Shown here: one piece after another, positions 1 through 64,000 of the stretch
How the letters are laid out: each line of letters begins with the position of its first letter
How positions within the stretch are numbered: position 1 is the stretch's first letter
Source of the DNA: Rhizobium leucaenae USDA 9039
GTDB taxonomy: Bacteria; Pseudomonadota; Alphaproteobacteria; Rhizobiales; Rhizobiaceae
Assembly (NCBI RefSeq): GCF_000426285.1
Contig: NZ_AUFB01000005.1
Coordinates: 310,001 to 374,000, forward strand
Length of the DNA: 64,000 bases
Direction: 5' to 3'
The notes under the pieces: generated by a model
What the model was told of the DNA's origin: nothing
The model's input: only the letters and a program-made list of their open reading frames with translations
Databases searched by the model: none
Made by a program: the position numbers and the translations under genes

Positions 1-213
1 GACGGTATCGACGGCACCGTTCGCCCGCGTCACCTGGCTCTGCCCCATGCCGTCGCGAATGACCTTGCCGCCGCCGAACTTCACCTCCTCGCCATAGGTG
101 GTGAAATCCTTCTCCACCTCGATGAAAAGTTCCGTATCCGCAAGCCGCACCTTGTCGCCGGTGGTCGGCCCGAACATGTTGGCATAGGCGGCGCGGGAAA
201 TCTTATGGGGCAT
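1..213 (-). CDS. ureC: Urease subunit alpha UreC, N-terminal part (cut by window edge)
   Basis: Only the first 71 codons are present; the gene continues beyond base 1. The translation begins [17 protein letters not shown] and runs into [10 protein letters not shown] and [14 protein letters not shown], the well-known start of the urease catalytic subunit, which hydrolyses urea at a di-nickel site in the cytoplasm. The nickel-binding residues lie further on and are not visible. An AAGGAG ribosome site sits about 8 bases before the ATG. It is the last urease structural gene seen in the urt-ure cluster, following ureB and an LprI-like gene on the same strand. ureE/F/G would be expected outside the window. 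Confidence 0.97.
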
Positions 214-363
214 AAATCAAGCTCCTTGGGAGGAAAGAATAAGAGTCTTGTGGGCAATGCGTCTCAGGCGGCCAAGGGAAATGTAATGATCGACCAGCCG
301 CTTCTCCGCCGCGAACGGATGGCCATCCCATCCCGTATGGCTGAAGCCGGTGATATCTGGCGC

Positions 364-801
364 TCACTGCGCACCCTCCGGTCCATCGGCCAGTGCCTTC
401 AGCTCCTTGGTCCGCTGCCGCGTCAACGTTGCCTTGCATCCGGAAACGAGCATAGGTTCCATCGACCCGCCCCGCGCCTCAAATCCTTCCGCCTCGCATT
501 GGCCATCGCGATAATCGACCCAGGCGCGCTGCGCCTTGACCAATGCTTTTTCGGCACCCTTTAGGTCGGCATCGAGATCCGCATCGGCGGCAACCATTGC
601 CGCGCGCGTCTTTTTATATTGTTCATTCAATGCCCTATCGGCCTTGTCGTAGTCCCGCTGGGAGCAGATGTTCATGTCCATCTGCGTCTGCGCATTGTTG
701 CAATCGACCTTCGGCTGGTCCGGATCATTCTGCGCAAAGGCCGAACCGCATATCAAAACCGTCGCGACACATGCGCCGGACGCAAGCAATCTCAAAGACA
801 T
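364..801 (-). CDS. Secreted LprI-like (DUF1311) protein inside the urease operon
   Basis: 145 residues, starting at the second ATG (801), which has GGGGAG about 7 bases upstream; an in-frame ATG at 816 is possible. Residues 1-24 form a signal peptide ending in AFAQ. The mature part has the DUF1311/lysozyme-inhibitor LprI N-terminal pattern: an early Cys, a DMNICSQ motif, a D-x-x-L-N-x-x-Y segment and a Trp-Val-x-Y-R-D motif followed by another Cys. Family members are secreted; some inhibit lysozyme. It lies between ureB (21 bases away) and ureC on the same strand, so it should be co-transcribed with urease. Its job in urea metabolism is unknown. The family call is good; no role is claimed. 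Confidence 0.8.
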   Translation of the reverse strand: MSLRLLASGACVATVLICGSAFAQNDPDQPKVDCNNAQTQMDMNICSQRDYDKADRALNEQYKKTRAAMVAADADLDADLKGAEKALVKAQRAWVDYRDGQCEAEGFEARGGSMEPMLVSGCKATLTRQRTKELKALADGPEGAQ

Positions 802-822
802 GCCGTTTCTCCCCATAAGCCT

Positions 823-1128
823 TTAGAGTTTGCCCATGATCTGTTGGCGGAAGCCATAGACCTCGCGCTTGCCGGAGAGCGGGATTAGCGTCACCGAGCG
901 CGTCTGGCCCGGCTCGAAACGCACTGCCGTTCCTGCAGGAATATCAAGACGCATGCCCTTGGCCCTGTCGCGGTCAAAGGCGAGACCGCCATTCGTCTCG
1001 GCAAAATGATAGTGGCTGCCGACCTGCACCGGGCGGTCGCCGGTGTTGGAGACCTCCAGCGTTATCGTCGGCGCGCCGGCGTTCAGTTCGATGTCGCCGC
1101 TCGCGGCCAGAATTTCACCCGGAATCAT
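823..1128 (-). CDS. ureB: Urease subunit beta UreB
   Basis: 101 residues, the usual length of a separate bacterial UreB. The start [18 protein letters not shown], the [11 protein letters not shown] segment and the C-terminal G-F-R-Q are typical. UreB is the middle-sized structural subunit of the cytoplasmic (UreABC)3 complex and has no catalytic residues of its own. It lies 21 bases after ureA on the same strand, and the LprI-like gene follows. Confidence 0.97.
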
Positions 1129-1149
1129 GATCTTTTCCTTTGCCGTCGT

Positions 1150-1452
1150 TCAGCGGATCGGCTCGTGCACGGTCACGAGCTTCGTCCCATCCGGAAACGT
1201 CGCCTCGACCTGCACGTCGTGAATCATCTCGGCAATCCCTTCCATCACCTGGTCGCGGCTGATGACATGGGCGCCGGCTTCCATCAGTTCGGCGACCGGG
1301 CGGCCGTCACGGGCGCCTTCGACAACGAAATCCGTGATCAGCGCGATGGCTTCCGGATGGTTGAGCTTGACGCCGCGCTCCAGCCGCCGCCGCGCCACCA
1401 TTGCCGCCATGGAAATCAACAGCTTATCTTTTTCTCTCGGAGTGAGGTTCAT
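1150..1452 (-). CDS. ureA: Urease subunit gamma UreA
   Basis: 100 residues, full length for UreA. It begins [20 protein letters not shown] and contains [22 protein letters not shown] and the [14 protein letters not shown] end, all diagnostic of the small urease subunit. It lies 31 bases downstream of ureD and 21 bases upstream of ureB, so ureDAB are almost certainly one transcript. A GGAG-type site precedes the ATG. Confidence 0.97.
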
Positions 1453-1483
1453 CGCCTACCTATGTAATTGCTATTTGCTCGAA

Positions 1484-2305
1484 CTACAGATTCCAGACCT
1501 TCGGCACTGGCGCTGCGTTGCGCAAGGCGGAAATGACCGGGATCAGGATTTTTCTGAGAGCAAAGCCGTCGGGTGCCGCGAGCCGCACCACCAGCTTGTC
1601 GCGCCACTGGCTAACGCCGCCCATGTGCCCCTCGATGAGCGGCCGCAGCTTGGCGAGATAGGTCTCCGCCCGCGGCCCGGCATAGAGCAGCGTCGCGAAA
1701 GCGACCTGGCCGCTCAGAACCGCATGCTCAGCCGTCAACGCTGCGACATCGCCCTCGAGCCTCAGTTCCTCGGCATGGATCAACCGCTCGGCGCAGCGGA
1801 TGCGCCAGCGGTCGCGAAACAACCCCTGCGCCATCGCTTCGCCCATGGCTTTGCGGCCGAGCAGAATTGCCTCGACGGCCAGGAATTCGGCAGTCTCGTC
1901 GAGATCGACAGCGAGCCTGCGCGACAGCGAGGCGCGGTCGAACAGAATGGTTTCCTGCGGCAGCCAATCGACGCGTGCGCCAGCACCGACCTTGATGGAC
2001 GTCACGACTTCGGCGGTGCCTGCGGATGCCTTGTAGATTTTCTCGCAGGCCTGCGTGGTCACATCGATGCGCGTGCCCGGCCCAGCGACGATGCTCCAAT
2101 CCATCCGGTCGCCGCCGGTCAGGCCGCCGGCGGTGTTGATGATAACGGCTTCCATGGAATTATCGAACGTATCGGGCAGGCGGATCTTTGCCGCACCTTC
2201 CTGGAAAAGTTCGGAAAGGCGCGTGCGCCCATCAAGCGCCTTGGCCGCCAGATGGCCGCGCCCGCGCGCCCTCTGCGGTCTCGTGCTCGCCGCTGCCATC
2301 ACCAT
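1484..2305 (-). CDS. ureD: Urease accessory protein UreD
   Basis: UreD forms the UreDFG chaperone that loads nickel into apo-urease. The motif [11 protein letters not shown], then [11 protein letters not shown], then [10 protein letters not shown], is the UreD signature. The open frame extends to 2434, but the ATG at 2305 is preferred. It has GGAG 7 bases upstream and gives 273 residues, the normal family length; the extra 43 residues upstream look non-coding. It is first of the ure genes and follows urtE after a gap of about 160 bases that may hold an internal promoter. Confidence 0.95.
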
Positions 2306-2468
2306 TCCGTTTCTCCGCTCATCACACCAGGCCATCGCGGATCGTTGAAATCCACCGAAGAACAAAAACAAGCAATTCCCGTGCCTTGTGAAGTCGTCCG
2401 GAACATTGACCGGCGGCACTGATATCCGCCGCATTTTTCGCCAAATGATGAAAAGAACAGCAATGGCC

Positions 2469-3164
2469 TCACACCGTCAGATGTCGCCGAGCCTCGGGCG
2501 TATCCAGCGTCTCCGCCAGACCCTCATGGACGATTTCCCCACGATCCATGATATAGACGTAATCGGCAAGTTCGCGGCAGAAATCGAGATATTGTTCGAC
2601 CAGCAGGATTGCCATGCCGGTGGAATCCCGGAGATAGCGGATCGCCCGCCCGATATCCTTGATGATCGACGGCTGGATACCCTCCGTAGGCTCATCCAGC
2701 ACCAATATTTTCGGCCGCGTCACCATTGCCCGGCCGATCGCCAATTGCTGCTGCTGGCCGCCGGAAAGATCGCCGCCGCGGCGCGACAGCATGGATTTCA
2801 GCACCGGAAACAGATCGTAGATGTCCTCGGGAATGGTGCGGTCGCGGCGCGACACGGGAGCGAACCCCGTCTCCAGGTTCTCCTTGACCGTCAGCAGCGG
2901 AAAGATCTCGCGCCCTTGCGGCACATACCCGATCCCCTGCTTGGCGCGTGCAAAGGGCGCCAGGCCGTTCAGTGTCACCCCGTCGAAGGTAACCGAACCT
3001 GCTGACAGCGCATGCTGGCCGGTGACGGCGCGCAGCAGCGAACTTTTGCCGACGCCGTTGCGACCGAGCACGCAGGTGATCTTACCCATCTCCGCCTTGA
3101 TGGAGATGCCGCGCAGAGCCTGAGCGGCGCCATAGTGCAGATTTGCGTTTTCGACTGTCAGCAT
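2469..3164 (-). CDS. urtE: Urea ABC transporter ATP-binding protein UrtE
   Basis: 231 residues, a LivF-type ATPase. Walker A is GRNGVGKSS, the Q-loop region is [13 protein letters not shown], the signature is [14 protein letters not shown], and Walker B is [14 protein letters not shown]. The T-E-G-I-Q-P-S sequence after Walker B is typical of UrtE, as opposed to LivF. It energises urea import with UrtD at the inner membrane. It is the last urt gene, separated from urtD by a RIME-like repeat (3190-3277). Confidence 0.95.
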
Positions 3165-3189
3165 CTCAATTCTCTTCCTTTTCCCAAAA

Positions 3190-3277
3190 CCCCCTCACCC
3201 TAACCCTCTCCCTGAGGGGAGAGGGGACGATCCCCTTCTCCCCTCGGGGGGAAGGTGGCCGATAGGCCGATGAGGGG
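3190..3277. repeat. RIME-like intergenic mosaic element
   Basis: The element is bounded by inverted termini CCCCTCA (3191-3197) and TGAGGGG (3271-3277). It contains two internal hairpins: one built on CTCTCCC/GGGGAGAG and one on CCTTC-CCCC/GGGG-GAAGG, with a GGTGGCCGATAGGCC segment. This is the layout of the Rhizobium-specific intergenic mosaic element (RIME). It fills the gap between urtD and urtE inside an operon, so the transcript would carry the hairpins. The family match is from memory of the consensus. Confidence 0.75.
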
Positions 3278-3302
3278 CTCTCTCCCCACGGCAATCCCTC
3301 AC

Positions 3303-4058
3303 CTACCGCCCCAAATAATTCTCGATCACCTTCGGATCATTGCTGACGAAGTCGATCGAGCCTTCGGCCAATACCGAGCCTTCCGCAAGGCACGTCACCT
3401 TGACGCCAAGATCGCGGATGAAGCCCATGTCATGCTCGACCACCACCACGGACCGCGTCTTGGCGATTTCCTTCAGCAGCACCGCCGTCTCTGCCGTCTC
3501 CGCATCCGTCATGCCCGCTACCGGTTCATCGACCAAAAGCAGCTTTGGCTCCTGGGCGAGCAGCATGCCGATCTCCAGCCATTGCTTCTGCCCATGCGAA
3601 AGATTGGCCGCCAGCTCGTCGCGGCGGTGAGAGAGGCGCACGGTTTCCAGGATCTCATGAATGCGATCGCGATCTTCCGGCGTCAGGCGGTAGAAGAGCG
3701 TCGAGAAAACGCCGCGCTTGCGGTTGAGCGCCAATTCGAGATTGTCCCAGACCGTATGGCTTTCGAAAACCGTCGGTTTCTGGAATTTGCGGCCGATGCC
3801 GAGCTGGGCGATATCGGCTTCGTCCTTCTTGGTGAGATCGATCTGGCCATTGAAGAACACCTCGCCCTGGTCGGGCCGCGTCTTACCGGTGATGATATCC
3901 ATCATCGTCGTCTTGCCGGCGCCATTCGGACCGATGATGGCGCGAAGTTCTCCGGGTTCGATGACGATCGACAGCGAATTCAGCGCCTTGAAGCCATCGA
4001 AGGAGACGGAGACGTTGTTGAGATAAAGCATGCTGTTGGGCTTGATGTCCGGGATCAT
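3303..4058 (-). CDS. urtD: Urea ABC transporter ATP-binding protein UrtD
   Basis: 251 residues, a LivG-type ATPase. Walker A is GPNGAGKTT, the signature region is NLSHGQKQWLEIGM, and Walker B is LLLVDEPVAGMTDAE. SHGQKQWLEIG and the VAGMTD motif are typical of UrtD. The frame is open to 4151, but the ATG at 4058 is chosen. It lies 4 bases after the urtC stop and behind a GGCGGAG ribosome site, and it gives the usual family length. It works with UrtE at the cytoplasmic face of the UrtBC permease. Confidence 0.95.
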   Translation of the reverse strand: MIPDIKPNSMLYLNNVSVSFDGFKALNSLSIVIEPGELRAIIGPNGAGKTTMMDIITGKTRPDQGEVFFNGQIDLTKKDEADIAQLGIGRKFQKPTVFESHTVWDNLELALNRKRGVFSTLFYRLTPEDRDRIHEILETVRLSHRRDELAANLSHGQKQWLEIGMLLAQEPKLLLVDEPVAGMTDAETAETAVLLKEIAKTRSVVVVEHDMGFIRDLGVKVTCLAEGSVLAEGSIDFVSNDPKVIENYLGR

Positions 4059-4062
4059 GGCT

Positions 4063-5232
4063 TCACTCCGCCGCCTGGATGGTCGTCTTGCCGGCTTCGG
4101 TTTCGTCTTCCTCGGCATCAGGCTTCGCGCTGACCGGTTGGCGATCGCCACCGATATATTGCGCTATCGTGCCGACGATGCCCTTGGGCAGGAGCAACGT
4201 CACCGCAACGAAGAGGCCGCCGAGCGCGAAGAGCCAGAAATCGGGGAACAGGCCGGTGAAGATTGTCTTGCCGCCATTGACGAGAATGGCGCCGATGATC
4301 GGGCCGATCAGCGTCGCCCGGCCACCGACTGCCGTCCAGATGACCACTTCAATGGAATTCGCGGGCGCGAATTCGCCGGGATTGATGATGCCGATCTGCG
4401 GCACATAGAGGGCACCGGCAATGCCGGCCATCATCGCCGACACGACGAAGACGAAGAGCTTCATGTGTTCGACCCGGTAACCCAAGAAGCGCGTCCGGCT
4501 CTCCGCATCGCGCACGCCGACCAGCACTTTGCCGAATTTCGAGCGCACGATGGCCGAGGACAGCATCAGCGCCAGCGCCAGAAACAGCGCGGTGATGGCG
4601 AAGAGTACGGCGCGCGTGCCGTCGGCCTGGATATTGAAGCCGAGAATATCCTTGAAGTCGGTCAGACCGTTATTGCCGCCGAAACCCATGTCATTGCGGA
4701 AGAAGGCGAGCAGCAGTGCATAGGTCATCGCCTGCGTGATGATCGAAAGATAGACGCCGTTGACACGTGAGCGAAAAGCGAACCAGCCGAACACGAAGGC
4801 AAGTAGACCGGGAGCCACCAGCACCATGATCATGGCGAACCAGAAATGATCGAAGCCGTACCAGAACCACGGCAACTCCTTCCAGTTCAGGAAGACCATG
4901 AAGTCCGGCAGGATGGGATTGCCATAGGTGCCGCGCGAGCCGATCTGCCGCATCAGATACATGCCCATCGCATAGCCGCCGAGCGCAAAGAACGCGCCAT
5001 GGCCGAGCGAGAGAATGCCGCAATAGCCCCAGACGAGATCGAGTGCCAAGGCAAGCAAAGCATAGGTCAGATACTTACCAAACAATGACATCAGATAGGT
5101 CGGCACATGCAGCGGGCTGGTGTCCGGCAGGGCCAGATTGGCGAGCGGCACGAACACTGCGACAACAAGCAGGATCGCGATGGCGATGCCGATGCGGCGG
5201 TCGAGCGAACGGAGGAGAAAGGCCGTGATCAT
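4063..5232 (-). CDS. urtC: Urea ABC transporter permease UrtC
   Basis: 389 residues, a LivM-family inner-membrane protein with about ten hydrophobic segments. The EAA-like loop is SRTRFLGYRVEHMKLFVFVVSA. WGYCGILSLGHGAFFALGGY and the FGGNNGLTDFKDILGF segment are typical of UrtC. The tail is hydrophilic and acidic (DAEEDETEAGK). Its ATG overlaps the urtB stop by 4 bases (ATGA), indicating translational coupling. Confidence 0.95.
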   Translation of the reverse strand: MITAFLLRSLDRRIGIAIAILLVVAVFVPLANLALPDTSPLHVPTYLMSLFGKYLTYALLALALDLVWGYCGILSLGHGAFFALGGYAMGMYLMRQIGSRGTYGNPILPDFMVFLNWKELPWFWYGFDHFWFAMIMVLVAPGLLAFVFGWFAFRSRVNGVYLSIITQAMTYALLLAFFRNDMGFGGNNGLTDFKDILGFNIQADGTRAVLFAITALFLALALMLSSAIVRSKFGKVLVGVRDAESRTRFLGYRVEHMKLFVFVVSAMMAGIAGALYVPQIGIINPGEFAPANSIEVVIWTAVGGRATLIGPIIGAILVNGGKTIFTGLFPDFWLFALGGLFVAVTLLLPKGIVGTIAQYIGGDRQPVSAKPDAEEDETEAGKTTIQAAE

Positions 5233-6854
5233 GCTTCCACCGCCCTTCCCTTGAGGGCGAAGAGCCCGCGCGGACGTTTCTGAATAAAGAGGATAATGAG
5301 GACGAGAACCAGGATTTTGCCGAGCACCGCCCCCGCATAGGGCTCAAGGAACTTGTTGAGGATGCCGAGCGAGAAGGCACCGACCAGCGTTCCCCAGAGA
5401 TTGCCGACGCCGCCGAAGACGACAACCATGAAACTGTCGATGATGTAGCTTTGGCCAAGGTTTGGCGAGACGTTGTCGATCTGCGAGAGCGCAACGCCTG
5501 CCATCCCCGCAATGCCCGACCCCAGGGCAAAGGTGAAAGCGTCCACCCAGGGCGTACGGATGCCCATGGACGACGCCATGCGCCTATTCTGCGTCACCGC
5601 CCGCATTTGCAGCCCGAAAGCCGAACGCTTCAGCAGCAACAGCAGGGCGACGAAGACGCCGAGCGCGAAAACGATGATCCAGAGGCGGTTCCAGGTGATG
5701 GAGAGATAGCCGAGATCGAAAGAACCGGACATCCAGGAAGGATTGCCGACCTCCTGATTGGTCGGCCCGAAGATCGAGCGCACGGCTTGCTGCAGGATCA
5801 GCGAAATGCCCCAGGTGGCGAGCAGCGTCTCCAGCGGCCGGCCATAGAGGAAACGGATGACGCCGCGCTCGATGACGAGGCCGACGGCACCGGTGACCAG
5901 AAACGCCACCGGCAAGGCGATCGCCAGCGACCAGTCGAAGAGTTCCGGATAGGAGCTGCGGATGACGCTCTGAACCATGAAGGTGGAATAGGCGCCGAGC
6001 ATCACCATCTCGCCATGTGCCATGTTGATGATGCCCATGACGCCGAAAGTGATGGCAAGCCCGATAGCGGCAAGCAGCAGCACCGAGCCGAGCGAAAGGC
6101 CGTACCAGACGTTCTGCACCGCATCCCAGATCGCCAATTGGCTCTGGATGCCGGCGATGGCAGCCGCGACATCGGGCTTCAGGCTGTCGTCGACGGTAAC
6201 CGAGGAGAGAATGCCGATGGCGTCACGTCCGCCTTCGTTCTTGATCGTCTCGATCGCCGCCTTCTTCTGCTCCGGCGAGCGATCGGAGCCGAGCACGGCC
6301 ACCGCGCGCGCCCTCTCGAGCACGCCGCGAATTTCGCCGTCCTTTTCGTTCTTTAACGCCGCCTCCAATGCCTCCAGCGAATCCGCGCTTGGCGATTTCA
6401 ATACGGATTGCGCCGCCTCCAATCGAACGCCACGATCCGGGCTCATCAGCGTCAGGCCGCCGAGCGCCGCGCGGACCGAGCGACGAAGATTGTTGTTGAT
6501 CTTGATCTTGCTAAGATTGCCCTTGGCTTCCTGGCCCACCGCCTGCCCGGTCAACGGGTCGACCAGGGCCATGACGTCACCGGACGATTTGGCAATGAAG
6601 ACCTGATTGTCGGATTTGCGAACATAAAGATCGCCATCCGAAAAGGCCTGCAGCGCCGGCACCACCTTAGGATCACCGGTCTTGGCGAGGTTCTTCACGA
6701 TCTCGTCGGCCTGCTGGAAGTTCGCCGGCCCCAGCGCGTTGATAAGACTATGCGCGTCCTCCTGGGCACGCAGCGTCGTCGCCGTCAGCGCTAGCATCAG
6801 GCAAAAGCCGGCGGCAAGCGCCACAGCCATGTGGTAAACGAATTTGTCGAACAT
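5229..6854 (-). CDS. urtB: Urea ABC transporter permease UrtB with long N-terminal periplasmic domain
   Basis: 541 residues, about 240 longer than plain LivH permeases. Residues 1-30 look like a signal peptide or anchor (ends TTLRAQEDA). About 35-235 is a soluble, helix-rich, HEAT-like segment (NLAKTGDPKVVPALQAF, RSVRAALGGL, ALEAALKNEKDGEIR). About 245-541 is the LivH-type permease (GLAITFGVMGIINMAHGEMVMLGAY). Proteobacterial UrtB proteins carry this extension; its task is not established. A GAGGGGA site precedes the start. A strong hairpin separates it from urtA. Confidence 0.94.
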   Translation of the reverse strand: MFDKFVYHMAVALAAGFCLMLALTATTLRAQEDAHSLINALGPANFQQADEIVKNLAKTGDPKVVPALQAFSDGDLYVRKSDNQVFIAKSSGDVMALVDPLTGQAVGQEAKGNLSKIKINNNLRRSVRAALGGLTLMSPDRGVRLEAAQSVLKSPSADSLEALEAALKNEKDGEIRGVLERARAVAVLGSDRSPEQKKAAIETIKNEGGRDAIGILSSVTVDDSLKPDVAAAIAGIQSQLAIWDAVQNVWYGLSLGSVLLLAAIGLAITFGVMGIINMAHGEMVMLGAYSTFMVQSVIRSSYPELFDWSLAIALPVAFLVTGAVGLVIERGVIRFLYGRPLETLLATWGISLILQQAVRSIFGPTNQEVGNPSWMSGSFDLGYLSITWNRLWIIVFALGVFVALLLLLKRSAFGLQMRAVTQNRRMASSMGIRTPWVDAFTFALGSGIAGMAGVALSQIDNVSPNLGQSYIIDSFMVVVFGGVGNLWGTLVGAFSLGILNKFLEPYAGAVLGKILVLVLIILFIQKRPRGLFALKGRAVEA

Positions 6855-6874
6855 CGCGCTTGTCCCCTCATGCT

Positions 6875-6902
6875 GCCGCGGGCAGAGAAGCCTGCCCGCG
6901 GC
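6875..6902 (-). terminator. Strong hairpin between urtA and urtB
   Basis: GCCGCGGGCAG (6875-6885) pairs perfectly with CTGCCCGCGGC (6892-6902) around a 6-base loop, in the 69-base urtA-urtB gap. There is no long T-run, so it is more likely a partial terminator or 3' stabiliser. Such a structure would raise the yield of the binding protein over the permease, as is common behind binding-protein genes. Confidence 0.6.
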
Positions 6903-6923
6903 GATCGCACACTAAAGCTGAAC

Positions 6924-8213
6924 TCAGGAACCCTTGCCGCCGCACTTGCCGGTGGAGACGTTGAAGTTGCCGCAGTTAAGCGGCATGCGCCAATCCGAGA
7001 TCAGATCCTTGCTATCAGGCAGGTAGTCCGACCATTCCTTGCCGACCACTGCAGGGGTTTGCGAAACAACGTCGAACTGGCCGTTTTCCTGCACCTCGCC
7101 GATCAGCACCGGCTTGGTGATGTAGTGGTTCGGCATCATCGTGGCGTAGCCGCCGGTAAGGTTCGGCACCGAAACGCCGACGAGCGCGTCGATCACCTTG
7201 TCCGGATCGGTCGTACCGGCTTTTTCGACAGCTTTCACCCACATGTTGAAGCCGATATAGGCAGCTTCCATCGGGTCGTTGGTAACCCGCTTGTCGTTCT
7301 TGGTATAGGCGTGCCATTCCTTGATGAATTCGGCATTGGCAGGCGTGTCGACGGACTGGAAGTAGTTCCAGGCAGCGAGATGGCCGACCAGCGGCTTGGT
7401 GTCGACACCGGCAAGCTCTTCTTCGCCGACGGAAAAGGCGACGACCGGAATGTCTTCCGCCTTGACGCCCTGGTTGCCGAGCTCCTTATAGAAGGGAACA
7501 TTGGCGTCGCCATTGATGGTGGAGACGACGGCGGTCTTCTTGCCGGCCGAGCCGAAGGCCTTGATCTTCGAGACTTCCGTCTGCCAGTCGGAGAAGCCGA
7601 ACGGCGTATAGTTGATAATGATGTCTTCGTCCTTGACGCCCTTGGACTTCAGGTAGGCCTCGAGGATCTTGTTGGTCGTGCGCGGATAGACATAGTCGGT
7701 GCCTTCGAGCACCCAGCGCTGCACGCCTTCATTCTGCATCAGGTAATCGACCGCGGGGATCGCCTGCTGGTTCGGGGCAGCGCCGGTATAGAACACGTTA
7801 CGCTCGGACTCTTCACCCTCGAACTGCACGGGGTAGAACAGGATCGAGTCCAATTCCTTGAACACCGGCAGGACCGACTTGCGCGATACCGAGGTCCAGC
7901 AACCGAACACGGCGGAAACCTTGTCCTTCTGGATCAGTTCGCGGGCCTTTTCGGCAAAGAGCGGCCAGTCGGAAGCCGGATCGACGACGACGGGCTCCAG
8001 CTTCTTGCCGAGAACGCCACCCTTCTTGTTCTGCTCGTCGATGAGCATCAGCATGGCATCCTTCAGCGTCGTTTCCGAAATCGCCATGGTGCCCGAAAGT
8101 GAGTGGAGAACGCCGACCTTGATAGTGTCATCGGCAGCAAAAGCTCCATGGAATGCGGTCGTCGACATGATGGCGCCCAGAAGCGCGCCGGAGACGAGAG
8201 TCTTCAGTTTCAT
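6924..8213 (-). CDS. urtA: Urea-binding periplasmic protein UrtA
   Basis: 429 residues from the ATG at 8213, which follows AGGGGA; a longer frame to 8243 has no support. Residues 1-26 are a signal peptide (ends GAFAADD). The mature protein begins TIKVGVLHSLSGTMAISET and contains FGCWTSVSRKSVLPVFKE and LFYPVQFEGEESERNVFYTGAAPNQQ, the UrtA/AmiC-type urea or short-amide binding fold. It delivers urea to UrtBC. It is the first gene of the urt-ure cluster, divergent from the NCS1-type sensor kinase. Confidence 0.96.
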   Translation of the reverse strand: MKLKTLVSGALLGAIMSTTAFHGAFAADDTIKVGVLHSLSGTMAISETTLKDAMLMLIDEQNKKGGVLGKKLEPVVVDPASDWPLFAEKARELIQKDKVSAVFGCWTSVSRKSVLPVFKELDSILFYPVQFEGEESERNVFYTGAAPNQQAIPAVDYLMQNEGVQRWVLEGTDYVYPRTTNKILEAYLKSKGVKDEDIIINYTPFGFSDWQTEVSKIKAFGSAGKKTAVVSTINGDANVPFYKELGNQGVKAEDIPVVAFSVGEEELAGVDTKPLVGHLAAWNYFQSVDTPANAEFIKEWHAYTKNDKRVTNDPMEAAYIGFNMWVKAVEKAGTTDPDKVIDALVGVSVPNLTGGYATMMPNHYITKPVLIGEVQENGQFDVVSQTPAVVGKEWSDYLPDSKDLISDWRMPLNCGNFNVSTGKCGGKGS

Positions 8214-8353
8214 GTGTAGTTCCCCTCTTTGTGTCTGCTGCAACGGCCCGTAAACAAAGATTAACCGTTGCCTGGCCGCGACTATCCGGCAGCACCTGGG
8301 GATTCCACATACGTAATATGACGTAGGAAACGGGGCGAAATGTGCAGCATATT

Positions 8354-8379
8354 AGCGGCCCATGCACTTAAGGGCCGCT
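8354..8379. promoter_or_regulatory. Inverted repeat in the urtA/kinase divergent promoter gap
   Basis: AGCGGCCC (8354-8361) and GGGCCGCT (8372-8379) form a perfect 8-bp inverted repeat with a 10-base spacer in the 217-base gap between urtA (minus) and the hybrid kinase (plus). It could be an operator for the nearby LuxR-type regulator or an RNA hairpin in the kinase leader. I found no convincing sigma-54 -24/-12 site in this gap. Confidence 0.4.
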
Positions 8380-8430
8380 GCATTCCGTGTTACGACGTCG
8401 ATTAGATTTGAAGACTGCTGAAGGGTGGGC

Positions 8431-11400
8431 ATGGCGGCGCGGCAACGCATCATTCCGGTGAGACGCGAATATAACCGCTGGGTCGCGAACCAGACGCTGG
8501 AAGACTATGCGCTGCGCTTTACCGCCAAAAGCGCCCGGCAATTTTCCTCGCAGCGCATCTCGCAGACGGCAATCGGCGCCATCTCCTTTCTGGCGCTGGA
8601 AGCGATCGGCGGCGCCATCACGCTCTCCTACGGCACGACCAACGCCTTCTATGCCATCATCGTCGCGAGCATCGCCATGCTCGCGATCGGCCTGCCGATC
8701 AGCCGCTACGCCATCCGCCACGGCGTCGATATCGACTTGCTGACGCGCGGTGCGAGCTTCGGCTATATCGGCTCGACCATCACCTCGCTGATCTATGCCA
8801 GCTTCACCTTCATGCTGTTTGCCATCGAGGCGTCCATCATGTCGGGAGCGCTGGAGCTGACGCTTGGGATACCCTTGTGGATCGGCTATATCGTCAGCGC
8901 CGTCATGGTCATTCCGCTGGTGACGCATGGCGTCCGTCTGATCAGCCGGTTTCAGCTTCTGACGCAGCCGTTCTGGATCGTCCTCAATATCCTGCCCTTC
9001 ATCTTCATTGCCTTGTCCGATTGGGGGAAGTTCGACCTCTGGCGTGCTTTCGCCGGCATCCATCATACGGCAGGCGCGTCCGGAACCGCGGCTCCCTTCG
9101 ATCTCGTAGAATTCGGCGCGGCTTCCGCCGTGATCCTGGCACTGATGTCGCAGATCGGCGAACAGGCCGACTTTCTGCGCTTCCTGCCGCCGGAAGGCCG
9201 CCGCAAATGGCGGCATCACCTGGTGATCTTCCTCGCCGGTCCCGGCTGGGTGATCATCGGCGCACTGAAGCTGCTGGCCGGCTCCTTCCTCGTCGTACTG
9301 ACGTTGAGTTCCGGTATTCCCGCCGATCGCGCCGCCGATCCGGCGCAGATGTATCTCACCGCCTTCGGCTATATGATCCCTTGGCACAATGCCGCGCTGC
9401 TGTTGATGGCCGCCTTCGTCGTGGTCTCGCAACTCAAGATCAATGTGATGAACGCCTATGCCGGCTCGCTGGCCTGGTCGAATTTCTTCTCGCGGCTGAC
9501 CCACAGCCATCCCGGACGCGTGATCTGGCTGGTCTTCAATGTCGCCATCGCCCTGCTGCTCATGGAACTCGGCATCTATAAGCTGCTGGAGGAAACCCTC
9601 GGCATCTTTTCGATCGTCGCCATGGCTTGGCTCTGCACCATCTCCGCCGATCTGTTCATCAACAAGCCGCTCGGCCTTGCCCCTCCCGGCATCGAGTTCA
9701 AGCGCGCCCATCTCTACGACATCAATCCTGTCGGCTTAGGCGCCATGGCGCTCTCGGCGACGGTTGCCCTCATCGCCCATTTCGGCGTTCTCGGCGCGGT
9801 TGCCGCCTCGCTCGCTCCCTACATCACCTTGGTCATTGCCTTCATCGCCTCGCCCACGCTCGCCTGGGTAACCAAGGGCAAATTCTATCTCGCCCGCAAG
9901 CCGCGCCAAAGCTGGAAGCGCCTGTCCACCATCACCTGCTCGGTCTGCGAACATCCTTTCGAGCCGGAGGACATGGCCTGGTGCCCGGCCTATGCCGCGC
10001 CGATCTGCTCGCTCTGCTGCTCGCTGGACAGCCGCTGCCATGACATGTGCAAGCCGAAGGCTCGGCTCAACGCACAGGTCGGCACCGTCGCTAAGACCCT
10101 GCTGCCGGAGACCGTCGTCGCCAAACTCGCAACCCGTCTCGGCCGCTATGGTATTGCCGTCGCGGTGGCGCTGACGGCTGTGGGCGCCATCCTGGCGATG
10201 ATCGCGCATCAGGTCGGCTCTGCTTCGCCGGAGACGTCCGCGGTGGTCGACCGCACCATCCTGATCGTCTTCTTCGTCTTCGCCGTCATTGCCGGCGTTG
10301 TCTGCTGGTTCTATGTGCTCGCCCATGACAGCCGCGTCGTCGCCGAGGAGGAATCTTCGCGCCAGAACACCCTGCTGCTCAAGGAAATCGCAGCGCATAA
10401 GAAGACGGACGCGGCTTTGCAGAGCGCCAAGGAAGCGGCCGAAGCCGCCAACCGCGCCAAGAGCCGCTACGTCGTCGGCTTGAGCCATGAATTGCGCACG
10501 CCACTCAATGCGGTGCTCGGTTACGCCCAGATCCTTGAGCGCGATGAGACCATCCCGGCGCCGCGACAATCATCATTGAAGGTCATCCGCCGCAGCGCCG
10601 AACATCTCTCTGGTCTGATCGACGGGCTATTGGATATTTCCAAGATCGAGGCCGGCCGGCTACAGGTTTATTCCAACGAGATCAACATCCAGGATTTTCT
10701 CGACCAGATCGTCGATATGTTCCGCCCGCAGGCGCAGGCCAAGGGTCTCGCTTTCATCCATGAGCGATCTCCCGCCCTGCCCGATTATGTCCGCACCGAC
10801 GAAAAGCGACTGCGCCAGATCCTCGTCAATCTGCTTTCCAACGCCATCAAATTCACGGATACGGGGAGCGTGCGCTTCGAGGTCGGCTATCGCAGCCAAG
10901 TCGCGAGCTTCACCATCGCCGATACCGGCCGCGGCATCGCCGAGAAGGACCTCACCCGCATCTACGAGCCCTTTCAGCGCGGCGAAGCCGACAGCGTCCG
11001 CCCTATGCCGGGCCTCGGCCTCGGGCTGACCATTACCCGACTGCTCACCAATACACTCGGCGGCGAAATCTCTGTCGTCAGCGAAAAGGACAAGGGCTCG
11101 ACTTTCAAGGTGCGCCTTATGCTGTCGGCGGTAATCCGGCCGATGAAGCCGCCGGCGCAGGAACAGCGGATCGTCAGCTATGAAGGCCCGCGCCGCACTA
11201 TCGTGGTCGTCGACGACAATGAGGATCACCGCGAGCTAATGCGCGAAGTGCTGTCTCCACTCGATTTCATCGTGCTGACGGCCACCGGCGGACCGGACTG
11301 CCTGACGCTGATCGAGGGCATCAAACCGGATCTTTTCCTGGTCGACATCTCCATGCCGGGCATGAACGGCTGGCAACTGGTCTCGCGGCTGAGGGAGAAC

Positions 11401-11820
11401 GGCCAGATGGCGCCGATCCTGATGCTGTCGGCAAATATCGGCGATGGCGCCGCCGCCAAGGACAGCGACGACAGCCACAACGACGCTATCGCCAAGCCGA
11501 TCGATATCCGCCAACTTCGCGACAAGCTCGCGCTTCATCTTGGCTTGAAGTGGATTTATGCTGACGGTTCCGCGCCGGTCTTGCCAAAACCCGCGCCACC
11601 GATGAAAAGCCCGGGGATAGAGCATGTGCGCGAGTTGATGCGGCTTGGCGAGATCGGCTACGTCAGAGGCATTGAGGCGAAGCTCGCGGACCTTGCCAAA
11701 CTGACTGAAAATCAACCCTTCACCGACGCTCTCAGCACCTATGTCCAAGCCTTCGACCTCGGCGGCTTCCTGGATTTCCTGCATAAATTCCACAATGAAA
11801 AGGTAGAACCGATTGGCTGA
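8431..11820 (+). CDS. Hybrid histidine kinase with NCS1 permease-like sensor domain and Cys cluster
   Basis: 1129 residues from the ATG at 8431 (AAGGGTGG upstream; GTG at 8425 is less likely). Residues about 45-485 are a roughly 12-helix domain resembling NCS1 purine/cytosine permeases: LTRGASFGYIGSTITSLIY, MSQIGEQADFLRF and NVMNAYAGSLAWSNF align with CodB-type motifs. Residues 503-540 hold eight cysteines (503, 506, 518, 526, 529, 530, 536, 540), a zinc-finger-like module. Two more membrane helices (about 570-630) and a short coiled coil lead to HisKA (SHELRTPLNAVLG, His686), HATPase (NLLSNAIKF, DTGRGI, GLGLGLT) and a receiver with Asp972 (LVDISMPGMNG). A helical tail ends the protein. It overlaps the next regulator gene and is divergent from urtA. 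Sensing of a nitrogen compound by the permease-like part is inference. Confidence 0.9.
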   Translation: MAARQRIIPVRREYNRWVANQTLEDYALRFTAKSARQFSSQRISQTAIGAISFLALEAIGGAITLSYGTTNAFYAIIVASIAMLAIGLPISRYAIRHGVDIDLLTRGASFGYIGSTITSLIYASFTFMLFAIEASIMSGALELTLGIPLWIGYIVSAVMVIPLVTHGVRLISRFQLLTQPFWIVLNILPFIFIALSDWGKFDLWRAFAGIHHTAGASGTAAPFDLVEFGAASAVILALMSQIGEQADFLRFLPPEGRRKWRHHLVIFLAGPGWVIIGALKLLAGSFLVVLTLSSGIPADRAADPAQMYLTAFGYMIPWHNAALLLMAAFVVVSQLKINVMNAYAGSLAWSNFFSRLTHSHPGRVIWLVFNVAIALLLMELGIYKLLEETLGIFSIVAMAWLCTISADLFINKPLGLAPPGIEFKRAHLYDINPVGLGAMALSATVALIAHFGVLGAVAASLAPYITLVIAFIASPTLAWVTKGKFYLARKPRQSWKRLSTITCSVCEHPFEPEDMAWCPAYAAPICSLCCSLDSRCHDMCKPKARLNAQVGTVAKTLLPETVVAKLATRLGRYGIAVAVALTAVGAILAMIAHQVGSASPETSAVVDRTILIVFFVFAVIAGVVCWFYVLAHDSRVVAEEESSRQNTLLLKEIAAHKKTDAALQSAKEAAEAANRAKSRYVVGLSHELRTPLNAVLGYAQILERDETIPAPRQSSLKVIRRSAEHLSGLIDGLLDISKIEAGRLQVYSNEINIQDFLDQIVDMFRPQAQAKGLAFIHERSPALPDYVRTDEKRLRQILVNLLSNAIKFTDTGSVRFEVGYRSQVASFTIADTGRGIAEKDLTRIYEPFQRGEADSVRPMPGLGLGLTITRLLTNTLGGEISVVSEKDKGSTFKVRLMLSAVIRPMKPPAQEQRIVSYEGPRRTIVVVDDNEDHRELMREVLSPLDFIVLTATGGPDCLTLIEGIKPDLFLVDISMPGMNGWQLVSRLRENGQMAPILMLSANIGDGAAAKDSDDSHNDAIAKPIDIRQLRDKLALHLGLKWIYADGSAPVLPKPAPPMKSPGIEHVRELMRLGEIGYVRGIEAKLADLAKLTENQPFTDALSTYVQAFDLGGFLDFLHKFHNEKVEPIG

Positions 11821-12739
11821 GCCCGCCCTTCCCCGCGATATAGTCTTGCTCGTGGACGATTCGCCGGAGGCGCTCGGATTCCTGACTGACGCCCTGGAGC
11901 AGTCGGGCTTTTCCGTGCTGATCGCCACGTCGGGACAGGCGGCACTGAACATCGTCGAACGCATCACGCCGGACCTGATTTTGCTCGATGCCGTGATGCC
12001 GTCCATGGACGGTTTCGAGACCTGCCGGCGGCTGAAGGCCAATGCCGGCATCGCCCAGGTACCGGTGGTCTTCATGACCGGACTGACCGAAACCGAGCAT
12101 GTCGTGCATGCGCTGGAATCCGGCGGCGTCGACTACCTCACTAAGCCGATCAACGTCGACGAACTGCGCGCCCGCATCCGCGTCCATCTGCGCAATGCCC
12201 GCTCTGCCCAAAGCGCCAGGGTCGCGCTCGACGCCGCCGGCCGGCACCTTCTGGCGGTCAAAGGCGATGGCGCGATCCACTGGTCGACACCGCAAGCGAC
12301 GCGCCTTGTCAATGCCGCCACCGGCAGCGACGACGGCCTCGATCTCGTGGCGAAACACATCGCCGCCTTCATGCGCGAGCGAGAACGGCTAAGCTTGGGG
12401 CGCGGCGACAACCCATTTTCCATCAACAACGGCAGTCAGGCCGCTCTGCAGCTCGCCTTCCTCGGCGCGATCGGCCCCGACGAATATCTCTTTCGCTTGA
12501 CCGCCACCAGCCAGCGCGCCGACGACGGCGTGCTGCGCCAGCATTTCGCGCTCACCCAGCGCGAATCCGAAGTGCTGCTTTGGATCGCCAAGGGCAAATC
12601 GAACCGCGATATCGGCGAGATCCTGGGCCTTTCCGCTCGGACGGTGAACAAACATCTGGAGCAGATCTATGTGAAGCTCGGGGTTGAGAACCGGGCTTCT
12701 GCAGCGGTGAAGGCAGCGCATGTGCTGCATGAGATGTGA
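11813..12739 (+). CDS. Response regulator with receiver and LuxR-type DNA-binding domain
   Basis: 308 residues. The receiver (about 8-128) starts RDIVLLVDDS and has the phospho-acceptor in LILLDAVMPSMDG and the Lys in YLTKPI. A middle segment of about 100 residues (130-235) is not recognised and may be PAS-like. The C-terminus is a LuxR/FixJ helix-turn-helix: LTQRESEVLLWIAKGKSN and GLSARTVNKHLEQIYVKLGV. The only workable start is TTG at 11813, which overlaps the kinase stop by 8 bases. An AAGG sits 9 bases upstream, so translation is probably coupled to the kinase. It is the likely output of the NCS1-type kinase and a candidate regulator of the urt-ure cluster (inference from position). Confidence 0.9.
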   Translation: MAEPALPRDIVLLVDDSPEALGFLTDALEQSGFSVLIATSGQAALNIVERITPDLILLDAVMPSMDGFETCRRLKANAGIAQVPVVFMTGLTETEHVVHALESGGVDYLTKPINVDELRARIRVHLRNARSAQSARVALDAAGRHLLAVKGDGAIHWSTPQATRLVNAATGSDDGLDLVAKHIAAFMRERERLSLGRGDNPFSINNGSQAALQLAFLGAIGPDEYLFRLTATSQRADDGVLRQHFALTQRESEVLLWIAKGKSNRDIGEILGLSARTVNKHLEQIYVKLGVENRASAAVKAAHVLHEM

Positions 12740-12750
12740 CGACAATTCAT

Positions 12751-12983
12751 CCCCTCGCCCGCTTGCGGGGAAAGGGCTAATTTAGGTAAGGGGCCAGGCA
12801 GATAATCTCGGCAACGATGCCTCTCCTGGCCTTCCGGTAAGATAAACGGCATTGCTGCATCGCGATGTCGGCGCTCTATTTGCGAACTTCCCTCTCGAAA
12901 AGCCCCTCATCGACCGATCGCCATGTCGCTGTGCTCAACGGCCCTCGGCCACCTTCTCCCGGCCGCATTGCGGGGCGAAGGAG
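12751..12983. repeat. Two degenerate partial RIME-like pieces
   Basis: 12751-12792 (CCCCTCGCC, then GCGGGGAAAGGGCTAA, then TAAGGGG) resembles one half of a RIME. 12903-12983 (CCCCTCATCG, then GGCCACCTTCTCCCGG, then GCGGGGCGAAGG) resembles the other half. Both are decayed relative to the element at 3190. They fill the 245-base gap between the response regulator and the convergent dehydrogenase gene. No separate terminator was seen; the GC-rich hairpin at 12751 could act as one. Confidence 0.5.
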
Positions 12984-12984
12984 T

Positions 12985-13956
12985 CTAGACGACCCGATCC
13001 GGCGGCTCTCGGCCTTCGAAAAATGCTGTGACATTGTCCACCACCTTCATTCCCATCGCCGTGCGCGTCTCTTCGGTCGCACTGCCGAGATGCGGTAGCA
13101 GCACGACGTTCTCCATTGTCTTCAGCCTCTCCGGCACATTCGGCTCCGCTTCGTAAACATCAAGACCCGCGCCGCGGATCGTGCCTTGCTCCAGCGCCGA
13201 GATCAGCGCCGTCTCGTCGACGACGTCACCCCTTGCCGTATTGATCAGAAAGGCACCAGGTTTCATCGCAGCGAAACGGGCTGCATTCATCAAATGACGG
13301 TTCTCCTCGCCGCCAGGGCAATGCAGAGAAACGAAATCGGAAGCCGCGAGCACATCCTCCACCCTCTGCAATTGGACGGCGCCGTAGCGCGATGCTTCCA
13401 TCGGATCGATGGCGGAGCGATTGTAGAAGACGACATCCATGCCGAAGCCAAAATGGCAGCGCTGCGCGAACGCGCGGCCGATGCGACCGAAGCCGATGAT
13501 GCCGACGGTTTTTCCGGTTACCTTGGTGCCGACGAGATGTGTCGGGCGCCAGCCGGTCCAAGCGCCGGCCCTTAATTCGCGCTCGCCTTCGCCGCCGCGG
13601 CGGGCGACGGAAAGAAGGAGCAACATGGCGATATCGGCCGTGCAATCGGTCAACACACCGGGCGTGTTGGTGACGACGATGCCCTTCTCCTTGGTGGCCG
13701 CGATGTCGATGTGATTAAAGCCGACGCCGAAATTGCCGAGGATTTTTGTCCTGATGGCATCGCCTTCGAAAAGCGAAGCCGGAAGCTTGTCGGAGACAGT
13801 CGGCAGCACCGCATCATAAGACCGCAGGGCCTCGCGCAACTGCCCGGCATCAAGTGCGATGTCATCCGAATTGAACGTCGCGTCGAAGCGCTCGGAAAGG
13901 ATGGCCTCCACTGCGGCCGGCCAGCGCCGGGTAACAAGAATACGGGGTCTGGTCAT
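12985..13956 (-). CDS. D-isomer 2-hydroxyacid dehydrogenase (glyoxylate/hydroxypyruvate reductase-like)
   Basis: 323 residues, full length. The NAD(P)-binding motif is VGIIGFGRIGRAFAQRC. The catalytic Arg lies in NTARGDVVDE, the Glu in DVYEAEPNVPE and the His in LLPHLGSATEETR. The early GVGFNHIDIAATKEKGI motif is typical of the GyaR/GhrB group, so reduction of glyoxylate or hydroxypyruvate is a reasonable guess; the exact substrate cannot be read. It stands alone on the minus strand, downstream of the braC terminator. Confidence 0.9.
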   Translation of the reverse strand: MTRPRILVTRRWPAAVEAILSERFDATFNSDDIALDAGQLREALRSYDAVLPTVSDKLPASLFEGDAIRTKILGNFGVGFNHIDIAATKEKGIVVTNTPGVLTDCTADIAMLLLLSVARRGGEGERELRAGAWTGWRPTHLVGTKVTGKTVGIIGFGRIGRAFAQRCHFGFGMDVVFYNRSAIDPMEASRYGAVQLQRVEDVLAASDFVSLHCPGGEENRHLMNAARFAAMKPGAFLINTARGDVVDETALISALEQGTIRGAGLDVYEAEPNVPERLKTMENVVLLPHLGSATEETRTAMGMKVVDNVTAFFEGREPPDRVV

Positions 13957-14045
13957 GCTGCATCTTCCTCCTGCCTAAAGATGGCTTCAGACTTAAAGCA
14001 CGACCGCCGCAAAGGGAATGCCGTTCCCGCGGGCTGAACGCAAAG

Positions 14046-14068
14046 AAGCCCGGTCGATGACCGGGCTT
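14046..14068 (-). terminator. Terminator of braC
   Basis: AAGCCCGGTC (14046-14055) and GACCGGGCTT (14059-14068) form a perfect 10-bp stem with a 3-base loop, 40 bases past the braC stop. On the minus strand it is followed by CTTTGCG, a short T-rich tail. Confidence 0.75.
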
Positions 14069-14107
14069 CCAGATCGAGCGCATGCCGGAAACCGGCGCTG
14101 CGGGTGA

Positions 14108-15229
14108 TTACTTTTCGATTTCGGCGTAGTTGTACTTGCCGTCCGAACCCTTGGACCACTTGTACATCACGTAATCCGGACGGGTGATGTCGCCCTTTTC
14201 GTTGAAGCCGAGTTCGCCGATGGCGGTCTTGTAGGGACCCTTTGCCTTCAGCGCGTCGGCAACAGCCATCGGATCGCTGGAGCCGGCAGCCTTTGCGGCG
14301 TCGGCGATGACCTGCATGGCAGCATACGCATAGAGCGTGTAGCCTTCCGGCTCATAGCCGGCAGCGCGGAACTTGGCGACCAGATCCTTGGAAGCCGGGT
14401 TCTTGCGCGGATCCGGAGCGAAGGTCATCAGCGTGCCGTTGACGGCGTCGCCGGCGATCGAAGCAAGCTCGTTCGAGACGATACCGTCACCAGACATGAA
14501 GTGAGCCTTGACGCCCTGGTCGGCCATCTGGCGCATGATCAGGCCGGCTTCGGTGTGCAGACCGCCGTAGTAGACGAAGTCTACGCCGGCTTCCTTCATC
14601 TTGGCGATGAGGGCCGAGTAGTCCTTGTCGCCGGGAGTGATGCCTTCGTAGAGAACTTCCTTCATGCCATCGGCATTGAGGTTCTTCTTGGTCTCGTCGG
14701 CAAGGCCCTGGCCATAGGGGGTCTTGTCGTGAACGATGGCAACCTTGGCGCCCTTGAAGTTGTCGGAAATGTACTTGCCGGCGACTGCGCCCTGCTGGTC
14801 GTCACGGCCGCAGGTACGGAAGGTGTTCCACAGACCGCGTTCGGTGAACACCGGGTTGGTGGAAGCCGGGGTGATCTGAAGGATGCCGTTTTCGGCATAG
14901 ACTTCGGAAGCCGGGATGGAAACGCCCGAGTTGAAGTGGCCGACAACGAACTTGACGCCGTCAGCGACGAACTTGTTGGCGACCGAAACGCCCTGCTTGG
15001 CGTCGGAAACGTCGTCGCCGAGTTCGAGCTTGATCTTTTCACCGTTGATGCCACCGGCAGCGTTGATGTCGGCCACGGCCTGCTCGGCGCCCTTCTGGAG
15101 CTGAGCGCCGAAGGCAGCATTTGCACCCGTCAGAGGGCCTGCAACGCCAATGATGATGTCAGCCTTCGCAACGCCGCTGAACGCGATCATCGCCGACAGA
15201 GCCACGGCCGACAGAAGATACTTCTTCAT
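14108..15229 (-). CDS. braC: Branched-chain amino acid binding protein BraC (LivK family)
   Basis: 373 residues from the ATG at 15229 (GGGAG upstream); an upstream in-frame extension to 15313 lacks support and crosses a repeat. Residues 1-23 are a signal peptide ending VAKAD. The mature protein starts [17 protein letters not shown] and has [17 protein letters not shown] and [13 protein letters not shown], the Leu/Ile/Val-binding fold. It captures amino acids in the periplasm for BraDEFG. A 183-base gap with a palindromic repeat precedes it, so it may have its own promoter. Confidence 0.95.
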
Positions 15230-15330
15230 ATTGTTACTCCCAATTTTTTGAGCGGGTTCCGTTTGATTTGCCCTGCGCAATACCCACCAATCATCGCGCC
15301 GGTAAACTTGCATTTCGAAGTCTGGAGGAC

Positions 15331-15370
15331 ATGATTCCGAAAAGTGTCGAGCGGTTTTCGGACAGGATCA
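15331..15370. repeat. Rhizobial ~40-bp palindromic repeat, copy 1
   Basis: The sequence runs ATGATTCCGAAAAGTG, then a centre TCGAG, then CGGTTTTCGGACAGGATCA. The arms TCCGAAAA and TTTTCGGA are perfect inverted repeats. This is the familiar short intergenic palindrome found in many copies in rhizobial chromosomes (family recalled, not searched). It lies just upstream of braC and would form a hairpin in any read-through transcript from the DUF6867 gene. Confidence 0.65.
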
Positions 15371-15412
15371 AACCCACCTTGTATTCAGACTGAGCCTAGT
15401 TTCGGCGCACTG

Positions 15413-15766
15413 TCAATTCTTCTTCTTCCACGAGAAGGCAGAAGTTTTTTCATACAGCCAGTAGTAGTTGTTCACCATCTGGTAGGTGCGTCGATAGCGG
15501 TACCCCGCCGTCGAGAAAATCAGGAGAAGAACCACGTCGAGAACATAGTTGCCGAGGTCGAACACCGGGCCGTTGAACAGCGCATGGTGCAGGAACTGCA
15601 GCCCAAGGCCGATCAGGAACGTATAGATGACCACCAACGGATAGGAGTTCCAGTTGCTCGCCACGGCGCGGCCGGCGCGCCATGCCGTCCAGAAACCCAA
15701 AAGAACGATAACCACACGAATGACGAGGCGCCCGCCGGTATCGCTTTCGAAGAAAAGTCCCTGCAT
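15413..15766 (-). CDS. Small membrane protein, DUF6867 family, in the bra operon
   Basis: 117 residues with three hydrophobic segments (about 14-34, 43-62 and 70-88) and a basic C-terminus (ends SWKKKN). Conserved-looking features are FESDTGGRLVIRVV, WRAGRAVA and YRYRRTYQMVNNYYWLYE. I recognise it as the small protein often found next to livF in alphaproteobacteria. Its function is unknown. It lies 24 bases after braG on the same strand, so it is probably co-transcribed and could associate with the permease. Confidence 0.8.
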   Translation of the reverse strand: MQGLFFESDTGGRLVIRVVIVLLGFWTAWRAGRAVASNWNSYPLVVIYTFLIGLGLQFLHHALFNGPVFDLGNYVLDVVLLLIFSTAGYRYRRTYQMVNNYYWLYEKTSAFSWKKKN

Positions 15767-15790
15767 ATCAAATTCTCCGCAGAACGAGAC

Positions 15791-16519
15791 TCAATGGTGA
15801 CCGCCTTCGAGATAGGCGGAGCGCACTTCCGGATTGGCGAGCAGTTCCTTGCCGGAGCCGCTCATCGTCACCCGGCCGTTGACCATGACATAAGCGCGGT
15901 CGGAGAGCTTCAGGGCCGCAAAAGCGTTCTGCTCGACCAGGAAGACGGTGAGCCCCTGGCTCTTGTTCAGAACCTTGATGGCTTCGAAAATGCCCTTGAC
16001 GATCAGCGGCGCAAGGCCGAGCGAAGGTTCGTCCAGCAAAAGCAGCTTCGGGCGTGCCATCAGCGCACGGCCGATCGACAGCATCTGCTGCTCGCCGCCC
16101 GACAGCGTGCCGCCACGCTGCGATTGACGCTCCTTCAGGCGCGGAAACAGGGTGAAGATCTTCTCGACATCCTCATTGAAATATTTGAGCTTGTCGAGGC
16201 TCGCGCCCATCTGCAGGTTTTCGTAAACCGTCATGCGCGGGAAGATGCGCCGCCCTTCCGGCGATTGCGCAATACGCAGCCGGGCGATCTCATGCGTCGG
16301 CATGTGGGTGATGTCGCGGCCATCGAAGGTCACCGAGCCGTTGCGCGCTTGCGGGCTACCGCAGATCGTCATCATCAATGTCGACTTGCCGGCACCGTTG
16401 GCGCCGATCAGGCTGACGATTTCGCCGCTGTTGACTTCGACATTGACACCGGCGAGAGCGCGGATATTGCCGTAATAGGTTTCGACGCCTTCAACTTTCA
16501 GAAGCGGTTGCCCCGTCAT
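15791..16519 (-). CDS. braG: Branched-chain amino acid ABC transporter ATPase BraG (LivF)
   Basis: 242 residues. Walker A is GANGAGKST, the Q-loop region is IAQSPEGRRIFPRMTVYENLQMGA, the signature is LSGGEQQMLSIGRALM, and Walker B is LLLLDEPSLGLAPL. The SLGLAP sequence marks LivF-type proteins. Its ATG overlaps the braF stop by 4 bases. Confidence 0.95.
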   Translation of the reverse strand: MTGQPLLKVEGVETYYGNIRALAGVNVEVNSGEIVSLIGANGAGKSTLMMTICGSPQARNGSVTFDGRDITHMPTHEIARLRIAQSPEGRRIFPRMTVYENLQMGASLDKLKYFNEDVEKIFTLFPRLKERQSQRGGTLSGGEQQMLSIGRALMARPKLLLLDEPSLGLAPLIVKGIFEAIKVLNKSQGLTVFLVEQNAFAALKLSDRAYVMVNGRVTMSGSGKELLANPEVRSAYLEGGHH

Positions 16520-17391
16520 CGATGTTCGCCCTCTTGGAGGTGCTCGACTTCGGCAATCACCTCTTCCACTTCTTCATCTTCGACACCCAGATAAGCCGCG
16601 ATCACTCTCGGATCGTTCTTGACCTCATCCGGCGTACCATCGGCAATCTTCTGTCCGTATTCCAGCACGACGACATGATCGGAGATTTCCATCACAACCG
16701 ACATGTCGTGTTCGATCAGAAGGATCGACGTGTCGGCATCCTTGCGAATGCTGCGCAGGAATTCGTTGAGTACCAGCGACTCGCGCGGATTAAGACCGGC
16801 GGCCGGCTCGTCCAGGCACAGGAGTTCGGGGCCGGTGCACATGGCACGGGCGATTTCGAGACGGCGTTGCGCGCCGTATGGAAGATCGCCGGCCGGATCG
16901 TCGGCGCGATCGACGAGATCGGCCTTCTCCAGCCAGAAGCGTGCCAGTTCGATCGCGTTCTTCGCTTCGGCGCGATATTTGCCGACGCCGAGCAGACCAA
17001 GCACCGTAAAGCCCGACGCGCGCATCAGCTTGTTGTGCTGAGCAACCAGCAGGTTTTCAAGCACGGTCAGGCCCGAGAACAGGCGGATGTTCTGGAACGT
17101 ACGCGCCACCTTGGCTTCGCGGGTAATGCGGAAGTCCGGCAGCCGCTCCAGGAGGAATTGCTTGCCGCTCTTCTGGTTGAGCGTGATCATCCCCATCGTC
17201 GGCTTGTAGAAACCGGTGATGCAATTGAACACGGTGGTCTTGCCGGCGCCGTTCGGGCCAATCAGCGCGGTAATATCGCCGCGCTTGGCCTCGAAGGAGA
17301 AGTCGTTGATCGCCATCAGGCCACCAAACTTCATCGACAGATGGTCGACCTTCAGCAGGACGTCGTCAGGGGTTACGGTCACAGCATTCAT
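16516..17391 (-). CDS. braF: Branched-chain amino acid ABC transporter ATPase BraF (LivG)
   Basis: 291 residues. Walker A is GPNGAGKTT. The LivG-specific motifs [11 protein letters not shown] and [25 protein letters not shown] are present. The signature region is [16 protein letters not shown] and Walker B is [15 protein letters not shown]. The C-terminus is longer than usual and very acidic ([17 protein letters not shown]). It overlaps braE by one base and braG by four. Confidence 0.95.
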
Positions 17392-18782
17392 CAGCCGTGG
17401 CCCTCCTTTGTAAAGCTGCCGGATACCGCTTTCCGCTCCTTGAGGAAGGCGGTTGGCTCACGGGTGCCGACGAAGCCGCGCGGCTTCAATATCATGACGA
17501 CGACCATGGCCAGGCCGAAGATCAGCATGCGGTAGAGTTCCGGAGTGAAGTCGGCACCGAAAATAACCTTGAGGAAGCCCATGTCGCGCAGCAATTCCGT
17601 GCCGCCGACCATGGCGATCGCGGCGATGGCGATGCCTTTCAGCGAGCCCATGCCGCCAAGCACGACGATCGCGAGAATGACTGCCGATTCGAGGAACACG
17701 AAGGATTCAGGCGAGACGAAGCCCTGACGCGCGGCAAAGAACGAGCCGGCAAAACCGCCGAACATCGCGCCGGTGGCGAATGCCGTCAGCTTCGTCGTCA
17801 CCGTGTTGATGCCGAGCGAGCGGCAGGCGATTTCGTCTTCGCGCAGCGCTTCCCAGGCGCGACCGATCGGCATCCGGCGCAGCCGGATCGTCACATAGGC
17901 GGTCAGCATGCAGAGCGCCAGAATGACGTAGAACAGGAAGATCTTGTACCAAGCCGACGAGATCGGCAGGCCGAAGGTCCGGACGAAATTGTGCGGATCC
18001 TTCATGTCGAACGTATAAAGGCCGAACAGCGAGGCCTTGGTGATGTTGGAGATGCCGAAGCTGCCGCGGGTAACATCCGTCCAGTTGGTGATGACGATGC
18101 GGATGATTTCGCCGAAGGCCAGCGTCACGATGGCGAGATAATCGCCGCGCAGACGCAGCACCGGAAAGCCGAGGATCATGCCCCACAAGCCGGCGAAGAT
18201 GCCGGACAACGGCAGCAGGATCCAGAAGGACAGGCCGAAATGCGTCGACAGCAGCGCGTAGGAATAGGCTCCGACCGCATAGAAGGCGACGTAACCGAGG
18301 TCGAGTAGGCCGGCCAGGCCGACGACGATGTTCAGGCCCCAGGCGAGCATCACGTAGATCAGGATCTGGATGCCGAAATTGTCGACATAGGTCAGCGATC
18401 CCTGCGCACCGAAAAGCGCCAGCGCCAAAAGTGGATAGATGAGCAGGAAGACAAGCGCGATCGCGTTGAAGTTCCGCGAGATGAAGCCAGGTTCGGCTTC
18501 GACGGGCGGAGCCTTCGCCTTTGCGGCTTTCATGGCCGCCAGCTTGGGCTGCACGAACACCGTCATGACGAATCGCCCGACGGCGGCTATCGTGACGATG
18601 GACGCCAGCAAGCCCCAGCGTTGAACGATGACCAACTGGTTGTCGATGTTCTGATCGGTCTTCAGGCCGATATAGAGCACGAACATGCCGAATGCGATGA
18701 CCGCAGTCCAAAGGGCGTCGGTAATCCCCTTCTGGACAAGGCCGGGTGCGGTCTTGCCTGCAACGAAATTTGAACTTGCCAT
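17391..18782 (-). CDS. braE: Branched-chain amino acid ABC transporter permease BraE (LivM)
   Basis: 463 residues, longer than E. coli LivM because of an extra N-terminal pair of hydrophobic segments (about 20-75). The LivM core begins near residue 110. Typical motifs are [40 protein letters not shown] and the ATP-ase contact loop [20 protein letters not shown]. Its start lies 4 bases after braD stops, so the two are translated together. Confidence 0.95.
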
Positions 18783-18786
18783 GGCG

Positions 18787-19689
18787 TTATACCTTCTCGA
18801 CTTCCGGCCGCCCGAGAATACCCGTCGGCTTGAAGATCAACACGTAGGCCAAGATGCCGTAGGTCGCGACATCCTTATACGCGATAGCGAAATTGCCCGA
18901 CCAGAACGACTCGATGAAACCGATCATCAGTCCGCCGAGCACGGCACCCGGCAACGAGCCGATGCCTCCGAGAACGGCCGCGGTGAACGCCTTGACACCG
19001 GGAACGAAGCCATCGGTGAAATTGGCGACACCGTAATACATCAGGTACATCGTGCCGGCGACGGCGGCGAGCGCCGCGCCCATGATGAAGGTGACGGAAA
19101 TTGTGCGGTCGACATTGATGCCGAGCAGCGCCGCCATCTTGCGATCCTGTTCCGTGGCGCGCTGCGCGCGGCCAAGCGCGGTCTTGTTGACCAGATACCA
19201 GAAAGCGGCGAGCAGAACGACCGTGCAGATGAAGATGATGATCTGCTTCAGCGACAGCGACACGCCGCCGATATTGTAGACATCGCCCACCAGCGTCGGG
19301 ATCGGCTTGTTGCGCGGGCCCTGTGCGACCTGGATGAAATTCGACAGCACGATCGACATGCCGATTGCGGTAATCAGCGGCGCCAGGCGGAAAGAACCGC
19401 GCAGCGGCCGATAGGCGACACGCTCGATCACCCAATTCCACAGGCTCGTCATCAACATGGCGACGATGAGCATCACCAGAAGCAGGATCGCCACGGGCAA
19501 TCCGGCAACGAGCGACACGAGAACCAGGTAAGTGATAAGAGCGGCGAATCCGCCAAGCATGAACACGTCGCCATGAGCAAAGTTGATCATGCCGATGATG
19601 CCGTAAACCATGGTATAGCCAATGGCGATCAGGCCGTAAATTGACCCGAGAGTCAGCCCGTTAAGGAGCTGCTGGATAAAATAATCCAT
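18787..19689 (-). CDS. braD: Branched-chain amino acid ABC transporter permease BraD (LivH)
   Basis: 300 residues, a LivH-type membrane protein. It contains [38 protein letters not shown] and the contact loop [27 protein letters not shown] precedes the ATG. It is the first gene of braDEFG. In Rhizobium leguminosarum Bra is a broad-range amino acid importer; that breadth is assumed here from the family. Confidence 0.95.
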
Positions 19690-19995
19690 ATGTCATTTCC
19701 CCTGGATGCGGAGTTTCATCGACCGCATCTCTTTTTGGTTAGGGTATTCCTTCGAGAGGGCCCGTGGGGGCGATTCCATACTGTTTTCGAAGGAAATGTG
19801 AAGCCAAAAAGGCAGGAAATTGACAAAATCTTTTCAAAAACCCCTTCGATGACGCAAATCGAGCCAGAAAAGATAGAAAAACAGCATTCTCTGGCTCAAA
19901 AATAGCCAGGACCATCCGGATTCGTATTTCGCTCAAAAAATCTCTTCAGAAACGGGCTCGCGAGAAGCCCGCTCCCTTCCCTCCGACCTGAATGC
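19690..19995. other. Gap carrying the braD promoter and leader
   Basis: 306 bases between braD and the dimethylglycine-dehydrogenase-like gene, both on the minus strand. It is AT-rich compared with its flanks, has several A/T tracts and holds no convincing gene. It contains a short hairpin at 19953-19971. I could not fix a -35/-10 pair with confidence. Confidence 0.5.
19953..19971 (-). terminator. Possible weak terminator of the dimethylglycine-dehydrogenase-like gene
   Basis: CGGGCT (19953-19958) pairs with AGCCCG (19966-19971), loop 7. On the minus strand it is followed within 10 bases by a T-rich run (ATTTTTTG). It lies 24 bases past the stop of the gene ending at 19996. Confidence 0.45.
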
Positions 19996-22422
19996 TCAGG
20001 AGCGCATGCGCGCGCCTTCGACATCGAACAACGGTTGCGGCTGCATTGTCGCAGGCAAAATGTCGCCGAGCAGTTCGATCGACCATCCCTGCGCTTCATC
20101 GGCAATCTCTTTCGGCACATAACCAATGGCGACCGAGACCCCCGAGGCGTGCGCATAGCCGCCCGAGGTCACCCAGCCGCAGACAGCACCGTTGTGATAG
20201 ATCGGTTCATCACCGATGACATCGGCATCCCTGGCCGCGAGAATAAATGTGCGCCGCCGCAAGGCGCCGCCCACGGCCTTCTCCCTGCCCGCCGCCGATT
20301 TTCCGATGAAATCGGCCTCCTTGGAGAGTGCTACGAAGCGGCCGAGCCCGGCCTCCAGGGGTCCATGAAGCGGACGGTATTCGCGCGCCCAGCTACCATA
20401 GGATTTGTCCAGGCGGAGTGCGTTCAGCGCCCTCAGACCGAAGAGCTTGACACCAAATTCGGCACCCGCCTCCATCAGCAGATCGAAGAGGTAGCGCTGA
20501 TGTTCCGGTTTCATCCAGATCTCATAGCCGAGATCGCCGGTATAGGAGACGCGGCCGACGATGGCAGGCGCCATGCCGAGATCCATGCGGCGGATGGACA
20601 TGAAGGGGAAAGCGGTTGCGGAAACATCCTGATGCGTCAGCTTTTCCAGGAGTTTGCGCGCATTCGGGCCCGCGATCGAAAGGCCGAGTAGCGACAGGCC
20701 GAGCGCCTTCAGCTCCACCGATCCGTCCTTTGGCAATTGGCTCTCGAACCAGCGCATATGATAGGCCTCGGCAACGCCGGAGCCGATAAGGAGGAAATCC
20801 CCTTCACCCAGTTTGGCGAGGGTGAAATCGCCGATAAGCTTGCCGTCATGCTTCAGCATCGGCGCCAGCGTCATGCGGCCAGCAGCCGGAATGCGGCAGG
20901 CAAGCAGCCGATCGAGAAAGGCTTCCGCTGCCGGTCCCTTGACCGAATATTTGGCAAAGCCGGAGGTTTCCATCAGGCCGACGCTGTCGCGCACCGCCCT
21001 CGCCTCCGCGCCGACCACATGGAAATCATTGGACCGCCGCCACGAAAACTCGTCCACTTCACCCGCAGGCGCAAACCACAGCGCCTGCTCCAGCCCATAG
21101 GAGGCACCGAAGACGCCACCCGCAGCCTTGAGCCTGTCGTAGATCGGCGTCGTCAGCAACGGCCGCGCCGCCGGCAGTTCCTCGTTGGGATAGCGGATGG
21201 AGAAACGCCGCGCATAGTTTTCGCGCACCTTGGCGTTGGTATAGGCAAGCGTCGCATAATCGCCATAGCGTGAGACGTCCATGGCGAAGACGTCGAAGCC
21301 GGGATCGCCGTGGATCATCCAGTTGGCGAGCGCCAGCCCCACGCCGCCGCCCTGGCTGAATCCGGCCATGACGGCGCAGGCGGACCAGTAATTCGTCAGG
21401 CCGCGTACCGGCCCTACCAGCGGATTGCCATCCGGCGAGAAGGTAAAGGGGCCGTTGATGATCTTCTTGATGCCGGCATTGTTGAAGGCGGGGAAATGAC
21501 GAAAGCCGACTTCGAGCTCCGGTGTGATGCGCTCGATATCCTCGGCCAATAGCTCATGGCCGAAATCCCAGGGCGTCGTCACCGGCGACCAGGGGCGGCA
21601 GGCCTTTTCATATGTGCCCATCAGCATGCCCTGCCGCTCCTGGCGCAGATAGATCTCGCCGTCGAAATCGACGCAGTGCATCAGCTCCTTGCCGGTCGTC
21701 TTGTTGAAATCGGCGACCTCCGGCATGTCCTCGGTGATCAGATACATGTGCTCCATGGCGAGCACCGGCAGTTCCAGCCCGACCATGCGCCCGACCTCGC
21801 GCGCCCAGAGACCGGCGGCATTGACGACATGCTCGGCAACGATCTCGCCCTGATTGGTAATCACCCGCCAGGAACCGTCCTCGCGCTGCACCAACTCCTC
21901 GACCTTGGTGTGCAGGTAAATCTCGGCGCCGTTCTTCTTGGCCGAGCGTGCATAGGCATGTGTGGTGCCGTAGGGATCGAGATGACCTTCGACGGGATCA
22001 TAGAGCGCGCCGACAAATTGGTCGGGATCGAGAAGCGGCATCATCACATGCGCTTCCTTCGGCGTCAGCAATGTCGCCTCAAGACCGTGATACCGGCCTT
22101 TGGCAAGGATCGATTTCAGCCAGTCGAAACGCTGCGGGGTTGCCGCCAGCATCAGACCGGAGGTCATGTGCAGCCCGATATCCTGGCCGGAATAGTCTTG
22201 GATCTCCTTATAGAGCTCGACCGTATATTTCTGCAGCTTGGCGACATTAGGATCGCCGTTGATCGTGTGCATGCCGCCCGCCGCGTGCCACGTCGAACCC
22301 GATGTCAGCTCCGAGCGCTCCAACAGCACGACGTCCGTCCAGCCGAATTTCGTCAGGTGATAAAGCACCGAACATCCGACGACCCCGCCGCCGATGACGA
22401 CGACCTTGGCATGGCTTTTCAT
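19996..22422 (-). CDS. FAD-dependent dimethylglycine/sarcosine dehydrogenase-like protein
   Basis: 808 residues. The FAD Rossmann motif is VVVIGGGVVGCSVLYHL (7-23). The SGSTWHAAGG motif has His46 at the place where FAD is covalently bound in dimethylglycine dehydrogenase and oxidase. A DAO oxidase domain runs to about 390. The rest is a GcvT-like, folate-binding aminomethyl-transferase region (about 425-700) and a C-terminal barrel. Such enzymes remove a methyl group from methylated glycines and pass it to tetrahydrofolate. It sits 188 bases downstream of soxG on the same strand, which supports a role in the betaine-dimethylglycine-sarcosine route. The exact substrate is not readable. Confidence 0.87.
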   Translation of the reverse strand: MKSHAKVVVIGGGVVGCSVLYHLTKFGWTDVVLLERSELTSGSTWHAAGGMHTINGDPNVAKLQKYTVELYKEIQDYSGQDIGLHMTSGLMLAATPQRFDWLKSILAKGRYHGLEATLLTPKEAHVMMPLLDPDQFVGALYDPVEGHLDPYGTTHAYARSAKKNGAEIYLHTKVEELVQREDGSWRVITNQGEIVAEHVVNAAGLWAREVGRMVGLELPVLAMEHMYLITEDMPEVADFNKTTGKELMHCVDFDGEIYLRQERQGMLMGTYEKACRPWSPVTTPWDFGHELLAEDIERITPELEVGFRHFPAFNNAGIKKIINGPFTFSPDGNPLVGPVRGLTNYWSACAVMAGFSQGGGVGLALANWMIHGDPGFDVFAMDVSRYGDYATLAYTNAKVRENYARRFSIRYPNEELPAARPLLTTPIYDRLKAAGGVFGASYGLEQALWFAPAGEVDEFSWRRSNDFHVVGAEARAVRDSVGLMETSGFAKYSVKGPAAEAFLDRLLACRIPAAGRMTLAPMLKHDGKLIGDFTLAKLGEGDFLLIGSGVAEAYHMRWFESQLPKDGSVELKALGLSLLGLSIAGPNARKLLEKLTHQDVSATAFPFMSIRRMDLGMAPAIVGRVSYTGDLGYEIWMKPEHQRYLFDLLMEAGAEFGVKLFGLRALNALRLDKSYGSWAREYRPLHGPLEAGLGRFVALSKEADFIGKSAAGREKAVGGALRRRTFILAARDADVIGDEPIYHNGAVCGWVTSGGYAHASGVSVAIGYVPKEIADEAQGWSIELLGDILPATMQPQPLFDVEGARMRS

Positions 22423-22490
22423 CCAAAAATCCCCTTGTTCGGCGCGAAGTCGCCGGGAATTTTCCCGTTTGACCGACCGTATTTGCAGGG

Positions 22491-22504
22491 TAGCCTAGAG
22501 GCTA
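22491..22504. promoter_or_regulatory. Small inverted repeat upstream of the dimethylglycine-dehydrogenase-like gene
   Basis: TAGCCT and AGGCTA (22491-22496 and 22499-22504) form a perfect repeat with a 2-base centre. It lies 69 bases before the start at 22422, in the gap after soxG. It is a possible operator showing that this gene has its own promoter. Short and unproven. Confidence 0.3.
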
Positions 22505-22609
22505 TCTATAAGGCCAAATAGCCCGAACTGCGAAACCGATATGTCTGTTTGCGCCATCGCAATTGTTCGGATCGCGCCATTGCTTTCCGGCGCATAAGCC
22601 CTTAGCCGC

Positions 22610-23164
22610 TCAATCAGCAAACCCTGCCGTCAACGCGAACTCACGCCCCATCTCCATCAGCTCCTCGAACACGCTGCCGGCATAAGAGCGAGGGACGATG
22701 ATCTCGAAAAGGTCGGGGCCGGTGCGGGCGAGATTGGCACTGACATGGCAGCACAGCATGTTAGCCGACCGTCCCTCGGCGAAGACTTGCGGATGCAAGT
22801 CGACCGCGACGCATTTCGCCAGGATGCGTCGGACACTCGGACCCGAAAGTCGCAGCACCACGCGGCCGTCGCTCTGTTCGAAGAAGGAAACGCGGGCGGC
22901 ATCCAATAAAGCGAGATCACGCGCCACGCTCTCGGCCCCCAACACCTCCGATACCGCCAGCCAATCGCCCGGTCCCACATGGCGTACTGAAATATCCGAC
23001 ATCGCTTTCAATGCCGCCAGCGTCCAGGCTTCTTGGCCGGCATGGGCGAGCACGGAGAATATGGCGGGCCGGCGGACGACGGCAAGATGGTTCGGATTGG
23101 GCTCCGCCTCGAAGCCGGAGATGTGGTCTTCCAGCACGTGCCGGTTTTGATATGCAACGCTCAT
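22610..23164 (-). CDS. soxG: Sarcosine oxidase subunit gamma SoxG
   Basis: 184 residues from the ATG at 23164, 7 bases after the soxA stop; the open frame to 23230 runs back into soxA and is not used. The protein resembles the GcvT-like gamma subunit: AIGWLAV-type core (GDWLAVSEVLGAE), DAARVSFFEQSDGRVVLRLSGP and CHVSANLARTGPDLFEIIVPRSYAGSVFEELM. The gamma subunit is the least conserved part of heterotetrameric sarcosine oxidase; the position after soxB-D-A makes the call secure. Confidence 0.92.
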   Translation of the reverse strand: MSVAYQNRHVLEDHISGFEAEPNPNHLAVVRRPAIFSVLAHAGQEAWTLAALKAMSDISVRHVGPGDWLAVSEVLGAESVARDLALLDAARVSFFEQSDGRVVLRLSGPSVRRILAKCVAVDLHPQVFAEGRSANMLCCHVSANLARTGPDLFEIIVPRSYAGSVFEELMEMGREFALTAGFAD

Positions 23165-23171
23165 CAATCCC

Positions 23172-26129
23172 TCATCCCAAAAGCTTCTTGTTGGCGGGAT
23201 CAACGAAAACCGGATTACAAACCTCGGCAATCATCTCTTCGCCGCGCAGCCCATCCCAGACGATCACATGTTCACCGATCCGCTCGCGGCCGGATTTCAG
23301 GAAAGCCAGCGCGATGAAATGCCCGAGAACCGGGGAGAAGCAGGCGGAAGAAACATGGCCTTGATCATTCGCCGTCGACGGCTTTGCGCCTTCCTTCAGG
23401 AGGTGCGCACCCGCCCGGATTTCCTTGGTGGCATCGACTGGCTTCAGCCCGACGAGCTGGACACGATCGGCGGCGGTGAGGCCGAAGCGGGTCGAAAGCC
23501 GTTTGCCGATGAAATCCGGCTTCTGCGTCGCCATCATCCGGCCGAGGCCCACATCGTCTGGCGTGGCGCGGCCATCCAACTCGTTATGGGTGACATGCCC
23601 CTTCTCGATGCGAAGCACATTCAGCGCCTCTACCCCGTAGGCGCAGATACCATGCGCCTTGCCCGCCGCCATGATCGCATCCGCCACCGCTTCGCCATAG
23701 CCGGCAGGAACCGCGAGTTCATAGGCCAGTTCGCCGGAGAAGGAGATGCGGAACAGTCTCGCCTTCAGACCACCTTTCAACATCACTTCTGCGGCAGCGA
23801 GGAATGGGAAGAACGCGTCGGAAATATCGTCCTCGACAATCTGTTCCAGAACCTCACGGGCCTTCGGTCCCGCAATCGCCATCTGCGCCCATTGATCCGA
23901 CGAGGAAACGAAACATACGTCGAGTTGCGGCCAAAGGGTCTGGGCACAGAATTCCATATGCGCCATCACCTCTCCAGCCATCGCGGTCGTGGTGGTGAGG
24001 AAGAAATGGTTTGGCGACAGCCGGCTCGTCGTGCCGTCGTCGAACACCATGCCGTCCTCGCGCAGCATCAGCCCGTAGCGTGCCTTGCCGATCGGCAGTT
24101 TCAGGACGGCATTGGAATAGAGACGGTTGAGAAACTCCGCCGCATCCTTGCCGAACACTTCGATCTTGCCGAGCGTCGAGACATCGCAGAGGCCGACATT
24201 GTTGCGGACGTTCAGCACCTCTCGGTCGACGCTATCGCGCCAGTCCCTCTCGCCCGGACGCGCAAACCAGGCGGAGCGATACCAAAGGCCCGCTTCGACG
24301 AAGATCGCGCCATTTTTCTTCGCCCAGCCATGCAACGGCGATTCCCGCACCGGCTGCGCACGCTTGTCGCGCGCCGTACCGGCCAGGGCACCGAAGGAGA
24401 CGGGCGTATAGAAAGGCCGGAACGTCGTCGTGCCGACAGCCGCAGGGCTGACGCCGCGCATGCCGGCGATTAGGCCGGCGGCGTTGACATTGCCGAGTTT
24501 GCCTTGATCCGTGGCCATGCCGCTCGTCGTATAGCGCTTGGCATGCTCCGCATGACCAAAGCCTTCTCGTAAGGCTAAGCCCAAATCTTTCGCATGGACG
24601 TCGTTCTGAAAGTCGACGAAAGCCTTGTCCTTGGCGCCCGGCACATGCCAGATGGCGGCGAAGGACTGCTCGTAATCGCCTTCGACCTCGGGCATCTCGG
24701 CCTCATGCGCCCTGCGTCCGAGGCTTTCGACTACCCGCCGCGCCTTTGCCGCACCATCGGCGAGACAGCCGGAAACACTGTCGATGCCTGCAGCCGATCC
24801 GGCAATCTCCATTTCGCCGCCGACGGTGGGTGCCAGGAAGGCCTGTTTCTCGTCGGACCACACCGGCTTTGCGCCGCGCTGACAGGCGAGGTGAATGATC
24901 GGCGACCAGCCGCCAGACATGGCAAGCGCATCGCAGGCGATAAGTTCGTCTAGGCCACCGCGATCAGCAATCACGCCGCTGATACGATACCGGCCCTTCG
25001 TGGCCTGTACGGTGCCACCATGGATGATGCGAATGCCCTGCGGTGCAGGATCGGAGGAGGCGCTACGCGTATCGATGATAACAGATATTTCGACGCCTTC
25101 AGCCGCCAGATCCAGCGCGGTGCGATAGCCGGAGCCGCCATTGGTGAACACCGCCACCTTCTGCCCCGCCACGACACCATAGCGATTGAGGTAGCTGCGC
25201 ATCGCGCCAGCCATCATCACGCCCGGTCTGTCATTGCCGCCGAACACCAGGGGCCGCTCTTCCGCACCGGTCGCCAGGATGGCGCGCTTGGCGGCGATGC
25301 GCCAGAGACGCTCGACCGGCAGATCGGGCGACGGCGTTGGTACATGCTTCTGCACTTTTTCGACGGCACCGAAGACATTGTCGTCGTACCAGCCGAACAC
25401 CGTCGTGCGCGGCATCAACGTGACATTCTCGAAGCTCTGGAGTTCGTCGAGCGCCGCGTGCACGAAGATATCCGTAGAGACGCTGCCGATCGACAATCGC
25501 TCCGACAATAGCGACCCGCCCAGACGGAATCCTTCGTCTGCAAGGATGATGCGGAGCCCGGCGCGCGCCGCCGTCAGCGCCGCCATCAGCCCGGCAGGGC
25601 CGGAGCCGATCACCAGCAGATCGCAATGCGCCCAGGCCTTCTCATAGCGATCGGGATCGGCCTGCATCGCGGCCTTGCCGAGACCGGCCGCACGGCGGAT
25701 CAGCGGCTCATAAACCTTCTCCCAGAAGGCCGCCGGCCACATGAACGTCTTGTAGTAGAAGCCGGCGCCGAGAAAGGGCGAGAGCAGACCGTTGATCGAG
25801 GCAATGTCATATTTCAGCGACGGCCAGCGGTTTTGGCTGACGGCGGTCATGCCTTGATAGAGCTCGGCGACTGTGGCGCGCGTATTCGGCTCCGCCCGCC
25901 CATCCCTGCCGATCGTCACCAGCGCATTCGGCTCGGCGGACCCCGCCGTCAAAATGCCGCGTGGACGATGGTATTTGAAGCTGCGGCCGACGAGCAATTG
26001 GTCGTTGGCGAGAAGCGCAGCGGCGAGCGTATCGCCTTCCATCCCCTTCATGTCCCTGCCGTCGAACTTGAACGAAAGCGGCCGGCTGCGATTGACGAGC
26101 CCGCCGGAAGAAAGACGATAAGCCGTCAT
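23172..26129 (-). CDS. soxA: Sarcosine oxidase subunit alpha SoxA
   Basis: 985 residues from the ATG at 26129, which overlaps the soxD stop (ATGA); upstream in-frame codons lie inside soxD and are rejected. Domains: N-terminal ferredoxin-like region (FKFDGRDMKGMEGDTLAAALLAN), NAD-binding Rossmann fold (LLVIGSGPAGLMAALTAARAG, about 172-190), a second nucleotide-binding region (about 330-470), then a GcvT-like folate-binding half (about 590-985, ending near FVDPANKKLLG). Together with SoxB, D and G it oxidises sarcosine to glycine, forming 5,10-methylene-tetrahydrofolate and hydrogen peroxide. Confidence 0.95.
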   Translation of the reverse strand: MTAYRLSSGGLVNRSRPLSFKFDGRDMKGMEGDTLAAALLANDQLLVGRSFKYHRPRGILTAGSAEPNALVTIGRDGRAEPNTRATVAELYQGMTAVSQNRWPSLKYDIASINGLLSPFLGAGFYYKTFMWPAAFWEKVYEPLIRRAAGLGKAAMQADPDRYEKAWAHCDLLVIGSGPAGLMAALTAARAGLRIILADEGFRLGGSLLSERLSIGSVSTDIFVHAALDELQSFENVTLMPRTTVFGWYDDNVFGAVEKVQKHVPTPSPDLPVERLWRIAAKRAILATGAEERPLVFGGNDRPGVMMAGAMRSYLNRYGVVAGQKVAVFTNGGSGYRTALDLAAEGVEISVIIDTRSASSDPAPQGIRIIHGGTVQATKGRYRISGVIADRGGLDELIACDALAMSGGWSPIIHLACQRGAKPVWSDEKQAFLAPTVGGEMEIAGSAAGIDSVSGCLADGAAKARRVVESLGRRAHEAEMPEVEGDYEQSFAAIWHVPGAKDKAFVDFQNDVHAKDLGLALREGFGHAEHAKRYTTSGMATDQGKLGNVNAAGLIAGMRGVSPAAVGTTTFRPFYTPVSFGALAGTARDKRAQPVRESPLHGWAKKNGAIFVEAGLWYRSAWFARPGERDWRDSVDREVLNVRNNVGLCDVSTLGKIEVFGKDAAEFLNRLYSNAVLKLPIGKARYGLMLREDGMVFDDGTTSRLSPNHFFLTTTTAMAGEVMAHMEFCAQTLWPQLDVCFVSSSDQWAQMAIAGPKAREVLEQIVEDDISDAFFPFLAAAEVMLKGGLKARLFRISFSGELAYELAVPAGYGEAVADAIMAAGKAHGICAYGVEALNVLRIEKGHVTHNELDGRATPDDVGLGRMMATQKPDFIGKRLSTRFGLTAADRVQLVGLKPVDATKEIRAGAHLLKEGAKPSTANDQGHVSSACFSPVLGHFIALAFLKSGRERIGEHVIVWDGLRGEEMIAEVCNPVFVDPANKKLLG

Positions 26130-26404
26130 TGCGCCGCCTCCCGCGCCTTGTCCGCGGCATCGGTGACGGAGAAGACCTCGTGGGTGACATTGCTGCGGTC
26201 GACAATCAGCCAGCGGCGGCAACCGGCCGCATGGTGCCAATGTTCGAGGATGCGCCCTCGTTCATTATCGCGGATATAAACATGGCGATGCCAGTCTTCA
26301 TCCGGCGCAGACGGTGTCGGACGGACGGCGGATGCAGAGCCGCGAATGGTGAACTCTTCTTTCGGGCGCGCGCCGCAATGCGGGCAGGTGATCAGGCTTG
26401 CCAT
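26126..26404 (-). CDS. soxD: Sarcosine oxidase subunit delta SoxD
   Basis: 92 residues from the ATG at 26404, 13 bases after soxB; a longer frame to 26506 would overlap soxB and is rejected. It begins MASLITCPHCGARPKEEF and ends with HHAAGCRRW and VTHEV. The CxxC pair and the later His/Cys form the zinc site of the small structural subunit. It is coupled to soxA through an ATGA overlap. Confidence 0.95.
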   Translation of the reverse strand: MASLITCPHCGARPKEEFTIRGSASAVRPTPSAPDEDWHRHVYIRDNERGRILEHWHHAAGCRRWLIVDRSNVTHEVFSVTDAADKAREAAQ

Positions 26405-26417
26405 TGGTTTCGTGCCC

Positions 26418-27668
26418 TCAATGCAGATTCGGCTGCGGACCCTTGCCGCCTTCGTCGATCGCAAAACCGCGCTCGAAACGGTCCAGGCGCATGAAGCGGC
26501 TGACATGGTGGCTCTCGCCCTTGGCGATCAGATGCGCGAAGCAAAAGCCGGAGGCCGGTGTCGCTTTGAAGCCGCCATAGTTCCATCCGCAGTTCAGATA
26601 GAGATTGTCGACCGGCGTACGGTCGATGATCGGCGAACCGTCCATGCTCATATCCATCACCCCGCCCCAGCTCCGCAGCACGCGGACGCGCGACAGGCCC
26701 GGGATCAGCGACACCCCCTCCTCCATCGTATGCTCCACAGTGGCGAGATTGCCGCGCTGAGCATAGGAGCTGTAATAATCGACATCGGCCCCGAAGACCA
26801 AACCGCCCTTGTCGGACTGCGATATGTAAAAGTGGCCGGCACCATAGGTGATGACGTGATCGATCACCGGTTTCAGCCCTTCCGTGACGAAAGCCTGCAG
26901 CACATGGGTTTCGATCGGTAATTCCAAATCCGCCATGCGCCCAAGAATCGAAGTATGACCGGCCGCCGCCAGCGCCAGCTTGTTGCAGCCGATGAAGCCG
27001 CGCGTGGTCTCGACACCGGTCACGATGCCCCCCTCACGGCGGATGCCGATCACCTCGCATTGCTGGATGAGATCGACGCCGCGGCTGTCGGCGCCGCGCG
27101 CATAGCCCCAGGCGACGGCATCGTGCCGCGCCGTACCGCCACGCGCCTGCAGCAACCCGCCAAGGATCGGAAAGCGCGCATGATCGAAATTGAGATAAGG
27201 CATTATCTTGCGGACCTGATCGCGGCTCAGCAGTTCCGCATCGACCCCGTGCATGCGCATGGCATTGCCGCGCCGAGCATAGGCATCGCGTTGCCTATCG
27301 GAATGGAAAAGATTGATAACGCCCCGCTGCGAGATCATGGCATTGTAATTGAAATCCCGCTCCAGCCCTTCCCAAAGCTGCATCGAGAACTCGTAGAACG
27401 GCTCGTTGCCCGGCAGCAGGTAATTGGAGCGGATGATCGTGGTATTGCGGCCCACATTGCCGGAACCGAGATAGCTCTTTTCCAGCACCGCAACATTGGT
27501 GATGCCGAACTCCTTGGCGAGATAGTAGGCCGTCGCCAATCCATGCCCGCCACCGCCAACAATGATAACGTCATAATGCGATTTCGGCTCCGGAGTTCGC
27601 CAGACGGGCTGCCAATGACGGTTTCCTGAAAGCGCCTGCTTCAGAACCTGATATGCCGAATAACGCAT
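26418..27668 (-). CDS. soxB: Sarcosine oxidase subunit beta SoxB
   Basis: 416 residues from the ATG at 27668 (MRYSAYQVLKQAL), the usual SoxB start; the frame is open to 27752 without support. The FAD motif is DVIIVGGGGHGLATAYYLAKE. GSGNVGRNTTIIRSNYLLPGN follows, as in every SoxB. The C-terminal part includes NCGWNYGGFKATPASG. This subunit holds the non-covalent FAD and covalent FMN and oxidises sarcosine. It is the first gene of soxBDAG. Confidence 0.96.
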   Translation of the reverse strand: MRYSAYQVLKQALSGNRHWQPVWRTPEPKSHYDVIIVGGGGHGLATAYYLAKEFGITNVAVLEKSYLGSGNVGRNTTIIRSNYLLPGNEPFYEFSMQLWEGLERDFNYNAMISQRGVINLFHSDRQRDAYARRGNAMRMHGVDAELLSRDQVRKIMPYLNFDHARFPILGGLLQARGGTARHDAVAWGYARGADSRGVDLIQQCEVIGIRREGGIVTGVETTRGFIGCNKLALAAAGHTSILGRMADLELPIETHVLQAFVTEGLKPVIDHVITYGAGHFYISQSDKGGLVFGADVDYYSSYAQRGNLATVEHTMEEGVSLIPGLSRVRVLRSWGGVMDMSMDGSPIIDRTPVDNLYLNCGWNYGGFKATPASGFCFAHLIAKGESHHVSRFMRLDRFERGFAIDEGGKGPQPNLH

Positions 27669-27996
27669 GTATGAATCCCGGTCTCTATGCGGCCACACAT
27701 TCGCATAAGCAACAAAAACGACAAGTCCGGAAAGGACGGAAAATCTTCGCAATTAGAACATGTTCTTTCCCGAATGCGCAGCAAAGCAACGCACTGTATC
27801 TCAAAGAACACGCGGCGCCCGCGGATGCTGCCGACAACGGCGCATGGATGCGAAGGCCGGTTGCGGAGTCGCGCGTCAGGCGCTAGGCGGTTGAAACGTG
27901 ATCGGCCCGGGGTCTAAACTTTACAGGGAAGGCCTCTTAAATATTATATCTTTAAGCTCGAAACACTAACGGGCTGCGGAAAGACGATTAGGCGAA
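27669..27996. other. Divergent promoter gap between soxB and cysQ
   Basis: 328 bases between soxB (minus) and cysQ (plus). The cysQ-proximal part (27930-27975) is very AT-rich and contains CTTAAA and TTTAAG (27936-27941, 27951-27956) as an inverted repeat with a 9-base spacer. No gene is apparent. No clear operator for sox was identified. Confidence 0.45.
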
Positions 27997-28788
27997 ATGC
28001 TCGCGACATTCGAAAAGGCGGCCCTCGAGGCGGGTAAGGCTATATTGGAGGTCTACCGTGCCGGTTATGCCGTCGCCTTGAAGCAGGATATGAGTCCCGT
28101 CACCATCGCCGACGAACGCGCCGAGCACATTATTCTCGAACATCTGACGCGCGATTTTCCGAACATACCAGCAATAGCCGAGGAATCGGTAGCCGCCGGC
28201 AAGATTCCGGACATTCGCGGCCGCGCCTTCTTCCTGGTCGACCCGCTCGACGGCACGCGCGAATTCATCGAGCACCGCGATGAGTTCACCGTCAATATCG
28301 CCTATATTCAGAACGGCGTCCCGGTCGCGGGCATCGTCTTTGCGCCGGCGCTCGGCATTGCCTTCACCGGCGAGAATGGCAAGGCGCGTAAGCTCGCCAT
28401 CACCGACCATTTCACCATTGCCGACCGTTCGGTCATCGCGGTGCGCCCCCGCCCCGAGCATTTGCTGGCGCTTGCCAGCCGCTGCCATAGCAGCTCGAAG
28501 ACGGATAGTTTCCTGGCGGAAAATGCCGTCTCCGCCTGCACCTCGATCGGCTCTTCCCTGAAATTCTGCCTCCTCGCCGAAGGCAAGGCCGACGTCTATC
28601 CGCGCTTCACGCGCACGATGGAATGGGACACGGCCGCAGGCGATGCCGTCTTGCGCGCCGCAGGTGGCTCGACCCTCACACTCGACGGCCGTCCTCTCTT
28701 TTACGGCAAGACCGATCAGAGCGAAGATAGCGATTTTGCCAATCCCAATTTCATCTGCTGGGGCGGCGAGAAAAGCCTGGTTGCCTAG
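27997..28788 (+). CDS. cysQ: 3'(2'),5'-bisphosphate nucleotidase CysQ
   Basis: 263 residues of the inositol-monophosphatase fold. Metal and phosphate motifs are IAEESVAAG, VDPLDGTREFI and the C-terminal EWDTAAGDAVLRAAGG. EFIEHRDEFTVNIAYI is typical of CysQ, which removes the 3'-phosphate from PAP, a by-product of sulfate activation and of acyl-carrier-protein maturation. It is a single gene on the plus strand, followed by a short unexplained gap before the SciP-like gene. Confidence 0.92.
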   Translation: MLATFEKAALEAGKAILEVYRAGYAVALKQDMSPVTIADERAEHIILEHLTRDFPNIPAIAEESVAAGKIPDIRGRAFFLVDPLDGTREFIEHRDEFTVNIAYIQNGVPVAGIVFAPALGIAFTGENGKARKLAITDHFTIADRSVIAVRPRPEHLLALASRCHSSSKTDSFLAENAVSACTSIGSSLKFCLLAEGKADVYPRFTRTMEWDTAAGDAVLRAAGGSTLTLDGRPLFYGKTDQSEDSDFANPNFICWGGEKSLVA

Positions 28789-28951
28789 ACTTCGCTCCAG
28801 AAACGTAAGTTTTCACTGACGAAAACTCGTAGAACGGCCGGCTTTTCCGCTGCGATAACAGCGGATTGCGGCATCTGCGGTGTTCCTCTCACTGCGCAAA
28901 TCAGTCCGCCCGGGCTTTCCTTAAAATTCTTATCAAAGTGTTACTATGCGC

Positions 28952-28966
28952 TTAGGCAATTTTTAA
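28952..28966 (+). promoter_or_regulatory. Candidate CtrA box upstream of the sciP-like gene
   Basis: TTAG-N7-TTAA (28952-28955 and 28963-28966), one mismatch from the CtrA consensus TTAA-N7-TTAA, 53 bases before the start at 29019. In Caulobacter sciP is directly activated by CtrA, so the position fits. Seen by eye only. Confidence 0.5.
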
Positions 28967-29018
28967 ATGTGGCAAGTTAGAGTGGCTCCCGTGGTCTTGA
29001 GTATGTGTAGAGAGTCCA

Positions 29019-29294
29019 ATGACCGAAATGATACGTCCCCGAGTGAAGTATGTCATCGGCCCCGATGGCAGCCCGCTTACGATTGCCGACCTGCCGCCGC
29101 CGAACACGCGCCGCTGGGTTATCCGTCGCAAGGCCGAGGTTGTCGCCGCGGTGCGCGGTGGTCTGCTGAGCTTGGAAGAAGCTTGCGAGCGTTATACGCT
29201 CACTGTCGAAGAATTCCTCTCCTGGCAGTCGTCCATCAATACCCATGGTCTTGCCGGCCTTCGGACGACCCGCATACAGCAGTATCGTCACTGA
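29019..29294 (+). CDS. sciP: SciP-like DUF1153 regulator of CtrA-dependent transcription
   Basis: 91 residues. The core VKYVIGPDGSPLTIADLPPP, then TRRWVIRRKAEVVAAVRGGL, then LSLEEACERYTLTVEEFLSWQ and HGLAGLRTTRIQQYR is nearly the same as Caulobacter SciP. SciP is a small helix-turn-helix protein that binds CtrA and stops it recruiting RNA polymerase at CtrA targets early in the cell cycle. It lies about 2 kb from ctrA in this window. A CtrA-like box stands 53 bases upstream of the start. Confidence 0.88.
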   Translation: MTEMIRPRVKYVIGPDGSPLTIADLPPPNTRRWVIRRKAEVVAAVRGGLLSLEEACERYTLTVEEFLSWQSSINTHGLAGLRTTRIQQYRH

Positions 29295-29328
29295 CGACTG
29301 CCATACAGACGCGACATTCGTTTGATCT

Positions 29329-29790
29329 TCAGTTCGGGCCTTTTTCCTTCCTTAGCAGGATATGAAGAAGGCCCGAAATCATGGTGGAACCCGCATAGAA
29401 CCATAGGCCCGGCTGCGTAAACGCGGTGGCGAGCCCGCTGGTCTTGGCGGCGGCAATGACGATTGCCACCAGCAGCACGTCCGCCATCGACCAGCGCGCC
29501 AATTGCGGCACGATATGGTCGAAAAAGAACCCACCGTCGCTTTTTCTCCTCGTCCCCATCGCTTCAACGGCCAAGCTCACGGTCTTCAAGATCGGCAGCG
29601 CCACCGAAACCAGCGCGACAATTGCCGCGAGAAGATAATTTTCTGTCCCCCAGAGAGACGCGATGATGCCGAGCAGGGATGGCGTATCGGTGAAGAAATA
29701 AAGCCTTTCGAGGCGGACCAGCGGCAATACCAGCCCGAAAGCCAGCAGGAACGGGACAGTGACCAGAAGCACGGCTTGCAGATTGCGCAT
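29329..29790 (-). CDS. PqiA-like inner-membrane protein (paraquat-inducible protein A domain)
   Basis: About 153 residues from the ATG at 29790; the frame is open to 29841 and a start at 29820 is also possible. GGGAGG lies 12 bases before 29790, slightly far. Four hydrophobic segments are visible. The sequence LPLVRLERLYFFTDTPSLLG followed by LLAAIVALVSVALPILKTV, and LARWSMADVLLVAIVIAAAK, matches the PqiA integral-membrane domain. Family members belong to envelope lipid-transport systems, usually with MCE partners, which are absent here. It is convergent with the sciP-like gene. Confidence 0.8.
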   Translation of the reverse strand: MRNLQAVLLVTVPFLLAFGLVLPLVRLERLYFFTDTPSLLGIIASLWGTENYLLAAIVALVSVALPILKTVSLAVEAMGTRRKSDGGFFFDHIVPQLARWSMADVLLVAIVIAAAKTSGLATAFTQPGLWFYAGSTMISGLLHILLRKEKGPN

Positions 29791-29978
29791 TGGTGCCTGA
29801 AACCTCCCAAATGCTTGCATCACCCTTATCACAGCCCGCATAGCGCAGAAGCCCGGAAAACCGAATTGTTTTCGAAGGGTATCCGCGACCGCTGCTTGCC
29901 ACCGGCAACAGGTTTGTTAGCATCGACCGGAGACAGGACGTTAACCGACGTCGAACGGAAACGATGCAAAGGACAATC

Positions 29979-30260
29979 ATGGACATCCGCAACGAAGACA
30001 AGGCATCGGGCGGACGCTATGTCGCTACGGTCGAAGGCCACGAAGCCGAGATGACCTTCTCGCGCGCCTCTCCCAAGCTGATTATCATCGACCATACCGG
30101 CGTTCCGGATGCGCTTCGCGGCAAGGGCGTCGGCCAGGCGCTCGCCCTTCACGCCGTCGAAGAGGCCCGCAATGGCGGCTGGAAGATCATCCCGCTCTGC
30201 CCTTTTTTCAAGGCACAAGCCCAGCGGCATGAAGACTGGCGCGATGTGGTGAATATGTAA
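29979..30260 (+). CDS. Small GNAT-type acetyltransferase (YidJ-like)
   Basis: 93 residues from the ATG at 29979 (AAAGGA 6 bases upstream); ATG at 29964 is an alternative. The fold is a minimal acetyl-CoA binding unit: LIIIDHTGVPDALRGKGVGQALALHAVEEARNGGWKIIPLCPFFKA. The R-G-K-G-V-G-Q motif binds coenzyme A. The short form corresponds to the GCN5-related N-acyltransferase group with YidJ. Its substrate is unknown. A very strong hairpin follows it. Confidence 0.85.
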   Translation: MDIRNEDKASGGRYVATVEGHEAEMTFSRASPKLIIIDHTGVPDALRGKGVGQALALHAVEEARNGGWKIIPLCPFFKAQAQRHEDWRDVVNM

Positions 30261-30301
30261 CCGCCGCCGCTGGAAATCGAGAATCTCCTTTGAAAACACC
30301 A

Positions 30302-30350
30302 AAAGCCGTGCATGGCCGGCCACCCACCATGGCCGGTCATGCACGGCTTT
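30302..30350. terminator. Long bidirectional terminator-like hairpin
   Basis: 30302-30322 and 30330-30350 form a 21-bp stem with a single G-U pair and a 7-base loop (CCCACCA). It begins with AAAGCC and ends with GGCTTT, so it reads as a terminator both ways. It lies between two convergent genes, the acetyltransferase (plus) and the FliJ-like gene (minus). Confidence 0.75.
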
Positions 30351-30373
30351 CGAGCCGCCTTCCGTCTCTTCTC

Positions 30374-30416
30374 GCATAATCCCGAAAATCATTCCCAATT
30401 CGGAACGGAATTATGC
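30374..30416. repeat. Rhizobial ~40-bp palindromic repeat, copy 2
   Basis: Outer arms GCATAAT and ATTATGC (30374-30380, 30410-30416) enclose CCCGAAAATC and TTCGGAACGG. The outline is the same as the copy at 15331 (CCGAAAA on one side, TTCGG on the other, symmetrical ends). It lies between a terminator and the end of the FliJ-like gene. Confidence 0.55.
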
Positions 30417-30448
30417 GGAGATTAAGAAAAGGCGACGGAAGAGTTAGT

Positions 30449-30811
30449 TCAGGCGCGTGCCCTCATCGGGCCTGAACCGTCGCGCTCTTCGAGCGCTGCG
30501 GCCTTGGCATATTCCGCCTGCATTTCTTCCAGCGATGTTTCCAGCGCCTCTTCCTGCACCTGCAGCTCCCTGATAGACACCTGCAGGTTGTCCGCGCGCT
30601 GACGTGCGGCCTTGGCGAAGGTCGGGTAGGCAAAGTGGTTCGGATCGGAAATGCCCGACTTTTTCTCTTCCAGCACGATCTGGCTCTCCAGATCCTTTGT
30701 CATGCGGTCGAATTCCGCCATCATCATCTGCAGTTGCTGCAGTTGACGGCGTTTTTCGTTCACCTGAAACTCCTTCAGGCGCGTTAGGCTCTCACGTGAC
30801 TTCATACGCAT
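30449..30811 (-). CDS. fliJ: FliJ-like coiled-coil flagellar export protein
   Basis: 120 residues, nearly all helical and highly charged, with heptad-like runs (LTRLKEFQVNEKRRQLQQLQ, DRMTKDLESQIVLEEKK, ELQVQEEALETSLEEMQ). Length, an early R-L-K-x-x-E-x-x-x-E-K-R-R-Q-L pattern and the position next to ctrA match rhizobial FliJ, the soluble stalk protein of the flagellar export ATPase complex. FliJ proteins are poorly conserved, so the call rests partly on context. ATG at 30805 is an alternative start. It is divergent from ctrA. Confidence 0.7.
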   Translation of the reverse strand: MRMKSRESLTRLKEFQVNEKRRQLQQLQMMMAEFDRMTKDLESQIVLEEKKSGISDPNHFAYPTFAKAARQRADNLQVSIRELQVQEEALETSLEEMQAEYAKAAALEERDGSGPMRARA

Positions 30812-30963
30812 TACTCCCGTGATGCGAGACCCCGGCTCTCGATATGTTGACCCACCGCACCGCTTTGAGACGGCTTGGTTAAAAAAATTTCCAGCGATCT
30901 TAATAAAAACCTACCGCTGGTAACCTTTCGTTTACGGGCATCGTTAATGATAGGGACGATCAT

Positions 30964-30978
30964 TTAAGGGTCAGTAAA
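30964..30978 (+). promoter_or_regulatory. Candidate CtrA box between fliJ-like gene and ctrA
   Basis: TTAA-N7-TAAA (30964-30967 and 30975-30978), one mismatch from TTAA-N7-TTAA. It lies 153 bases before the fliJ-like start and 268 bases before ctrA. It could serve fliJ, ctrA autoregulation or both. Confidence 0.45.
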
Positions 30979-31012
30979 TGCCGCAGTCGGAATTCGAGAT
31001 GTTGGCATTGGT

Positions 31013-31142
31013 GAGTCGAATGAATCACTTAGCGTGTCTTCTTAATGCAACACCTTAGGAAGGGTATTTCCTGATTATTATTGGAAAACAGTGCAATGGA
31101 AAAATTATTTAATAAATTCGATACGTCTTGCCAGAGTGAATC
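31013..31142. promoter_or_regulatory. Cluster of GANTC (CcrM) methylation sites upstream of ctrA
   Basis: GAGTC at 31013-31017, GAATC at 31022-31026 and GAATC at 31138-31142. CcrM methylates GANTC in alphaproteobacteria. In Caulobacter the methylation state of a GANTC in a ctrA promoter times its expression. The two sites 9 bases apart are notable. The sites are certain; the role is inference. Confidence 0.55.
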
Positions 31143-31246
31143 AGAATTTGTTAACCATTCCGTGGCAGCTTCCAAATCAGGCAGTGATTTGATCGGTATC
31201 GCGTAAGGGGGCTGACGACCTTTCGGCGGCGGTAAAGGGGATAATT

Positions 31247-31948
31247 ATGCGGGTTCTACTCATTGAAGACGATAGCGCGACAGCGCAGAGCATCGAACTG
31301 ATGCTTAAATCCGAAAGTTTCAACGTTTACACCACCGATCTCGGTGAAGAAGGCGTCGATCTCGGAAAGCTCTACGACTACGATATCATTCTACTCGATC
31401 TTAACCTTCCCGACATGTCCGGCTACGAAGTGCTTCGTACGCTGCGTCTGTCGAAGGTCAAGACACCGATCCTCATCCTCTCCGGCATGGCCGGTATTGA
31501 AGACAAGGTTCGCGGTCTCGGCTTCGGTGCAGACGACTATATGACCAAACCCTTTCATAAGGATGAATTGGTTGCGCGAATTCACGCCATCGTCCGCCGC
31601 TCCAAGGGCCACGCCCAATCGGTGATCATGACGGGCGAACTGATCGTCAATCTCGACGCCAAGACTGTCGAAGTCGGTGGCCAGCGCGTGCATCTGACCG
31701 GCAAGGAATACCAGATGCTGGAGCTGCTTTCGCTCCGCAAGGGCACCACCCTCACCAAGGAAATGTTCCTCAACCACCTCTATGGCGGCATGGACGAGCC
31801 GGAACTGAAGATTATCGACGTCTTCATCTGCAAGCTGCGCAAGAAGCTCGCTAACGCCGCCGGCGGCGCCAACTATATCGAAACCGTCTGGGGCCGTGGT
31901 TATGTGCTGCGCGAGCCCGACAGCAGCGAGTTCGCCGAAAGCGCCTGA
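31247..31948 (+). CDS. ctrA: Cell-cycle master response regulator CtrA
   Basis: 233 residues, an OmpR-family regulator. The receiver has acidic pocket residues E7-D8-D9, phospho-acceptor Asp51 in [16 protein letters not shown] and Lys in [15 protein letters not shown]. The DNA-binding domain includes [32 protein letters not shown] and VWGRGYVL. These are almost identical to CtrA proteins throughout the class. It is phosphorylated through CckA-ChpT and binds TTAA-N7-TTAA. The C-terminus ends FAESA; the Caulobacter protein ends in two alanines that matter for ClpXP turnover. A strong terminator follows. Confidence 0.97.
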
Positions 31949-31980
31949 GCCGCCCTCCCCGATCACCGCCGAAACATCGA

Positions 31981-32009
31981 AAATCCCGCCCACCAGGTGG
32001 GATTTTTTG
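31981..32009 (+). terminator. Terminator of ctrA
   Basis: AAATCCCGCC and GGTGGGATTT form a 10-bp stem (one G-U pair) around CACCA, followed by TTTTG. It lies 33 bases past the ctrA stop. Confidence 0.85.
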
Positions 32010-32036
32010 TTGCCCGTCTCATGGGCGCAAAATAAG

Positions 32037-32055
32037 GGCCGCCCAAAAGGCGGCC
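32037..32055 (-). terminator. Terminator of the receiver gene
   Basis: GGCCGCC (32037-32043) pairs with GGCGGCC (32049-32055) around a 5-base loop. On the minus strand it is followed by CTTATTTTG. It lies 34 bases past the stop of the gene ending at 32089. Confidence 0.7.
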
Positions 32056-32088
32056 GTCCTTCATTCCGTTAATATCTCGCTTTGGATA

Positions 32089-32451
32089 TCAGGCCGCAAT
32101 CGCCCGATTACCGAAAACCGCCGTCAGAATCTTGCGGTCGAAAGGCTTCAGCAGGAAATCGGTAGCGCCGGCGCGTTTGCCGGCCATGAGCTTGCGCAAA
32201 TCCGCCTCGATCACGCAGTAGTAGATCTTGACCTCTTTGCCATCCGGCGTGGCACGGATACTGGCGATGAGATCGAGGGCGCCTTCCATGCCGGCATCCA
32301 CGATCAGGTAATCGGGCATTTCAGCCTGGCATCGCGCCAGCGCTTCACGGGCATCGGCAGCTTCGCTGACGAGAAAATCGAGTTCGGAGAGAATCCGCTT
32401 GCCGACCTTACGCACGACATCCGACGCGTCCGTAATCATGAATCGTTGCAT
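32089..32451 (-). CDS. Single-domain receiver protein next to chpT, atypical active site
   Basis: 120 residues from the ATG at 32451 (AAGGAG 6 bases upstream; 32454 also possible). The fold is a lone receiver. Asp52 is in YLIVDAGMEG and Lys102 in FLLKPFD. Two departures are visible: the usual D-D pair in strand 1 reads T-D (ITDASD), and the Thr/Ser switch region reads YYCVIEAD. It is not CpdR or DivK by sequence. It lies about 210 bases downstream of chpT on the same strand, with a strong hairpin between, so it may have its own promoter. A part in the ChpT phosphorelay is possible but unproven. Confidence 0.85.
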   Translation of the reverse strand: MQRFMITDASDVVRKVGKRILSELDFLVSEAADAREALARCQAEMPDYLIVDAGMEGALDLIASIRATPDGKEVKIYYCVIEADLRKLMAGKRAGATDFLLKPFDRKILTAVFGNRAIAA

Positions 32452-32598
32452 CATCAACTCCTTCGCGCCCGGTCGCCACCTGTCCGGCGCCATCATCAAA
32501 TTGGGACGATAGGCGCACGAGGCTAAGGAATCGTTACCGTTGTGTTCATAATTGCTTCGACAACCAAAGGAATGCGCAGGAACGATGATACACCTAAA

Positions 32599-32636
32599 GA
32601 TAATCCCGCCGCCGGATGTCCGGCGGCGGGATTATC
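32599..32636 (-). terminator. Terminator of chpT
   Basis: GATAATCCCGCCGCCGGA (32599-32616) and its exact complement (32619-32636) form a perfect stem of 17 bp closing a 4-base loop. On the minus strand a TTTAGG tail follows. It lies 24 bases past the chpT stop. Confidence 0.8.
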
Positions 32637-32659
32637 GACAGAAATCGTGCGAGCGGCGT

Positions 32660-33307
32660 TTATTCGCTGCGCATGGAGGCGCTGAAAGTCAGCTCCTCCG
32701 GCGTGGCGTTGTAGGAGAGTTCCATGCCGCTCTCGTCCGCCAGAAGCACAGTGTAGTAGGGCTGGATGGAGTGAGCATCGACCGCTTCTTCCAATGCACC
32801 CGAGCAGATCTCCGCGAATTTCGGCGGCACGCGCATCATCCGGCCCTTGGCGGTGATAGTGAACTTGGCGTCGAGATCGGGATTTTCCAGCGTGACCTCG
32901 ATGTTGCCGCCGCGCGGAATCGAGCCGTAAGCGACCAGGAAGAGATTGAGCAGCAGCTTCACGCGGTTCTTCGCAACAATGGCGCGCGGTCCGACCCAAC
33001 TGACCTCTGTCTTCTTCTCGGCGGCGGCGAAATCCTTGGCGGCGCGTTCCGCTTCGCCCGTATCGATCGAGGCACCGACCGAGCCGGATGCGCCGAAGGC
33101 AAGGCGTGCGAATTTGAGGCGAACAGAGGCGTTGAGAGCGCTGGTGCGGATCAGCTCCATCGCATCGGCATCGGCGCCGCCCTCGTCGAGCAGCTCAAGA
33201 CCGTTGTTGATCGCACCGACCGGAGAGATCACATCATGGCAAACGCGGCTGCATAGCAGCGCGGCCAGATCCGGTCCGGTCAAGGTGAGGTTCGGATTCT
33301 TCGACAT
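32660..33307 (-). CDS. chpT: Histidine phosphotransferase ChpT
   Basis: 215 residues. The dimerisation/phosphotransfer helix is DLAALLCSRVCHDVISPVGAINNGLELLDEGG, with His24 as the acceptor in S-R-x-C-H-D. A degenerate ATPase-like domain follows (KNRVKLLLNLFLVAYGSIPRGG), as in ChpT. ChpT takes phosphate from the CckA receiver domain and gives it to CtrA and CpdR. ctrA is 700 bases away. It is divergent from eipA with a CtrA-like box between them. Confidence 0.93.
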   Translation of the reverse strand: MSKNPNLTLTGPDLAALLCSRVCHDVISPVGAINNGLELLDEGGADADAMELIRTSALNASVRLKFARLAFGASGSVGASIDTGEAERAAKDFAAAEKKTEVSWVGPRAIVAKNRVKLLLNLFLVAYGSIPRGGNIEVTLENPDLDAKFTITAKGRMMRVPPKFAEICSGALEEAVDAHSIQPYYTVLLADESGMELSYNATPEELTFSASMRSE

Positions 33308-33604
33308 TCATTGTCTCCTGAATGCTGATAAGGCGGAACGCAGTATGATTCTACGTTGCCACGGCAAGATTGCCCGAGGGTTGCCGCAGGCGGCGTACCG
33401 CACGCCATAAAGACACCATATTTGGTAAACCGATTGTTAAGATGATCGCCGCAAAATGCATTCATCACCACCAGACCCTTTCGCGCGTGATTCGCCGTGC
33501 GGGACGCGGGCGGAACGGTCTGGATTGAGGAGCAAGGTGCGCTCGCCGCGTTCGTGCGAATGCGCAGAGCACCCGCTCCCGATTGCACCGACCATGATGA
33601 ACGG
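33308..33604. other. Divergent regulatory gap between chpT and eipA
   Basis: 297 bases with no convincing gene. It contains a CtrA-like box at 33426-33440. The eipA-proximal part is open in the eipA frame back to 33497, but that stretch lacks a signal-like start and is treated as leader. Confidence 0.5.
33426..33440 (+). promoter_or_regulatory. Candidate CtrA box between chpT and eipA
   Basis: TAAA-N7-TTAA (33426-33429 and 33437-33440), one mismatch from TTAA-N7-TTAA, 165 bases before the eipA start. In Brucella, EipA expression is under direct CtrA control and eipA is a neighbour of chpT, so this site is well placed. Confidence 0.55.
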
Positions 33605-34225
33605 ATGAATGTCATGCGCTATCAACTCCTGAAGAGAATGCCCCGCCTCGGCACGAGAACGGTCGGCCTCGGCCTGATCTTAGCCGTCGTCGCGTTCGTA
33701 AGCTTCGCATTGCCGGTTCGTCCGGCAGCCGCCGCGGCCAGCAATCAATATTCGATGCAGGAAATCGTCGACGCCGGCCATTCCTTCTTCGGCTCGACCA
33801 GTGGCGGCCTCGCAAAGGTCGTAGAACGGGCCTTTCAGCAATATGGACTGCCGAATGGCTACATCCTCGGCCAGGAAGGCTCCGGCGCTTTCATCGCCGG
33901 ACTGACCTATGGCGAAGGCCAGCTCAATACCAAGAATGCCGGCGAGCACCCGCTTTACTGGCAGGGTCCCTCGCTCGGCCTCGATTATGGTGGCCAGGGC
34001 ACCCGAGTCATGATGCTCGTCTATGATCTGCCGAGCATCAATAGCGTCTATACCCGCTTCGGCGGCGTCAGCGGCCAGGCCTTCGTCGTTGCCGGCGTCG
34101 GGATGACCGTGCTGAAGAACAACGACATCGTGCTGGTGCCGATCCGCACCGGCCTCGGCGCTCGTCTCGGCGTCAACCTGGGCTACCTCAAGGTCACGCC
34201 AAATCCGACCTGGAATCCTTTCTGA
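33605..34225 (+). CDS. eipA: Periplasmic envelope integrity protein EipA (DUF1134)
   Basis: 206 residues from the ATG at 33605; 33614 is equally possible, and both lack a strong ribosome site. A signal peptide spans about residues 14-43 (GLGLILAVVAFVSFALP, then VRPAAAAAS). The mature protein starts YSMQEIVDAGHSFFGSTSGG and contains ERAFQQYGLPNGYILGQEGSGAF, GLTYGEGQL and YWQGPSLGLDYGGQG, the DUF1134 signature. In Brucella EipA has an SH3-like fold and protects against envelope stress. The gene pair chpT-eipA is also found there. Confidence 0.9.
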   Translation: MNVMRYQLLKRMPRLGTRTVGLGLILAVVAFVSFALPVRPAAAAASNQYSMQEIVDAGHSFFGSTSGGLAKVVERAFQQYGLPNGYILGQEGSGAFIAGLTYGEGQLNTKNAGEHPLYWQGPSLGLDYGGQGTRVMMLVYDLPSINSVYTRFGGVSGQAFVVAGVGMTVLKNNDIVLVPIRTGLGARLGVNLGYLKVTPNPTWNPF

Positions 34226-34257
34226 GACGCCAGCGACAGTCCCCTCATTCATCGCCT

Positions 34258-34282
34258 GGCCCGCGGAGATCGCGGGCCTTTT
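34258..34282 (+). terminator. Terminator of eipA
   Basis: GGCCCGCG (34258-34265) and CGCGGGCC (34271-34278) form a perfect 8-bp stem with loop GAGAT, followed by TTTTC. It lies 33 bases past the eipA stop. Confidence 0.85.
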
Positions 34283-34415
34283 CTCGTGGCGAACGCCCGG
34301 CGCGCCGGTAAACCATATCCGATTTAAATGCTTGCCCGCATAGCCGCCGCATGCTTAATCGTTTGCTTAATCACTTTATTGAGATTGAAAACAACTCTTA
34401 GATGCTGGCTGCGCC

Positions 34416-35606
34416 GTGATTGAATTCGCTCTGCTGTTTGGATTGGGCTTTCTGACCGCCACCTTTCTGGTCTTCCTTATCGCGCCCCCAGTGCATCGCC
34501 GCATCGTTTGGTTCACGGAAAAGCGGCTGAAAGCGACCATGCCGCTGAGCCCGCAAGAGGTGCGCGCCCAGAAGGACATGGCGCGCGCCCTGTTCGCAGC
34601 CGAAAACGCCAAGACGGAGCAGGCGCTGACGCAGGAGCGTGAAAAGAGCGTCGCGCTGCAGATCCATAACGGCAAACTTCAGCAGGAGGCCGGTCGCTTC
34701 GCCGCCGAAAATACCGAATTGCGGACCCGGATCGATGATCTCGAGGTCGAAGCCGGTGAACTGCGTTCCCGCCTGCGCCGAGAGGAAAGCTATATCAGCC
34801 AGCTCAAATCCGGCATTCACACTGCTGAACAGGTCGGCGCAGAGAAGGATGCCGACATCGACGGCTTGCGCAAGCGGATGACCAAGATGGGCGCCGATGC
34901 GGACAATCTGAAGATCGATCTGGCGACCCGTGAGACCGAAATCGAAAGCCTGAAGCTTCGCCTCAAAACGTTGCGGGACGAGCGGGACACGCTGCGCCAC
35001 GACCTGAACCTTGCAAGCCTCCGCGCCAAGGATGCAGAATTGCGCCTGGGCCAAGAAAGCGACAAGGCCCAGCAGCTCGAAGAGCGCCTGGACCGCGAGA
35101 TCGCCGACAAGGCCGACAAGGAAACTGCAATCGAACGCCACGTTCATGAGGTGGCGCGCCTGAAGGAAAAACTGGAAACGGCCAGTGCCGAGGCGGAGGA
35201 AGCCAGCCGCGCGCTGCGGGCCGCCGGCCTTGTTCCGTCAGCGAAACAGACCAACGGCTCGAAGCCCTCGGTTGGACCCAGAATCGTGGAAGTTGCCGAT
35301 CATGACGCCAACGCAGCAGAATCGGAGCGCAATGTGGAAGACGACATCGCTCAAATGACGGAGGAGGTGCGCAACCGCGCCGCGGCCCTTTCCGACCGCC
35401 TGCTCAAATCGCGATCGCCCTCGCATGATCAAGCCATGCGGGAAGAGATCGCCAACATCGCTGCCAACATGGTGGCGCTGACCGCCCTCAAAGAAGGTGA
35501 CAAATCGCCGATCCTCGATCTCCTGCCAAAAGAGACGAACGCCGCCGAGCAAGGCGCACGCATCAGCCTTGCCGACCGCGCCGCCGCCCTGCTGCCCAAG
35601 CAGTAA
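34416..35606 (+). CDS. Membrane-anchored long coiled-coil protein, function unknown
   Basis: 396 residues starting with GTG; no better start is visible because the membrane helix begins at residue 3. Residues 3-24 are one hydrophobic segment (FALLFGLGFLTATFLVFLIAP), followed by a short basic stretch. Residues about 60-290 are an almost unbroken coiled coil with heptad patterns (LEVEAGELRSRLRREESYISQL, RDERDTLRHDLNLASLRAKDAELRL). A Ser/Pro-rich linker (290-320) and a short helical tail follow (IANIAANMVALTALKEGDKSP). I recognise no family with a known role. Topology suggests a cytoplasmic rod anchored to the inner membrane. Confidence 0.85.
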   Translation: MIEFALLFGLGFLTATFLVFLIAPPVHRRIVWFTEKRLKATMPLSPQEVRAQKDMARALFAAENAKTEQALTQEREKSVALQIHNGKLQQEAGRFAAENTELRTRIDDLEVEAGELRSRLRREESYISQLKSGIHTAEQVGAEKDADIDGLRKRMTKMGADADNLKIDLATRETEIESLKLRLKTLRDERDTLRHDLNLASLRAKDAELRLGQESDKAQQLEERLDREIADKADKETAIERHVHEVARLKEKLETASAEAEEASRALRAAGLVPSAKQTNGSKPSVGPRIVEVADHDANAAESERNVEDDIAQMTEEVRNRAAALSDRLLKSRSPSHDQAMREEIANIAANMVALTALKEGDKSPILDLLPKETNAAEQGARISLADRAAALLPKQ

Positions 35607-35633
35607 TGAACGCTCGATACAAAGACGGAAATT

Positions 35634-36464
35634 TCAGACGCGTTTGATCAATGACGCCATCGCGAAAAGCGCGATGCCGCTCGCCGTCGCCACATTCAGG
35701 CTGTCGAGGCCCGGCGCCTGCGGTATCCGCAGGCTGCCGAAGGCCGATAGTATCTCCTGCGGCAACCCCGCCCCTTCAGTGCCAACCACCAGCGCCATCC
35801 GATCGGCCGGCGGAACGGCGCGAATATCGACCGCGCCGCGCGGCGACAGGCTCCAGATGGCAAAGCCGCGCTCCGCTAGCGCGGTCAGCAGATCGGCATC
35901 GTTCAACTGGCGGCAATAGGGCACAGTCAGCACTGAGCCGACCGAGACGCGCAGCGCCTTGCGATACAACGGATCGCAGCAGGTTTCGTCGAGCAGCACC
36001 GCGTCGGCCCCGAACGCGGCGGCATTGCGGAACATCGAGCCGACATTATCATGATTGGAAATGCCGCAGCCCGCTAGAACGAGAGCCTGCTCCGGCAAGC
36101 GGTCGAGAAAGGCACCGATGTCCGGCTCTGCCTTACGCCGGCCGAGCGCCAGCACGCCGCGGTGCAGATGAAAGCCGACAATACCGTCCAGCACCGAGGC
36201 CTCGGCGACATAGACCGGCACGTCAGGCGGAAAGGCCGCGATGATCTCTTCCAATCCCGCGGCGCGGTTGCGCAGCAACAGCACTTTTTCGGCGACGAAG
36301 TCTCCGCCGGCCGCATGTGCCTCGGCAAGAAGCCGCAGCACCACCGTACCTTCGGCAATGAAGCGGTTCTCACGACCCACGAGATCACGGTCGCGGATAT
36401 TGCGGAATTCGGCGATACGCGGATCATCGGAATGCGTGATCTCGATCAGCCGGTCGCCTGTCAT
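35634..36464 (-). CDS. SpoU-family RNA 2'-O-methyltransferase
   Basis: 276 residues from the ATG at 36464; the open frame to 36548 is not needed. The SPOUT motifs are NHDNVGSMFRNAAAFGADAVLLD (motif 1), ALVVGTEGAGLP (motif 2) and LDSLNVATASGIALFAM (motif 3), which form the knotted SAM-binding site. The N-terminal part (IAEFRNIRDRDLVGRENRFIAEG) is a substrate-binding domain like those of rRNA methylating TrmH/RlmB relatives. The exact RNA position modified cannot be told. Confidence 0.9.
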   Translation of the reverse strand: MTGDRLIEITHSDDPRIAEFRNIRDRDLVGRENRFIAEGTVVLRLLAEAHAAGGDFVAEKVLLLRNRAAGLEEIIAAFPPDVPVYVAEASVLDGIVGFHLHRGVLALGRRKAEPDIGAFLDRLPEQALVLAGCGISNHDNVGSMFRNAAAFGADAVLLDETCCDPLYRKALRVSVGSVLTVPYCRQLNDADLLTALAERGFAIWSLSPRGAVDIRAVPPADRMALVVGTEGAGLPQEILSAFGSLRIPQAPGLDSLNVATASGIALFAMASLIKRV

Positions 36465-36474
36465 CCCAAAGCCG

Positions 36475-36852
36475 TCAGTTGGAAAGCGATATGGTCGCAA
36501 CGATGCGACCGACAGTGTAGTCGAAGACGACGGCTTGCCGCTGGCCACTGGCGAGAGCGCCGTAGAACAGCACCTGGTTTCCGGAGAGCGCCGTGGACTG
36601 CACGGTAAAGCCCTGCGGCAGCGCTGCGGTCACTGCCACCGGCGCATCGGAGGGAATATTCGAGGCAGCAGAGCCCGCCGCTTTCGGCGCGGGACGCATC
36701 GTCTTGTAGACAACGGCGCCGAACACCGCCATAAGGCTCACCACCATGATGGCGGCCGAGACGATCTGCAGGCGTACCATCTTGCGTCGGACATTTTCCA
36801 GGGCCGGATCGAGGGGCTTTTCCTCTTGATCGTCTAGCTCGAGATTCGTCAT
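36475..36852 (-). CDS. Single-pass membrane protein, unknown function
   Basis: 125 residues. An acidic N-terminus (LELDDQEEKPLDP) is followed by one membrane segment (about 28-50, IVSAAIMVVSLMAVFGAVVY) and a periplasmic C-terminal part of about 70 residues (LPQGFTVQSTALSGNQVLFYG and RQAVVFDYTVGRIVATISL) that looks like a small beta domain. No family with known function is recognised. It sits 10 bases upstream of the SpoU methyltransferase on the same strand, so the two are likely co-transcribed. Confidence 0.75.
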   Translation of the reverse strand: MTNLELDDQEEKPLDPALENVRRKMVRLQIVSAAIMVVSLMAVFGAVVYKTMRPAPKAAGSAASNIPSDAPVAVTAALPQGFTVQSTALSGNQVLFYGALASGQRQAVVFDYTVGRIVATISLSN

Positions 36853-36895
36853 CGATGCGTCCTATTCCCTAGAGAGCGCCTGTGCGCCGGAGAAA

Positions 36896-37927
36896 ATGCG
36901 TTTGAGCGACCCCTTTAAAGAAGCCGCGGGCATTAGAAAAGTCCTAACCGCCGATGAAACAGCCGAAGGGCGGCTCGACGCATGGCTGACTGCGCAGGTT
37001 GGCGAGGAATTTTCCCGCAGCCGTATCCAGGCCCTGATCAAGGATAGCGCCGTTCTGCTCAACGGAGCCCCGGTAACCGACGCCAAGCGTAAGGTACGCC
37101 CCGGCGATACCTATGAGATCACGCTGCCAGAGCCCGAAGACCCGACGCCGCAGGGCGAAGACATTCCGCTCGATGTCCTTTACGAGGACGACGACGTCAT
37201 TGTCATCGCAAAGCCCGCAGGCCTCGTCGTTCACCCCGCCGCCGGCAATTGGACGGGTACGTTGGTCAACGCCCTGATCCATCATTGTGGCGATAGCCTT
37301 TCCGGCATCGGCGGTGTGCGCAGGCCGGGCATCGTCCACCGGCTGGACAAGGACACCACCGGCGTCATGGTCGTCGCCAAGAACGACGTCGCCCATCGTC
37401 ACCTTTCCCTGCAATTCGCCGACCATGGCCGTACGAGGTCGCTGGAACGCGCCTATCAGGCGATTGTCTGGGGCCGCCCCCGCCAACTGATCGGGACCAT
37501 CGACGCGCCGCTTGGCCGCGCCACCGGCGACCGGACCCGACGCGCCGTCAAGCGTCCGGGCAATCAGGACGCCGACGAGGCGATCACGCATTATGAAGTG
37601 CTGGAACGTTTTCACGAGGCTCCGGACGCGACTGCGCTCGCCTCCCTCGTCGACTGCCATCTCGAAACCGGCCGCACCCACCAGATCCGCGTCCATATGG
37701 CCCATATCGGCCACCCCCTGCTCGGCGACGCCGTCTATGGCGGCGGCTTCAAGACCAAGGCGAACCTGCTGCCGGATGCCGCGAAGCAGGTGGTCAACCG
37801 CTTCCCCCGCCAGGCACTCCACGCCTACCTCCTGCAGTTCGAACACCCTCGCACGGGCGAAGTCATGCACTTCGAAGCACCGCTGCCGGATGACATGGAA
37901 GAACTGGTCGAAGCGTTGCGGGATTGA
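36896..37927 (+). CDS. RluA-family 23S rRNA pseudouridine synthase (RluD-like)
   Basis: 343 residues. An N-terminal S4 RNA-binding domain (about 18-80: GRLDAWLTAQVGEEFSRSRIQALI) is followed by the catalytic domain. The catalytic Asp lies in the RluA motif IVHRLDKDTTGVMVVAKN; the substrate motif is GRTHQIRVHMAHIGHPLLGDAVYG. The domain order and S4 presence fit RluD, which modifies helix 69 of 23S rRNA. A GGAG sits 4 bases upstream of the ATG. It is divergent from the small membrane protein gene. Confidence 0.92.
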   Translation: MRLSDPFKEAAGIRKVLTADETAEGRLDAWLTAQVGEEFSRSRIQALIKDSAVLLNGAPVTDAKRKVRPGDTYEITLPEPEDPTPQGEDIPLDVLYEDDDVIVIAKPAGLVVHPAAGNWTGTLVNALIHHCGDSLSGIGGVRRPGIVHRLDKDTTGVMVVAKNDVAHRHLSLQFADHGRTRSLERAYQAIVWGRPRQLIGTIDAPLGRATGDRTRRAVKRPGNQDADEAITHYEVLERFHEAPDATALASLVDCHLETGRTHQIRVHMAHIGHPLLGDAVYGGGFKTKANLLPDAAKQVVNRFPRQALHAYLLQFEHPRTGEVMHFEAPLPDDMEELVEALRD

Positions 37928-38371
37928 GGGGACGATCCAGAGCCTTTTGAAAAAGCCCAGCCGGAGCAATCGGCCCACTATGCGATGAAAACGCGGCGCA
38001 CTCCGGAAACAATGGGGTCGGCTGCCGCTGGACGCCCGCCTCACAACCGCTTATAATGACGTCGTGAAACCGATCTCCGGTACGCGCCCCCAGTCGTACG
38101 AAAGGCAACGCCTCTTGGGACTGAAGTGGTTGAATCTCAAAGGACCGGAGCGTTCGGGCGGATAGTCCTGGAGACGAGCATTACGGCGGACCTTGCTGTC
38201 GCGCCGCGTGTAACTCTTGCGTGACTACGTTCTTGAATCACTGTTCTGCCGTACTTATCTACGTATTGGTTTAGTGCGGGGTCTTCACGACCTGCACGCC
38301 TTGGTCTGCTTCGTAAAAGGCGCGCAATACGTCTCCAGAAGGGGCCAGATCTCGAATAGGAGGGTGCATTC
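37928..38371. other. Long leader/promoter region of rpoH
   Basis: 444 bases between the pseudouridine synthase and rpoH, same strand. No coding region is convincing. It includes a possible heat-shock-type promoter (38232-38260) and a strong ribosome site AGGAGG 8 bases before rpoH. The long leader could also fold and sense temperature, as rpoH leaders do elsewhere, but I cannot show this by reading. Confidence 0.45.
38232..38260 (+). promoter_or_regulatory. Possible sigma-32-type promoter upstream of rpoH
   Basis: CTTGAA (38232-38237), 16 bases, then CTTATCT (38254-38260). The -35 matches the alphaproteobacterial RpoH consensus; the -10 is partial. It lies 112 bases before the start codon. 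This would allow self-activation of rpoH. Low certainty. Confidence 0.3.
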
Positions 38372-39280
38372 ATGACCCGTAATACGTTGCCGTCCATTAC
38401 CGCCGGTGAAGCCGGCCTCAACCGCTATCTCGACGAAATTCGCAAGTTCCCCATGCTGGAGCCGCAGGAAGAGTACATGCTCGCCAAGCGCTATGCGGAA
38501 CATGCCGACCGTCAGGCTGCGCATAGGCTCGTCACCAGCCATCTGCGCCTCGTGGCGAAGATTGCCATGGGATATCGCGGCTACGGCTTGCCGATCGGCG
38601 AAGTCGTGTCGGAAGGCAATGTCGGCCTGATGCAGGCCGTCAAGAAGTTTGACCCGGAACGCGGCTTCCGGCTGGCAACCTACGCCATGTGGTGGATCAA
38701 GGCCTCGATCCAGGAATATATCCTGCGCTCGTGGTCGCTGGTGAAGATGGGCACGACCGCCAATCAGAAACGTCTGTTCTTCAATCTGCGTCGGCTGAAG
38801 GGCCGCATCCAGGCCATCGATGACGGCGACCTGAAGCCGGAGCATGTCGCTGAGATCGCTACGAAGCTGAAGGTCTCCGAGGAAGAGGTCGTTTCGATGA
38901 ACCGCCGCCTTTCGGGCGACGCTTCGCTGAACGCGCCGATCAAGGCGGCCGAGGGCGATTCCGGCCAGTGGCAGGATTGGCTTGTCGACGATCACGACAG
39001 CCAGGAAGACGTGCTGATCGAGCAGGACGAGCTTGATACGCGCCGCCGCATGCTGGCACGCGCCATGAGCGTCTTGAACGACCGCGAACGCCGCATCTTC
39101 GAGGCTCGCCGTCTCGCAGAAGACCCGGTGACGCTGGAAGACCTTTCGGCCGAATTCGATATCAGCCGCGAACGCGTCCGCCAGATCGAAGTCCGCGCCT
39201 TCGAGAAGGTGCAGGAAGCCGTGCAGAAGGACGCCCTGGAACGCGCCAAGGCATTGCGGGTCGTCGACGCCACGGCTTAA
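38372..39280 (+). CDS. rpoH: Heat-shock sigma factor RpoH (sigma-32)
   Basis: 302 residues. Region 2.1-2.4 contains HRLVTSHLRLVAKIAMGYRGYGLP, then SEGNVGLMQAVKKFDPERGFRLATYAMWWIKASIQEYILRSW. The RpoH box is QKRLFFNLRRLK, found only in sigma-32 proteins, and region 4 ends DISRERVRQIEVRAFEKVQE. Directs RNA polymerase to chaperone and protease promoters. AGGAGG 8 bases upstream gives a strong start. Rhizobia often have two copies of rpoH; which one this is cannot be told here. Confidence 0.96.
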   Translation: MTRNTLPSITAGEAGLNRYLDEIRKFPMLEPQEEYMLAKRYAEHADRQAAHRLVTSHLRLVAKIAMGYRGYGLPIGEVVSEGNVGLMQAVKKFDPERGFRLATYAMWWIKASIQEYILRSWSLVKMGTTANQKRLFFNLRRLKGRIQAIDDGDLKPEHVAEIATKLKVSEEEVVSMNRRLSGDASLNAPIKAAEGDSGQWQDWLVDDHDSQEDVLIEQDELDTRRRMLARAMSVLNDRERRIFEARRLAEDPVTLEDLSAEFDISRERVRQIEVRAFEKVQEAVQKDALERAKALRVVDATA

Positions 39281-39319
39281 CGCGTCGGCTATTGGCCGCT
39301 CTCGAATGAGAGCCAAACA

Positions 39320-39348
39320 AAAGGCGGACCGCAAGGCCCGCTTTTTTT
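39320..39348 (+). terminator. Terminator of rpoH
   Basis: AAAGGCGGACC pairs with GGCCCGCTTTT (one mismatch, one G-U pair) around GCAA, followed by a run of seven T. It lies 39 bases past the rpoH stop. Confidence 0.85.
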
Positions 39349-39371
39349 GATTCCGGCGATTTGAAACCGCT

Positions 39372-41756
39372 TTACTGACCGCTCGAAGCGACACCGCCAA
39401 GCGCCTGCCATTCGGCGATCGCCTTGTTGAACGCATCGGTGCCGCTCGGTCCCTTCTCCATGGTCAGCAAGGCGCGACGGCCGTTGCGGTAGACGACGGG
39501 AATGTCCATCCAGTTGCGGGTTTTCAGGAGATCGAGATTGGTCTTGCGTGCATCCGGAAAATCGTTGAGCGCGACCATATAGACGTCGTCGGTTACTTTG
39601 GCCGGCACGGCGATCAGAGCGTCGCCGCGATCCTGCTCGGTCGACTTGAGCGCAATGCGCTGCACGCTGTCGATGGCGCCACCTTCGAAATTCGGGGGAA
39701 CCTGGAAGGCAAGTTCAATCAAATGGCTTGCCGGCAATGAGGCATCGCTGTTGCGCGTCACCGTGATCGTCGCCGTCAGCCCGCGCTCAGGCACATTGAT
39801 GACGCCCTGGACGGAAGGTTCCGGCCGGCCATCGTCACCCTTGCCTTCCTGCAAAGACCAGGTGACCGTGCCTTCGAAAGCCGTCGGAGACGTCTGACCG
39901 AGACGCTCCTCATAGAGGAACACCTTCTGCCCATCCGTTACCGGCGCCGTCTGCTGTTGGCTGGCCGGCGGCTGCTGGGTGGCAGGCGCTTGCTGGGCAG
40001 GAGTGGATGCCTGCTGATCGGCTGAGGGCGGCGTTGCGGTCGGCGCGGTCGCGGCGGGCGCCTGCGCGGCATTGGCGTTATTGGCGGGCGTCGTTGCCGG
40101 CCTTGCCGGAGCAGCAGCGGCTACATTCTGCTCGGCAACGGACTTGCCTTCGGCGACGCCCGGTTGCCCACCCGCTGCCGGGCCCTTATCCTCTTCCGTG
40201 CCGTTCGCCAGCAAGCGCTGCGTGAACTTGGTGTTGACCGTATTTGGGTCGTTGTCGAGCGAGGCGACGTTGGTGTTGCCCGCTGCCGGCGGCTGTGCGG
40301 TGGCATTGTTGTTTTCCGCAGGCGCGGTCGCGCCCGGCGTCGAAGCAGCAGGTACATTCGTAGCTGGAGCGGCCGCATTATTGTTCTTGGCCGTCTCGGT
40401 GGCGGGAGCAGGCGCCGTGCCGGTCGCCGTCTTCGGCGCCGAACTGATCAGGTCGGCGACCATTTTGTTGAGCGCTTCACGGTTTACCCAGGCGGCATAG
40501 GCGCCGCCGGCGACGATCGCGAGACCGACGAGCGTCAGGACAATACCGGTCGCGCTAAAGCGGCGGCGCTTCGGCTCCATGCGGAAGCTCTTGCCCTGCA
40601 GCTTCGATGCCATGGTCCGGTTGGGATCCGGCGGAATAGTGGAACCGCCGCCGCGCTCACCCTCGGCGAATTTGTCGAAGCCGGCAAGCTCCTTGAGTTC
40701 GCGCCAGCCATCGTCGGAAACATCGTTCTTCGGCGTTGCCTTGGGCGAAGAATGCACATCGGCGAACAGATCGACATCGTCAAAGGCGTTGTCCGGCATC
40801 TGCCGAGCGGGCTGCGCCGGCTTGGCGGCTGGCGCCGGCACCGATTGCAGCTCCTCGAAAACATCCGCATCCCAGGCAAAAGCCTTGTCGCCTGCCGGTG
40901 CTTTCGCCGTGGCGGGCTGCTCCACCGGATGGCCGAAGACAGCCGGCGCAAAGGCGGCCGCGGGCATGACGGCTGCCGCCACCGGCTCGGGTTGAGCCAG
41001 CTTTGCAGGCGCATCGACCTCGGCCCAGATCTCCTCGACCTGGCTCATGACGTCATCGGCAGGCGCCTGATGGGCTGCATGCGTCTGCGGAGCCACATGC
41101 ACAGGCTCGGCGGCAACCGCCGGCACCTCCTCCGCATAATGCTCCGGTTCTTCCCTATGGGCCTGTTCCTGGACAGGCTCCTCATAGGGCTCAGGGTGAT
41201 AAACAGCCGCAGGCGCTTGCTCCTGCGGCGCATCGACCCATTCTTCTACCGGCTGATGCTCGTCTGCGGCCTGGTGCTCAGCATGCACGGGCTCCTCATA
41301 GACAGGCTCCTCGTACGCAGGCTCCTGGTGGACGGGCTCCTGATGGATTGGTTCTTCTTGGACCTGCTCTTCGTGCGGCGGTTCGTAAGCGGCAGGCTCT
41401 TCATAGGCGTCAGCCTCCGCAGGAGCCGGCTCCGGTTCCTCGACAGGGTGTTCTTGCGCGACATGATGCTCTTCGGCAGGCTCATGTTGCGGCTCCTCCT
41501 GCACCAAAGGCACTTCCGCGACGGGCTCTTCCGCCAGCGGCAATGCCTCCGCATGTTCGGCTTCCACCTCGACGATCGCGGCTTCCAGCTTGTCGAGCTG
41601 ACGGCGCAGCATCTCCTCCGGCGGCCGCGGCTTCATGCTCTCAAGCTGGCGCTGAACGGCACCACGAGCCCGCTCGTAAACCTTGACCCGCATCTCGGGA
41701 GTGTTATCGGCCAGGCCGTCCACGGCCCGGCGAATGACTGCTACAAAATCCGCCAT
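39372..41756 (-). CDS. Large Pro/Glu-rich single-pass membrane protein, unknown function
   Basis: 794 residues. Residues 1-70 form a charged helical domain (MADFVAVIRRAVDGLADNTP, then RGAVQRQLESMKPRPPEEML). Residues about 70-240 are extremely rich in Glu, Pro and His, with repeated EEPV/YEEPVH/HQEP units. About 240-390 is low-complexity with short conserved islands (DDGWRELKELAGFDKFAEG). One membrane helix lies near 400-425 (GIVLTLVGLAIVAGGAYAAW). An Ala/Pro/Asn/Gln-rich linker leads to a folded C-terminal domain (about 630-780: VFLYEERLGQTSPTAFEGTV through RNGRRALLTMEKGPSGTDAF). The order suggests a cytoplasmic acidic arm, a membrane anchor and an exported domain. Proposed functions based on low-complexity matches should not be trusted. 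Located between rpoH and purA. Confidence 0.85.
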   Translation of the reverse strand: MADFVAVIRRAVDGLADNTPEMRVKVYERARGAVQRQLESMKPRPPEEMLRRQLDKLEAAIVEVEAEHAEALPLAEEPVAEVPLVQEEPQHEPAEEHHVAQEHPVEEPEPAPAEADAYEEPAAYEPPHEEQVQEEPIHQEPVHQEPAYEEPVYEEPVHAEHQAADEHQPVEEWVDAPQEQAPAAVYHPEPYEEPVQEQAHREEPEHYAEEVPAVAAEPVHVAPQTHAAHQAPADDVMSQVEEIWAEVDAPAKLAQPEPVAAAVMPAAAFAPAVFGHPVEQPATAKAPAGDKAFAWDADVFEELQSVPAPAAKPAQPARQMPDNAFDDVDLFADVHSSPKATPKNDVSDDGWRELKELAGFDKFAEGERGGGSTIPPDPNRTMASKLQGKSFRMEPKRRRFSATGIVLTLVGLAIVAGGAYAAWVNREALNKMVADLISSAPKTATGTAPAPATETAKNNNAAAPATNVPAASTPGATAPAENNNATAQPPAAGNTNVASLDNDPNTVNTKFTQRLLANGTEEDKGPAAGGQPGVAEGKSVAEQNVAAAAPARPATTPANNANAAQAPAATAPTATPPSADQQASTPAQQAPATQQPPASQQQTAPVTDGQKVFLYEERLGQTSPTAFEGTVTWSLQEGKGDDGRPEPSVQGVINVPERGLTATITVTRNSDASLPASHLIELAFQVPPNFEGGAIDSVQRIALKSTEQDRGDALIAVPAKVTDDVYMVALNDFPDARKTNLDLLKTRNWMDIPVVYRNGRRALLTMEKGPSGTDAFNKAIAEWQALGGVASSGQ

Positions 41757-41817
41757 CAGTACTTTCTCATGATGCCCGGCCCGTGGCCGAACCGGGATTC
41801 GTCATTGACCCGCGACA

Positions 41818-43113
41818 TTAGCCCTCAAACGGATCGGTCACAAGTATAGTGTCTTCGCGCTCCGGGCTGGTCGAAAGCAGCGCCACAGGCGCGCCGATCA
41901 GCTCTTCTACCTGCCGGACATACTTGATCGCCTGCGCCGGCAAATCGGCCCATTTGCGCGCGCCGACAGTCGATTCTTTCCAGCCTTCGAGCGTAATGTA
42001 GATCGGCTCGACTCGGGTCTGCGCCGCTTGGCTCGCCGGCAGGTAATCGATCTCCTTGCCGTCCAGTTTGTAGCCGATGCAGATCTTCAGCTCGTCGAGA
42101 CCGTCGAGCACGTCAAGCTTGGTCAGCGCGATGCCTGTAATGCCGGAGGTCTTTACGGTCTGGCGAACCAGCACTGCATCGAACCAGCCGCAGCGGCGCG
42201 GACGACCGGTGTTGACGCCGACCTCGCGGCCAACCGTCGCCAAATGCCGGCCGATCTCGTCATGCAGTTCGCACGGGAACGGTCCTTCGCCGACGCGCGT
42301 CGTGTAGGCCTTAGTGATGCCGAGCACATAGCCGAGCGCCGTCGGTCCGAGGCCGGAACCGGCGGCTGCCTGGCCGGCGACCGTGTTGGACGACGTCACG
42401 AACGGATAGGTGCCGTGGTCATTGTCCAACAATGCGCCCTGCGCACCTTCGAAAAGGATGCGGGCGCCAGCCTTGCGCTGCTCGTCGAGCAACCGCCAGA
42501 CCTGATCGATATAGGGGAGAATATGCTCTGCAACAGAGGTAAGCTCGCTATGCAGCGCATCGAAGGAGATTTCATCGAGGCCCATGCCGCGGCGCAGCGC
42601 GTTATGATGGGTCAGCAACCGGTCGATCTTGACCGGCAGCGTTTCCGGCTCGGCGAGATCGACAACGCGAATGGCACGGCGGCCAACCTTGTCTTCATAG
42701 GCCGGGCCGATGCCGCGGCGGGTCGTGCCGATCTTCGTGCCGCTGTTGGAGGCCGCATCTTCGCGCAGAGCATCAAGATCACGATGCAGCGATAGAATCA
42801 GCGGAGCGTTTTCGGCGATGCGCAGCACGTCGGGCGTCACTGCAATGCCCTGGGCGCGCAGCTTTTCGACTTCCGCGACGAAATGATGGGGATCGACGAC
42901 GACGCCATTGCCGATGACGCTCAGTTTGCCACGGACGAGCCCCGAAGGCAGCAGCGCGAGCTTATAGCTGACACCGTCGACAACCAGCGTATGACCGGCA
43001 TTGTGCCCGCCCTGAAAGCGCACAATCACATCGGCACGTTCCGAAAGCCAGTCGACAATCTTGCCCTTGCCTTCGTCACCCCATTGCGAACCGATCACAA
43101 CTACGTTCGTCAT
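41818..43113 (-). CDS. purA: Adenylosuccinate synthetase PurA
   Basis: 431 residues from the ATG at 43113 (GGAG 5 bases upstream); the frame open to 43167 is leader. The GTP-binding start is [23 protein letters not shown], followed by [25 protein letters not shown] and [23 protein letters not shown], all diagnostic. It joins IMP and aspartate, using GTP, in AMP synthesis. The leader upstream is unusually structured (43197-43277). Confidence 0.97.
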
Positions 43114-43196
43114 TTCTCCATTCCCGCTTCCTGCGCGCAAAGGCGCGCCTTGCTCAAACCCGCGCATCTATAAAACTTTGTTTTTGGGAAAGCGAC

Positions 43197-43277
43197 CCTG
43201 TTGTCTCAGGAGATTCGGCTTTTTACGTGACGAATCAGCGCGCCCAACAGGATTTTTCCAATCGGGCGCGTTCACGT
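43197..43277 (-). promoter_or_regulatory. Structured purA leader with mutually exclusive stems
   Basis: Set A: CCTGTTG (43197-43203) with CAACAGG (43245-43251), enclosing GATTCG (43212-43217) with CGAATC (43231-43236). Set B: ACGTGA (43225-43230) with TCACGT (43272-43277), enclosing CGCGCCC (43239-43245) with GGGCGCG (43264-43270). The two sets interleave and cannot form together. A further small hairpin (GCGCGC, 43133-43138 and 43143-43148) sits closer to the purA start. It lies 84 to 164 bases before purA and downstream of the acetyltransferase gene. It may be a regulatory leader or a separate small RNA. Confidence 0.45.
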
Positions 43278-43342
43278 GCCAAATATGGCGCTCGGCCAGG
43301 CGGGGAAATTAGCTCGCTCACTCTACGCGAAAGGAAACGGAG

Positions 43343-44197
43343 TTAGCCGAGTTCAAGCGTGGTTACGGCAAAAACCCTGTCGAGTGGCATTTTGGGCGCT
43401 GCACCACGATACATGCGTGCTGTTTCGAACACCGGCGACAGCCCGAAAGCTTCGGCAAGCTCTATCGCTTCCGTGTTGTCTGCGGGCACGTCCAAATATA
43501 CCGGCCGGCCCTTTGCCTCGGGCGCCAGCTTGGCCAGCAAAGCCGACGCCACATCGGGGCTGTTTGCAAACAGCGGACCGACCTTGTACCCCTCGAAACA
43601 GCGCCGGATCGTGCCATAGCCGCGAATCTTGCTTCCGCTGCCGACCATGACGGATTTTCTTTTTTCCGGCGCGCCGCACCAGGCCGTGAGGAAGGAATAA
43701 CGCAGCCCTGGAAAGATGGCGGCATCATACCTCAGCAAACCTTCGAGCTTGTCCTGCGTGACCGGACCGACGTCCGCACTCGCCTCGGCTACATCAGGCA
43801 TTTTCGGGATGCCGCCATAGCGCAGGGTGCGATAGGCCGTTTCAAAGCCACGGAGACGGTAATTTTCCTGCTCGGCCACGACGCCATCAAGACCGATCGT
43901 ACGATTGCCCGCGAATGCCATGCCCTTCTTCCACAGCGCCTTGCCATAACCCTTGCCGCGAAATTCGGGGTGGACCATGTAGAGGCCGAGAAAGGCGAAG
44001 CTTTCGCCATAACGCACGACGGAAATGCAGCCGACCGGCACTTCGCCGATCGTACCCATAAAGAAGCCGGAAGGATCCGTCTCCCAAAAAGCAAGGGCGT
44101 CATCGACACCGGGATTCCATCCCTCTTGCCGCGCCCACTCGAGAGCGAGCTCCAATTCCCCAGCCCGCATTGTACGCACGGCAAAAGTTGACTTCAT
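43343..44197 (-). CDS. GNAT-family N-acetyltransferase with C-terminal extension
   Basis: 284 residues. The N-terminal half (about 5-130) is a GNAT domain with the coenzyme A loop VHPEFRGKGYGKALWKKG and ENYRLRGF. The C-terminal half (about 140-280: GLRYSFLTAWCGAPEKRKSVMVG, GPLFANSPDVASALLAKL and YLDVPADNTEAIELAEAFGL) matches the second, substrate-side domain seen in YitH/HolE-type acetyltransferases. The substrate is unknown. It precedes purA on the same strand by 229 bases. Confidence 0.88.
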   Translation of the reverse strand: MKSTFAVRTMRAGELELALEWARQEGWNPGVDDALAFWETDPSGFFMGTIGEVPVGCISVVRYGESFAFLGLYMVHPEFRGKGYGKALWKKGMAFAGNRTIGLDGVVAEQENYRLRGFETAYRTLRYGGIPKMPDVAEASADVGPVTQDKLEGLLRYDAAIFPGLRYSFLTAWCGAPEKRKSVMVGSGSKIRGYGTIRRCFEGYKVGPLFANSPDVASALLAKLAPEAKGRPVYLDVPADNTEAIELAEAFGLSPVFETARMYRGAAPKMPLDRVFAVTTLELG

Positions 44198-44304
44198 GCA
44201 CCAGCCCTGAAACGCCCCTTGCGCACCGTCCCCGCCGGACCAATTGCGCCCAATTCATCTTGCTGCAATGCGATAGCAATCACAAGCAATATGCGATGAT
44301 ATGG

Positions 44305-45606
44305 CTAATAGGTTAAATTCTCGGTGGGCGCGTAGGCAGCCGGATCGACCGATTGCGGTCGGCCGTCGAGCGATAGTTTTGCGATCCGCGCCGGCGTCTC
44401 ACTGACCACCTTGCCGCGCCTGATGACAAAGAGTCTTGCGGCACGCAACCGCACGGCTTCGATCGGATTTCGAGCCTGCAGCACGACGAGATCGCCATTA
44501 CAGCCGACCTCCAGCCCGTAGCCATGGAGCCCCATCACTTTGGCCGAGTTGACAGTGACCGCGTCGAAACAGAACCGCATCGCTTCGCGTGACGTCAATT
44601 GCCCCACATGCAGTCCCATATGCGCTACATCCAGCATGTCGGCGCCGCCGAGCGAATACCACGGATCCATGCAGCAATCCTGGCCGAAGGCGATATTGAT
44701 GCCGAATTCGCGCATCTCCTTGACCCGGGTCAGTCCGCGGCGCTTTGGATAGGTATCATGCCGCCCCTGCAAAACTATGTTGATCAGCGGATTGGGGATC
44801 GCGTGCACGCCTGCCTCGGCAATCAGTGGCAGGAGTTTGGAGGCATAGTAATTGTCCATCGAATGCATCGAGGTCAGGTGCGAGCCGGCCACCCTGCCCT
44901 GAAGCCCGAGCCTCACCGTCTCGGCAGCCAGGGTCTCGATGTGACGCGACAGTGGATCGTCGGTCTCGTCGCAATGCATGTCGACCATTAGACCGCGTTT
45001 TTCAGCGATCTCGCAGAGCGCACGCACGGAACGCGCGCCGTCCTCCATCGTCCGCTCGAAATGCGGAATGCCGCCGACGATATCGACGCCGAGATCGAGA
45101 GAGCGCTCCAGATTCGCTGCCGCCGCCGGCGAGCGGAAGTAGCCGTCCTGCGGGAAGGCCACAAGCTGCAGATCGAGATAGGGCGCGACCTTTCTCTTCA
45201 CGTCCAGCAACGCTTCGACGGCAAGCAGCCGATCGTCGCAGATATCGACATGGGTCCGCACGGCGAGCAACCCTTGCGACACCGCAAGATCGCAATAGCG
45301 CAAAGCGCGCTCCGCCACCGCCTCATGCGTCAACAGCGGCTTCAACTCCCCCCATAGCGCGATGCCCTCCAGCAGCGTGCCCGACGTGTTCAGCCGCGGC
45401 AGGCCAAGCGACAGCGTCGCGTCCATGTGGAAATGGCAATCGATGAACGGCGGCGAAACCAGTTGCCCATCGGCATCGATCACGCGTTCCGCCTCCCCCT
45501 CCATGCCCGGCTGAACGGCCACGATCTTGCCGCCGGCAATAGCGATGTCCTGACCCTCGCGGCCATCGGGAAGGCCGGCATTGCGGACGATGAGATCGAG
45601 CACCAT
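44305..45606 (-). CDS. Amidohydrolase, cytosine deaminase-like (CodA family)
   Basis: 433 residues, co-linear with E. coli CodA. Metal and active-site residues are present: HFHMD (two His), the Gln of LQLVAFPQDG, MHCDETDD (His and Glu), GSHLTSMHS (His) and the Asp of FGQDCCMDPW. CodA has FGHDDVFDPW here, so the residue after the metal-binding Asp (Asp314 of CodA, which touches the ring) is Cys. That makes deamination of a pyrimidine-like or related ring probable, but cytosine itself uncertain. It stands alone, divergent from ugd. Confidence 0.82.
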   Translation of the reverse strand: MVLDLIVRNAGLPDGREGQDIAIAGGKIVAVQPGMEGEAERVIDADGQLVSPPFIDCHFHMDATLSLGLPRLNTSGTLLEGIALWGELKPLLTHEAVAERALRYCDLAVSQGLLAVRTHVDICDDRLLAVEALLDVKRKVAPYLDLQLVAFPQDGYFRSPAAAANLERSLDLGVDIVGGIPHFERTMEDGARSVRALCEIAEKRGLMVDMHCDETDDPLSRHIETLAAETVRLGLQGRVAGSHLTSMHSMDNYYASKLLPLIAEAGVHAIPNPLINIVLQGRHDTYPKRRGLTRVKEMREFGINIAFGQDCCMDPWYSLGGADMLDVAHMGLHVGQLTSREAMRFCFDAVTVNSAKVMGLHGYGLEVGCNGDLVVLQARNPIEAVRLRAARLFVIRRGKVVSETPARIAKLSLDGRPQSVDPAAYAPTENLTY

Positions 45607-45847
45607 GGGGAATTGCCTTTGCGTTGGAAGGTCTATCCGGAATGTCTAGCATGCCCGGACGTGCAGACAAGCCGCTCGTCAGGGCCGAAACAAGCTGGCG
45701 AACGGCGCTGCGTATGACACTTCTGTTGCAACCGCTGGGATAAGCACCATCGCGTATAGGCGGCACCGGCGATCCTGTGTATAACCGCAGAAGACGGGGA
45801 TCGCGTTCCGGCGCTGAACCCTGCGCTAGCAAAAGGATTGAAGTTTC

Positions 45848-47170
45848 ATGCACATCACGATGATCGGTTCGGGTTATGTGGGTCTTGTGTCCGGCGTCTG
45901 CTTTGCCGACTTCGGTCATGACGTGATTTGCGTCGACAAGGACGCCGGCAAGATCGAGGCGTTGCGCCGGGGCGAAATCCCGATCTTCGAGCCCGGACTT
46001 GAACAATTGGTCGCCGACAATGTCCGCGCTGGCCGCCTCTCCTTCTCGATCGAGGTCGAAACCAGCGTTGCCAGAAGCGACGTCGTCTTCATCGCCGTCG
46101 GCACGCCGTCGCGCCGTGGGGACGGTCATGCCGATCTCTCCTATGTCTATGCCGCCGCCCGCGAGATCGCCCAGCACATCAAGGGCTTCACGGTCATCGT
46201 CACCAAATCGACCGTGCCGGTCGGCACCGGCGATGAAGTCGAGCGGATCATCCGCGAAACCAATCCGGATGCCGATGTCGCTGTCGTTTCCAATCCGGAA
46301 TTCCTGCGCGAAGGCGCTGCGATTGAGGATTTCAAGCGCCCCGACCGCATCGTCATCGGCCTTAACGATGACCGCGCCCGTGGTGTCATGACCGAGGTCT
46401 ATCGGCCGCTTTATCTCAACCAGGCGCCGCTGCTCTTCACAGCTCGCCGCACCTCGGAACTGATCAAATACGCAGCGAATGCCTTCCTTGCCATGAAGAT
46501 CACCTTCATCAACGAGATGGCCGATCTCTGCGAAAAAGTCGGCGCCAATGTGCAGGAAGTCTCGCGCGGGATTGGCCTCGATGGCCGCATCGGCTCGAAA
46601 TTCCTGCATGCTGGCCCAGGCTATGGCGGCTCCTGCTTTCCGAAGGATACGCTGGCGCTCGCCAAGACCGCGCAGGACTATGATAGCCCGGTGCGGCTGA
46701 TCGAGACGACGATCTCGATCAACGACAACCGCAAGCGCGCCATGGGCCGCAAGGTGATCGCGGCCATGGGCGGCGATATCAGGGGCAAGAGCATCGCCGT
46801 GCTTGGCCTGACCTTCAAGCCGAACACTGACGACATGCGCGACAGCCCGGCGATCTCGATCATCCAGGCGCTGCAGGATGCCGGCGCCACGGTGACCGGC
46901 TACGATCCGGAAGGCATGGACAATGCCCACCAGCTCATCGACAACATCGCTTATGCCGACGATGCCTATAGCGCGGCGCGCGGCGCCGATGCGCTGGTCA
47001 TCATTACGGAATGGAACCAGTTCCGCGCGCTCGACTTCGGCCGGCTGAAATCCGTTATGAAAGCCCCCGTTCTCGTGGACCTCAGAAACATTTATCGCCA
47101 TGACGAGGTCACAAAGCACGGGTTTGCCTATACCAGTATCGGCAGACCCATGAACGGCGCCGAACTGTAA
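45848..47170 (+). CDS. ugd: UDP-glucose 6-dehydrogenase
   Basis: 440 residues. The NAD-binding start is [26 protein letters not shown]. The catalytic Cys lies in [20 protein letters not shown], and the ribose/sugar sites [30 protein letters not shown] and [17 protein letters not shown] are present. It oxidises UDP-glucose to UDP-glucuronate in the cytoplasm. The epimerase gene follows 14 bases later, giving a two-step route to UDP-galacturonate for LPS or exopolysaccharide. Confidence 0.95.
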
Positions 47171-47184
47171 GCAAAGGCCGACGA

Positions 47185-48189
47185 ATGCGTTATCTTATTA
47201 CCGGAACCGCCGGGTTCATTGGGTTCCATCTCGCCAAGCGTCTGCTCGACGACGGGCATTTCGTCGTCGGCTTCGACGGCATGACGCCTTATTACGACGT
47301 CAGGCTCAAGGAAAAGCGCACCGCAATCCTCGCCCGCTCCAACGGGTTCAAGGCCGTCACCGGCATGCTGGAAGACAAGGCGGCACTCGATCATGCCGCT
47401 GAACTCGCGGAACCTGACGTCATCGTCCATCTCGCCGCCCAGGCGGGCGTCCGTTACAGCCTGGAAAATCCGCGCTCCTACGTGGATTCTAACGTCACCG
47501 GTTCGTTCAATGTGCTGGAGCTGGCGAAAAGCCTGCAGCCGAAGCACCTGCTCTTGGCCTCTACGTCATCGGTCTACGGCGCCAACGAGAAGATCCCCTT
47601 CGCGGAGAGCGACAAGGCCGACGAGCAGATGACGATCTATGCGGCGACGAAGAAGAGCATGGAGCTAATGGCGCACAGCTACGCCCATCTCTTTCGTATT
47701 CCGACCACCGCCTTCCGTTTCTTTACCGTCTACGGCCCCTGGGGCCGTCCCGACATGGCGCTGTTCAAATTCGTCGATGCCATCAGGAACGACCGGCCGA
47801 TCGAGATCTATGGCGAAGGCAAGATGAGCCGCGATTTCACCTATATCGACGATCTCATCGAGGGCATCGTCCGGCTGATCGGCGTTGTGCCGTCGGAAGA
47901 CAACCGCATCGTCTCGGAAACCATCGGCGACACCTTGTCGAAACACGCACCGTTCCGCGTCGTCAATATCGGCGGCGGCCAGCCGGTCGGGCTGATGAGC
48001 TTCGTCGAGACCATCGAAACGATGCTCGGCAAGAAGGCGATCCGGCATATGCTGCCGATGCAGCCCGGCGACGTGCACAATACCTATGCCGTTCCGGACC
48101 TGCTGGTGGCCTTGACGGGCTTCAAACCGCAAATCGAAGTCGAAGAAGGCGTGCGCCGCTTCGTCGAGTGGTATCAGGAAAACTATTGA
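47185..48189 (+). CDS. lpsL: UDP-glucuronate 4-epimerase-like NAD-dependent epimerase
   Basis: 334 residues, a short-chain dehydrogenase fold. NAD motif is [21 protein letters not shown]; the catalytic Ser/Tyr/Lys lie in STSSVYG and [33 protein letters not shown] and [20 protein letters not shown] are typical of UDP-glucuronate epimerases such as S. meliloti LpsL. It follows ugd by 14 bases. The product would be UDP-galacturonate, a sugar of rhizobial LPS cores. The symbol is by family resemblance. Confidence 0.88.
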
Positions 48190-48239
48190 GGCTTCGCCAT
48201 ACTCTGGCGTGAACCCCACCTTTTAGGCAGGCTGGAAAA

Positions 48240-49031
48240 ATGGCAGAGATCGTCGAGGCAGAGCACTGGATAGAGAGCCCCGCCGGGCGCCTCTACGCCA
48301 AAACATGGGCGCCACACGATCCGAATTCCAAGCCGCCGATCATCCTGTTTCATGACTCTCTCGGATGCGTGGCGCTCTGGAGAGATTTCCCATCTTTGCT
48401 GGCCCATTCTCTCGGGCGACGTGTGATCGCCTACGACCGATTAGGCTTTGGCCGCTCCGATGCTCGCGCGGAAACTTTGGAGCGCGACTTCATTGCCTTG
48501 GAAACCGAACGTTTCGTACCCCTTCTCTGCGATCAATTGGCGGTTCGGGAATTTATCGCCTGCGGCCACAGCGTCGGCGGCGGCATGGCGGTGGAAACGG
48601 GAGCGAGGTTTGCCGGGTGCAAGGCCGTGATTACCATCGCCGCCCAGGCTTTCGTGGAAGATAGGACGCTGCAGGGCATCCGGACCGCACAACAGGAATT
48701 TGCGTCGGTCGAAACTATTGCCCGGCTTGCCAAATATCACGGCGACAAAGCTGATTGGGTGCTGCGTGCGTGGATCGAGACCTGGCTTGCTCCGGAATTC
48801 GCCGCATGGAATCTCGATGCAGCACTTGAGCAACTGCCTTGTCCGGTGATCGCCATTCACGGCGACCAGGATGAATATGGTTCGCTTGCCCACCCACATC
48901 GGATCGCGACAGGGCGCGGATCATTCCATATTCTTCCGAAGACAGGACATTCGCCACATCGCGAACGTCCAGCAGAGGTTATCAAGGTGATTGAGGACTT
49001 TCTGGCCTATTCGGCCAGTCCCGCCGGATGA
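48240..49031 (+). CDS. Alpha/beta-fold hydrolase
   Basis: 263 residues. Nucleophile Ser is in [13 protein letters not shown], the acid in HGDQDEYGS and the His in [12 protein letters not shown]. The oxyanion region is [17 protein letters not shown]. Typical esterase/haloperoxidase-like hydrolase; no specific substrate can be read. Its 3' end overlaps the convergent flavin reductase gene by 25 bases. Confidence 0.88.
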
Positions 49032-49546
49032 TAGGCCCGGTCGAAATAGATGAGCCCCTGCCCACCGTCGCGCTGACGAATGGCATCGACTTCGCACATG
49101 AGGATATCGTGCGTGCCGCCATTGGCGCGATGCACGACGCGGCAGTCGAACGAGACGAGCGCATCCTCTAACGCTGGCGAGCCGGTCGATAGTTCCGACC
49201 ATTCGCCGGCGGCAAAACGCTCGGCGACCGGGGTCTTGCCGCCGAAGAGCCGCGACAGGTCCTGATGTCCCTCGGAAAGCACGTTGACACAGAGCACGCC
49301 ATTTTCCGCAACGGCAGGGTGAACCGAAGCTGTGCGGTTGAGACAGACGAGCAGCGTCGGCGGACTGTCTGAGACACTGCAGACAGCCGTCGCGGCAAAC
49401 CCAGCAAGCCCCGCCGGCCCATTGGTCGTCACGATACTGACGGCCGCCGCCATCCGCGCCATGGCATTGCGGAACTCGGATTTGACCGCATCGGGATTGG
49501 CGACAGGCACCGCCTTCTCGATCGCCACGGATGTTTTCATGTTCAT
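49007..49546 (-). CDS. Flavin reductase family protein (HpaC/RutF-like)
   Basis: About 179 residues from the ATG at 49546; GTG at 49561 and ATGs at 49555, 49552 and 49540 are also in frame. The flavin reductase-like barrel is clear: [48 protein letters not shown] and [18 protein letters not shown]. Members supply reduced FMN or FAD to partner monooxygenases. No such partner is next door. A TetR-type operator overlaps its likely promoter (49596-49609). Confidence 0.87.
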
Positions 49547-49595
49547 TCCCATCATCCTCACCGTTTGCGCCGGACCCTGGCAAAACTAGTGGGTC

Positions 49596-49609
49596 GAGAC
49601 GCTCGTCTC
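49596..49609 (-). promoter_or_regulatory. TetR-type operator overlapping the flavin reductase promoter
   Basis: GAGACG-CT-CGTCTC, a perfect 6+6 inverted repeat. On the minus strand TTGAGA (49610-49605) is a good -35 element and TAGTTT follows after 17 bases as a -10, so the repeat would cover the -35 and spacer. The size and symmetry are typical of TetR-family operators. No TetR gene is in the window. Confidence 0.5.
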
Positions 49610-49817
49610 AAGCAACGATGTTTCTCAGAACCCACACCTGAAGAGCAAGAAGTTCTCTATAAAATCTATATACAAACAGAAAAACAATTCCCCATCGTTT
49701 CCTGCGTCTTCTTCCCCTCATACGCAAACGAAAGGCCGGATGCAGGTCTCATAGCGACCATTGGGTGCTCACAAAAAGGCAGCGGCACGGCCGCAAATCC
49801 GCCAGCCGGGCCGCCGT

Positions 49818-50714
49818 TCAGAGCGCTTGCGCCGGCTCTACCGCCCGGTTTCGCCTCACTTCCAGCAGAATATGGCCGAAGAGCGCAGCAAGTACGATCG
49901 GCCCGCCGATCAGCGTTGCCTGCGACGGCTCTTCGGCGAGGAATATCCAGACCCACAAAGGCGTCAGTGGCACTTCCAGCGATGTCAGCAGGCTGGCGTC
50001 GGCAGCCGGGATCAGCCGCGAACCGAAGGTGTAAAGGCTGAGACCCATGGCGTTCTGAATGAGACCGAAAGCAATAATCAGGCCGAGATCATGTCCCGAT
50101 ACTATCGTCGGCGAAGCGAACCAGAAGGTGATGAAGGAGCAGAGCCAGGCGGACAAGGCCATCGCCGGCAGCATCGGCACATCCCGATGCTGGCGCATCA
50201 CGAACGCAAGACCGGCAACCGTCAACGTCATGACACCGGCCAGGACCTTGCCGAGCCAGCCACCGCTGCCGCCCGCCTCGCCGGAGAGCATGACGAGCAC
50301 GCCGAGGAGTGCCACGGCGCTGGCGACGAGCGCCGCCATACTCGGGCGCTCCTTGATGAAGACATAGGCAACGCCGGCGGTAACGAAGGGCACTGTCGCA
50401 TAGATCACCATCGCATCGGCGACCGAGGTGTAATAGATCGAGCCGATGCCGCTGATCATGGACGCGGTGGAAAACGCGGTCGCTGCCAGCGACGGCCAGC
50501 GCATCGAGCGAAGAATGTGCCAGGCCCTGCCGCGCTCCAAATACAAAAACAGCGCGAAGACACCGAGGCCGGAGACGATGCCGCGGCAAAAGAGGATGGT
50601 CATCAAATCTGCATGGATCAAGCGCACGAACAGACCGGACATCGACCACGCCAGCGCCGAAAACGCCACATAGATCACGCCCAGCCGATATTGCTGCTGC
50701 TCCGCCAGCGTCAC
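49818..50714 (-). CDS. DMT-superfamily (EamA) transporter
   Basis: 298 residues from GTG at 50714, which has GGGAGG 7 bases upstream; the longer frame to 50855 is rejected. Ten hydrophobic segments in two EamA repeats: FSALAWSMSGLFVRLIHADL opens the first, and the second contains LGLIIAFGLIQNAMGLSLYTFGSRLIPAADASLLTSLEVPLTPLWVW. Likely exporter of small metabolites; the substrate is unknown. It is divergent from the small secreted protein gene. Confidence 0.9.
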   Translation of the reverse strand: MTLAEQQQYRLGVIYVAFSALAWSMSGLFVRLIHADLMTILFCRGIVSGLGVFALFLYLERGRAWHILRSMRWPSLAATAFSTASMISGIGSIYYTSVADAMVIYATVPFVTAGVAYVFIKERPSMAALVASAVALLGVLVMLSGEAGGSGGWLGKVLAGVMTLTVAGLAFVMRQHRDVPMLPAMALSAWLCSFITFWFASPTIVSGHDLGLIIAFGLIQNAMGLSLYTFGSRLIPAADASLLTSLEVPLTPLWVWIFLAEEPSQATLIGGPIVLAALFGHILLEVRRNRAVEPAQAL

Positions 50715-50926
50715 GACGAATCCTCCCGAACCTTTTAGGCTTCGACTATTAGCGAGCACCGTGACAGCCGACAAGCGAAGCCTGCAGCGCAAGATGTCGC
50801 TGGCGCAAGAAGAGGTGTCGCGGTTGCAGGACAGCCACGCCTGTCGCGACCCCAAACCATCGGCTCATGCCTTGCAGATATTCCGAATGCCTTTAGGTTA
50901 TCGAATATACGGCAGAGGGAGAATCA

Positions 50927-51364
50927 ATGCAGCTATTGCTGGCAGGCCTGTTTGCATGCGGCTGCGTGAGCTTGGTCGATGCTCCATTGTGGCCGGCTGC
51001 GGCGAGCTACATCGACACGGCGATGGAATGCAGTCAAAGCAGCAATCCCGGCAATTGCCGCCATACGCGCGAAACATGGAAGACCGAATACGATGCTGCG
51101 ACCGCCGGAAGCTACCAGAACCAGCGAAATGTCGCACTTTGCCTGAGCACCGGCTGCGACAACGCCGTCCAGCCTGACAAAATCCTTGGCTGCGCCTGGC
51201 GCATCGTCATCGTGAATTCGAGACACACGGAACTGGATAATACCGATACCGTGAATCTCAAGGATTTCTGCGGGTCCGCTTATATCGATCAAGCGGGACT
51301 GCGCGCAGCCGAAGTCCAGGCGAAGACAATGCTCGAGCTCATCGGGAACCGACCGGGCGCATAG
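50927..51364 (+). CDS. Small secreted Cys-rich protein, unknown function
   Basis: 145 residues. A hydrophobic start (MQLLLAGLFACGCVSLV) looks like a signal peptide. The mature part has Cys in MECSQSSNPGNCRHTRE, LCLSTGCDNAV, GCAWRIVIVNSRH and DFCGSAYID, enough for two or three disulfide bonds. The spacing is somewhat reminiscent of the Cys-pair pattern of small secreted proteins, but no family is recognised. GAGGGAGAATC lies just upstream of the start. It is single, plus strand, convergent with the hydrolase that follows. Confidence 0.65.
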   Translation: MQLLLAGLFACGCVSLVDAPLWPAAASYIDTAMECSQSSNPGNCRHTRETWKTEYDAATAGSYQNQRNVALCLSTGCDNAVQPDKILGCAWRIVIVNSRHTELDNTDTVNLKDFCGSAYIDQAGLRAAEVQAKTMLELIGNRPGA

Positions 51365-51395
51365 CGGCTGGTAACCGCCACGCGCCCGATGTCAT

Positions 51396-52013
51396 TCACA
51401 CGTCTATATATGGCGCGAAGAAGCGCCGGATCGCCTCGATCTCATTCGGGCGGATATCATGGCCGCCTGGATGCCAATCGAGCGTCACCTCGGCGTTCTG
51501 CCGCGTGAAATAGTCCGCCAATGCCTTGGTCACTGGCGCCGGCGAGATCGGGTCGCGTTCGCCGGCGGTGATCAACACGCGGCCGCCGTCGAGCTTGGCG
51601 TTATCGCGCGGCTGGAACGGAATCAGCGGGTGCATCAGCACGGCGGCGTCGAAGAGATCGCCATGCTCGATCAGCACATTGGCAAGAATATTCGCGCCGT
51701 TGGAAAAGCCGAGGCCAAGCACCTGCGAGGCCCCGTGGTCGACGGCGAGGCTCTTGACATAGGCGGCCATCTTCTCCGTGGCGCGGGCAAGGTCGGCCAT
51801 GTCGTAGACGCCCTCACCCGTGCGCCGGAAGAAGCGAGCCGCACCATATTCCGAAACGTCGCCGCGCGGCGAGACGATGGTCGCTTCCGGCAGCAGGCGG
51901 CTGCCGAAATCGAAGAACTGGTTCTCGTCACCGCCCGTGCCATGGAAGGTGAACAAAATAGGTTTGCCGGGTGCACCAGGCTTCACCCGGTGCACATAGG
52001 TCGTATCAGTCAT
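51396..52013 (-). CDS. Carboxylesterase/phospholipase-type hydrolase (MhqD-like)
   Basis: 205 residues of the small alpha/beta-hydrolase type. The oxyanion motif is FTFHGTGGDENQFFD, the nucleophile GLGFSNGANILANVL, the Asp is in TAGERDPISP and the His in HPGGHDIRP. It lies 13 bases after the ring-cleavage dioxygenase gene on the same strand, the same pairing as the Bacillus quinone-resistance genes mhqO and mhqD. A role in quinone or hydroquinone detoxification is inferred from that pairing. Confidence 0.88.
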   Translation of the reverse strand: MTDTTYVHRVKPGAPGKPILFTFHGTGGDENQFFDFGSRLLPEATIVSPRGDVSEYGAARFFRRTGEGVYDMADLARATEKMAAYVKSLAVDHGASQVLGLGFSNGANILANVLIEHGDLFDAAVLMHPLIPFQPRDNAKLDGGRVLITAGERDPISPAPVTKALADYFTRQNAEVTLDWHPGGHDIRPNEIEAIRRFFAPYIDV

Positions 52014-52026
52014 GATTGCCCCCTGA

Positions 52027-52959
52027 TTAAGCGTCCAGCGGTTCGAGATGCTGCTCGAGCAGCGCCCGCAGATGGGCGTGCTGTTCCGGTAACTTCAGCG
52101 CCTCGCCGAGATGGGCCGTATCTTCGTCACGGTTGAAACCGGGCTCGTTGGTGGCGACTTCGAACAGCACGCCGCCCGGCGTGCGGAAATAGATCGCCCA
52201 GAAATAGTCACGATCGATGACCGGCGTGACCTGATATCCCGTATCCATCAGCGCCTTGCGCACTTCGAGCTGCTTTGCGCGATTCTCGACGGCAAAGGCG
52301 ACGTGGTGGACGGAACCAGCACCGGGAAGCGCACGGCCAATGTTCGGCATGGTTTCGAGATCGACGAAGTCGGCACCGTTGCCGCCGGGAATGGCGAGAC
52401 GCTTCACGCCCTCATGCGTGTCGACCACTTCATAGCCCATGTATTTCAACAGTTCGGCCGTAGCCCCCTCGTCCCGCAGCCGCATGGCGACGGAATGGAA
52501 GCCGCGGATGGCATGCTCGGCATCGACGCCGCCATGGGTCCAGGGCTGACGATCGTCATTCTTGACCTCGACAAGCGCGAAACCGTCACCATCGGGGCCA
52601 GCGAAATGCAGACGCTTCTGGCCGAAGGATTCATCCGCCTTCAGAGCCTCGACACCCTGCTTGCTAAGCCGCTCCGTCCAGTAGCCGATCGCGCCTTCCG
52701 GAATGGAGAAAACGGTATTGCCGACTTCGCCGGTGCCCGGACGGCCGCGGGCCATCTTCGGGAACGGGAAATAGGTCATGATCGTCCCTGGCGTGCCGAT
52801 CTCGTCACCGTAATAGAGGTGATAGACATCGGGCGCGTCGAAATTGACCGTCTTCTTGACGCGGCGCAAGCCGAGCGTATCCGTGAAGAACCTATTGTTG
52901 GTACGGGCGTCTTCCGCCATCGAAGTAACGTGGTGAAGACCCTTGATCTGATTGAGCAT
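52027..52959 (-). CDS. VOC-family ring-cleaving dioxygenase (MhqO-like)
   Basis: 310 residues with two VOC (glyoxalase/extradiol dioxygenase) repeats. Metal ligands: His in IKGLHHVTSMAEDA, His in AGSVHHVAFAVENR and Glu in GGVLFEVATNEPGF. Other typical motifs are TLGLRRVKKTVNFD, TIMTYFPFP and SIPEGAIGYW. Related Bacillus MhqO cleaves hydroquinone-type rings. An inverted repeat about 107 bases upstream could be its operator (53066-53099). Confidence 0.9.
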   Translation of the reverse strand: MLNQIKGLHHVTSMAEDARTNNRFFTDTLGLRRVKKTVNFDAPDVYHLYYGDEIGTPGTIMTYFPFPKMARGRPGTGEVGNTVFSIPEGAIGYWTERLSKQGVEALKADESFGQKRLHFAGPDGDGFALVEVKNDDRQPWTHGGVDAEHAIRGFHSVAMRLRDEGATAELLKYMGYEVVDTHEGVKRLAIPGGNGADFVDLETMPNIGRALPGAGSVHHVAFAVENRAKQLEVRKALMDTGYQVTPVIDRDYFWAIYFRTPGGVLFEVATNEPGFNRDEDTAHLGEALKLPEQHAHLRALLEQHLEPLDA

Positions 52960-53065
52960 CTTTTACCCCTTATCTCGCCCGCAACGGCAGGCGTTTCTCA
53001 TGAGCAGAAGATGGTCCCACGGCCGGCTTTTCGATAGCCCCTAATAGCCAAACGGATTGTCTCTG

Positions 53066-53099
53066 ATTGTTGAACGATAAATTGCCATCGTTCAATAAT
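53066..53099. promoter_or_regulatory. Long inverted repeat upstream of the MhqO-like gene
   Basis: ATTGTTGAACGAT (53066-53078) and ATCGTTCAATAAT (53087-53099), 13-base arms with one mismatch and an 8-base spacer. TTGAAC on the minus strand could be a -35 element for the dioxygenase gene. Typical of operators of dimeric regulators (MarR, LysR or HxlR type). It lies between the dioxygenase and the toxin-antitoxin genes. Confidence 0.55.
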
Positions 53100-53163
53100 G
53101 CCATCTCGCCTCAAGATACAGCGTGTTGGTATTGCCTCAGGCCATCGCGCATATTATTCTAAT

Positions 53164-53176
53164 CTAGACAGTCTAG
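53164..53176. promoter_or_regulatory. Palindromic operator of the toxin-antitoxin operon
   Basis: CTAGAC-A-GTCTAG, a perfect 6+6 palindrome ending 15 bases before the antitoxin ATG and touching the CAGGAG ribosome site. Its position fits self-repression by the antitoxin or complex. Confidence 0.5.
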
Positions 53177-53191
53177 CCAGGAGATCGACCG

Positions 53192-53446
53192 ATGGATTGG
53201 CCGTTGCAAGATGCCAAAAATCAATTCTCGAAAGTCGTGCAGAAGGCACGCAGCGAAGGTCCGCAAACTGTGACATTGCGCGGTGAACGCGCGGCCGTTG
53301 TTCTCTCCGCTGAAGACTATGACGCCTTGCGGGCCGGCAGACCGAGCCTGGTCGATGATCTGCTGTCAGGGCCGGCCTGGGATGATGAGTTGGCCGATGC
53401 GGTGACGACGCGAGACAAGACGCCAAGCCGGGATATCGCCTTCTAA
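53192..53446 (+). CDS. Phd/YefM-type antitoxin
   Basis: 84 residues. The Phd/YefM DNA-binding N-terminus reads LQDAKNQFSKVVQKARSEGPQTVTLRGERAAVVLSAEDYDALRAG. The C-terminal tail (residues 50-84) is acidic and would wrap the toxin. CAGGAG lies 8 bases upstream. Its stop codon overlaps the toxin start by one base (TAATG). It neutralises the PIN-domain toxin and probably represses its own promoter. Confidence 0.9.
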   Translation: MDWPLQDAKNQFSKVVQKARSEGPQTVTLRGERAAVVLSAEDYDALRAGRPSLVDDLLSGPAWDDELADAVTTRDKTPSRDIAF

Positions 53447-53856
53447 TGTATCTGATCGATACCAATGTTATTTCCGAAGCCCGTCGCGGCACCGCTGAGG
53501 CAATATCCTGGCTGCGCACCGCCGATCCGTCCACCGTCTATCTCAGCGTCATCACGCTCGGCGAAGTGATGCGCGGGATCGCCCTGAAACGAAGGACCGA
53601 TCCGCGAACCGCCGCACATCTGGAAGAATGGCTGCGCAAGCTTCGCCATGGTCACAGCGGCCGCATCCTGCCCATTACCGACCAAATCGCTGTCGAATGG
53701 GGTCGTATTGCCGCACTGCGTCCCCGCGGCGATGCCGACGGGCTGATCGCGGCCACTGCAATCGTCCATGATCTGATTGTCGTTACACGCAATGTCGGCG
53801 ATTTTGACGATACCGGCGTGTCAGTAATTAATCCTTGGGATCAGGCATCTTACTGA
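53446..53856 (+). CDS. vapC: VapC/FitB-type PIN-domain toxin
   Basis: 136 residues. PIN-domain acidic residues: Asp in [11 protein letters not shown], Glu in [10 protein letters not shown], Asp in [11 protein letters not shown] and Asp near NVGDFDDTG. The family cleaves RNA, usually tRNA, when freed from antitoxin. It overlaps the antitoxin by one base, and its end overlaps the convergent ung gene by 7 bases. Confidence 0.92.
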
Positions 53857-54551
53857 TGGCTGGGATCGCTCGGCAAAGCCCAGTCGATCGGATCCTTGCC
53901 GTGTTCGGCCAGATAGGCATTTGCCCTGGAGAAATGCCGGCAGCCGAGGAAGCCATTATGCGCCGACAGCGGCGATGGGTGCGCGGCTTTCAGCACGAGA
54001 TGCCGCTCGGTATCGACGAAGGCGGCTTTCTTCTGTGCATAGGAGCCCCAAAGCATGAAGACCACGCCGTCACATTCGTCGTTGACCCTGCGGATGACGG
54101 CATCGGTGAAGCGCTCCCAACCCTTGCCCTGATGCGAGGCGGCCTGTGATTCCTCGACCGTCAGCACGCTGTTGAGCAGAAGCACGCCCTGCTTCGCCCA
54201 GCTTTCGAGAAAGCCGTGACGCGCCGGCGGGACGCCGAGATCGGTTTCCAGTTCCTTGTAGATATTGACGAGCGACGGCGGGATGCGCACGCCGGGGCGA
54301 ACGCTGAAGCAAAGCCCATGCGCCTGGCCGATACCATGATAGGGATCCTGCCCGAGGATCACGACCTGCACTTCATCGAGCGGCGTCAGGTCCAAGGCCC
54401 GGAAATATTCGCTGCCGCGCGGAAAGATCACCTTGCCGCGCTGCTTCTCCTCGACAAGAAAGGATTTGAGCTGCTGCATATAGGGGCTGACGAATTCCTG
54501 TGACAGCGCCTCTTTCCAGCTTTCCTCCAGCTTGATGCCCGCGTCCGCCAT
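53850..54551 (-). CDS. ung: Uracil-DNA glycosylase Ung
   Basis: 233 residues, family 1 UDG. The water-activating motif is [39 protein letters not shown] follows, and the leucine-loop motif is [13 protein letters not shown]. Removes uracil from DNA as the first step of base excision repair. All key residues are present. Confidence 0.96.
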
Positions 54552-54640
54552 CGTCCCTCACCTCCATCTTTCGTCAGCATGTCGATTGAGGATGAAAGCG
54601 CCAGCGTGTCAAGGAAAGGACTTCCATTGCGGTAGGCAGG

Positions 54641-55282
54641 TCACAGCTTTCCGGTGGTGGACGTCGCCAGAGACTGCGATTGTGCTCTCTCCCCCGTCGA
54701 GATCAGCAACGCTTCGCGTTCGGCCTCAGGCATGGCACGTACGCGTCGCCTCACCGTGAGGCGGATTGCGGTAAATCCGGCCAGCATCAGCACCACTTTG
54801 CTGCCGATACCGAAGGCCGGCATGACAACCGCCCATGTGGATAGATCAAAGGCGATGGCAACGAGCACATTGAGCGCAGCTGACAGGAACATCAGGCCAG
54901 CCCAGGCAAAGCCCACATAAGTAGCGACATCGGGCGCGATTGTGCGGGCAATAGCCGGCAGATACCGATGCATCCAGCCCGGTTTAAGCATCACCACGCC
55001 GACAAGCGAGTAGATAACGCTCGGCTTGAACAGCACGAAACGCGGATCGTCCGTCAGCAGCGTTGCCGTGCCTGCAGCAATGACCAGAAAGAGGCTCAGC
55101 CATTCCATGGTATCGATTGGCTTCCGTCGGAGGTATTGTATCCCGATTTGGACAAGGCCAAACACTATCGCCGCGCAAGCCGAAAGGGCCGCATTATGCG
55201 TGAGGGCAAGCAGAACGACAAAAAATAGGCTGGAGGCCAAATCAGCGAGCAGCAGCCTGACCGCATCGAAAAAGCTTTTCAC
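54641..55282 (-). CDS. YciB/IspZ-family inner-membrane septation protein A homolog
   Basis: 213 residues from GTG at 55282; the frame is open to 55399, overlapping the preceding gene, and is rejected. Six hydrophobic segments. The family core is WLSLFLVIAAGTATLLTDDPRFVLFKPSVIYSLVGVVML, matching the YciB pattern of a D-x-x-F-x-x-x-K-P-x-x-x-Y motif. YciB proteins are linked to septum formation and envelope integrity. It sits just after the second dimethylglycine-dehydrogenase-like gene on the same strand. Confidence 0.75.
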   Translation of the reverse strand: MKSFFDAVRLLLADLASSLFFVVLLALTHNAALSACAAIVFGLVQIGIQYLRRKPIDTMEWLSLFLVIAAGTATLLTDDPRFVLFKPSVIYSLVGVVMLKPGWMHRYLPAIARTIAPDVATYVGFAWAGLMFLSAALNVLVAIAFDLSTWAVVMPAFGIGSKVVLMLAGFTAIRLTVRRRVRAMPEAEREALLISTGERAQSQSLATSTTGKL

Positions 55283-55367
55283 CGCACTTCGGCCCCTGTC
55301 GCGACTTGTGCAACGGTCATAAAGCCCCCAGCCATCGCCATCAAGAGATGACTCAATCTTTCCATCA

Positions 55368-57815
55368 TCACGTCTTGATCCGCGCCATCTGCGGGTCATA
55401 GAGCGGCGTCAACGACACTTGGCAGGGCACGCGGCGTTGGGCAACGTCGAGTTCGTATCGACCGCCAAGCACGAAATCCTCGGTGACCCCATCGGCATTG
55501 CGGACATAGCCGTAACCGATCGGCTTGCCGATCGTGTAGCCATAGCCGCCGCTCGACAGCCAGCCGACGCGTTGGCCGTCGCGATAGATCGTCTCGCGGC
55601 CGAGCAGCACGGTTCCGGGGTCATCGGGCACGAAGCAGGCAAACAACTTCTTCACCCCCGAAGCCAACTGCCGCTCGATGGCCTCACGACCGCGGAAGGC
55701 GATGTTCTTCTTCATCTTCACCGCCCAGGCGAGCCCGGCTTCCACGGGCGTATGGTCAGGGCCGATATCGGAACCCCAGGCACGATAGCCCTTTTCCAGC
55801 CGGCAGCTTTCGATCGCGCGGTAACCTGCATTGACCAATCCGTGATGACGGCCGGCGGCCATCAGCGCATCATAGACCGTGGCCGCATATTCCACCGGCA
55901 CATGCAGCTCGTAACCGAGCTCGCCGACATAGGTCACCCGCAGCGCTCGAACCGGGCAACCGGCAATGCCGATGGTCTTCACCCGCAGGAAAGGAAACAC
56001 AGCGTTCGAAACATCATCCGAGGTGACGGATTCCAGCACTCTGCGTGAATTCGGCCCCATCAGCGACAGGACGGAATAGGCGGAGGTTATGTCCACCAGT
56101 TCGGCATGCATCTCGGCCGGAATATTCCTGGCGATCCAGTCGAAATCATGCGTGGCAAAACCGGTGCCTGTCGTAATGTAGAATTCGTTCTCGGCAACGC
56201 GCGCCACGGTGACATCGCATTCGATGCCGCCTTTGTCGTTCAGCATCTGCGTATAGGTCAAGGCGCCGACGGGCTTGGCGACATCGTTGGCGGCGATCCA
56301 GGAAAGCGCGGCTTCGGCGTCTCGCCCCTTCAGCACGAATTTTGCAAAAGACGTCTGATCGAAGATCACGGCCGCCTCGCGCACCGCCCTGTGCTCCCGA
56401 TCGACCGCAGCGAACCAGTTCTGGCGGCCATAGCTGTAGATATCCTTCGGCTCCTCGCCGGCGAAAAGGTCGGCGAACCAGTTCGGCCGCTCCCAGCCGA
56501 GCTTTTCGCCGAAACAAGCACCCTGCGCCTTCAGCCGGTCGTAGAGCGGCGACTTGCGGCAGGGACGGCCGCTGGAATGCTCCTCGAACGGCCAGGCCAT
56601 GGTGTAGTGCTTGCCATAGGCTTCCAGCGTTCGGGTGCGCACCCAGTCCGTATCGAAATGCGGGCGGCCGAAGCGCCTGATGTCGACCGGCCAGAGATCG
56701 TAGGGCGGCTCGCCCTTTGCCACCCATTCGGCGAGGGCCATGCCGGCCCCGCCCGCTGACGCGATGCCGAAGGCGTTGAAGCCCGCGCCGACGAAGAAGT
56801 TCCGGAGCTCCGGCGCTTCGCCGAGGATGAAATTGCCATCGGGGGTAAAGCTCTCGGGTCCGTTCAGAAGCTGCTTGATGCCCGCTGTCTGCAGGGCCGG
56901 CACGCGCATCAGCGCCTGCTCCATGATCTGCTCGAAGTGATTGAAATTGCTATCGAGCAGCGTGTAGTGAAATTCCTTGGGGATGCCGTCGATCGCCCAG
57001 GGAATCGGGTTCGGCTCATAGCCGCCCATCACCAACCCGCCGACCTCCTCCTTGTAATAGGTCAACCTGTCAGGATCGCGCAGCGTCGGCAGATTGGAGG
57101 GGACGCCGAAGGATTCTGTGATGAGATATTGATGCTCGACGGAGACGAGCGGCACGTTGACGCCGAAGCGCGCCGCAAAACTTCGGGTCCACTGCCCGGC
57201 GCAGACCACGACGCGCTCGCATTCGATGCGGCCCTGGTTGGTGACGACGGCACGGATCCTGCCCTTGTCGATCTCCAGATCGAGGACCTCGGTATCCTCG
57301 AAAATCGAAGCGCCGGCCATGCGCGCGCCCTTCGCCAGCGCCTGGGTGATATCGGAAGGGTTGGCCTGTCCGTCGGTCGGCAGATAGGCCGCGCCGACGA
57401 GATCGTCCGTATCCATCAACGGCCAGAGATCGAAGGCCTCCTTCGGCGTCAGCAGATGCATCTGCAGCCCGAAGGATTGCGCCGTCGTCGCCTGCCGCTT
57501 GACTTCCGTCCAGCGTTCCTCGTTGCAGGCAAGGCGCAGGCCGCCGTTCATCTTCCAACCGGTGGCAAGCCCGGTCTCGGCCTCCAGTCTCTTATAGAGA
57601 TCGACGGAATAGCCGAGCATCTGTGTGATATTGGCGCTGGTCCGCAATTGCCCGACGAGACCCGCGGCATGGAACGTCGTCCCCGAAGTCAGCTTCTTTC
57701 GCTCCAGCAGCACCGTCTCGGTCAGCCCGAGCTTGGCAAGGTGATAGGCAGTCGAACAGCCGACGATACCCCCGCCGATGACGACCGCCTTCGCTGTCTT
57801 GGGCAGTTCTTTCAT
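55368..57815 (-). CDS. FAD-dependent dimethylglycine dehydrogenase-like protein, second copy
   Basis: 815 residues. FAD motif AVVIGGGIVGCSTAYHLAKLG and covalent-FAD motif LTSGTTFHAAGLVGQLR with His49. The DAO domain reaches about 395; the GcvT-like folate region spans about 425-700 (LSLMGPNSRRVLESVTSDD, VTYVGELGYELHVP) and a barrel ends the protein (GWLSSGGYGYTIGKPIGYG). It is a distant relative of the 808-residue protein at 19996, not a recent duplicate. It lies 9 bases after a choline-kinase-like gene, so the substrate may come from choline or a related methylated amine. Substrate unproven. Confidence 0.88.
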   Translation of the reverse strand: MKELPKTAKAVVIGGGIVGCSTAYHLAKLGLTETVLLERKKLTSGTTFHAAGLVGQLRTSANITQMLGYSVDLYKRLEAETGLATGWKMNGGLRLACNEERWTEVKRQATTAQSFGLQMHLLTPKEAFDLWPLMDTDDLVGAAYLPTDGQANPSDITQALAKGARMAGASIFEDTEVLDLEIDKGRIRAVVTNQGRIECERVVVCAGQWTRSFAARFGVNVPLVSVEHQYLITESFGVPSNLPTLRDPDRLTYYKEEVGGLVMGGYEPNPIPWAIDGIPKEFHYTLLDSNFNHFEQIMEQALMRVPALQTAGIKQLLNGPESFTPDGNFILGEAPELRNFFVGAGFNAFGIASAGGAGMALAEWVAKGEPPYDLWPVDIRRFGRPHFDTDWVRTRTLEAYGKHYTMAWPFEEHSSGRPCRKSPLYDRLKAQGACFGEKLGWERPNWFADLFAGEEPKDIYSYGRQNWFAAVDREHRAVREAAVIFDQTSFAKFVLKGRDAEAALSWIAANDVAKPVGALTYTQMLNDKGGIECDVTVARVAENEFYITTGTGFATHDFDWIARNIPAEMHAELVDITSAYSVLSLMGPNSRRVLESVTSDDVSNAVFPFLRVKTIGIAGCPVRALRVTYVGELGYELHVPVEYAATVYDALMAAGRHHGLVNAGYRAIESCRLEKGYRAWGSDIGPDHTPVEAGLAWAVKMKKNIAFRGREAIERQLASGVKKLFACFVPDDPGTVLLGRETIYRDGQRVGWLSSGGYGYTIGKPIGYGYVRNADGVTEDFVLGGRYELDVAQRRVPCQVSLTPLYDPQMARIKT

Positions 57816-57824
57816 GGCATCACC

Positions 57825-58703
57825 TCAAGAATTCCGGAATGATTGATAGGCACGCTCGAATCGCGCCAGATTTTCGCTCGTATAGGCTGAATAATCGAAA
57901 TCGATATCGGAGTGGATTTCGGAAACCATGCTCCACATCGTCTCGCGCAATAGCGAAGCGCATTTCATCGCCTGATAGCGCCGACGTAGCTCGTCGCTCA
58001 CCGGCGCCTCGAAATAGGCCTCCAGCATCGCCGTTTCCTGGCTCTCGGAAAATTCGTTGTTCGAGGCAAGACCGCCGAGATCGAAGAGCGGCGTATTGAA
58101 GCCCGCATAGTCCCAATCGATCAGCCAGAGCCTGGTTCCGTCATCGAGAAAATTGCCGGCCAGCAGATCGTTGTGGCCGAAAACAATGTCGAAAGGCCTG
58201 GCGGCCCGCTCCAGTCGCTCGGCGACATCGAGAAAGGAAGGCAGCAATGTTTCATGACGGCTCCCGCCCTCTTCGAGAAGAGCGGCATAGTCGCGCACCA
58301 CATGAAAAACCCAGAAGATGGCGCCAGCACCACGAAAATGTTTGGCGACATTCTGGTGACAGAAACGGACAAGCGGTACAATGCGCGCCAGCATCAAGGG
58401 GTCGCGAATATCCTCCGCTATGAGCGGTTTTCCATCAATGTAATCTAGCACGAGGACGCCTGGCTCGGAGTGAACGACAGCGGGCGACAAACCCGCCGCA
58501 TGCGCTGCCCTGCTTGCGGCCAGTTCGTTGGCACGGCTGATGTGGTGAACCGGAATGTCCGTTCCAAGCCTGACGACGAAACGCCTGCTGCTGTCGGTGA
58601 CCAGGTAATTACGATTGGTGATGCCGCCCACCAGCGGAGCGATATCGGTCGGTCCGCGCCAAATGCCAAGAGCCTGGATCTTGTCTTCGGGCGTTGCGGT
58701 CAT
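57825..58703 (-). CDS. Choline/ethanolamine kinase-like phosphotransferase
   Basis: 292 residues of the aminoglycoside/choline-kinase fold. The nucleotide loop is LVGGITNRNYLVT, the catalytic motif is FDIVFGHNDLLAGNFLDDG, and the metal motif is LWLIDWDYAGFNTPLFDLGGLASN. The choline-kinase hallmark of H-N-D-L-x-x-x-N and I-D-x-[DE]-Y-A is present. It lies directly upstream of the dimethylglycine-dehydrogenase-like gene (9 bases), so both likely act on one methylated-amine pathway. Confidence 0.88.
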   Translation of the reverse strand: MTATPEDKIQALGIWRGPTDIAPLVGGITNRNYLVTDSSRRFVVRLGTDIPVHHISRANELAASRAAHAAGLSPAVVHSEPGVLVLDYIDGKPLIAEDIRDPLMLARIVPLVRFCHQNVAKHFRGAGAIFWVFHVVRDYAALLEEGGSRHETLLPSFLDVAERLERAARPFDIVFGHNDLLAGNFLDDGTRLWLIDWDYAGFNTPLFDLGGLASNNEFSESQETAMLEAYFEAPVSDELRRRYQAMKCASLLRETMWSMVSEIHSDIDFDYSAYTSENLARFERAYQSFRNS

Positions 58704-59036
58704 CCCTCCTCCAGCGTCAAAATCGCGCGTCTTTTGGATGTAAAAGGTTCCTCACAAAAGGAGAACTGTCAAGAACTACCCACAAAATGAAACGCTCATT
58801 TGGTTTTTTGTTGGATTATGCGGGCAAGAAGGTCTAATCCCTATTAGGCTATGGATATTTGCAACAGAAAGCTTCACCGTAGGTGAGATTTGACTTAAAA
58901 ATTCAATCTCGAGGTGATTGGAACGAGATGACTTGCGTTTGAGTCGTTATCCCGCTCTAGATGTTTGATCAGGCATGGTCTTATCCGCAAGCTGCTTCGC
59001 ACGTTTTTGGATCATGTCTTAGATAGGATCGAGACT
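58704..59036. other. Divergent promoter gap between kinase operon and DeoR regulator
   Basis: 333 bases with no gene. AT-rich, with an inverted repeat AAATGA/TCATTT (58785-58801) and a short one CTAAT-CCCT-ATTAG (about 58837-58850). Both promoters must lie here. Confidence 0.5.
58785..58801. promoter_or_regulatory. Inverted repeat, possible DeoR operator
   Basis: AAATGA (58785-58790) and TCATTT (58796-58801) with a 5-base spacer, 82 bases upstream of the kinase start and about 236 from the DeoR start. Its place in the divergent gap makes it a candidate operator for the adjacent DeoR protein. Confidence 0.35.
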
Positions 59037-59846
59037 ATGTCGGACATCTCGCAGGTGCCGCTTCATTCTAACCATCGGGAACGCGAGATCCTGGAGGAGC
59101 TTCGGCTCGCCGGCGGTGCAAGCCGCATTCAGTTCCTCGCCGAGCGGCTGGCGGTTTCCGAGGAGACCATCCGCCGCAATATCCGCAGCCTGGAAGCCAA
59201 TGGTCTCGTCACCAAGGTGCATGGCGGCGTTCATATCAAGGACTCGATCATCGAGCAGCCGCTGCATTTCCGGATGAACGAGAATGCCGAGGCCAAACGC
59301 ATGATCGCGGCCCGCGTCGCGGCAATGATCCAGAATGGCGATACGATCTTCCTCGACATAGGCTCTACGACGGCTTTCATTGCCGTGGCGCTGCAAAAAC
59401 ATCAAAATCTGTTCATCGTCACGAACGCCGTCTCGGTCGCCCATGCGCTGGCGACCCGCAACGGCAATCGCGTTTTCTTCGCCGGCGGAGAGTTGCGCAG
59501 CCACGACGGCGGTGCCTTTGGCACGGAAGCAACCAACTTCCTCCGCCGCTTCAATGTTCGCCACGCGGTATTGTCCGTCGGCGCTGTCAATGCCGTCTCC
59601 GGCTTCATGCTGCACGATCTGGAGGAGGCGGAATATTCCCGCGAAGCAGCGCGGCGGGCAGAAAACCGCATTATCGTCGCCGACAGCGCCAAATTCGGCC
59701 GCAGCGCCCCGATCATCATCGACGATCCCGCCATGTATGACATGATGGTCACCGACGATGTACCACCTCCGGATATCCGAGCCATGCTCGACCGCAATGA
59801 AATCGATCTTGTCATCGCCAGTCAGCGCCGGATGGAGCAGCTCTAG
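59037..59846 (+). CDS. DeoR-family transcriptional regulator
   Basis: 269 residues from the ATG at 59037 (GGA 9 bases upstream); the frame is open to 58965 without support. DNA-binding helix-turn-helix near residues 15-70: REREILEELRLAGGASRIQF, LAVSEETIRRNIRSLEANGLVTKVHGGV. The sugar-phosphate-like sensor domain includes GDTIFLDIGSTTAFIAVAL, IVTNAVSVAHAL, FFAGGELRSHDGGAFG and RIIVADSAKFGRSAP. Family members sense phosphorylated ligands. It is divergent from the choline-kinase-like operon and probably controls it. Confidence 0.92.
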   Translation: MSDISQVPLHSNHREREILEELRLAGGASRIQFLAERLAVSEETIRRNIRSLEANGLVTKVHGGVHIKDSIIEQPLHFRMNENAEAKRMIAARVAAMIQNGDTIFLDIGSTTAFIAVALQKHQNLFIVTNAVSVAHALATRNGNRVFFAGGELRSHDGGAFGTEATNFLRRFNVRHAVLSVGAVNAVSGFMLHDLEEAEYSREAARRAENRIIVADSAKFGRSAPIIIDDPAMYDMMVTDDVPPPDIRAMLDRNEIDLVIASQRRMEQL

Positions 59847-59857
59847 CCGGAGCGGTT

Positions 59858-59885
59858 CGCTTTTCGCAATTCCTGCGAAAAAGCG
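59858..59885. terminator. Hairpin between convergent deoR-type and lysR-type genes
   Basis: CGCTTTTCGCA (59858-59868) pairs with TGCGAAAAAGCG (59874-59885) with one bulged base around ATTCC. T-rich on one side and A-rich on the other, so it can end transcription both ways. Confidence 0.65.
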
Positions 59886-59908
59886 CGCCCTCTCTTCCTG
59901 TTAACGCT

Positions 59909-60790
59909 TCAGCTTCTGCACATGGCTTCCAGGGTCAACGCCGCCTTGCTGGCGTGGCGCTCCTTGTGACGGAGCAGACGGAAGCTGCGGACCGGGAGGT
60001 CGAAGGCCGCTCGCACCAGCAATCCCTGCTGCAGATAAGCCGTGGCCGCCGCACTGGAAATTGCCGCCGCGCTCTGCCCGGAGCAGACCGCCGATAGCAC
60101 GGCCTCATTCGACGGCAGCACCAGCGCCACGCTAAGCTCATGCGGCGAAGTGCCGAGCTTGATGATGGCATTTTCGAATTCGGACCGCGTACCCGAACCT
60201 TCCTCGCGCATCACCCACGATGTCCCGGTGACAAGATCGCCAACGGTCAGGCTCCGGCCATCGGCCCAGAGATGATCTGGCGGCACGACGATGGCAAGCG
60301 CATCCTGCGCAACGACTTTCATCGACAGAACCGGCGCATCCACCTCCCCTTCGACGAAGCCCAATTCGGCGGTACCTTCGATGACCGCCTCGGTGACCGT
60401 ACGCGTATTGCCGATCGTCAGATCGAGCTCGATGCCAGGATAATCGCGGTGAAAGCGCATCAGCACGGGTGGCAGCCAATAGCTGGCGATGGTCTGACTG
60501 GCGCGTAGGCTAAGCCGGCCGCGCTGCAGGCCGCCGAGTTCGGATAGCATGAGCTCCGCCGAGCGTACGCGAGCCAGCGTCGCCTTCGCCTCGCCGAGAA
60601 AGGTACGGCCGGTTTCCGTCAGCTCGATTCGCCGGCCGACACGGTGAAACAGCTCGACGCCATAGTAGCCTTCGAGGTTCTTGATGGCCGCACTGACAGC
60701 CGACGGCGTCAAATGAATAGCCTCTGCAGCATGGGTCAAATGTTCCCGCTCGGCGACGGCGACAAAAATAGCGAGCTGCTCAAAGGTCAT
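59909..60790 (-). CDS. LysR-family transcriptional regulator
   Basis: 293 residues. The N-terminal winged helix-turn-helix reads FEQLAIFVAVAEREHLTHAAEAIHLTPSAVSAAIKNLEGYYGVELFHR. A periplasmic-binding-like effector domain begins near residue 90. It is divergent from the YeiH-family gene across 114 bases, the arrangement of E. coli yeiE and yeiH, so it probably regulates that gene. YeiE is linked to sulfite stress. Confidence 0.92.
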   Translation of the reverse strand: MTFEQLAIFVAVAEREHLTHAAEAIHLTPSAVSAAIKNLEGYYGVELFHRVGRRIELTETGRTFLGEAKATLARVRSAELMLSELGGLQRGRLSLRASQTIASYWLPPVLMRFHRDYPGIELDLTIGNTRTVTEAVIEGTAELGFVEGEVDAPVLSMKVVAQDALAIVVPPDHLWADGRSLTVGDLVTGTSWVMREEGSGTRSEFENAIIKLGTSPHELSVALVLPSNEAVLSAVCSGQSAAAISSAAATAYLQQGLLVRAAFDLPVRSFRLLRHKERHASKAALTLEAMCRS

Positions 60791-60904
60791 GGGAAATCAT
60801 TCTAATTAATCGAACGAAACATAGAATAATATTCGATGGATGTCGACGTCGAGAGGTGAGAGTTTCTCTTTATAGCAAATTCTCGTAGCCGAACGGCGGT
60901 TCGC

Positions 60905-61927
60905 ATGCCCCTTTTCCACCGAGCCAATATTATCCTCCCGGGTCTTGCCCTGACGAGCCTCGTGGCCCTCCTCGCCTATGCTGGCGAGCACATCGAGATC
61001 GGCATTCTCGGCGGCAGATGGATCGAAAGCCTGGTGCTCGCCATTGCACTCGGCATTGTCATCTGCACCGTAAAGCCCCTGAAGCCCGCGCTGCGCCCCG
61101 GCATCGATTTCAGCGCCAAGATCCTGCTGGAAATTGCCATTGTCCTGCTCGGAGCCTCGATCAGCCTCTCGGCCATCAGCAGCGCCGGCGTCTGGCTGAT
61201 CGCCGGCATCGCCATTGTCGTTGTGCTGTCGATCGCAGCGACCTACATGATCGGCCGGCTGCTCGGCCTGCCGCCGAAACTGGCGACTTTGATTGCCTGT
61301 GGCAACTCCATCTGCGGCAACTCGGCCATCGTCGCCGTAGCCCCGGTCATCGAGGCCGGTTCGGAGGAAATTGCCGCCGCTCTTGCCTTCACCGCCGTGC
61401 TCGGCATCGCCGCCGTCTTCCTGCTGCCGCTTCTCTATTTCCACGCCGGCATGAGCGTACCGCAATATGGCGTGCTGGCAGGATTGACAGTCTATGCCGT
61501 GCCGCAGGTGCTTGCCGCCACTGCGCCGGTCAGCCTCCTTGCCGTGCAGACCGGCACCCTGGTCAAGCTTGTGCGCGTGCTGATGCTCGGGCCTGTCATC
61601 TTCCTGCTAGGCATCCTCACCAAGACGGAAACGGCGGGGATCGATAGCCGCACAGGCCACCGCCACTCGCTGGTCCCCTGGTTCATCTGCGGCTTTCTCG
61701 GGCTGATGGCGCTGCGCTCTTTCGGCCTGATCCCGGACGCGCTGGTCACGCCGATGGCGGTGGCCTCCAACATCCTGACGGTGATTGCGATGGCGGCGCT
61801 CGGCCTGTCGGTAAATATCCGCTCCGTTGCCCATGCCGGCGGCCGGGTGATCACCGCAGCCACGCTGTCCCTGCTGACGCTCGGTGTCATTAGCTATGGG
61901 CTGATAGCCGCCCTGCAAATCCAGTAG
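60905..61927 (+). CDS. YeiH-family membrane transporter (putative sulfate/sulfite exporter)
   Basis: 340 residues with about ten hydrophobic segments. Family motifs: PGIDFSAKILLEIAIVLLGASISL, CGNSICGNSAIVAVAPVIEAG, then AVPQVLAATAPVS and GLSVNIRSVAHAGGRV. YeiH (UPF0324) proteins are thought to export sulfate or related anions; the direct evidence is limited. Its end overlaps the convergent PAS-GGDEF-EAL gene by 38 bases. Regulated, by position, by the divergent LysR gene. Confidence 0.88.
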   Translation: MPLFHRANIILPGLALTSLVALLAYAGEHIEIGILGGRWIESLVLAIALGIVICTVKPLKPALRPGIDFSAKILLEIAIVLLGASISLSAISSAGVWLIAGIAIVVVLSIAATYMIGRLLGLPPKLATLIACGNSICGNSAIVAVAPVIEAGSEEIAAALAFTAVLGIAAVFLLPLLYFHAGMSVPQYGVLAGLTVYAVPQVLAATAPVSLLAVQTGTLVKLVRVLMLGPVIFLLGILTKTETAGIDSRTGHRHSLVPWFICGFLGLMALRSFGLIPDALVTPMAVASNILTVIAMAALGLSVNIRSVAHAGGRVITAATLSLLTLGVISYGLIAALQIQ

Positions 61928-63737
61928 GTCCGGCGTTGTCGTGGGGTTTGCCCGAAGCCAACAGCATCGCAATCTCGTTCGCCGGTAAGGGATAACCGAA
62001 TGCATAGCCCTGAAGTCCATCACAGCCGGCGCGCGCCAGGAGCCGCGCATGATCCTCGGTTTCCACGCCCTCGGCGATGACCTCCACACTGAGGGCTCTC
62101 GCTATTTCCACGATCGCGCCAACCATGCGGCGCTGTTCGTCTGAAACGGTGATAGCCGTCACCAACTGCCGGTCGATCTTCAGCCGCTTCGGCTTCAGTT
62201 TCACCAGCCCGATCAGCGAGGCATGGCCGGAGCCGAAATCATCGATCTCGATCTCGATGCCCATCTGTTTGATCGCGTCGATATTGGCGAGCAACTTGTC
62301 GTCGGGATCGTCGAGAAAGATCGTCTCGATCAATTCGAAGGCAATGGCATGGCTTGGGATATTCTGCGCCTGCAGCCGTTCGATCAGATGTGGATCGGCC
62401 AGACGGCTTCCCGAGATGTTGACGGCGATTCGCGGCGGCGTCAGGCCCTGCAGGGCCCAGGCAGCGCGGTCGAACAGCACGCGGCTCAGGATGGCCGCGT
62501 CGATCTCGGCCGTCAGCCCGTATTCCTCAGCCACCTTGAGGAAGGCAGCCGGCGCCAGCAGGCCCTTCTCCGGATGCCACCATCGGGCCAGCGCCTCCAC
62601 TCCAACGATCTGCCTACTACGCGCGTCAACCTGGATTTGATAGAAAGGCACAATTTCACTTCGCGTCAGCGCCAGTCGCAATTCCTCAGCCAGTTGCCGT
62701 GCGGCCTGTAGATCGGATTGCAGTTTCGACGTGAAGAATTCGACGCGGTTGCGGCCGAGTTTCTTGGCCTGATAGAGCGCGATATCGGATTCCGCCAGGA
62801 GGTTGCCGGCCTCGTCAACGACGCTCCAAGCGGCGCCGATCGAGGCGCCCACCTGCAGCATGTCATGGCCGAAGCGAACGTCGCGCCGCAGCCGCCAGAG
62901 AATATCCTCGGCAATGGTCCTGAGTTCATCGGCACTATCGAGGTTGACCAATACCACGACGAACTCGTCGCCACCGATGCGGGCGACGATGTCATCGGCA
63001 GCAATCGCTCCGGAAATCCGCACCGCTGCATTCTGCAGCGTCACGTCACCGGCCGCATGTCCCCATTTGTCGTTGATCTGTTTGAAACAATCGAGATCGA
63101 TGTGCAGCACGGCGAGCGTCTTGACCGCCGCATTGGCGCGCAGTTCGGTCAGGCGGCGATCGAAACACCGGCGGTTGGGGAGACCGGTCAGATAGTCATG
63201 ATCGGCGGCATGTTCGATGCGAGCACGGCTCTGCTCCAGCGCGATTGCGCGAGCTTCCGCGACCGCCTTCTGGTTGGTGAGCTCGCGGTTGAGCAGCACA
63301 TCGGCCGTGACATCCCACTCCGCACCGATCAGAGACGGCTGGCCGTCAGGCCCCTCGTAAAAATGGGCGCGCGAGCGAAGATAACGTATATTTCCTCCGG
63401 GCAGGACGATCCGAAATTGCGAATTGTAAAAACCCTTTTCCGCAATCGCTGCCTCGAACTCGGCGATTGCCCGCTCGACATCGTCGGGATGAAGAGCGCT
63501 CAGCCAGATCGCGGAGGAGACTTTGCGATCTGTACGGCCGGTCTGATAAAGCTTGTGCATCTGCGGATCCCAGAGCACTTCCTCTCCGTTCAAACTATGT
63601 TCCCAGACGCCGATTTGAGACGTCTCCAGTGCCAATTCCAGCCTCCTCAAGAGGTCTTGGAACTCCTGTTCGGATCGCCCTGACACCGTCTCTTCCACCG
63701 AGTTCGAACCCCCTCCGGGCACATGAAAAGTTTGCAT
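61890..63737 (-). CDS. Cyclic di-GMP protein: PAS, GGDEF and EAL domains
   Basis: 615 residues. A PAS domain (about 30-155, LALETSQIGVWEHSLNG) is followed by GGDEF (about 185-345) and EAL (about 355-600). The GGDEF signature is intact (ARIGGDEFVVVLVNLD) and the EAL motif too (GVEALARWWHPEKG, later IDDFGSGHASLIGLVKLKPKRLKID and IAEGVETEDHARLL). Both synthesis and breakdown of c-di-GMP are therefore possible. No membrane segment is seen, so it is cytoplasmic. Its end overlaps the YeiH-family gene. Confidence 0.93.
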   Translation of the reverse strand: MQTFHVPGGGSNSVEETVSGRSEQEFQDLLRRLELALETSQIGVWEHSLNGEEVLWDPQMHKLYQTGRTDRKVSSAIWLSALHPDDVERAIAEFEAAIAEKGFYNSQFRIVLPGGNIRYLRSRAHFYEGPDGQPSLIGAEWDVTADVLLNRELTNQKAVAEARAIALEQSRARIEHAADHDYLTGLPNRRCFDRRLTELRANAAVKTLAVLHIDLDCFKQINDKWGHAAGDVTLQNAAVRISGAIAADDIVARIGGDEFVVVLVNLDSADELRTIAEDILWRLRRDVRFGHDMLQVGASIGAAWSVVDEAGNLLAESDIALYQAKKLGRNRVEFFTSKLQSDLQAARQLAEELRLALTRSEIVPFYQIQVDARSRQIVGVEALARWWHPEKGLLAPAAFLKVAEEYGLTAEIDAAILSRVLFDRAAWALQGLTPPRIAVNISGSRLADPHLIERLQAQNIPSHAIAFELIETIFLDDPDDKLLANIDAIKQMGIEIEIDDFGSGHASLIGLVKLKPKRLKIDRQLVTAITVSDEQRRMVGAIVEIARALSVEVIAEGVETEDHARLLARAGCDGLQGYAFGYPLPANEIAMLLASGKPHDNAGPTGFAGRLSAHS

Positions 63738-63838
63738 GATTTCGGCGGTATCTTTGCACCACTCCCTTTAGCGATATTTAATAGCCCTTCAGTAGCTGCG
63801 GGCTTTTGCCTGCAACTATTGGTGCGATCAATTTGTAG

Positions 63839-64000
63839 TTAATGATTATGGCGCGGAGGGTTGGCCGCGATGTTGCGGAAATCGGCAGCGCCGTCGAGCA
63901 CCGCGCCATCGGAAAGTTGGGTGACTGAGCGGCGGTAGATGCGTTGCCAAGGCGTCGCGTCCGGCGGAACCGCCGGGATGCCGTCGCCCTTGCGCCGCTC
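63839..64000 (-). CDS. C-terminal end of an unidentified protein (cut by window edge)
   Basis: 53 codons and a TAA stop (63839-63841) run open from the window edge on the minus strand. The translation includes KGDGIPAVPPDATPWQRIYRR, SVTQLSDGAVLDGAADFRNIAANPP and ends RHNH. No family is recognised. The codon use looks coding (GC-rich third positions) and the stop is followed by an AT-rich gap, so a real 3' end is likely. A 101-base gap to the next gene holds nothing recognised. Confidence 0.5.
   Translation of the reverse strand, partial: ERRKGDGIPAVPPDATPWQRIYRRSVTQLSDGAVLDGAADFRNIAANPPRHNH

Follow-up and report, generated by a model that had tools for sequence, protein, structure and literature searches.

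The window analyzed here, 64,000 nucleotides of Rhizobium leucaenae USDA 9039 (NZ_AUFB01000005.1, positions 310,001-374,000), encodes a hybrid sensor kinase with an NCS1-like membrane domain and a LuxR-type response regulator, divergent from a urea transport and urease operon. With a probability of roughly 0.65, this pair is a two-component system for the substrate induction of urea uptake and, in relatives, of short-amide uptake. The features concerned are listed below.

1484..2434, minus strand: ureD, first gene of the urease cluster (Pfam)
2469..3164, minus strand: urtE (NCBIfam cut-off passed)
3303..4151, minus strand: urtD (NCBIfam cut-off passed)
4063..5232, minus strand: urtC (NCBIfam cut-off passed)
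5229..6854, minus strand: urtB, with a HEAT-repeat N-terminus (NCBIfam cut-off passed)
6924..8213, minus strand: urtA (TIGR03407 above cut-off; start ATG 8213)
8310..8325, no strand: palindrome TACGTAATATGACGTA, proposed operator of the regulator (conservation between urtA and the kinase)
8431..11820, plus strand: hybrid sensor kinase, 1129 aa (ATG 8431 likeliest start, GTG 8425 possible)
8488..9876, plus strand: NCS1-like 12-helix permease domain, about residues 20-482 (AlphaFold model, CodB/Mhp1 fold matches, hhalign)
9937..10050, plus strand: eight-cysteine segment, residues 503-540 (cysteine invariance in the alignment)
10135..10347, plus strand: two extra membrane helices, residues 569-639, the second running into the kinase (model and sequence)
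10459..10656, plus strand: HisKA with the phospho-acceptor histidine (Pfam, H-box)
10795..11124, plus strand: HATPase_c (Pfam)
11200..11529, plus strand: receiver domain of the hybrid kinase (Pfam)
11813..12739, plus strand: response regulator, 308 aa, with receiver, middle part of about 110 aa and LuxR-type HTH (TTG start)

In the kinase, HisKA, HATPase_c and Response_reg all scored above Pfam cut-offs, and catalytic residues were found: the H-box SHELRTPL at 685, the N-box, G1, G2, and the receiver Asp and Lys. The start of the regulator overlaps the kinase stop by 8 bp, and its Response_reg and GerE domains assign it to the NarL/FixJ type. On the opposite strand, ATG 8213 of urtA has a ribosome-binding site, an alternative start being TTG 8243, and ureC and ureG lie farther left than ureD. 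The original prediction had described a permease-fused hybrid kinase with HisKA, HATPase and receiver domains, coupled to a LuxR-type regulator starting at a TTG and divergent from urt-ure; the reading frames, Pfam domains, catalytic residues and gene calls agree with this description. It was silent on the eight-cysteine segment and on the two further membrane helices. Genes of the kinase family are labelled just 'ATP-binding protein' in several records.

Searches of the sensor domain against Pfam, NCBIfam and PDB sequences gave nothing usable. No Pfam family was found in residues 1-642, with weak matches under the cut-offs at residues ~476-672, and PF02133 matched neither the N-terminal 642 residues of the window kinase at E 10 nor any of 55 aligned family sequences at E 1. 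Modelling and profile comparison succeeded. The AlphaFold model (pLDDT 81.7, pTM 0.84) displayed twelve helices, and its best solved fold was CodB (Z 33.3, 397 residues, rmsd 3.5), placing it among NCS1/LeuT-type folds. Mhp1 gave Z 26.0-28.9, the following matches 24.4, and DUR3, with its SLC5-type fold, 22.6 against 33.3 for CodB. A relationship was also detected at the profile level, by hhalign of the sensor profile against CodB and five PF02133 proteins (probability 96.0, E 4.3e-9). Thus, the earlier assignment to the NCS1 type, with about 12 helices, is borne out despite the lack of a PF02133 match.

The sensor nevertheless differs from CodB and Mhp1, with at most 18% identity in structural alignments, no PF02133 match and a fused kinase. 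Two invariant sensor residues, R250 and Y343, correspond to CodB Arg216 and Tyr285, and many other membrane-domain residues are invariant in the family alignment. CodB stacks cytosine with two aromatics. At the position aligned with Phe204, the sensor residue is aliphatic in nearly all family members (the six commonest residues, none aromatic, cover 129/130 sequences); at that of Trp108, it is Phe in 80/130 members and Leu in 49, including the window kinase. The CodB sodium-site residues Thr278/Thr279 align with N341/A342 in hhalign, or with K336/I337 in the gap-free register from Y343; a lysine at the sodium site is thus ambiguous, depending on the register chosen for TM8. No convincing alignment column separated urea-type from amide-type sensors, the top scores falling mostly in loops and linkers, and the pocket-region residues compared are identical in the two types. 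This identity argues weakly for a common ligand, because the residues are conserved family-wide and mostly in standalone relatives too. Weak similarity (24.9% identity) was found to a protein annotated as an allantoin permease (H99). We know of no NCS1 protein that is a urea transporter.

The permease domain is followed by a segment whose eight cysteines (C503, C506, C518, C526, C529, C530, C536 and C540) are all invariant in 47 aligned sequences. A profile of this segment gave 15 strong matches in 150 genomes (at most 37 candidates scored per genome), all in kinase-family frames. Modelled alone (pLDDT 76.1, pTM 0.50), it matched no solved fold significantly; RING, PHD and FYVE fingers were among the weak matches. 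The segment is perhaps zinc-binding. Standalone permease relatives, in which the kinase is absent, keep part of the cysteine motif.

In all, 559 relatives were found. Conservation of the neighbourhood was assessed on 113 loci from other genera, after weak matches at ~22-30% identity, most of which are standalone permeases, had been set aside together with fragments and genomes of the same genus. The regulator lies directly 3' of the kinase in 106/113 of them, and divergent urt genes within 4 kb of the kinase in 88/113; in Rhizobium, this divergent linkage was found at 80/80 loci. The original prediction had named an unconserved neighbourhood as its refutation, and that outcome did not occur. 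One Klebsiella plasmid whose neighbourhood was inspected has the same urt-kinase arrangement. The S. meliloti relative proved not to be ExsG: an annotated relative has genes for a dicarboxylate symporter and a sensor kinase as well as dctD as neighbours, and its distance to urtA is 7.9 kb.

The partner genes fall into two types, the second of which, formamidase/short-amide operons, had been missed in the original prediction. Where the partner is a classical urt operon, ureC is in reach at 8/35 non-genus loci and formamidase at 0/35; where it is a short urt variant, formamidase or amidase is present at 53/54 loci and ureC is in reach at none. Among the 18 loci without urt, ureC was found at five and fmdA/fmdB at five. 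None of urt, ureC and formamidase was in reach at L182-L184 and L189, four loci whose flanks were long enough, and at four further urt-less loci the flank was too short for partner calls. One urt-less relative, in Azospirillum lipoferum (L115), has xanthine-dehydrogenase genes nearby. The identifiable partners are urea or short-amide genes: urt, ure, formamidase, amidase and allophanate hydrolase.

The candidate operator conforms to TACG-N8-CGTA. This pattern occurs between urtA and the kinase at 57/72 non-genus loci with such an intergenic region, at 46/46 Rhizobium loci and in 6/6 plasmid records. Over 78 loci, 68 sites were counted in 24.3 kb of urtA-kinase intergenic regions versus 10 in the remaining 1,555 kb. 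In Rhizobium, it precedes the estimated urtA start by 57-67 bp at 80/80 loci, and where ~2 kb are inserted between urtA and the kinase it stays at urtA (34/34); at L089, L090, L193, L194, L260 and L261 the distance to urtA is 58-77 bp. Eleven non-genus loci have more than 1 kb between urtA and the kinase; among these, the palindrome was found just before urtA in four, near the kinase start in three (L186, L188, L192), both near the kinase and before a porin gene in two (L177, L178), and was absent in two (L217, L230). No palindrome was found within 260 bp before an upstream divergent urtA at 22/83 loci, 15 of which lack any in the examined stretch. Extra copies precede formamidase, allophanate hydrolase and porin genes. 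At L182-L184, it lies 174-195 bp before the kinase, though these loci have no urt, ureC or formamidase partner in reach, and in Acinetobacter it lies between the kinase and a divergent standalone relative of the kinase's own sensor domain. Another inverted repeat in the intergenic region of the window was rejected as poorly conserved in the genus alignment.

The palindrome is also tied to the presence of the kinase. It was absent upstream of urtA in 28/28 kinase-less genomes, a control drawn from the 30 best-scoring urtA loci rather than at random and including one with just 224 bp upstream. It was likewise absent upstream of 18/18 unlinked urtA genes in kinase-bearing genomes, three of these genes coming from genomes (G786, G828, G837) whose sole strong kinase match is of a basal type without this regulator. 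Because such classical urtA genes lack the palindrome, the kinase system would not govern every urea transporter. Across the order, the strict palindrome was found in 32/59 kinase-bearing versus 11/190 kinase-less genomes, a reversed control pattern showing no difference (the kinase, motif and control lists were transcribed by hand). The R. leucaenae genome contains one exact match and two matches to the reversed control, so that this single match alone is not above chance.

The least probable alternative we considered is that the palindrome is the site of another regulator, the kinase pair being a neighbour with separate targets. Binding of the present regulator to the palindrome is a prediction from sequence, the stretch examined lacks a palindrome at 26/117 regulator-bearing loci, and HTH residues do not clearly differ between palindrome-bearing and palindrome-less loci. 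However, the enrichment in kinase-bearing genomes, with an even reversed control, and the 28/28 kinase-less genomes without the palindrome before urtA argue against another regulator. It is also very unlikely that the sensor's ligand is one typical of NCS1 proteins (purine, pyrimidine, hydantoin, allantoin) and that urea genes are induced since degradation of this ligand ends in urea. The NCS1-like fold, the weak similarity to an allantoin permease and the xanthine-dehydrogenase genes of the Azospirillum relative are consistent with such a ligand, and with Phe at the Trp108-aligned position in 80/130 members an aromatic stack may still occur. Against this, the Phe204-aligned position has no aromatic among its six commonest residues, and formamidase and amidase do not suit a purine pathway. 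Of the ligands originally proposed, urea fits; the identifiable partners, being urea or short-amide genes, speak against purine, pyrimidine and allantoin.

An input other than the substrate is unlikely as well. The pair could report nitrogen status (ammonium limitation), since its targets are nitrogen-scavenging genes, and ammonia represses the fmd genes of Methylophilus methylotrophus according to the available text of PMC10781810. A general nitrogen signal, however, predicts otherwise than one exact site in the R. leucaenae genome and none before unlinked urtA, and a transporter-like receptor suggests a solute. Equally improbable is a main input through the cysteine segment, sensing a metal such as zinc or nickel, or redox state, with the permease domain as anchor or modulator. 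Its eight cysteines are invariant and, among the 150 genomes, restricted to the kinase family, and urease requires nickel; but many membrane-domain residues are likewise invariant, standalone permease relatives hold part of the motif without a kinase, and we know of no nickel requirement for formamidase operons.

Under the preferred reading, substrate induction, the NCS1-fold domain would be the receptor, changing its conformation when urea or a related small carboxamide, such as formamide or acetamide, occupies the central pocket. The change would reach the HisKA/HATPase core by way of the cysteine segment and the two additional helices, and phosphate, judging from the domain order, would be relayed by the receiver within the kinase to the separate regulator of LuxR type. 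The phosphorylated regulator would then bind the palindrome before urtA, whose conservation is observed, and would presumably activate urtABCDE-ure. Sensor, regulator and site would travel together as a module, attached to various urea or amide operons. The original proposal that the pair controls urea uptake is well supported in silico by the conserved neighbourhood and by a palindrome tied to urtA and to kinase presence; the ligand and the direction of control are what we infer.

Several known systems show partial likeness. In the available parts of PMC13022988, PMC5715377 and PMC9100948, the SLC5/STAC histidine kinases (CbrA/CbrB, CrbS/CrbR, RpuS/RpuR) likewise fuse a transporter-fold domain to a histidine kinase, and RpuR acts on a symporter operon. 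CrbR is of the LuxR family, like the present GerE-containing regulator, and requires an inverted repeat at target promoters (PMC5715377, in part). Those kinases carry SLC5 and STAC domains, whereas the parts recognised in the present sensor are an NCS1-like domain, a segment of eight cysteines and a helix pair, and its neighbours are urea/amide genes; the terms NCS1 and urea are absent from the available text of PMC13022988 and PMC9100948. The ammonium-transporter kinase of Kuenenia also places a transporter domain as nitrogen sensor before a histidine kinase, but with another transporter family and another ligand (PMC5764959, available part). The fmdCABDEF cluster of M. methylotrophus (short-amide/urea transporter, formamidase, porin) has formamide and urea as inducers and is similar to the short-urt partner operons; the available part of PMC10781810 mentions no regulator within the cluster other than a putative positive one and describes no kinase. 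Apparently the same neighbourhood appears in the genome description of Ectopseudomonas guguanensis G3, where a second urtABCDE is accompanied by a hybrid kinase and a LuxR regulator, with fmdA as the next locus tag (PMC13296017); the available part does not bring up permease domain, conservation or palindrome. In the open-licence literature, we found no study of an NCS1-like kinase system and, for fmd or urt operons, no membrane protein identified as sensing urea or short amides outside the cell.

More tentatively, and short of an even chance, the family may constitute a new receptor class, in which an NCS1 fold would be given over to sensing urea and small carboxamides, perhaps without sodium coupling, and connected to the kinase by a private zinc-type segment. 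On this view, the relatives that stand alone in Acinetobacter and Actinobacteria would represent unrecognised urea/amide permeases, and the module would at first have been linked to formamide operons before being re-attached several times, operator included, to classical urea transporters.

Altogether, the kinase locus supplies a defined sensor, a regulator, a proposed operator and a target set, both in rhizobia, which are tractable, and in numerous other bacteria. It offers a handle on genes annotated 'ATP-binding protein' and on 'urea ABC transporters' adjoining formamidase. If our reading is true, the NCS1 type would join the few known transporter-derived kinases.

The hybrid kinase and its regulator are real genes, encoded as follows:

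8431-11820, hybrid kinase, catalytic residues intact
11813-12739, regulator, catalytic residues intact

The genes urtABCDE-ureD are transcribed in the opposite direction to this pair, and ureC and ureG continue the cluster on the left. Between ureD and ureC, within this cluster, lies a gene for an LprI-family protein (lysozyme-inhibitor domain; 364-816, minus strand). The regulator is followed by an ordinary-looking stretch (12985-19689) with a hydroxyacid dehydrogenase gene and an apparent ABC transporter operon of the branched-chain-amino-acid type. The host genus is Rhizobium; close sensor-domain relatives with a species name come from R. calliandrae (95%), R. rhizogenes (95%) and R. lusitanum (93%). 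The window's genome yielded no second permease-kinase: its other matches to the kinase all begin at residue 602 or later.

Residues ~20-482 of the kinase form a twelve-helix NCS1-like domain (AlphaFold model, pLDDT 81.7, pTM 0.84). Pfam returned no family for this domain at an E-value of 10, and PF02133 was absent among the Pfam matches of 55 aligned family sequences. The best structural match was CodB (Foldseek E-value 4.7e-10; Z 33.3 over 397 residues), followed by Mhp1 (Z 26.0-28.9) and other LeuT-fold proteins (Z at most 24.4). Profile comparison of the sensor with CodB and five PF02133 proteins gave a probability of 96.0 (E-value 4.3e-9). The original prediction of an NCS1-type permease fused to a kinase is thus borne out by both fold and profile. 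CodB residues were compared as given in the accessible part of PMC9379551. The constant CodB pair Arg216/Tyr285 aligned with R250 and Y343, invariant in the kinase family. According to the same text, CodB sandwiches cytosine between two aromatics, Phe204 and Trp108. In the kinase family, nearly every member has an aliphatic residue aligned with Phe204, and Trp108 is matched by Phe in 80/130 members and by Leu in 49/130, the window being among the latter. The register of TM8 is ambiguous, and therefore nothing firm can be said on the sodium site. Eight cysteines at residues 503-540, invariant in 47 aligned sequences, are followed by two further membrane helices and then the kinase. When 150 genomes were scanned with a profile of this segment, the 15 strong matches all fell within kinase-family frames, and 11 weak ones lay elsewhere.

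Relatives, counted at E ≤ 0.001 and including weak permease-only matches, were detected in 21/289 genomes of the class, 62/398 of the phylum and 64/249 of the order; strong kinase matches within the order were found in 59/249 genomes. The sensor domain also matched 545 plasmid records (342 from Klebsiella), a few of the matches being standalone permeases. Annotations of the Klebsiella relatives include 'ATP-binding protein', 'response regulator', hybrid kinase and ArcB; a urtABCDE-formamidase neighbourhood was read in one such record, L114 (NZ_CP147516.1).

Conservation was assessed in 113 loci from outside the genus (L-numbers denote loci fetched for comparison). The regulator lay directly 3' of the kinase in 106/113, and divergent urt genes within 4 kb of the kinase in 88/113, the conserved neighbourhood that the original prediction proposed to check. 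Some urt gene was present in 95/113. Among the 18 loci without, five had ureC near the kinase (L227, L238-L241) and five, the basal group (L236, L237, L281-L283), had formamidase and FmdB. Kinase frames in this group are ~900 aa long, and no regulator of the window type was found there; in L282, a different 409-aa gene, apparently with a receiver domain, follows the kinase. Four loci end at a contig boundary (L202, L242, L266, L286), and four had no urt, ureC or formamidase in reach (L182-L184, L189). In L182-L184, the palindrome described below lies 174-195 bp before the kinase, and the gene divergent from the L182 kinase resembles a phosphotransferase/AAA protein.

A palindrome and putative operator, TACG-N8-CGTA (commonest form ATACGTC-N4-GACGTA), was found between urtA and kinase. 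Among the 113 loci, 57/72 such intergenics contain it, as do 6/6 plasmid records, one of them from Rhizobium. With the window, this makes 64/79, compared to 4 for the commonest equal-shaped repeat in shuffled sequences. There were 68 sites in 24.3 kb of intergenic sequence versus 10 in the remaining 1,555 kb of the same loci. The window's genome has the relaxed form and lacks the strict form; TACGT-N6-ACGTA matched there once, at 8310-8325, and the reversed control pattern twice, so the single match reflects specificity of place, not excess. A perfect inverted repeat, AGCGGCCC-N10-GGGCCGCT, also lies upstream of the kinase (8354-8379), with poor conservation in the genus alignment.

In Rhizobium, the palindrome keeps its distance to urtA: 57-67 bp separate it from the estimated urtA start in 80/80 loci, 34 of which have ~2 kb between urtA and kinase; it likewise accompanies urtA (58-77 bp) in L089, L090, L193, L194, L260 and L261. 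Of the 113 loci, 11 have urtA more than 1 kb from the kinase. Here the palindrome was found before urtA in four and near the kinase start in three (L186, L188, L192), where it perhaps precedes an initial operon gene; in two (L177, L178) it lies close to the kinase and ahead of a porin gene, and in two (L217, L230) it was absent.

Its occurrence also largely goes with the presence of the kinase. Among the best 30 urtA loci by score, the palindrome was absent within 600 bp upstream of urtA in 28/28 kinase-less genomes (one with only 224 bp) and present in the 2/2 kinase-bearing ones. Where a kinase-bearing genome has a classical urtA not linked to the kinase, that gene lacked the palindrome in 18/18 cases, three of these from genomes with only a basal kinase. 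Within the order, strict TACGTC-N4-GACGTA occurred in 32/59 kinase-bearing versus 11/190 kinase-less genomes (Fisher p 3e-15, overstated because related genomes are not independent); the reversed control occurred in 6/59 and 25/190. The palindrome was missing within 260 bp before divergent urtA in 22/83 loci, of which 7 carry one elsewhere in the locus and 15 none. These include whole groups (e.g. L275-L280), which may use another operator. Two kinase-less genomes of one genus carry the palindrome (L342:4024; L343:4055, 5897) in stretches without match to urt, kinase or regulator.

Further palindromes were found upstream of formamidase (L206), allophanate hydrolase (L188) and porin (L187) genes; in L177 and L178, the porin gene precedes a second, classical urtA. 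These sites would fit a urea/amide regulon. In Acinetobacter L118 (NZ_CP064203.1, a 3.97-Mb record labelled plasmid, probably wrongly given its chromosome-like size), the gene divergent from the kinase is not urt; it encodes a standalone protein with 42% identity to the window sensor domain, and the palindrome lies in between. This protein and its standalone relatives in actinobacterial L119 and L120 had no Pfam family at E 0.001.

Conserved divergence, and a palindrome tied to both urtA and kinase presence, favour the predicted control of the urt operon; judged from sequence, the pair probably controls the divergent operon (probability about 0.85).

Two partner types were distinguished. In short-urt loci (UrtA ~35-40% identical to that of the window), formamidase/amidase genes occur in 53/54 and ureC in 0/54; in classical loci, formamidase occurs in 0/35 and ureC in 8/35, many fetched stretches probably stopping short of ureC. 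The sensor-domain tree, from a single FastTree run with low support at several inner nodes, required four partner-type changes, versus a mean of 33 (minimum 27) over 300 label shuffles. Neighbours in the basal kinase group are of the formamide type, so the classical urea operon appears to have joined later, four times on this tree. Formamide uptake is proposed in the accessible part of PMC13209695 for urtABCDE adjoining formamidase.

Putative pocket-region residues (F53, E57, T126, E133, Q241, E244, Q245, K336, N338, N341, Y343) do not differ between the compared clades of the urea and amide types, but they are conserved across the whole kinase family; the adjacent positions 129, 237, 239 and 240 are variable. 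The simplest reading, we infer, is a single ligand kind for both partner types: urea, formamide or a similar small carboxamide. That the permease domain binds urea or a small amide is reasonably likely.

Searches of an open-licence library turned up no work on an NCS1-type kinase or on the present kinase-regulator pair. In Methylophilus methylotrophus, fmd genes for a transporter of short amides and urea, a formamidase and a porin are induced by formamide and urea (PMC10781810). The accessible part of PMC13296017 records, in one genome, a second urt operon with hybrid kinase and LuxR regulator, fmdA being the next locus tag. The closest studied kind, in the portions of the literature available, are the SLC5/STAC kinases. 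Altogether, the kinase-regulator pair is a real, widespread two-component system, apparently uncharacterised so far, and its kinase is a novel form among transporter-derived sensor kinases.
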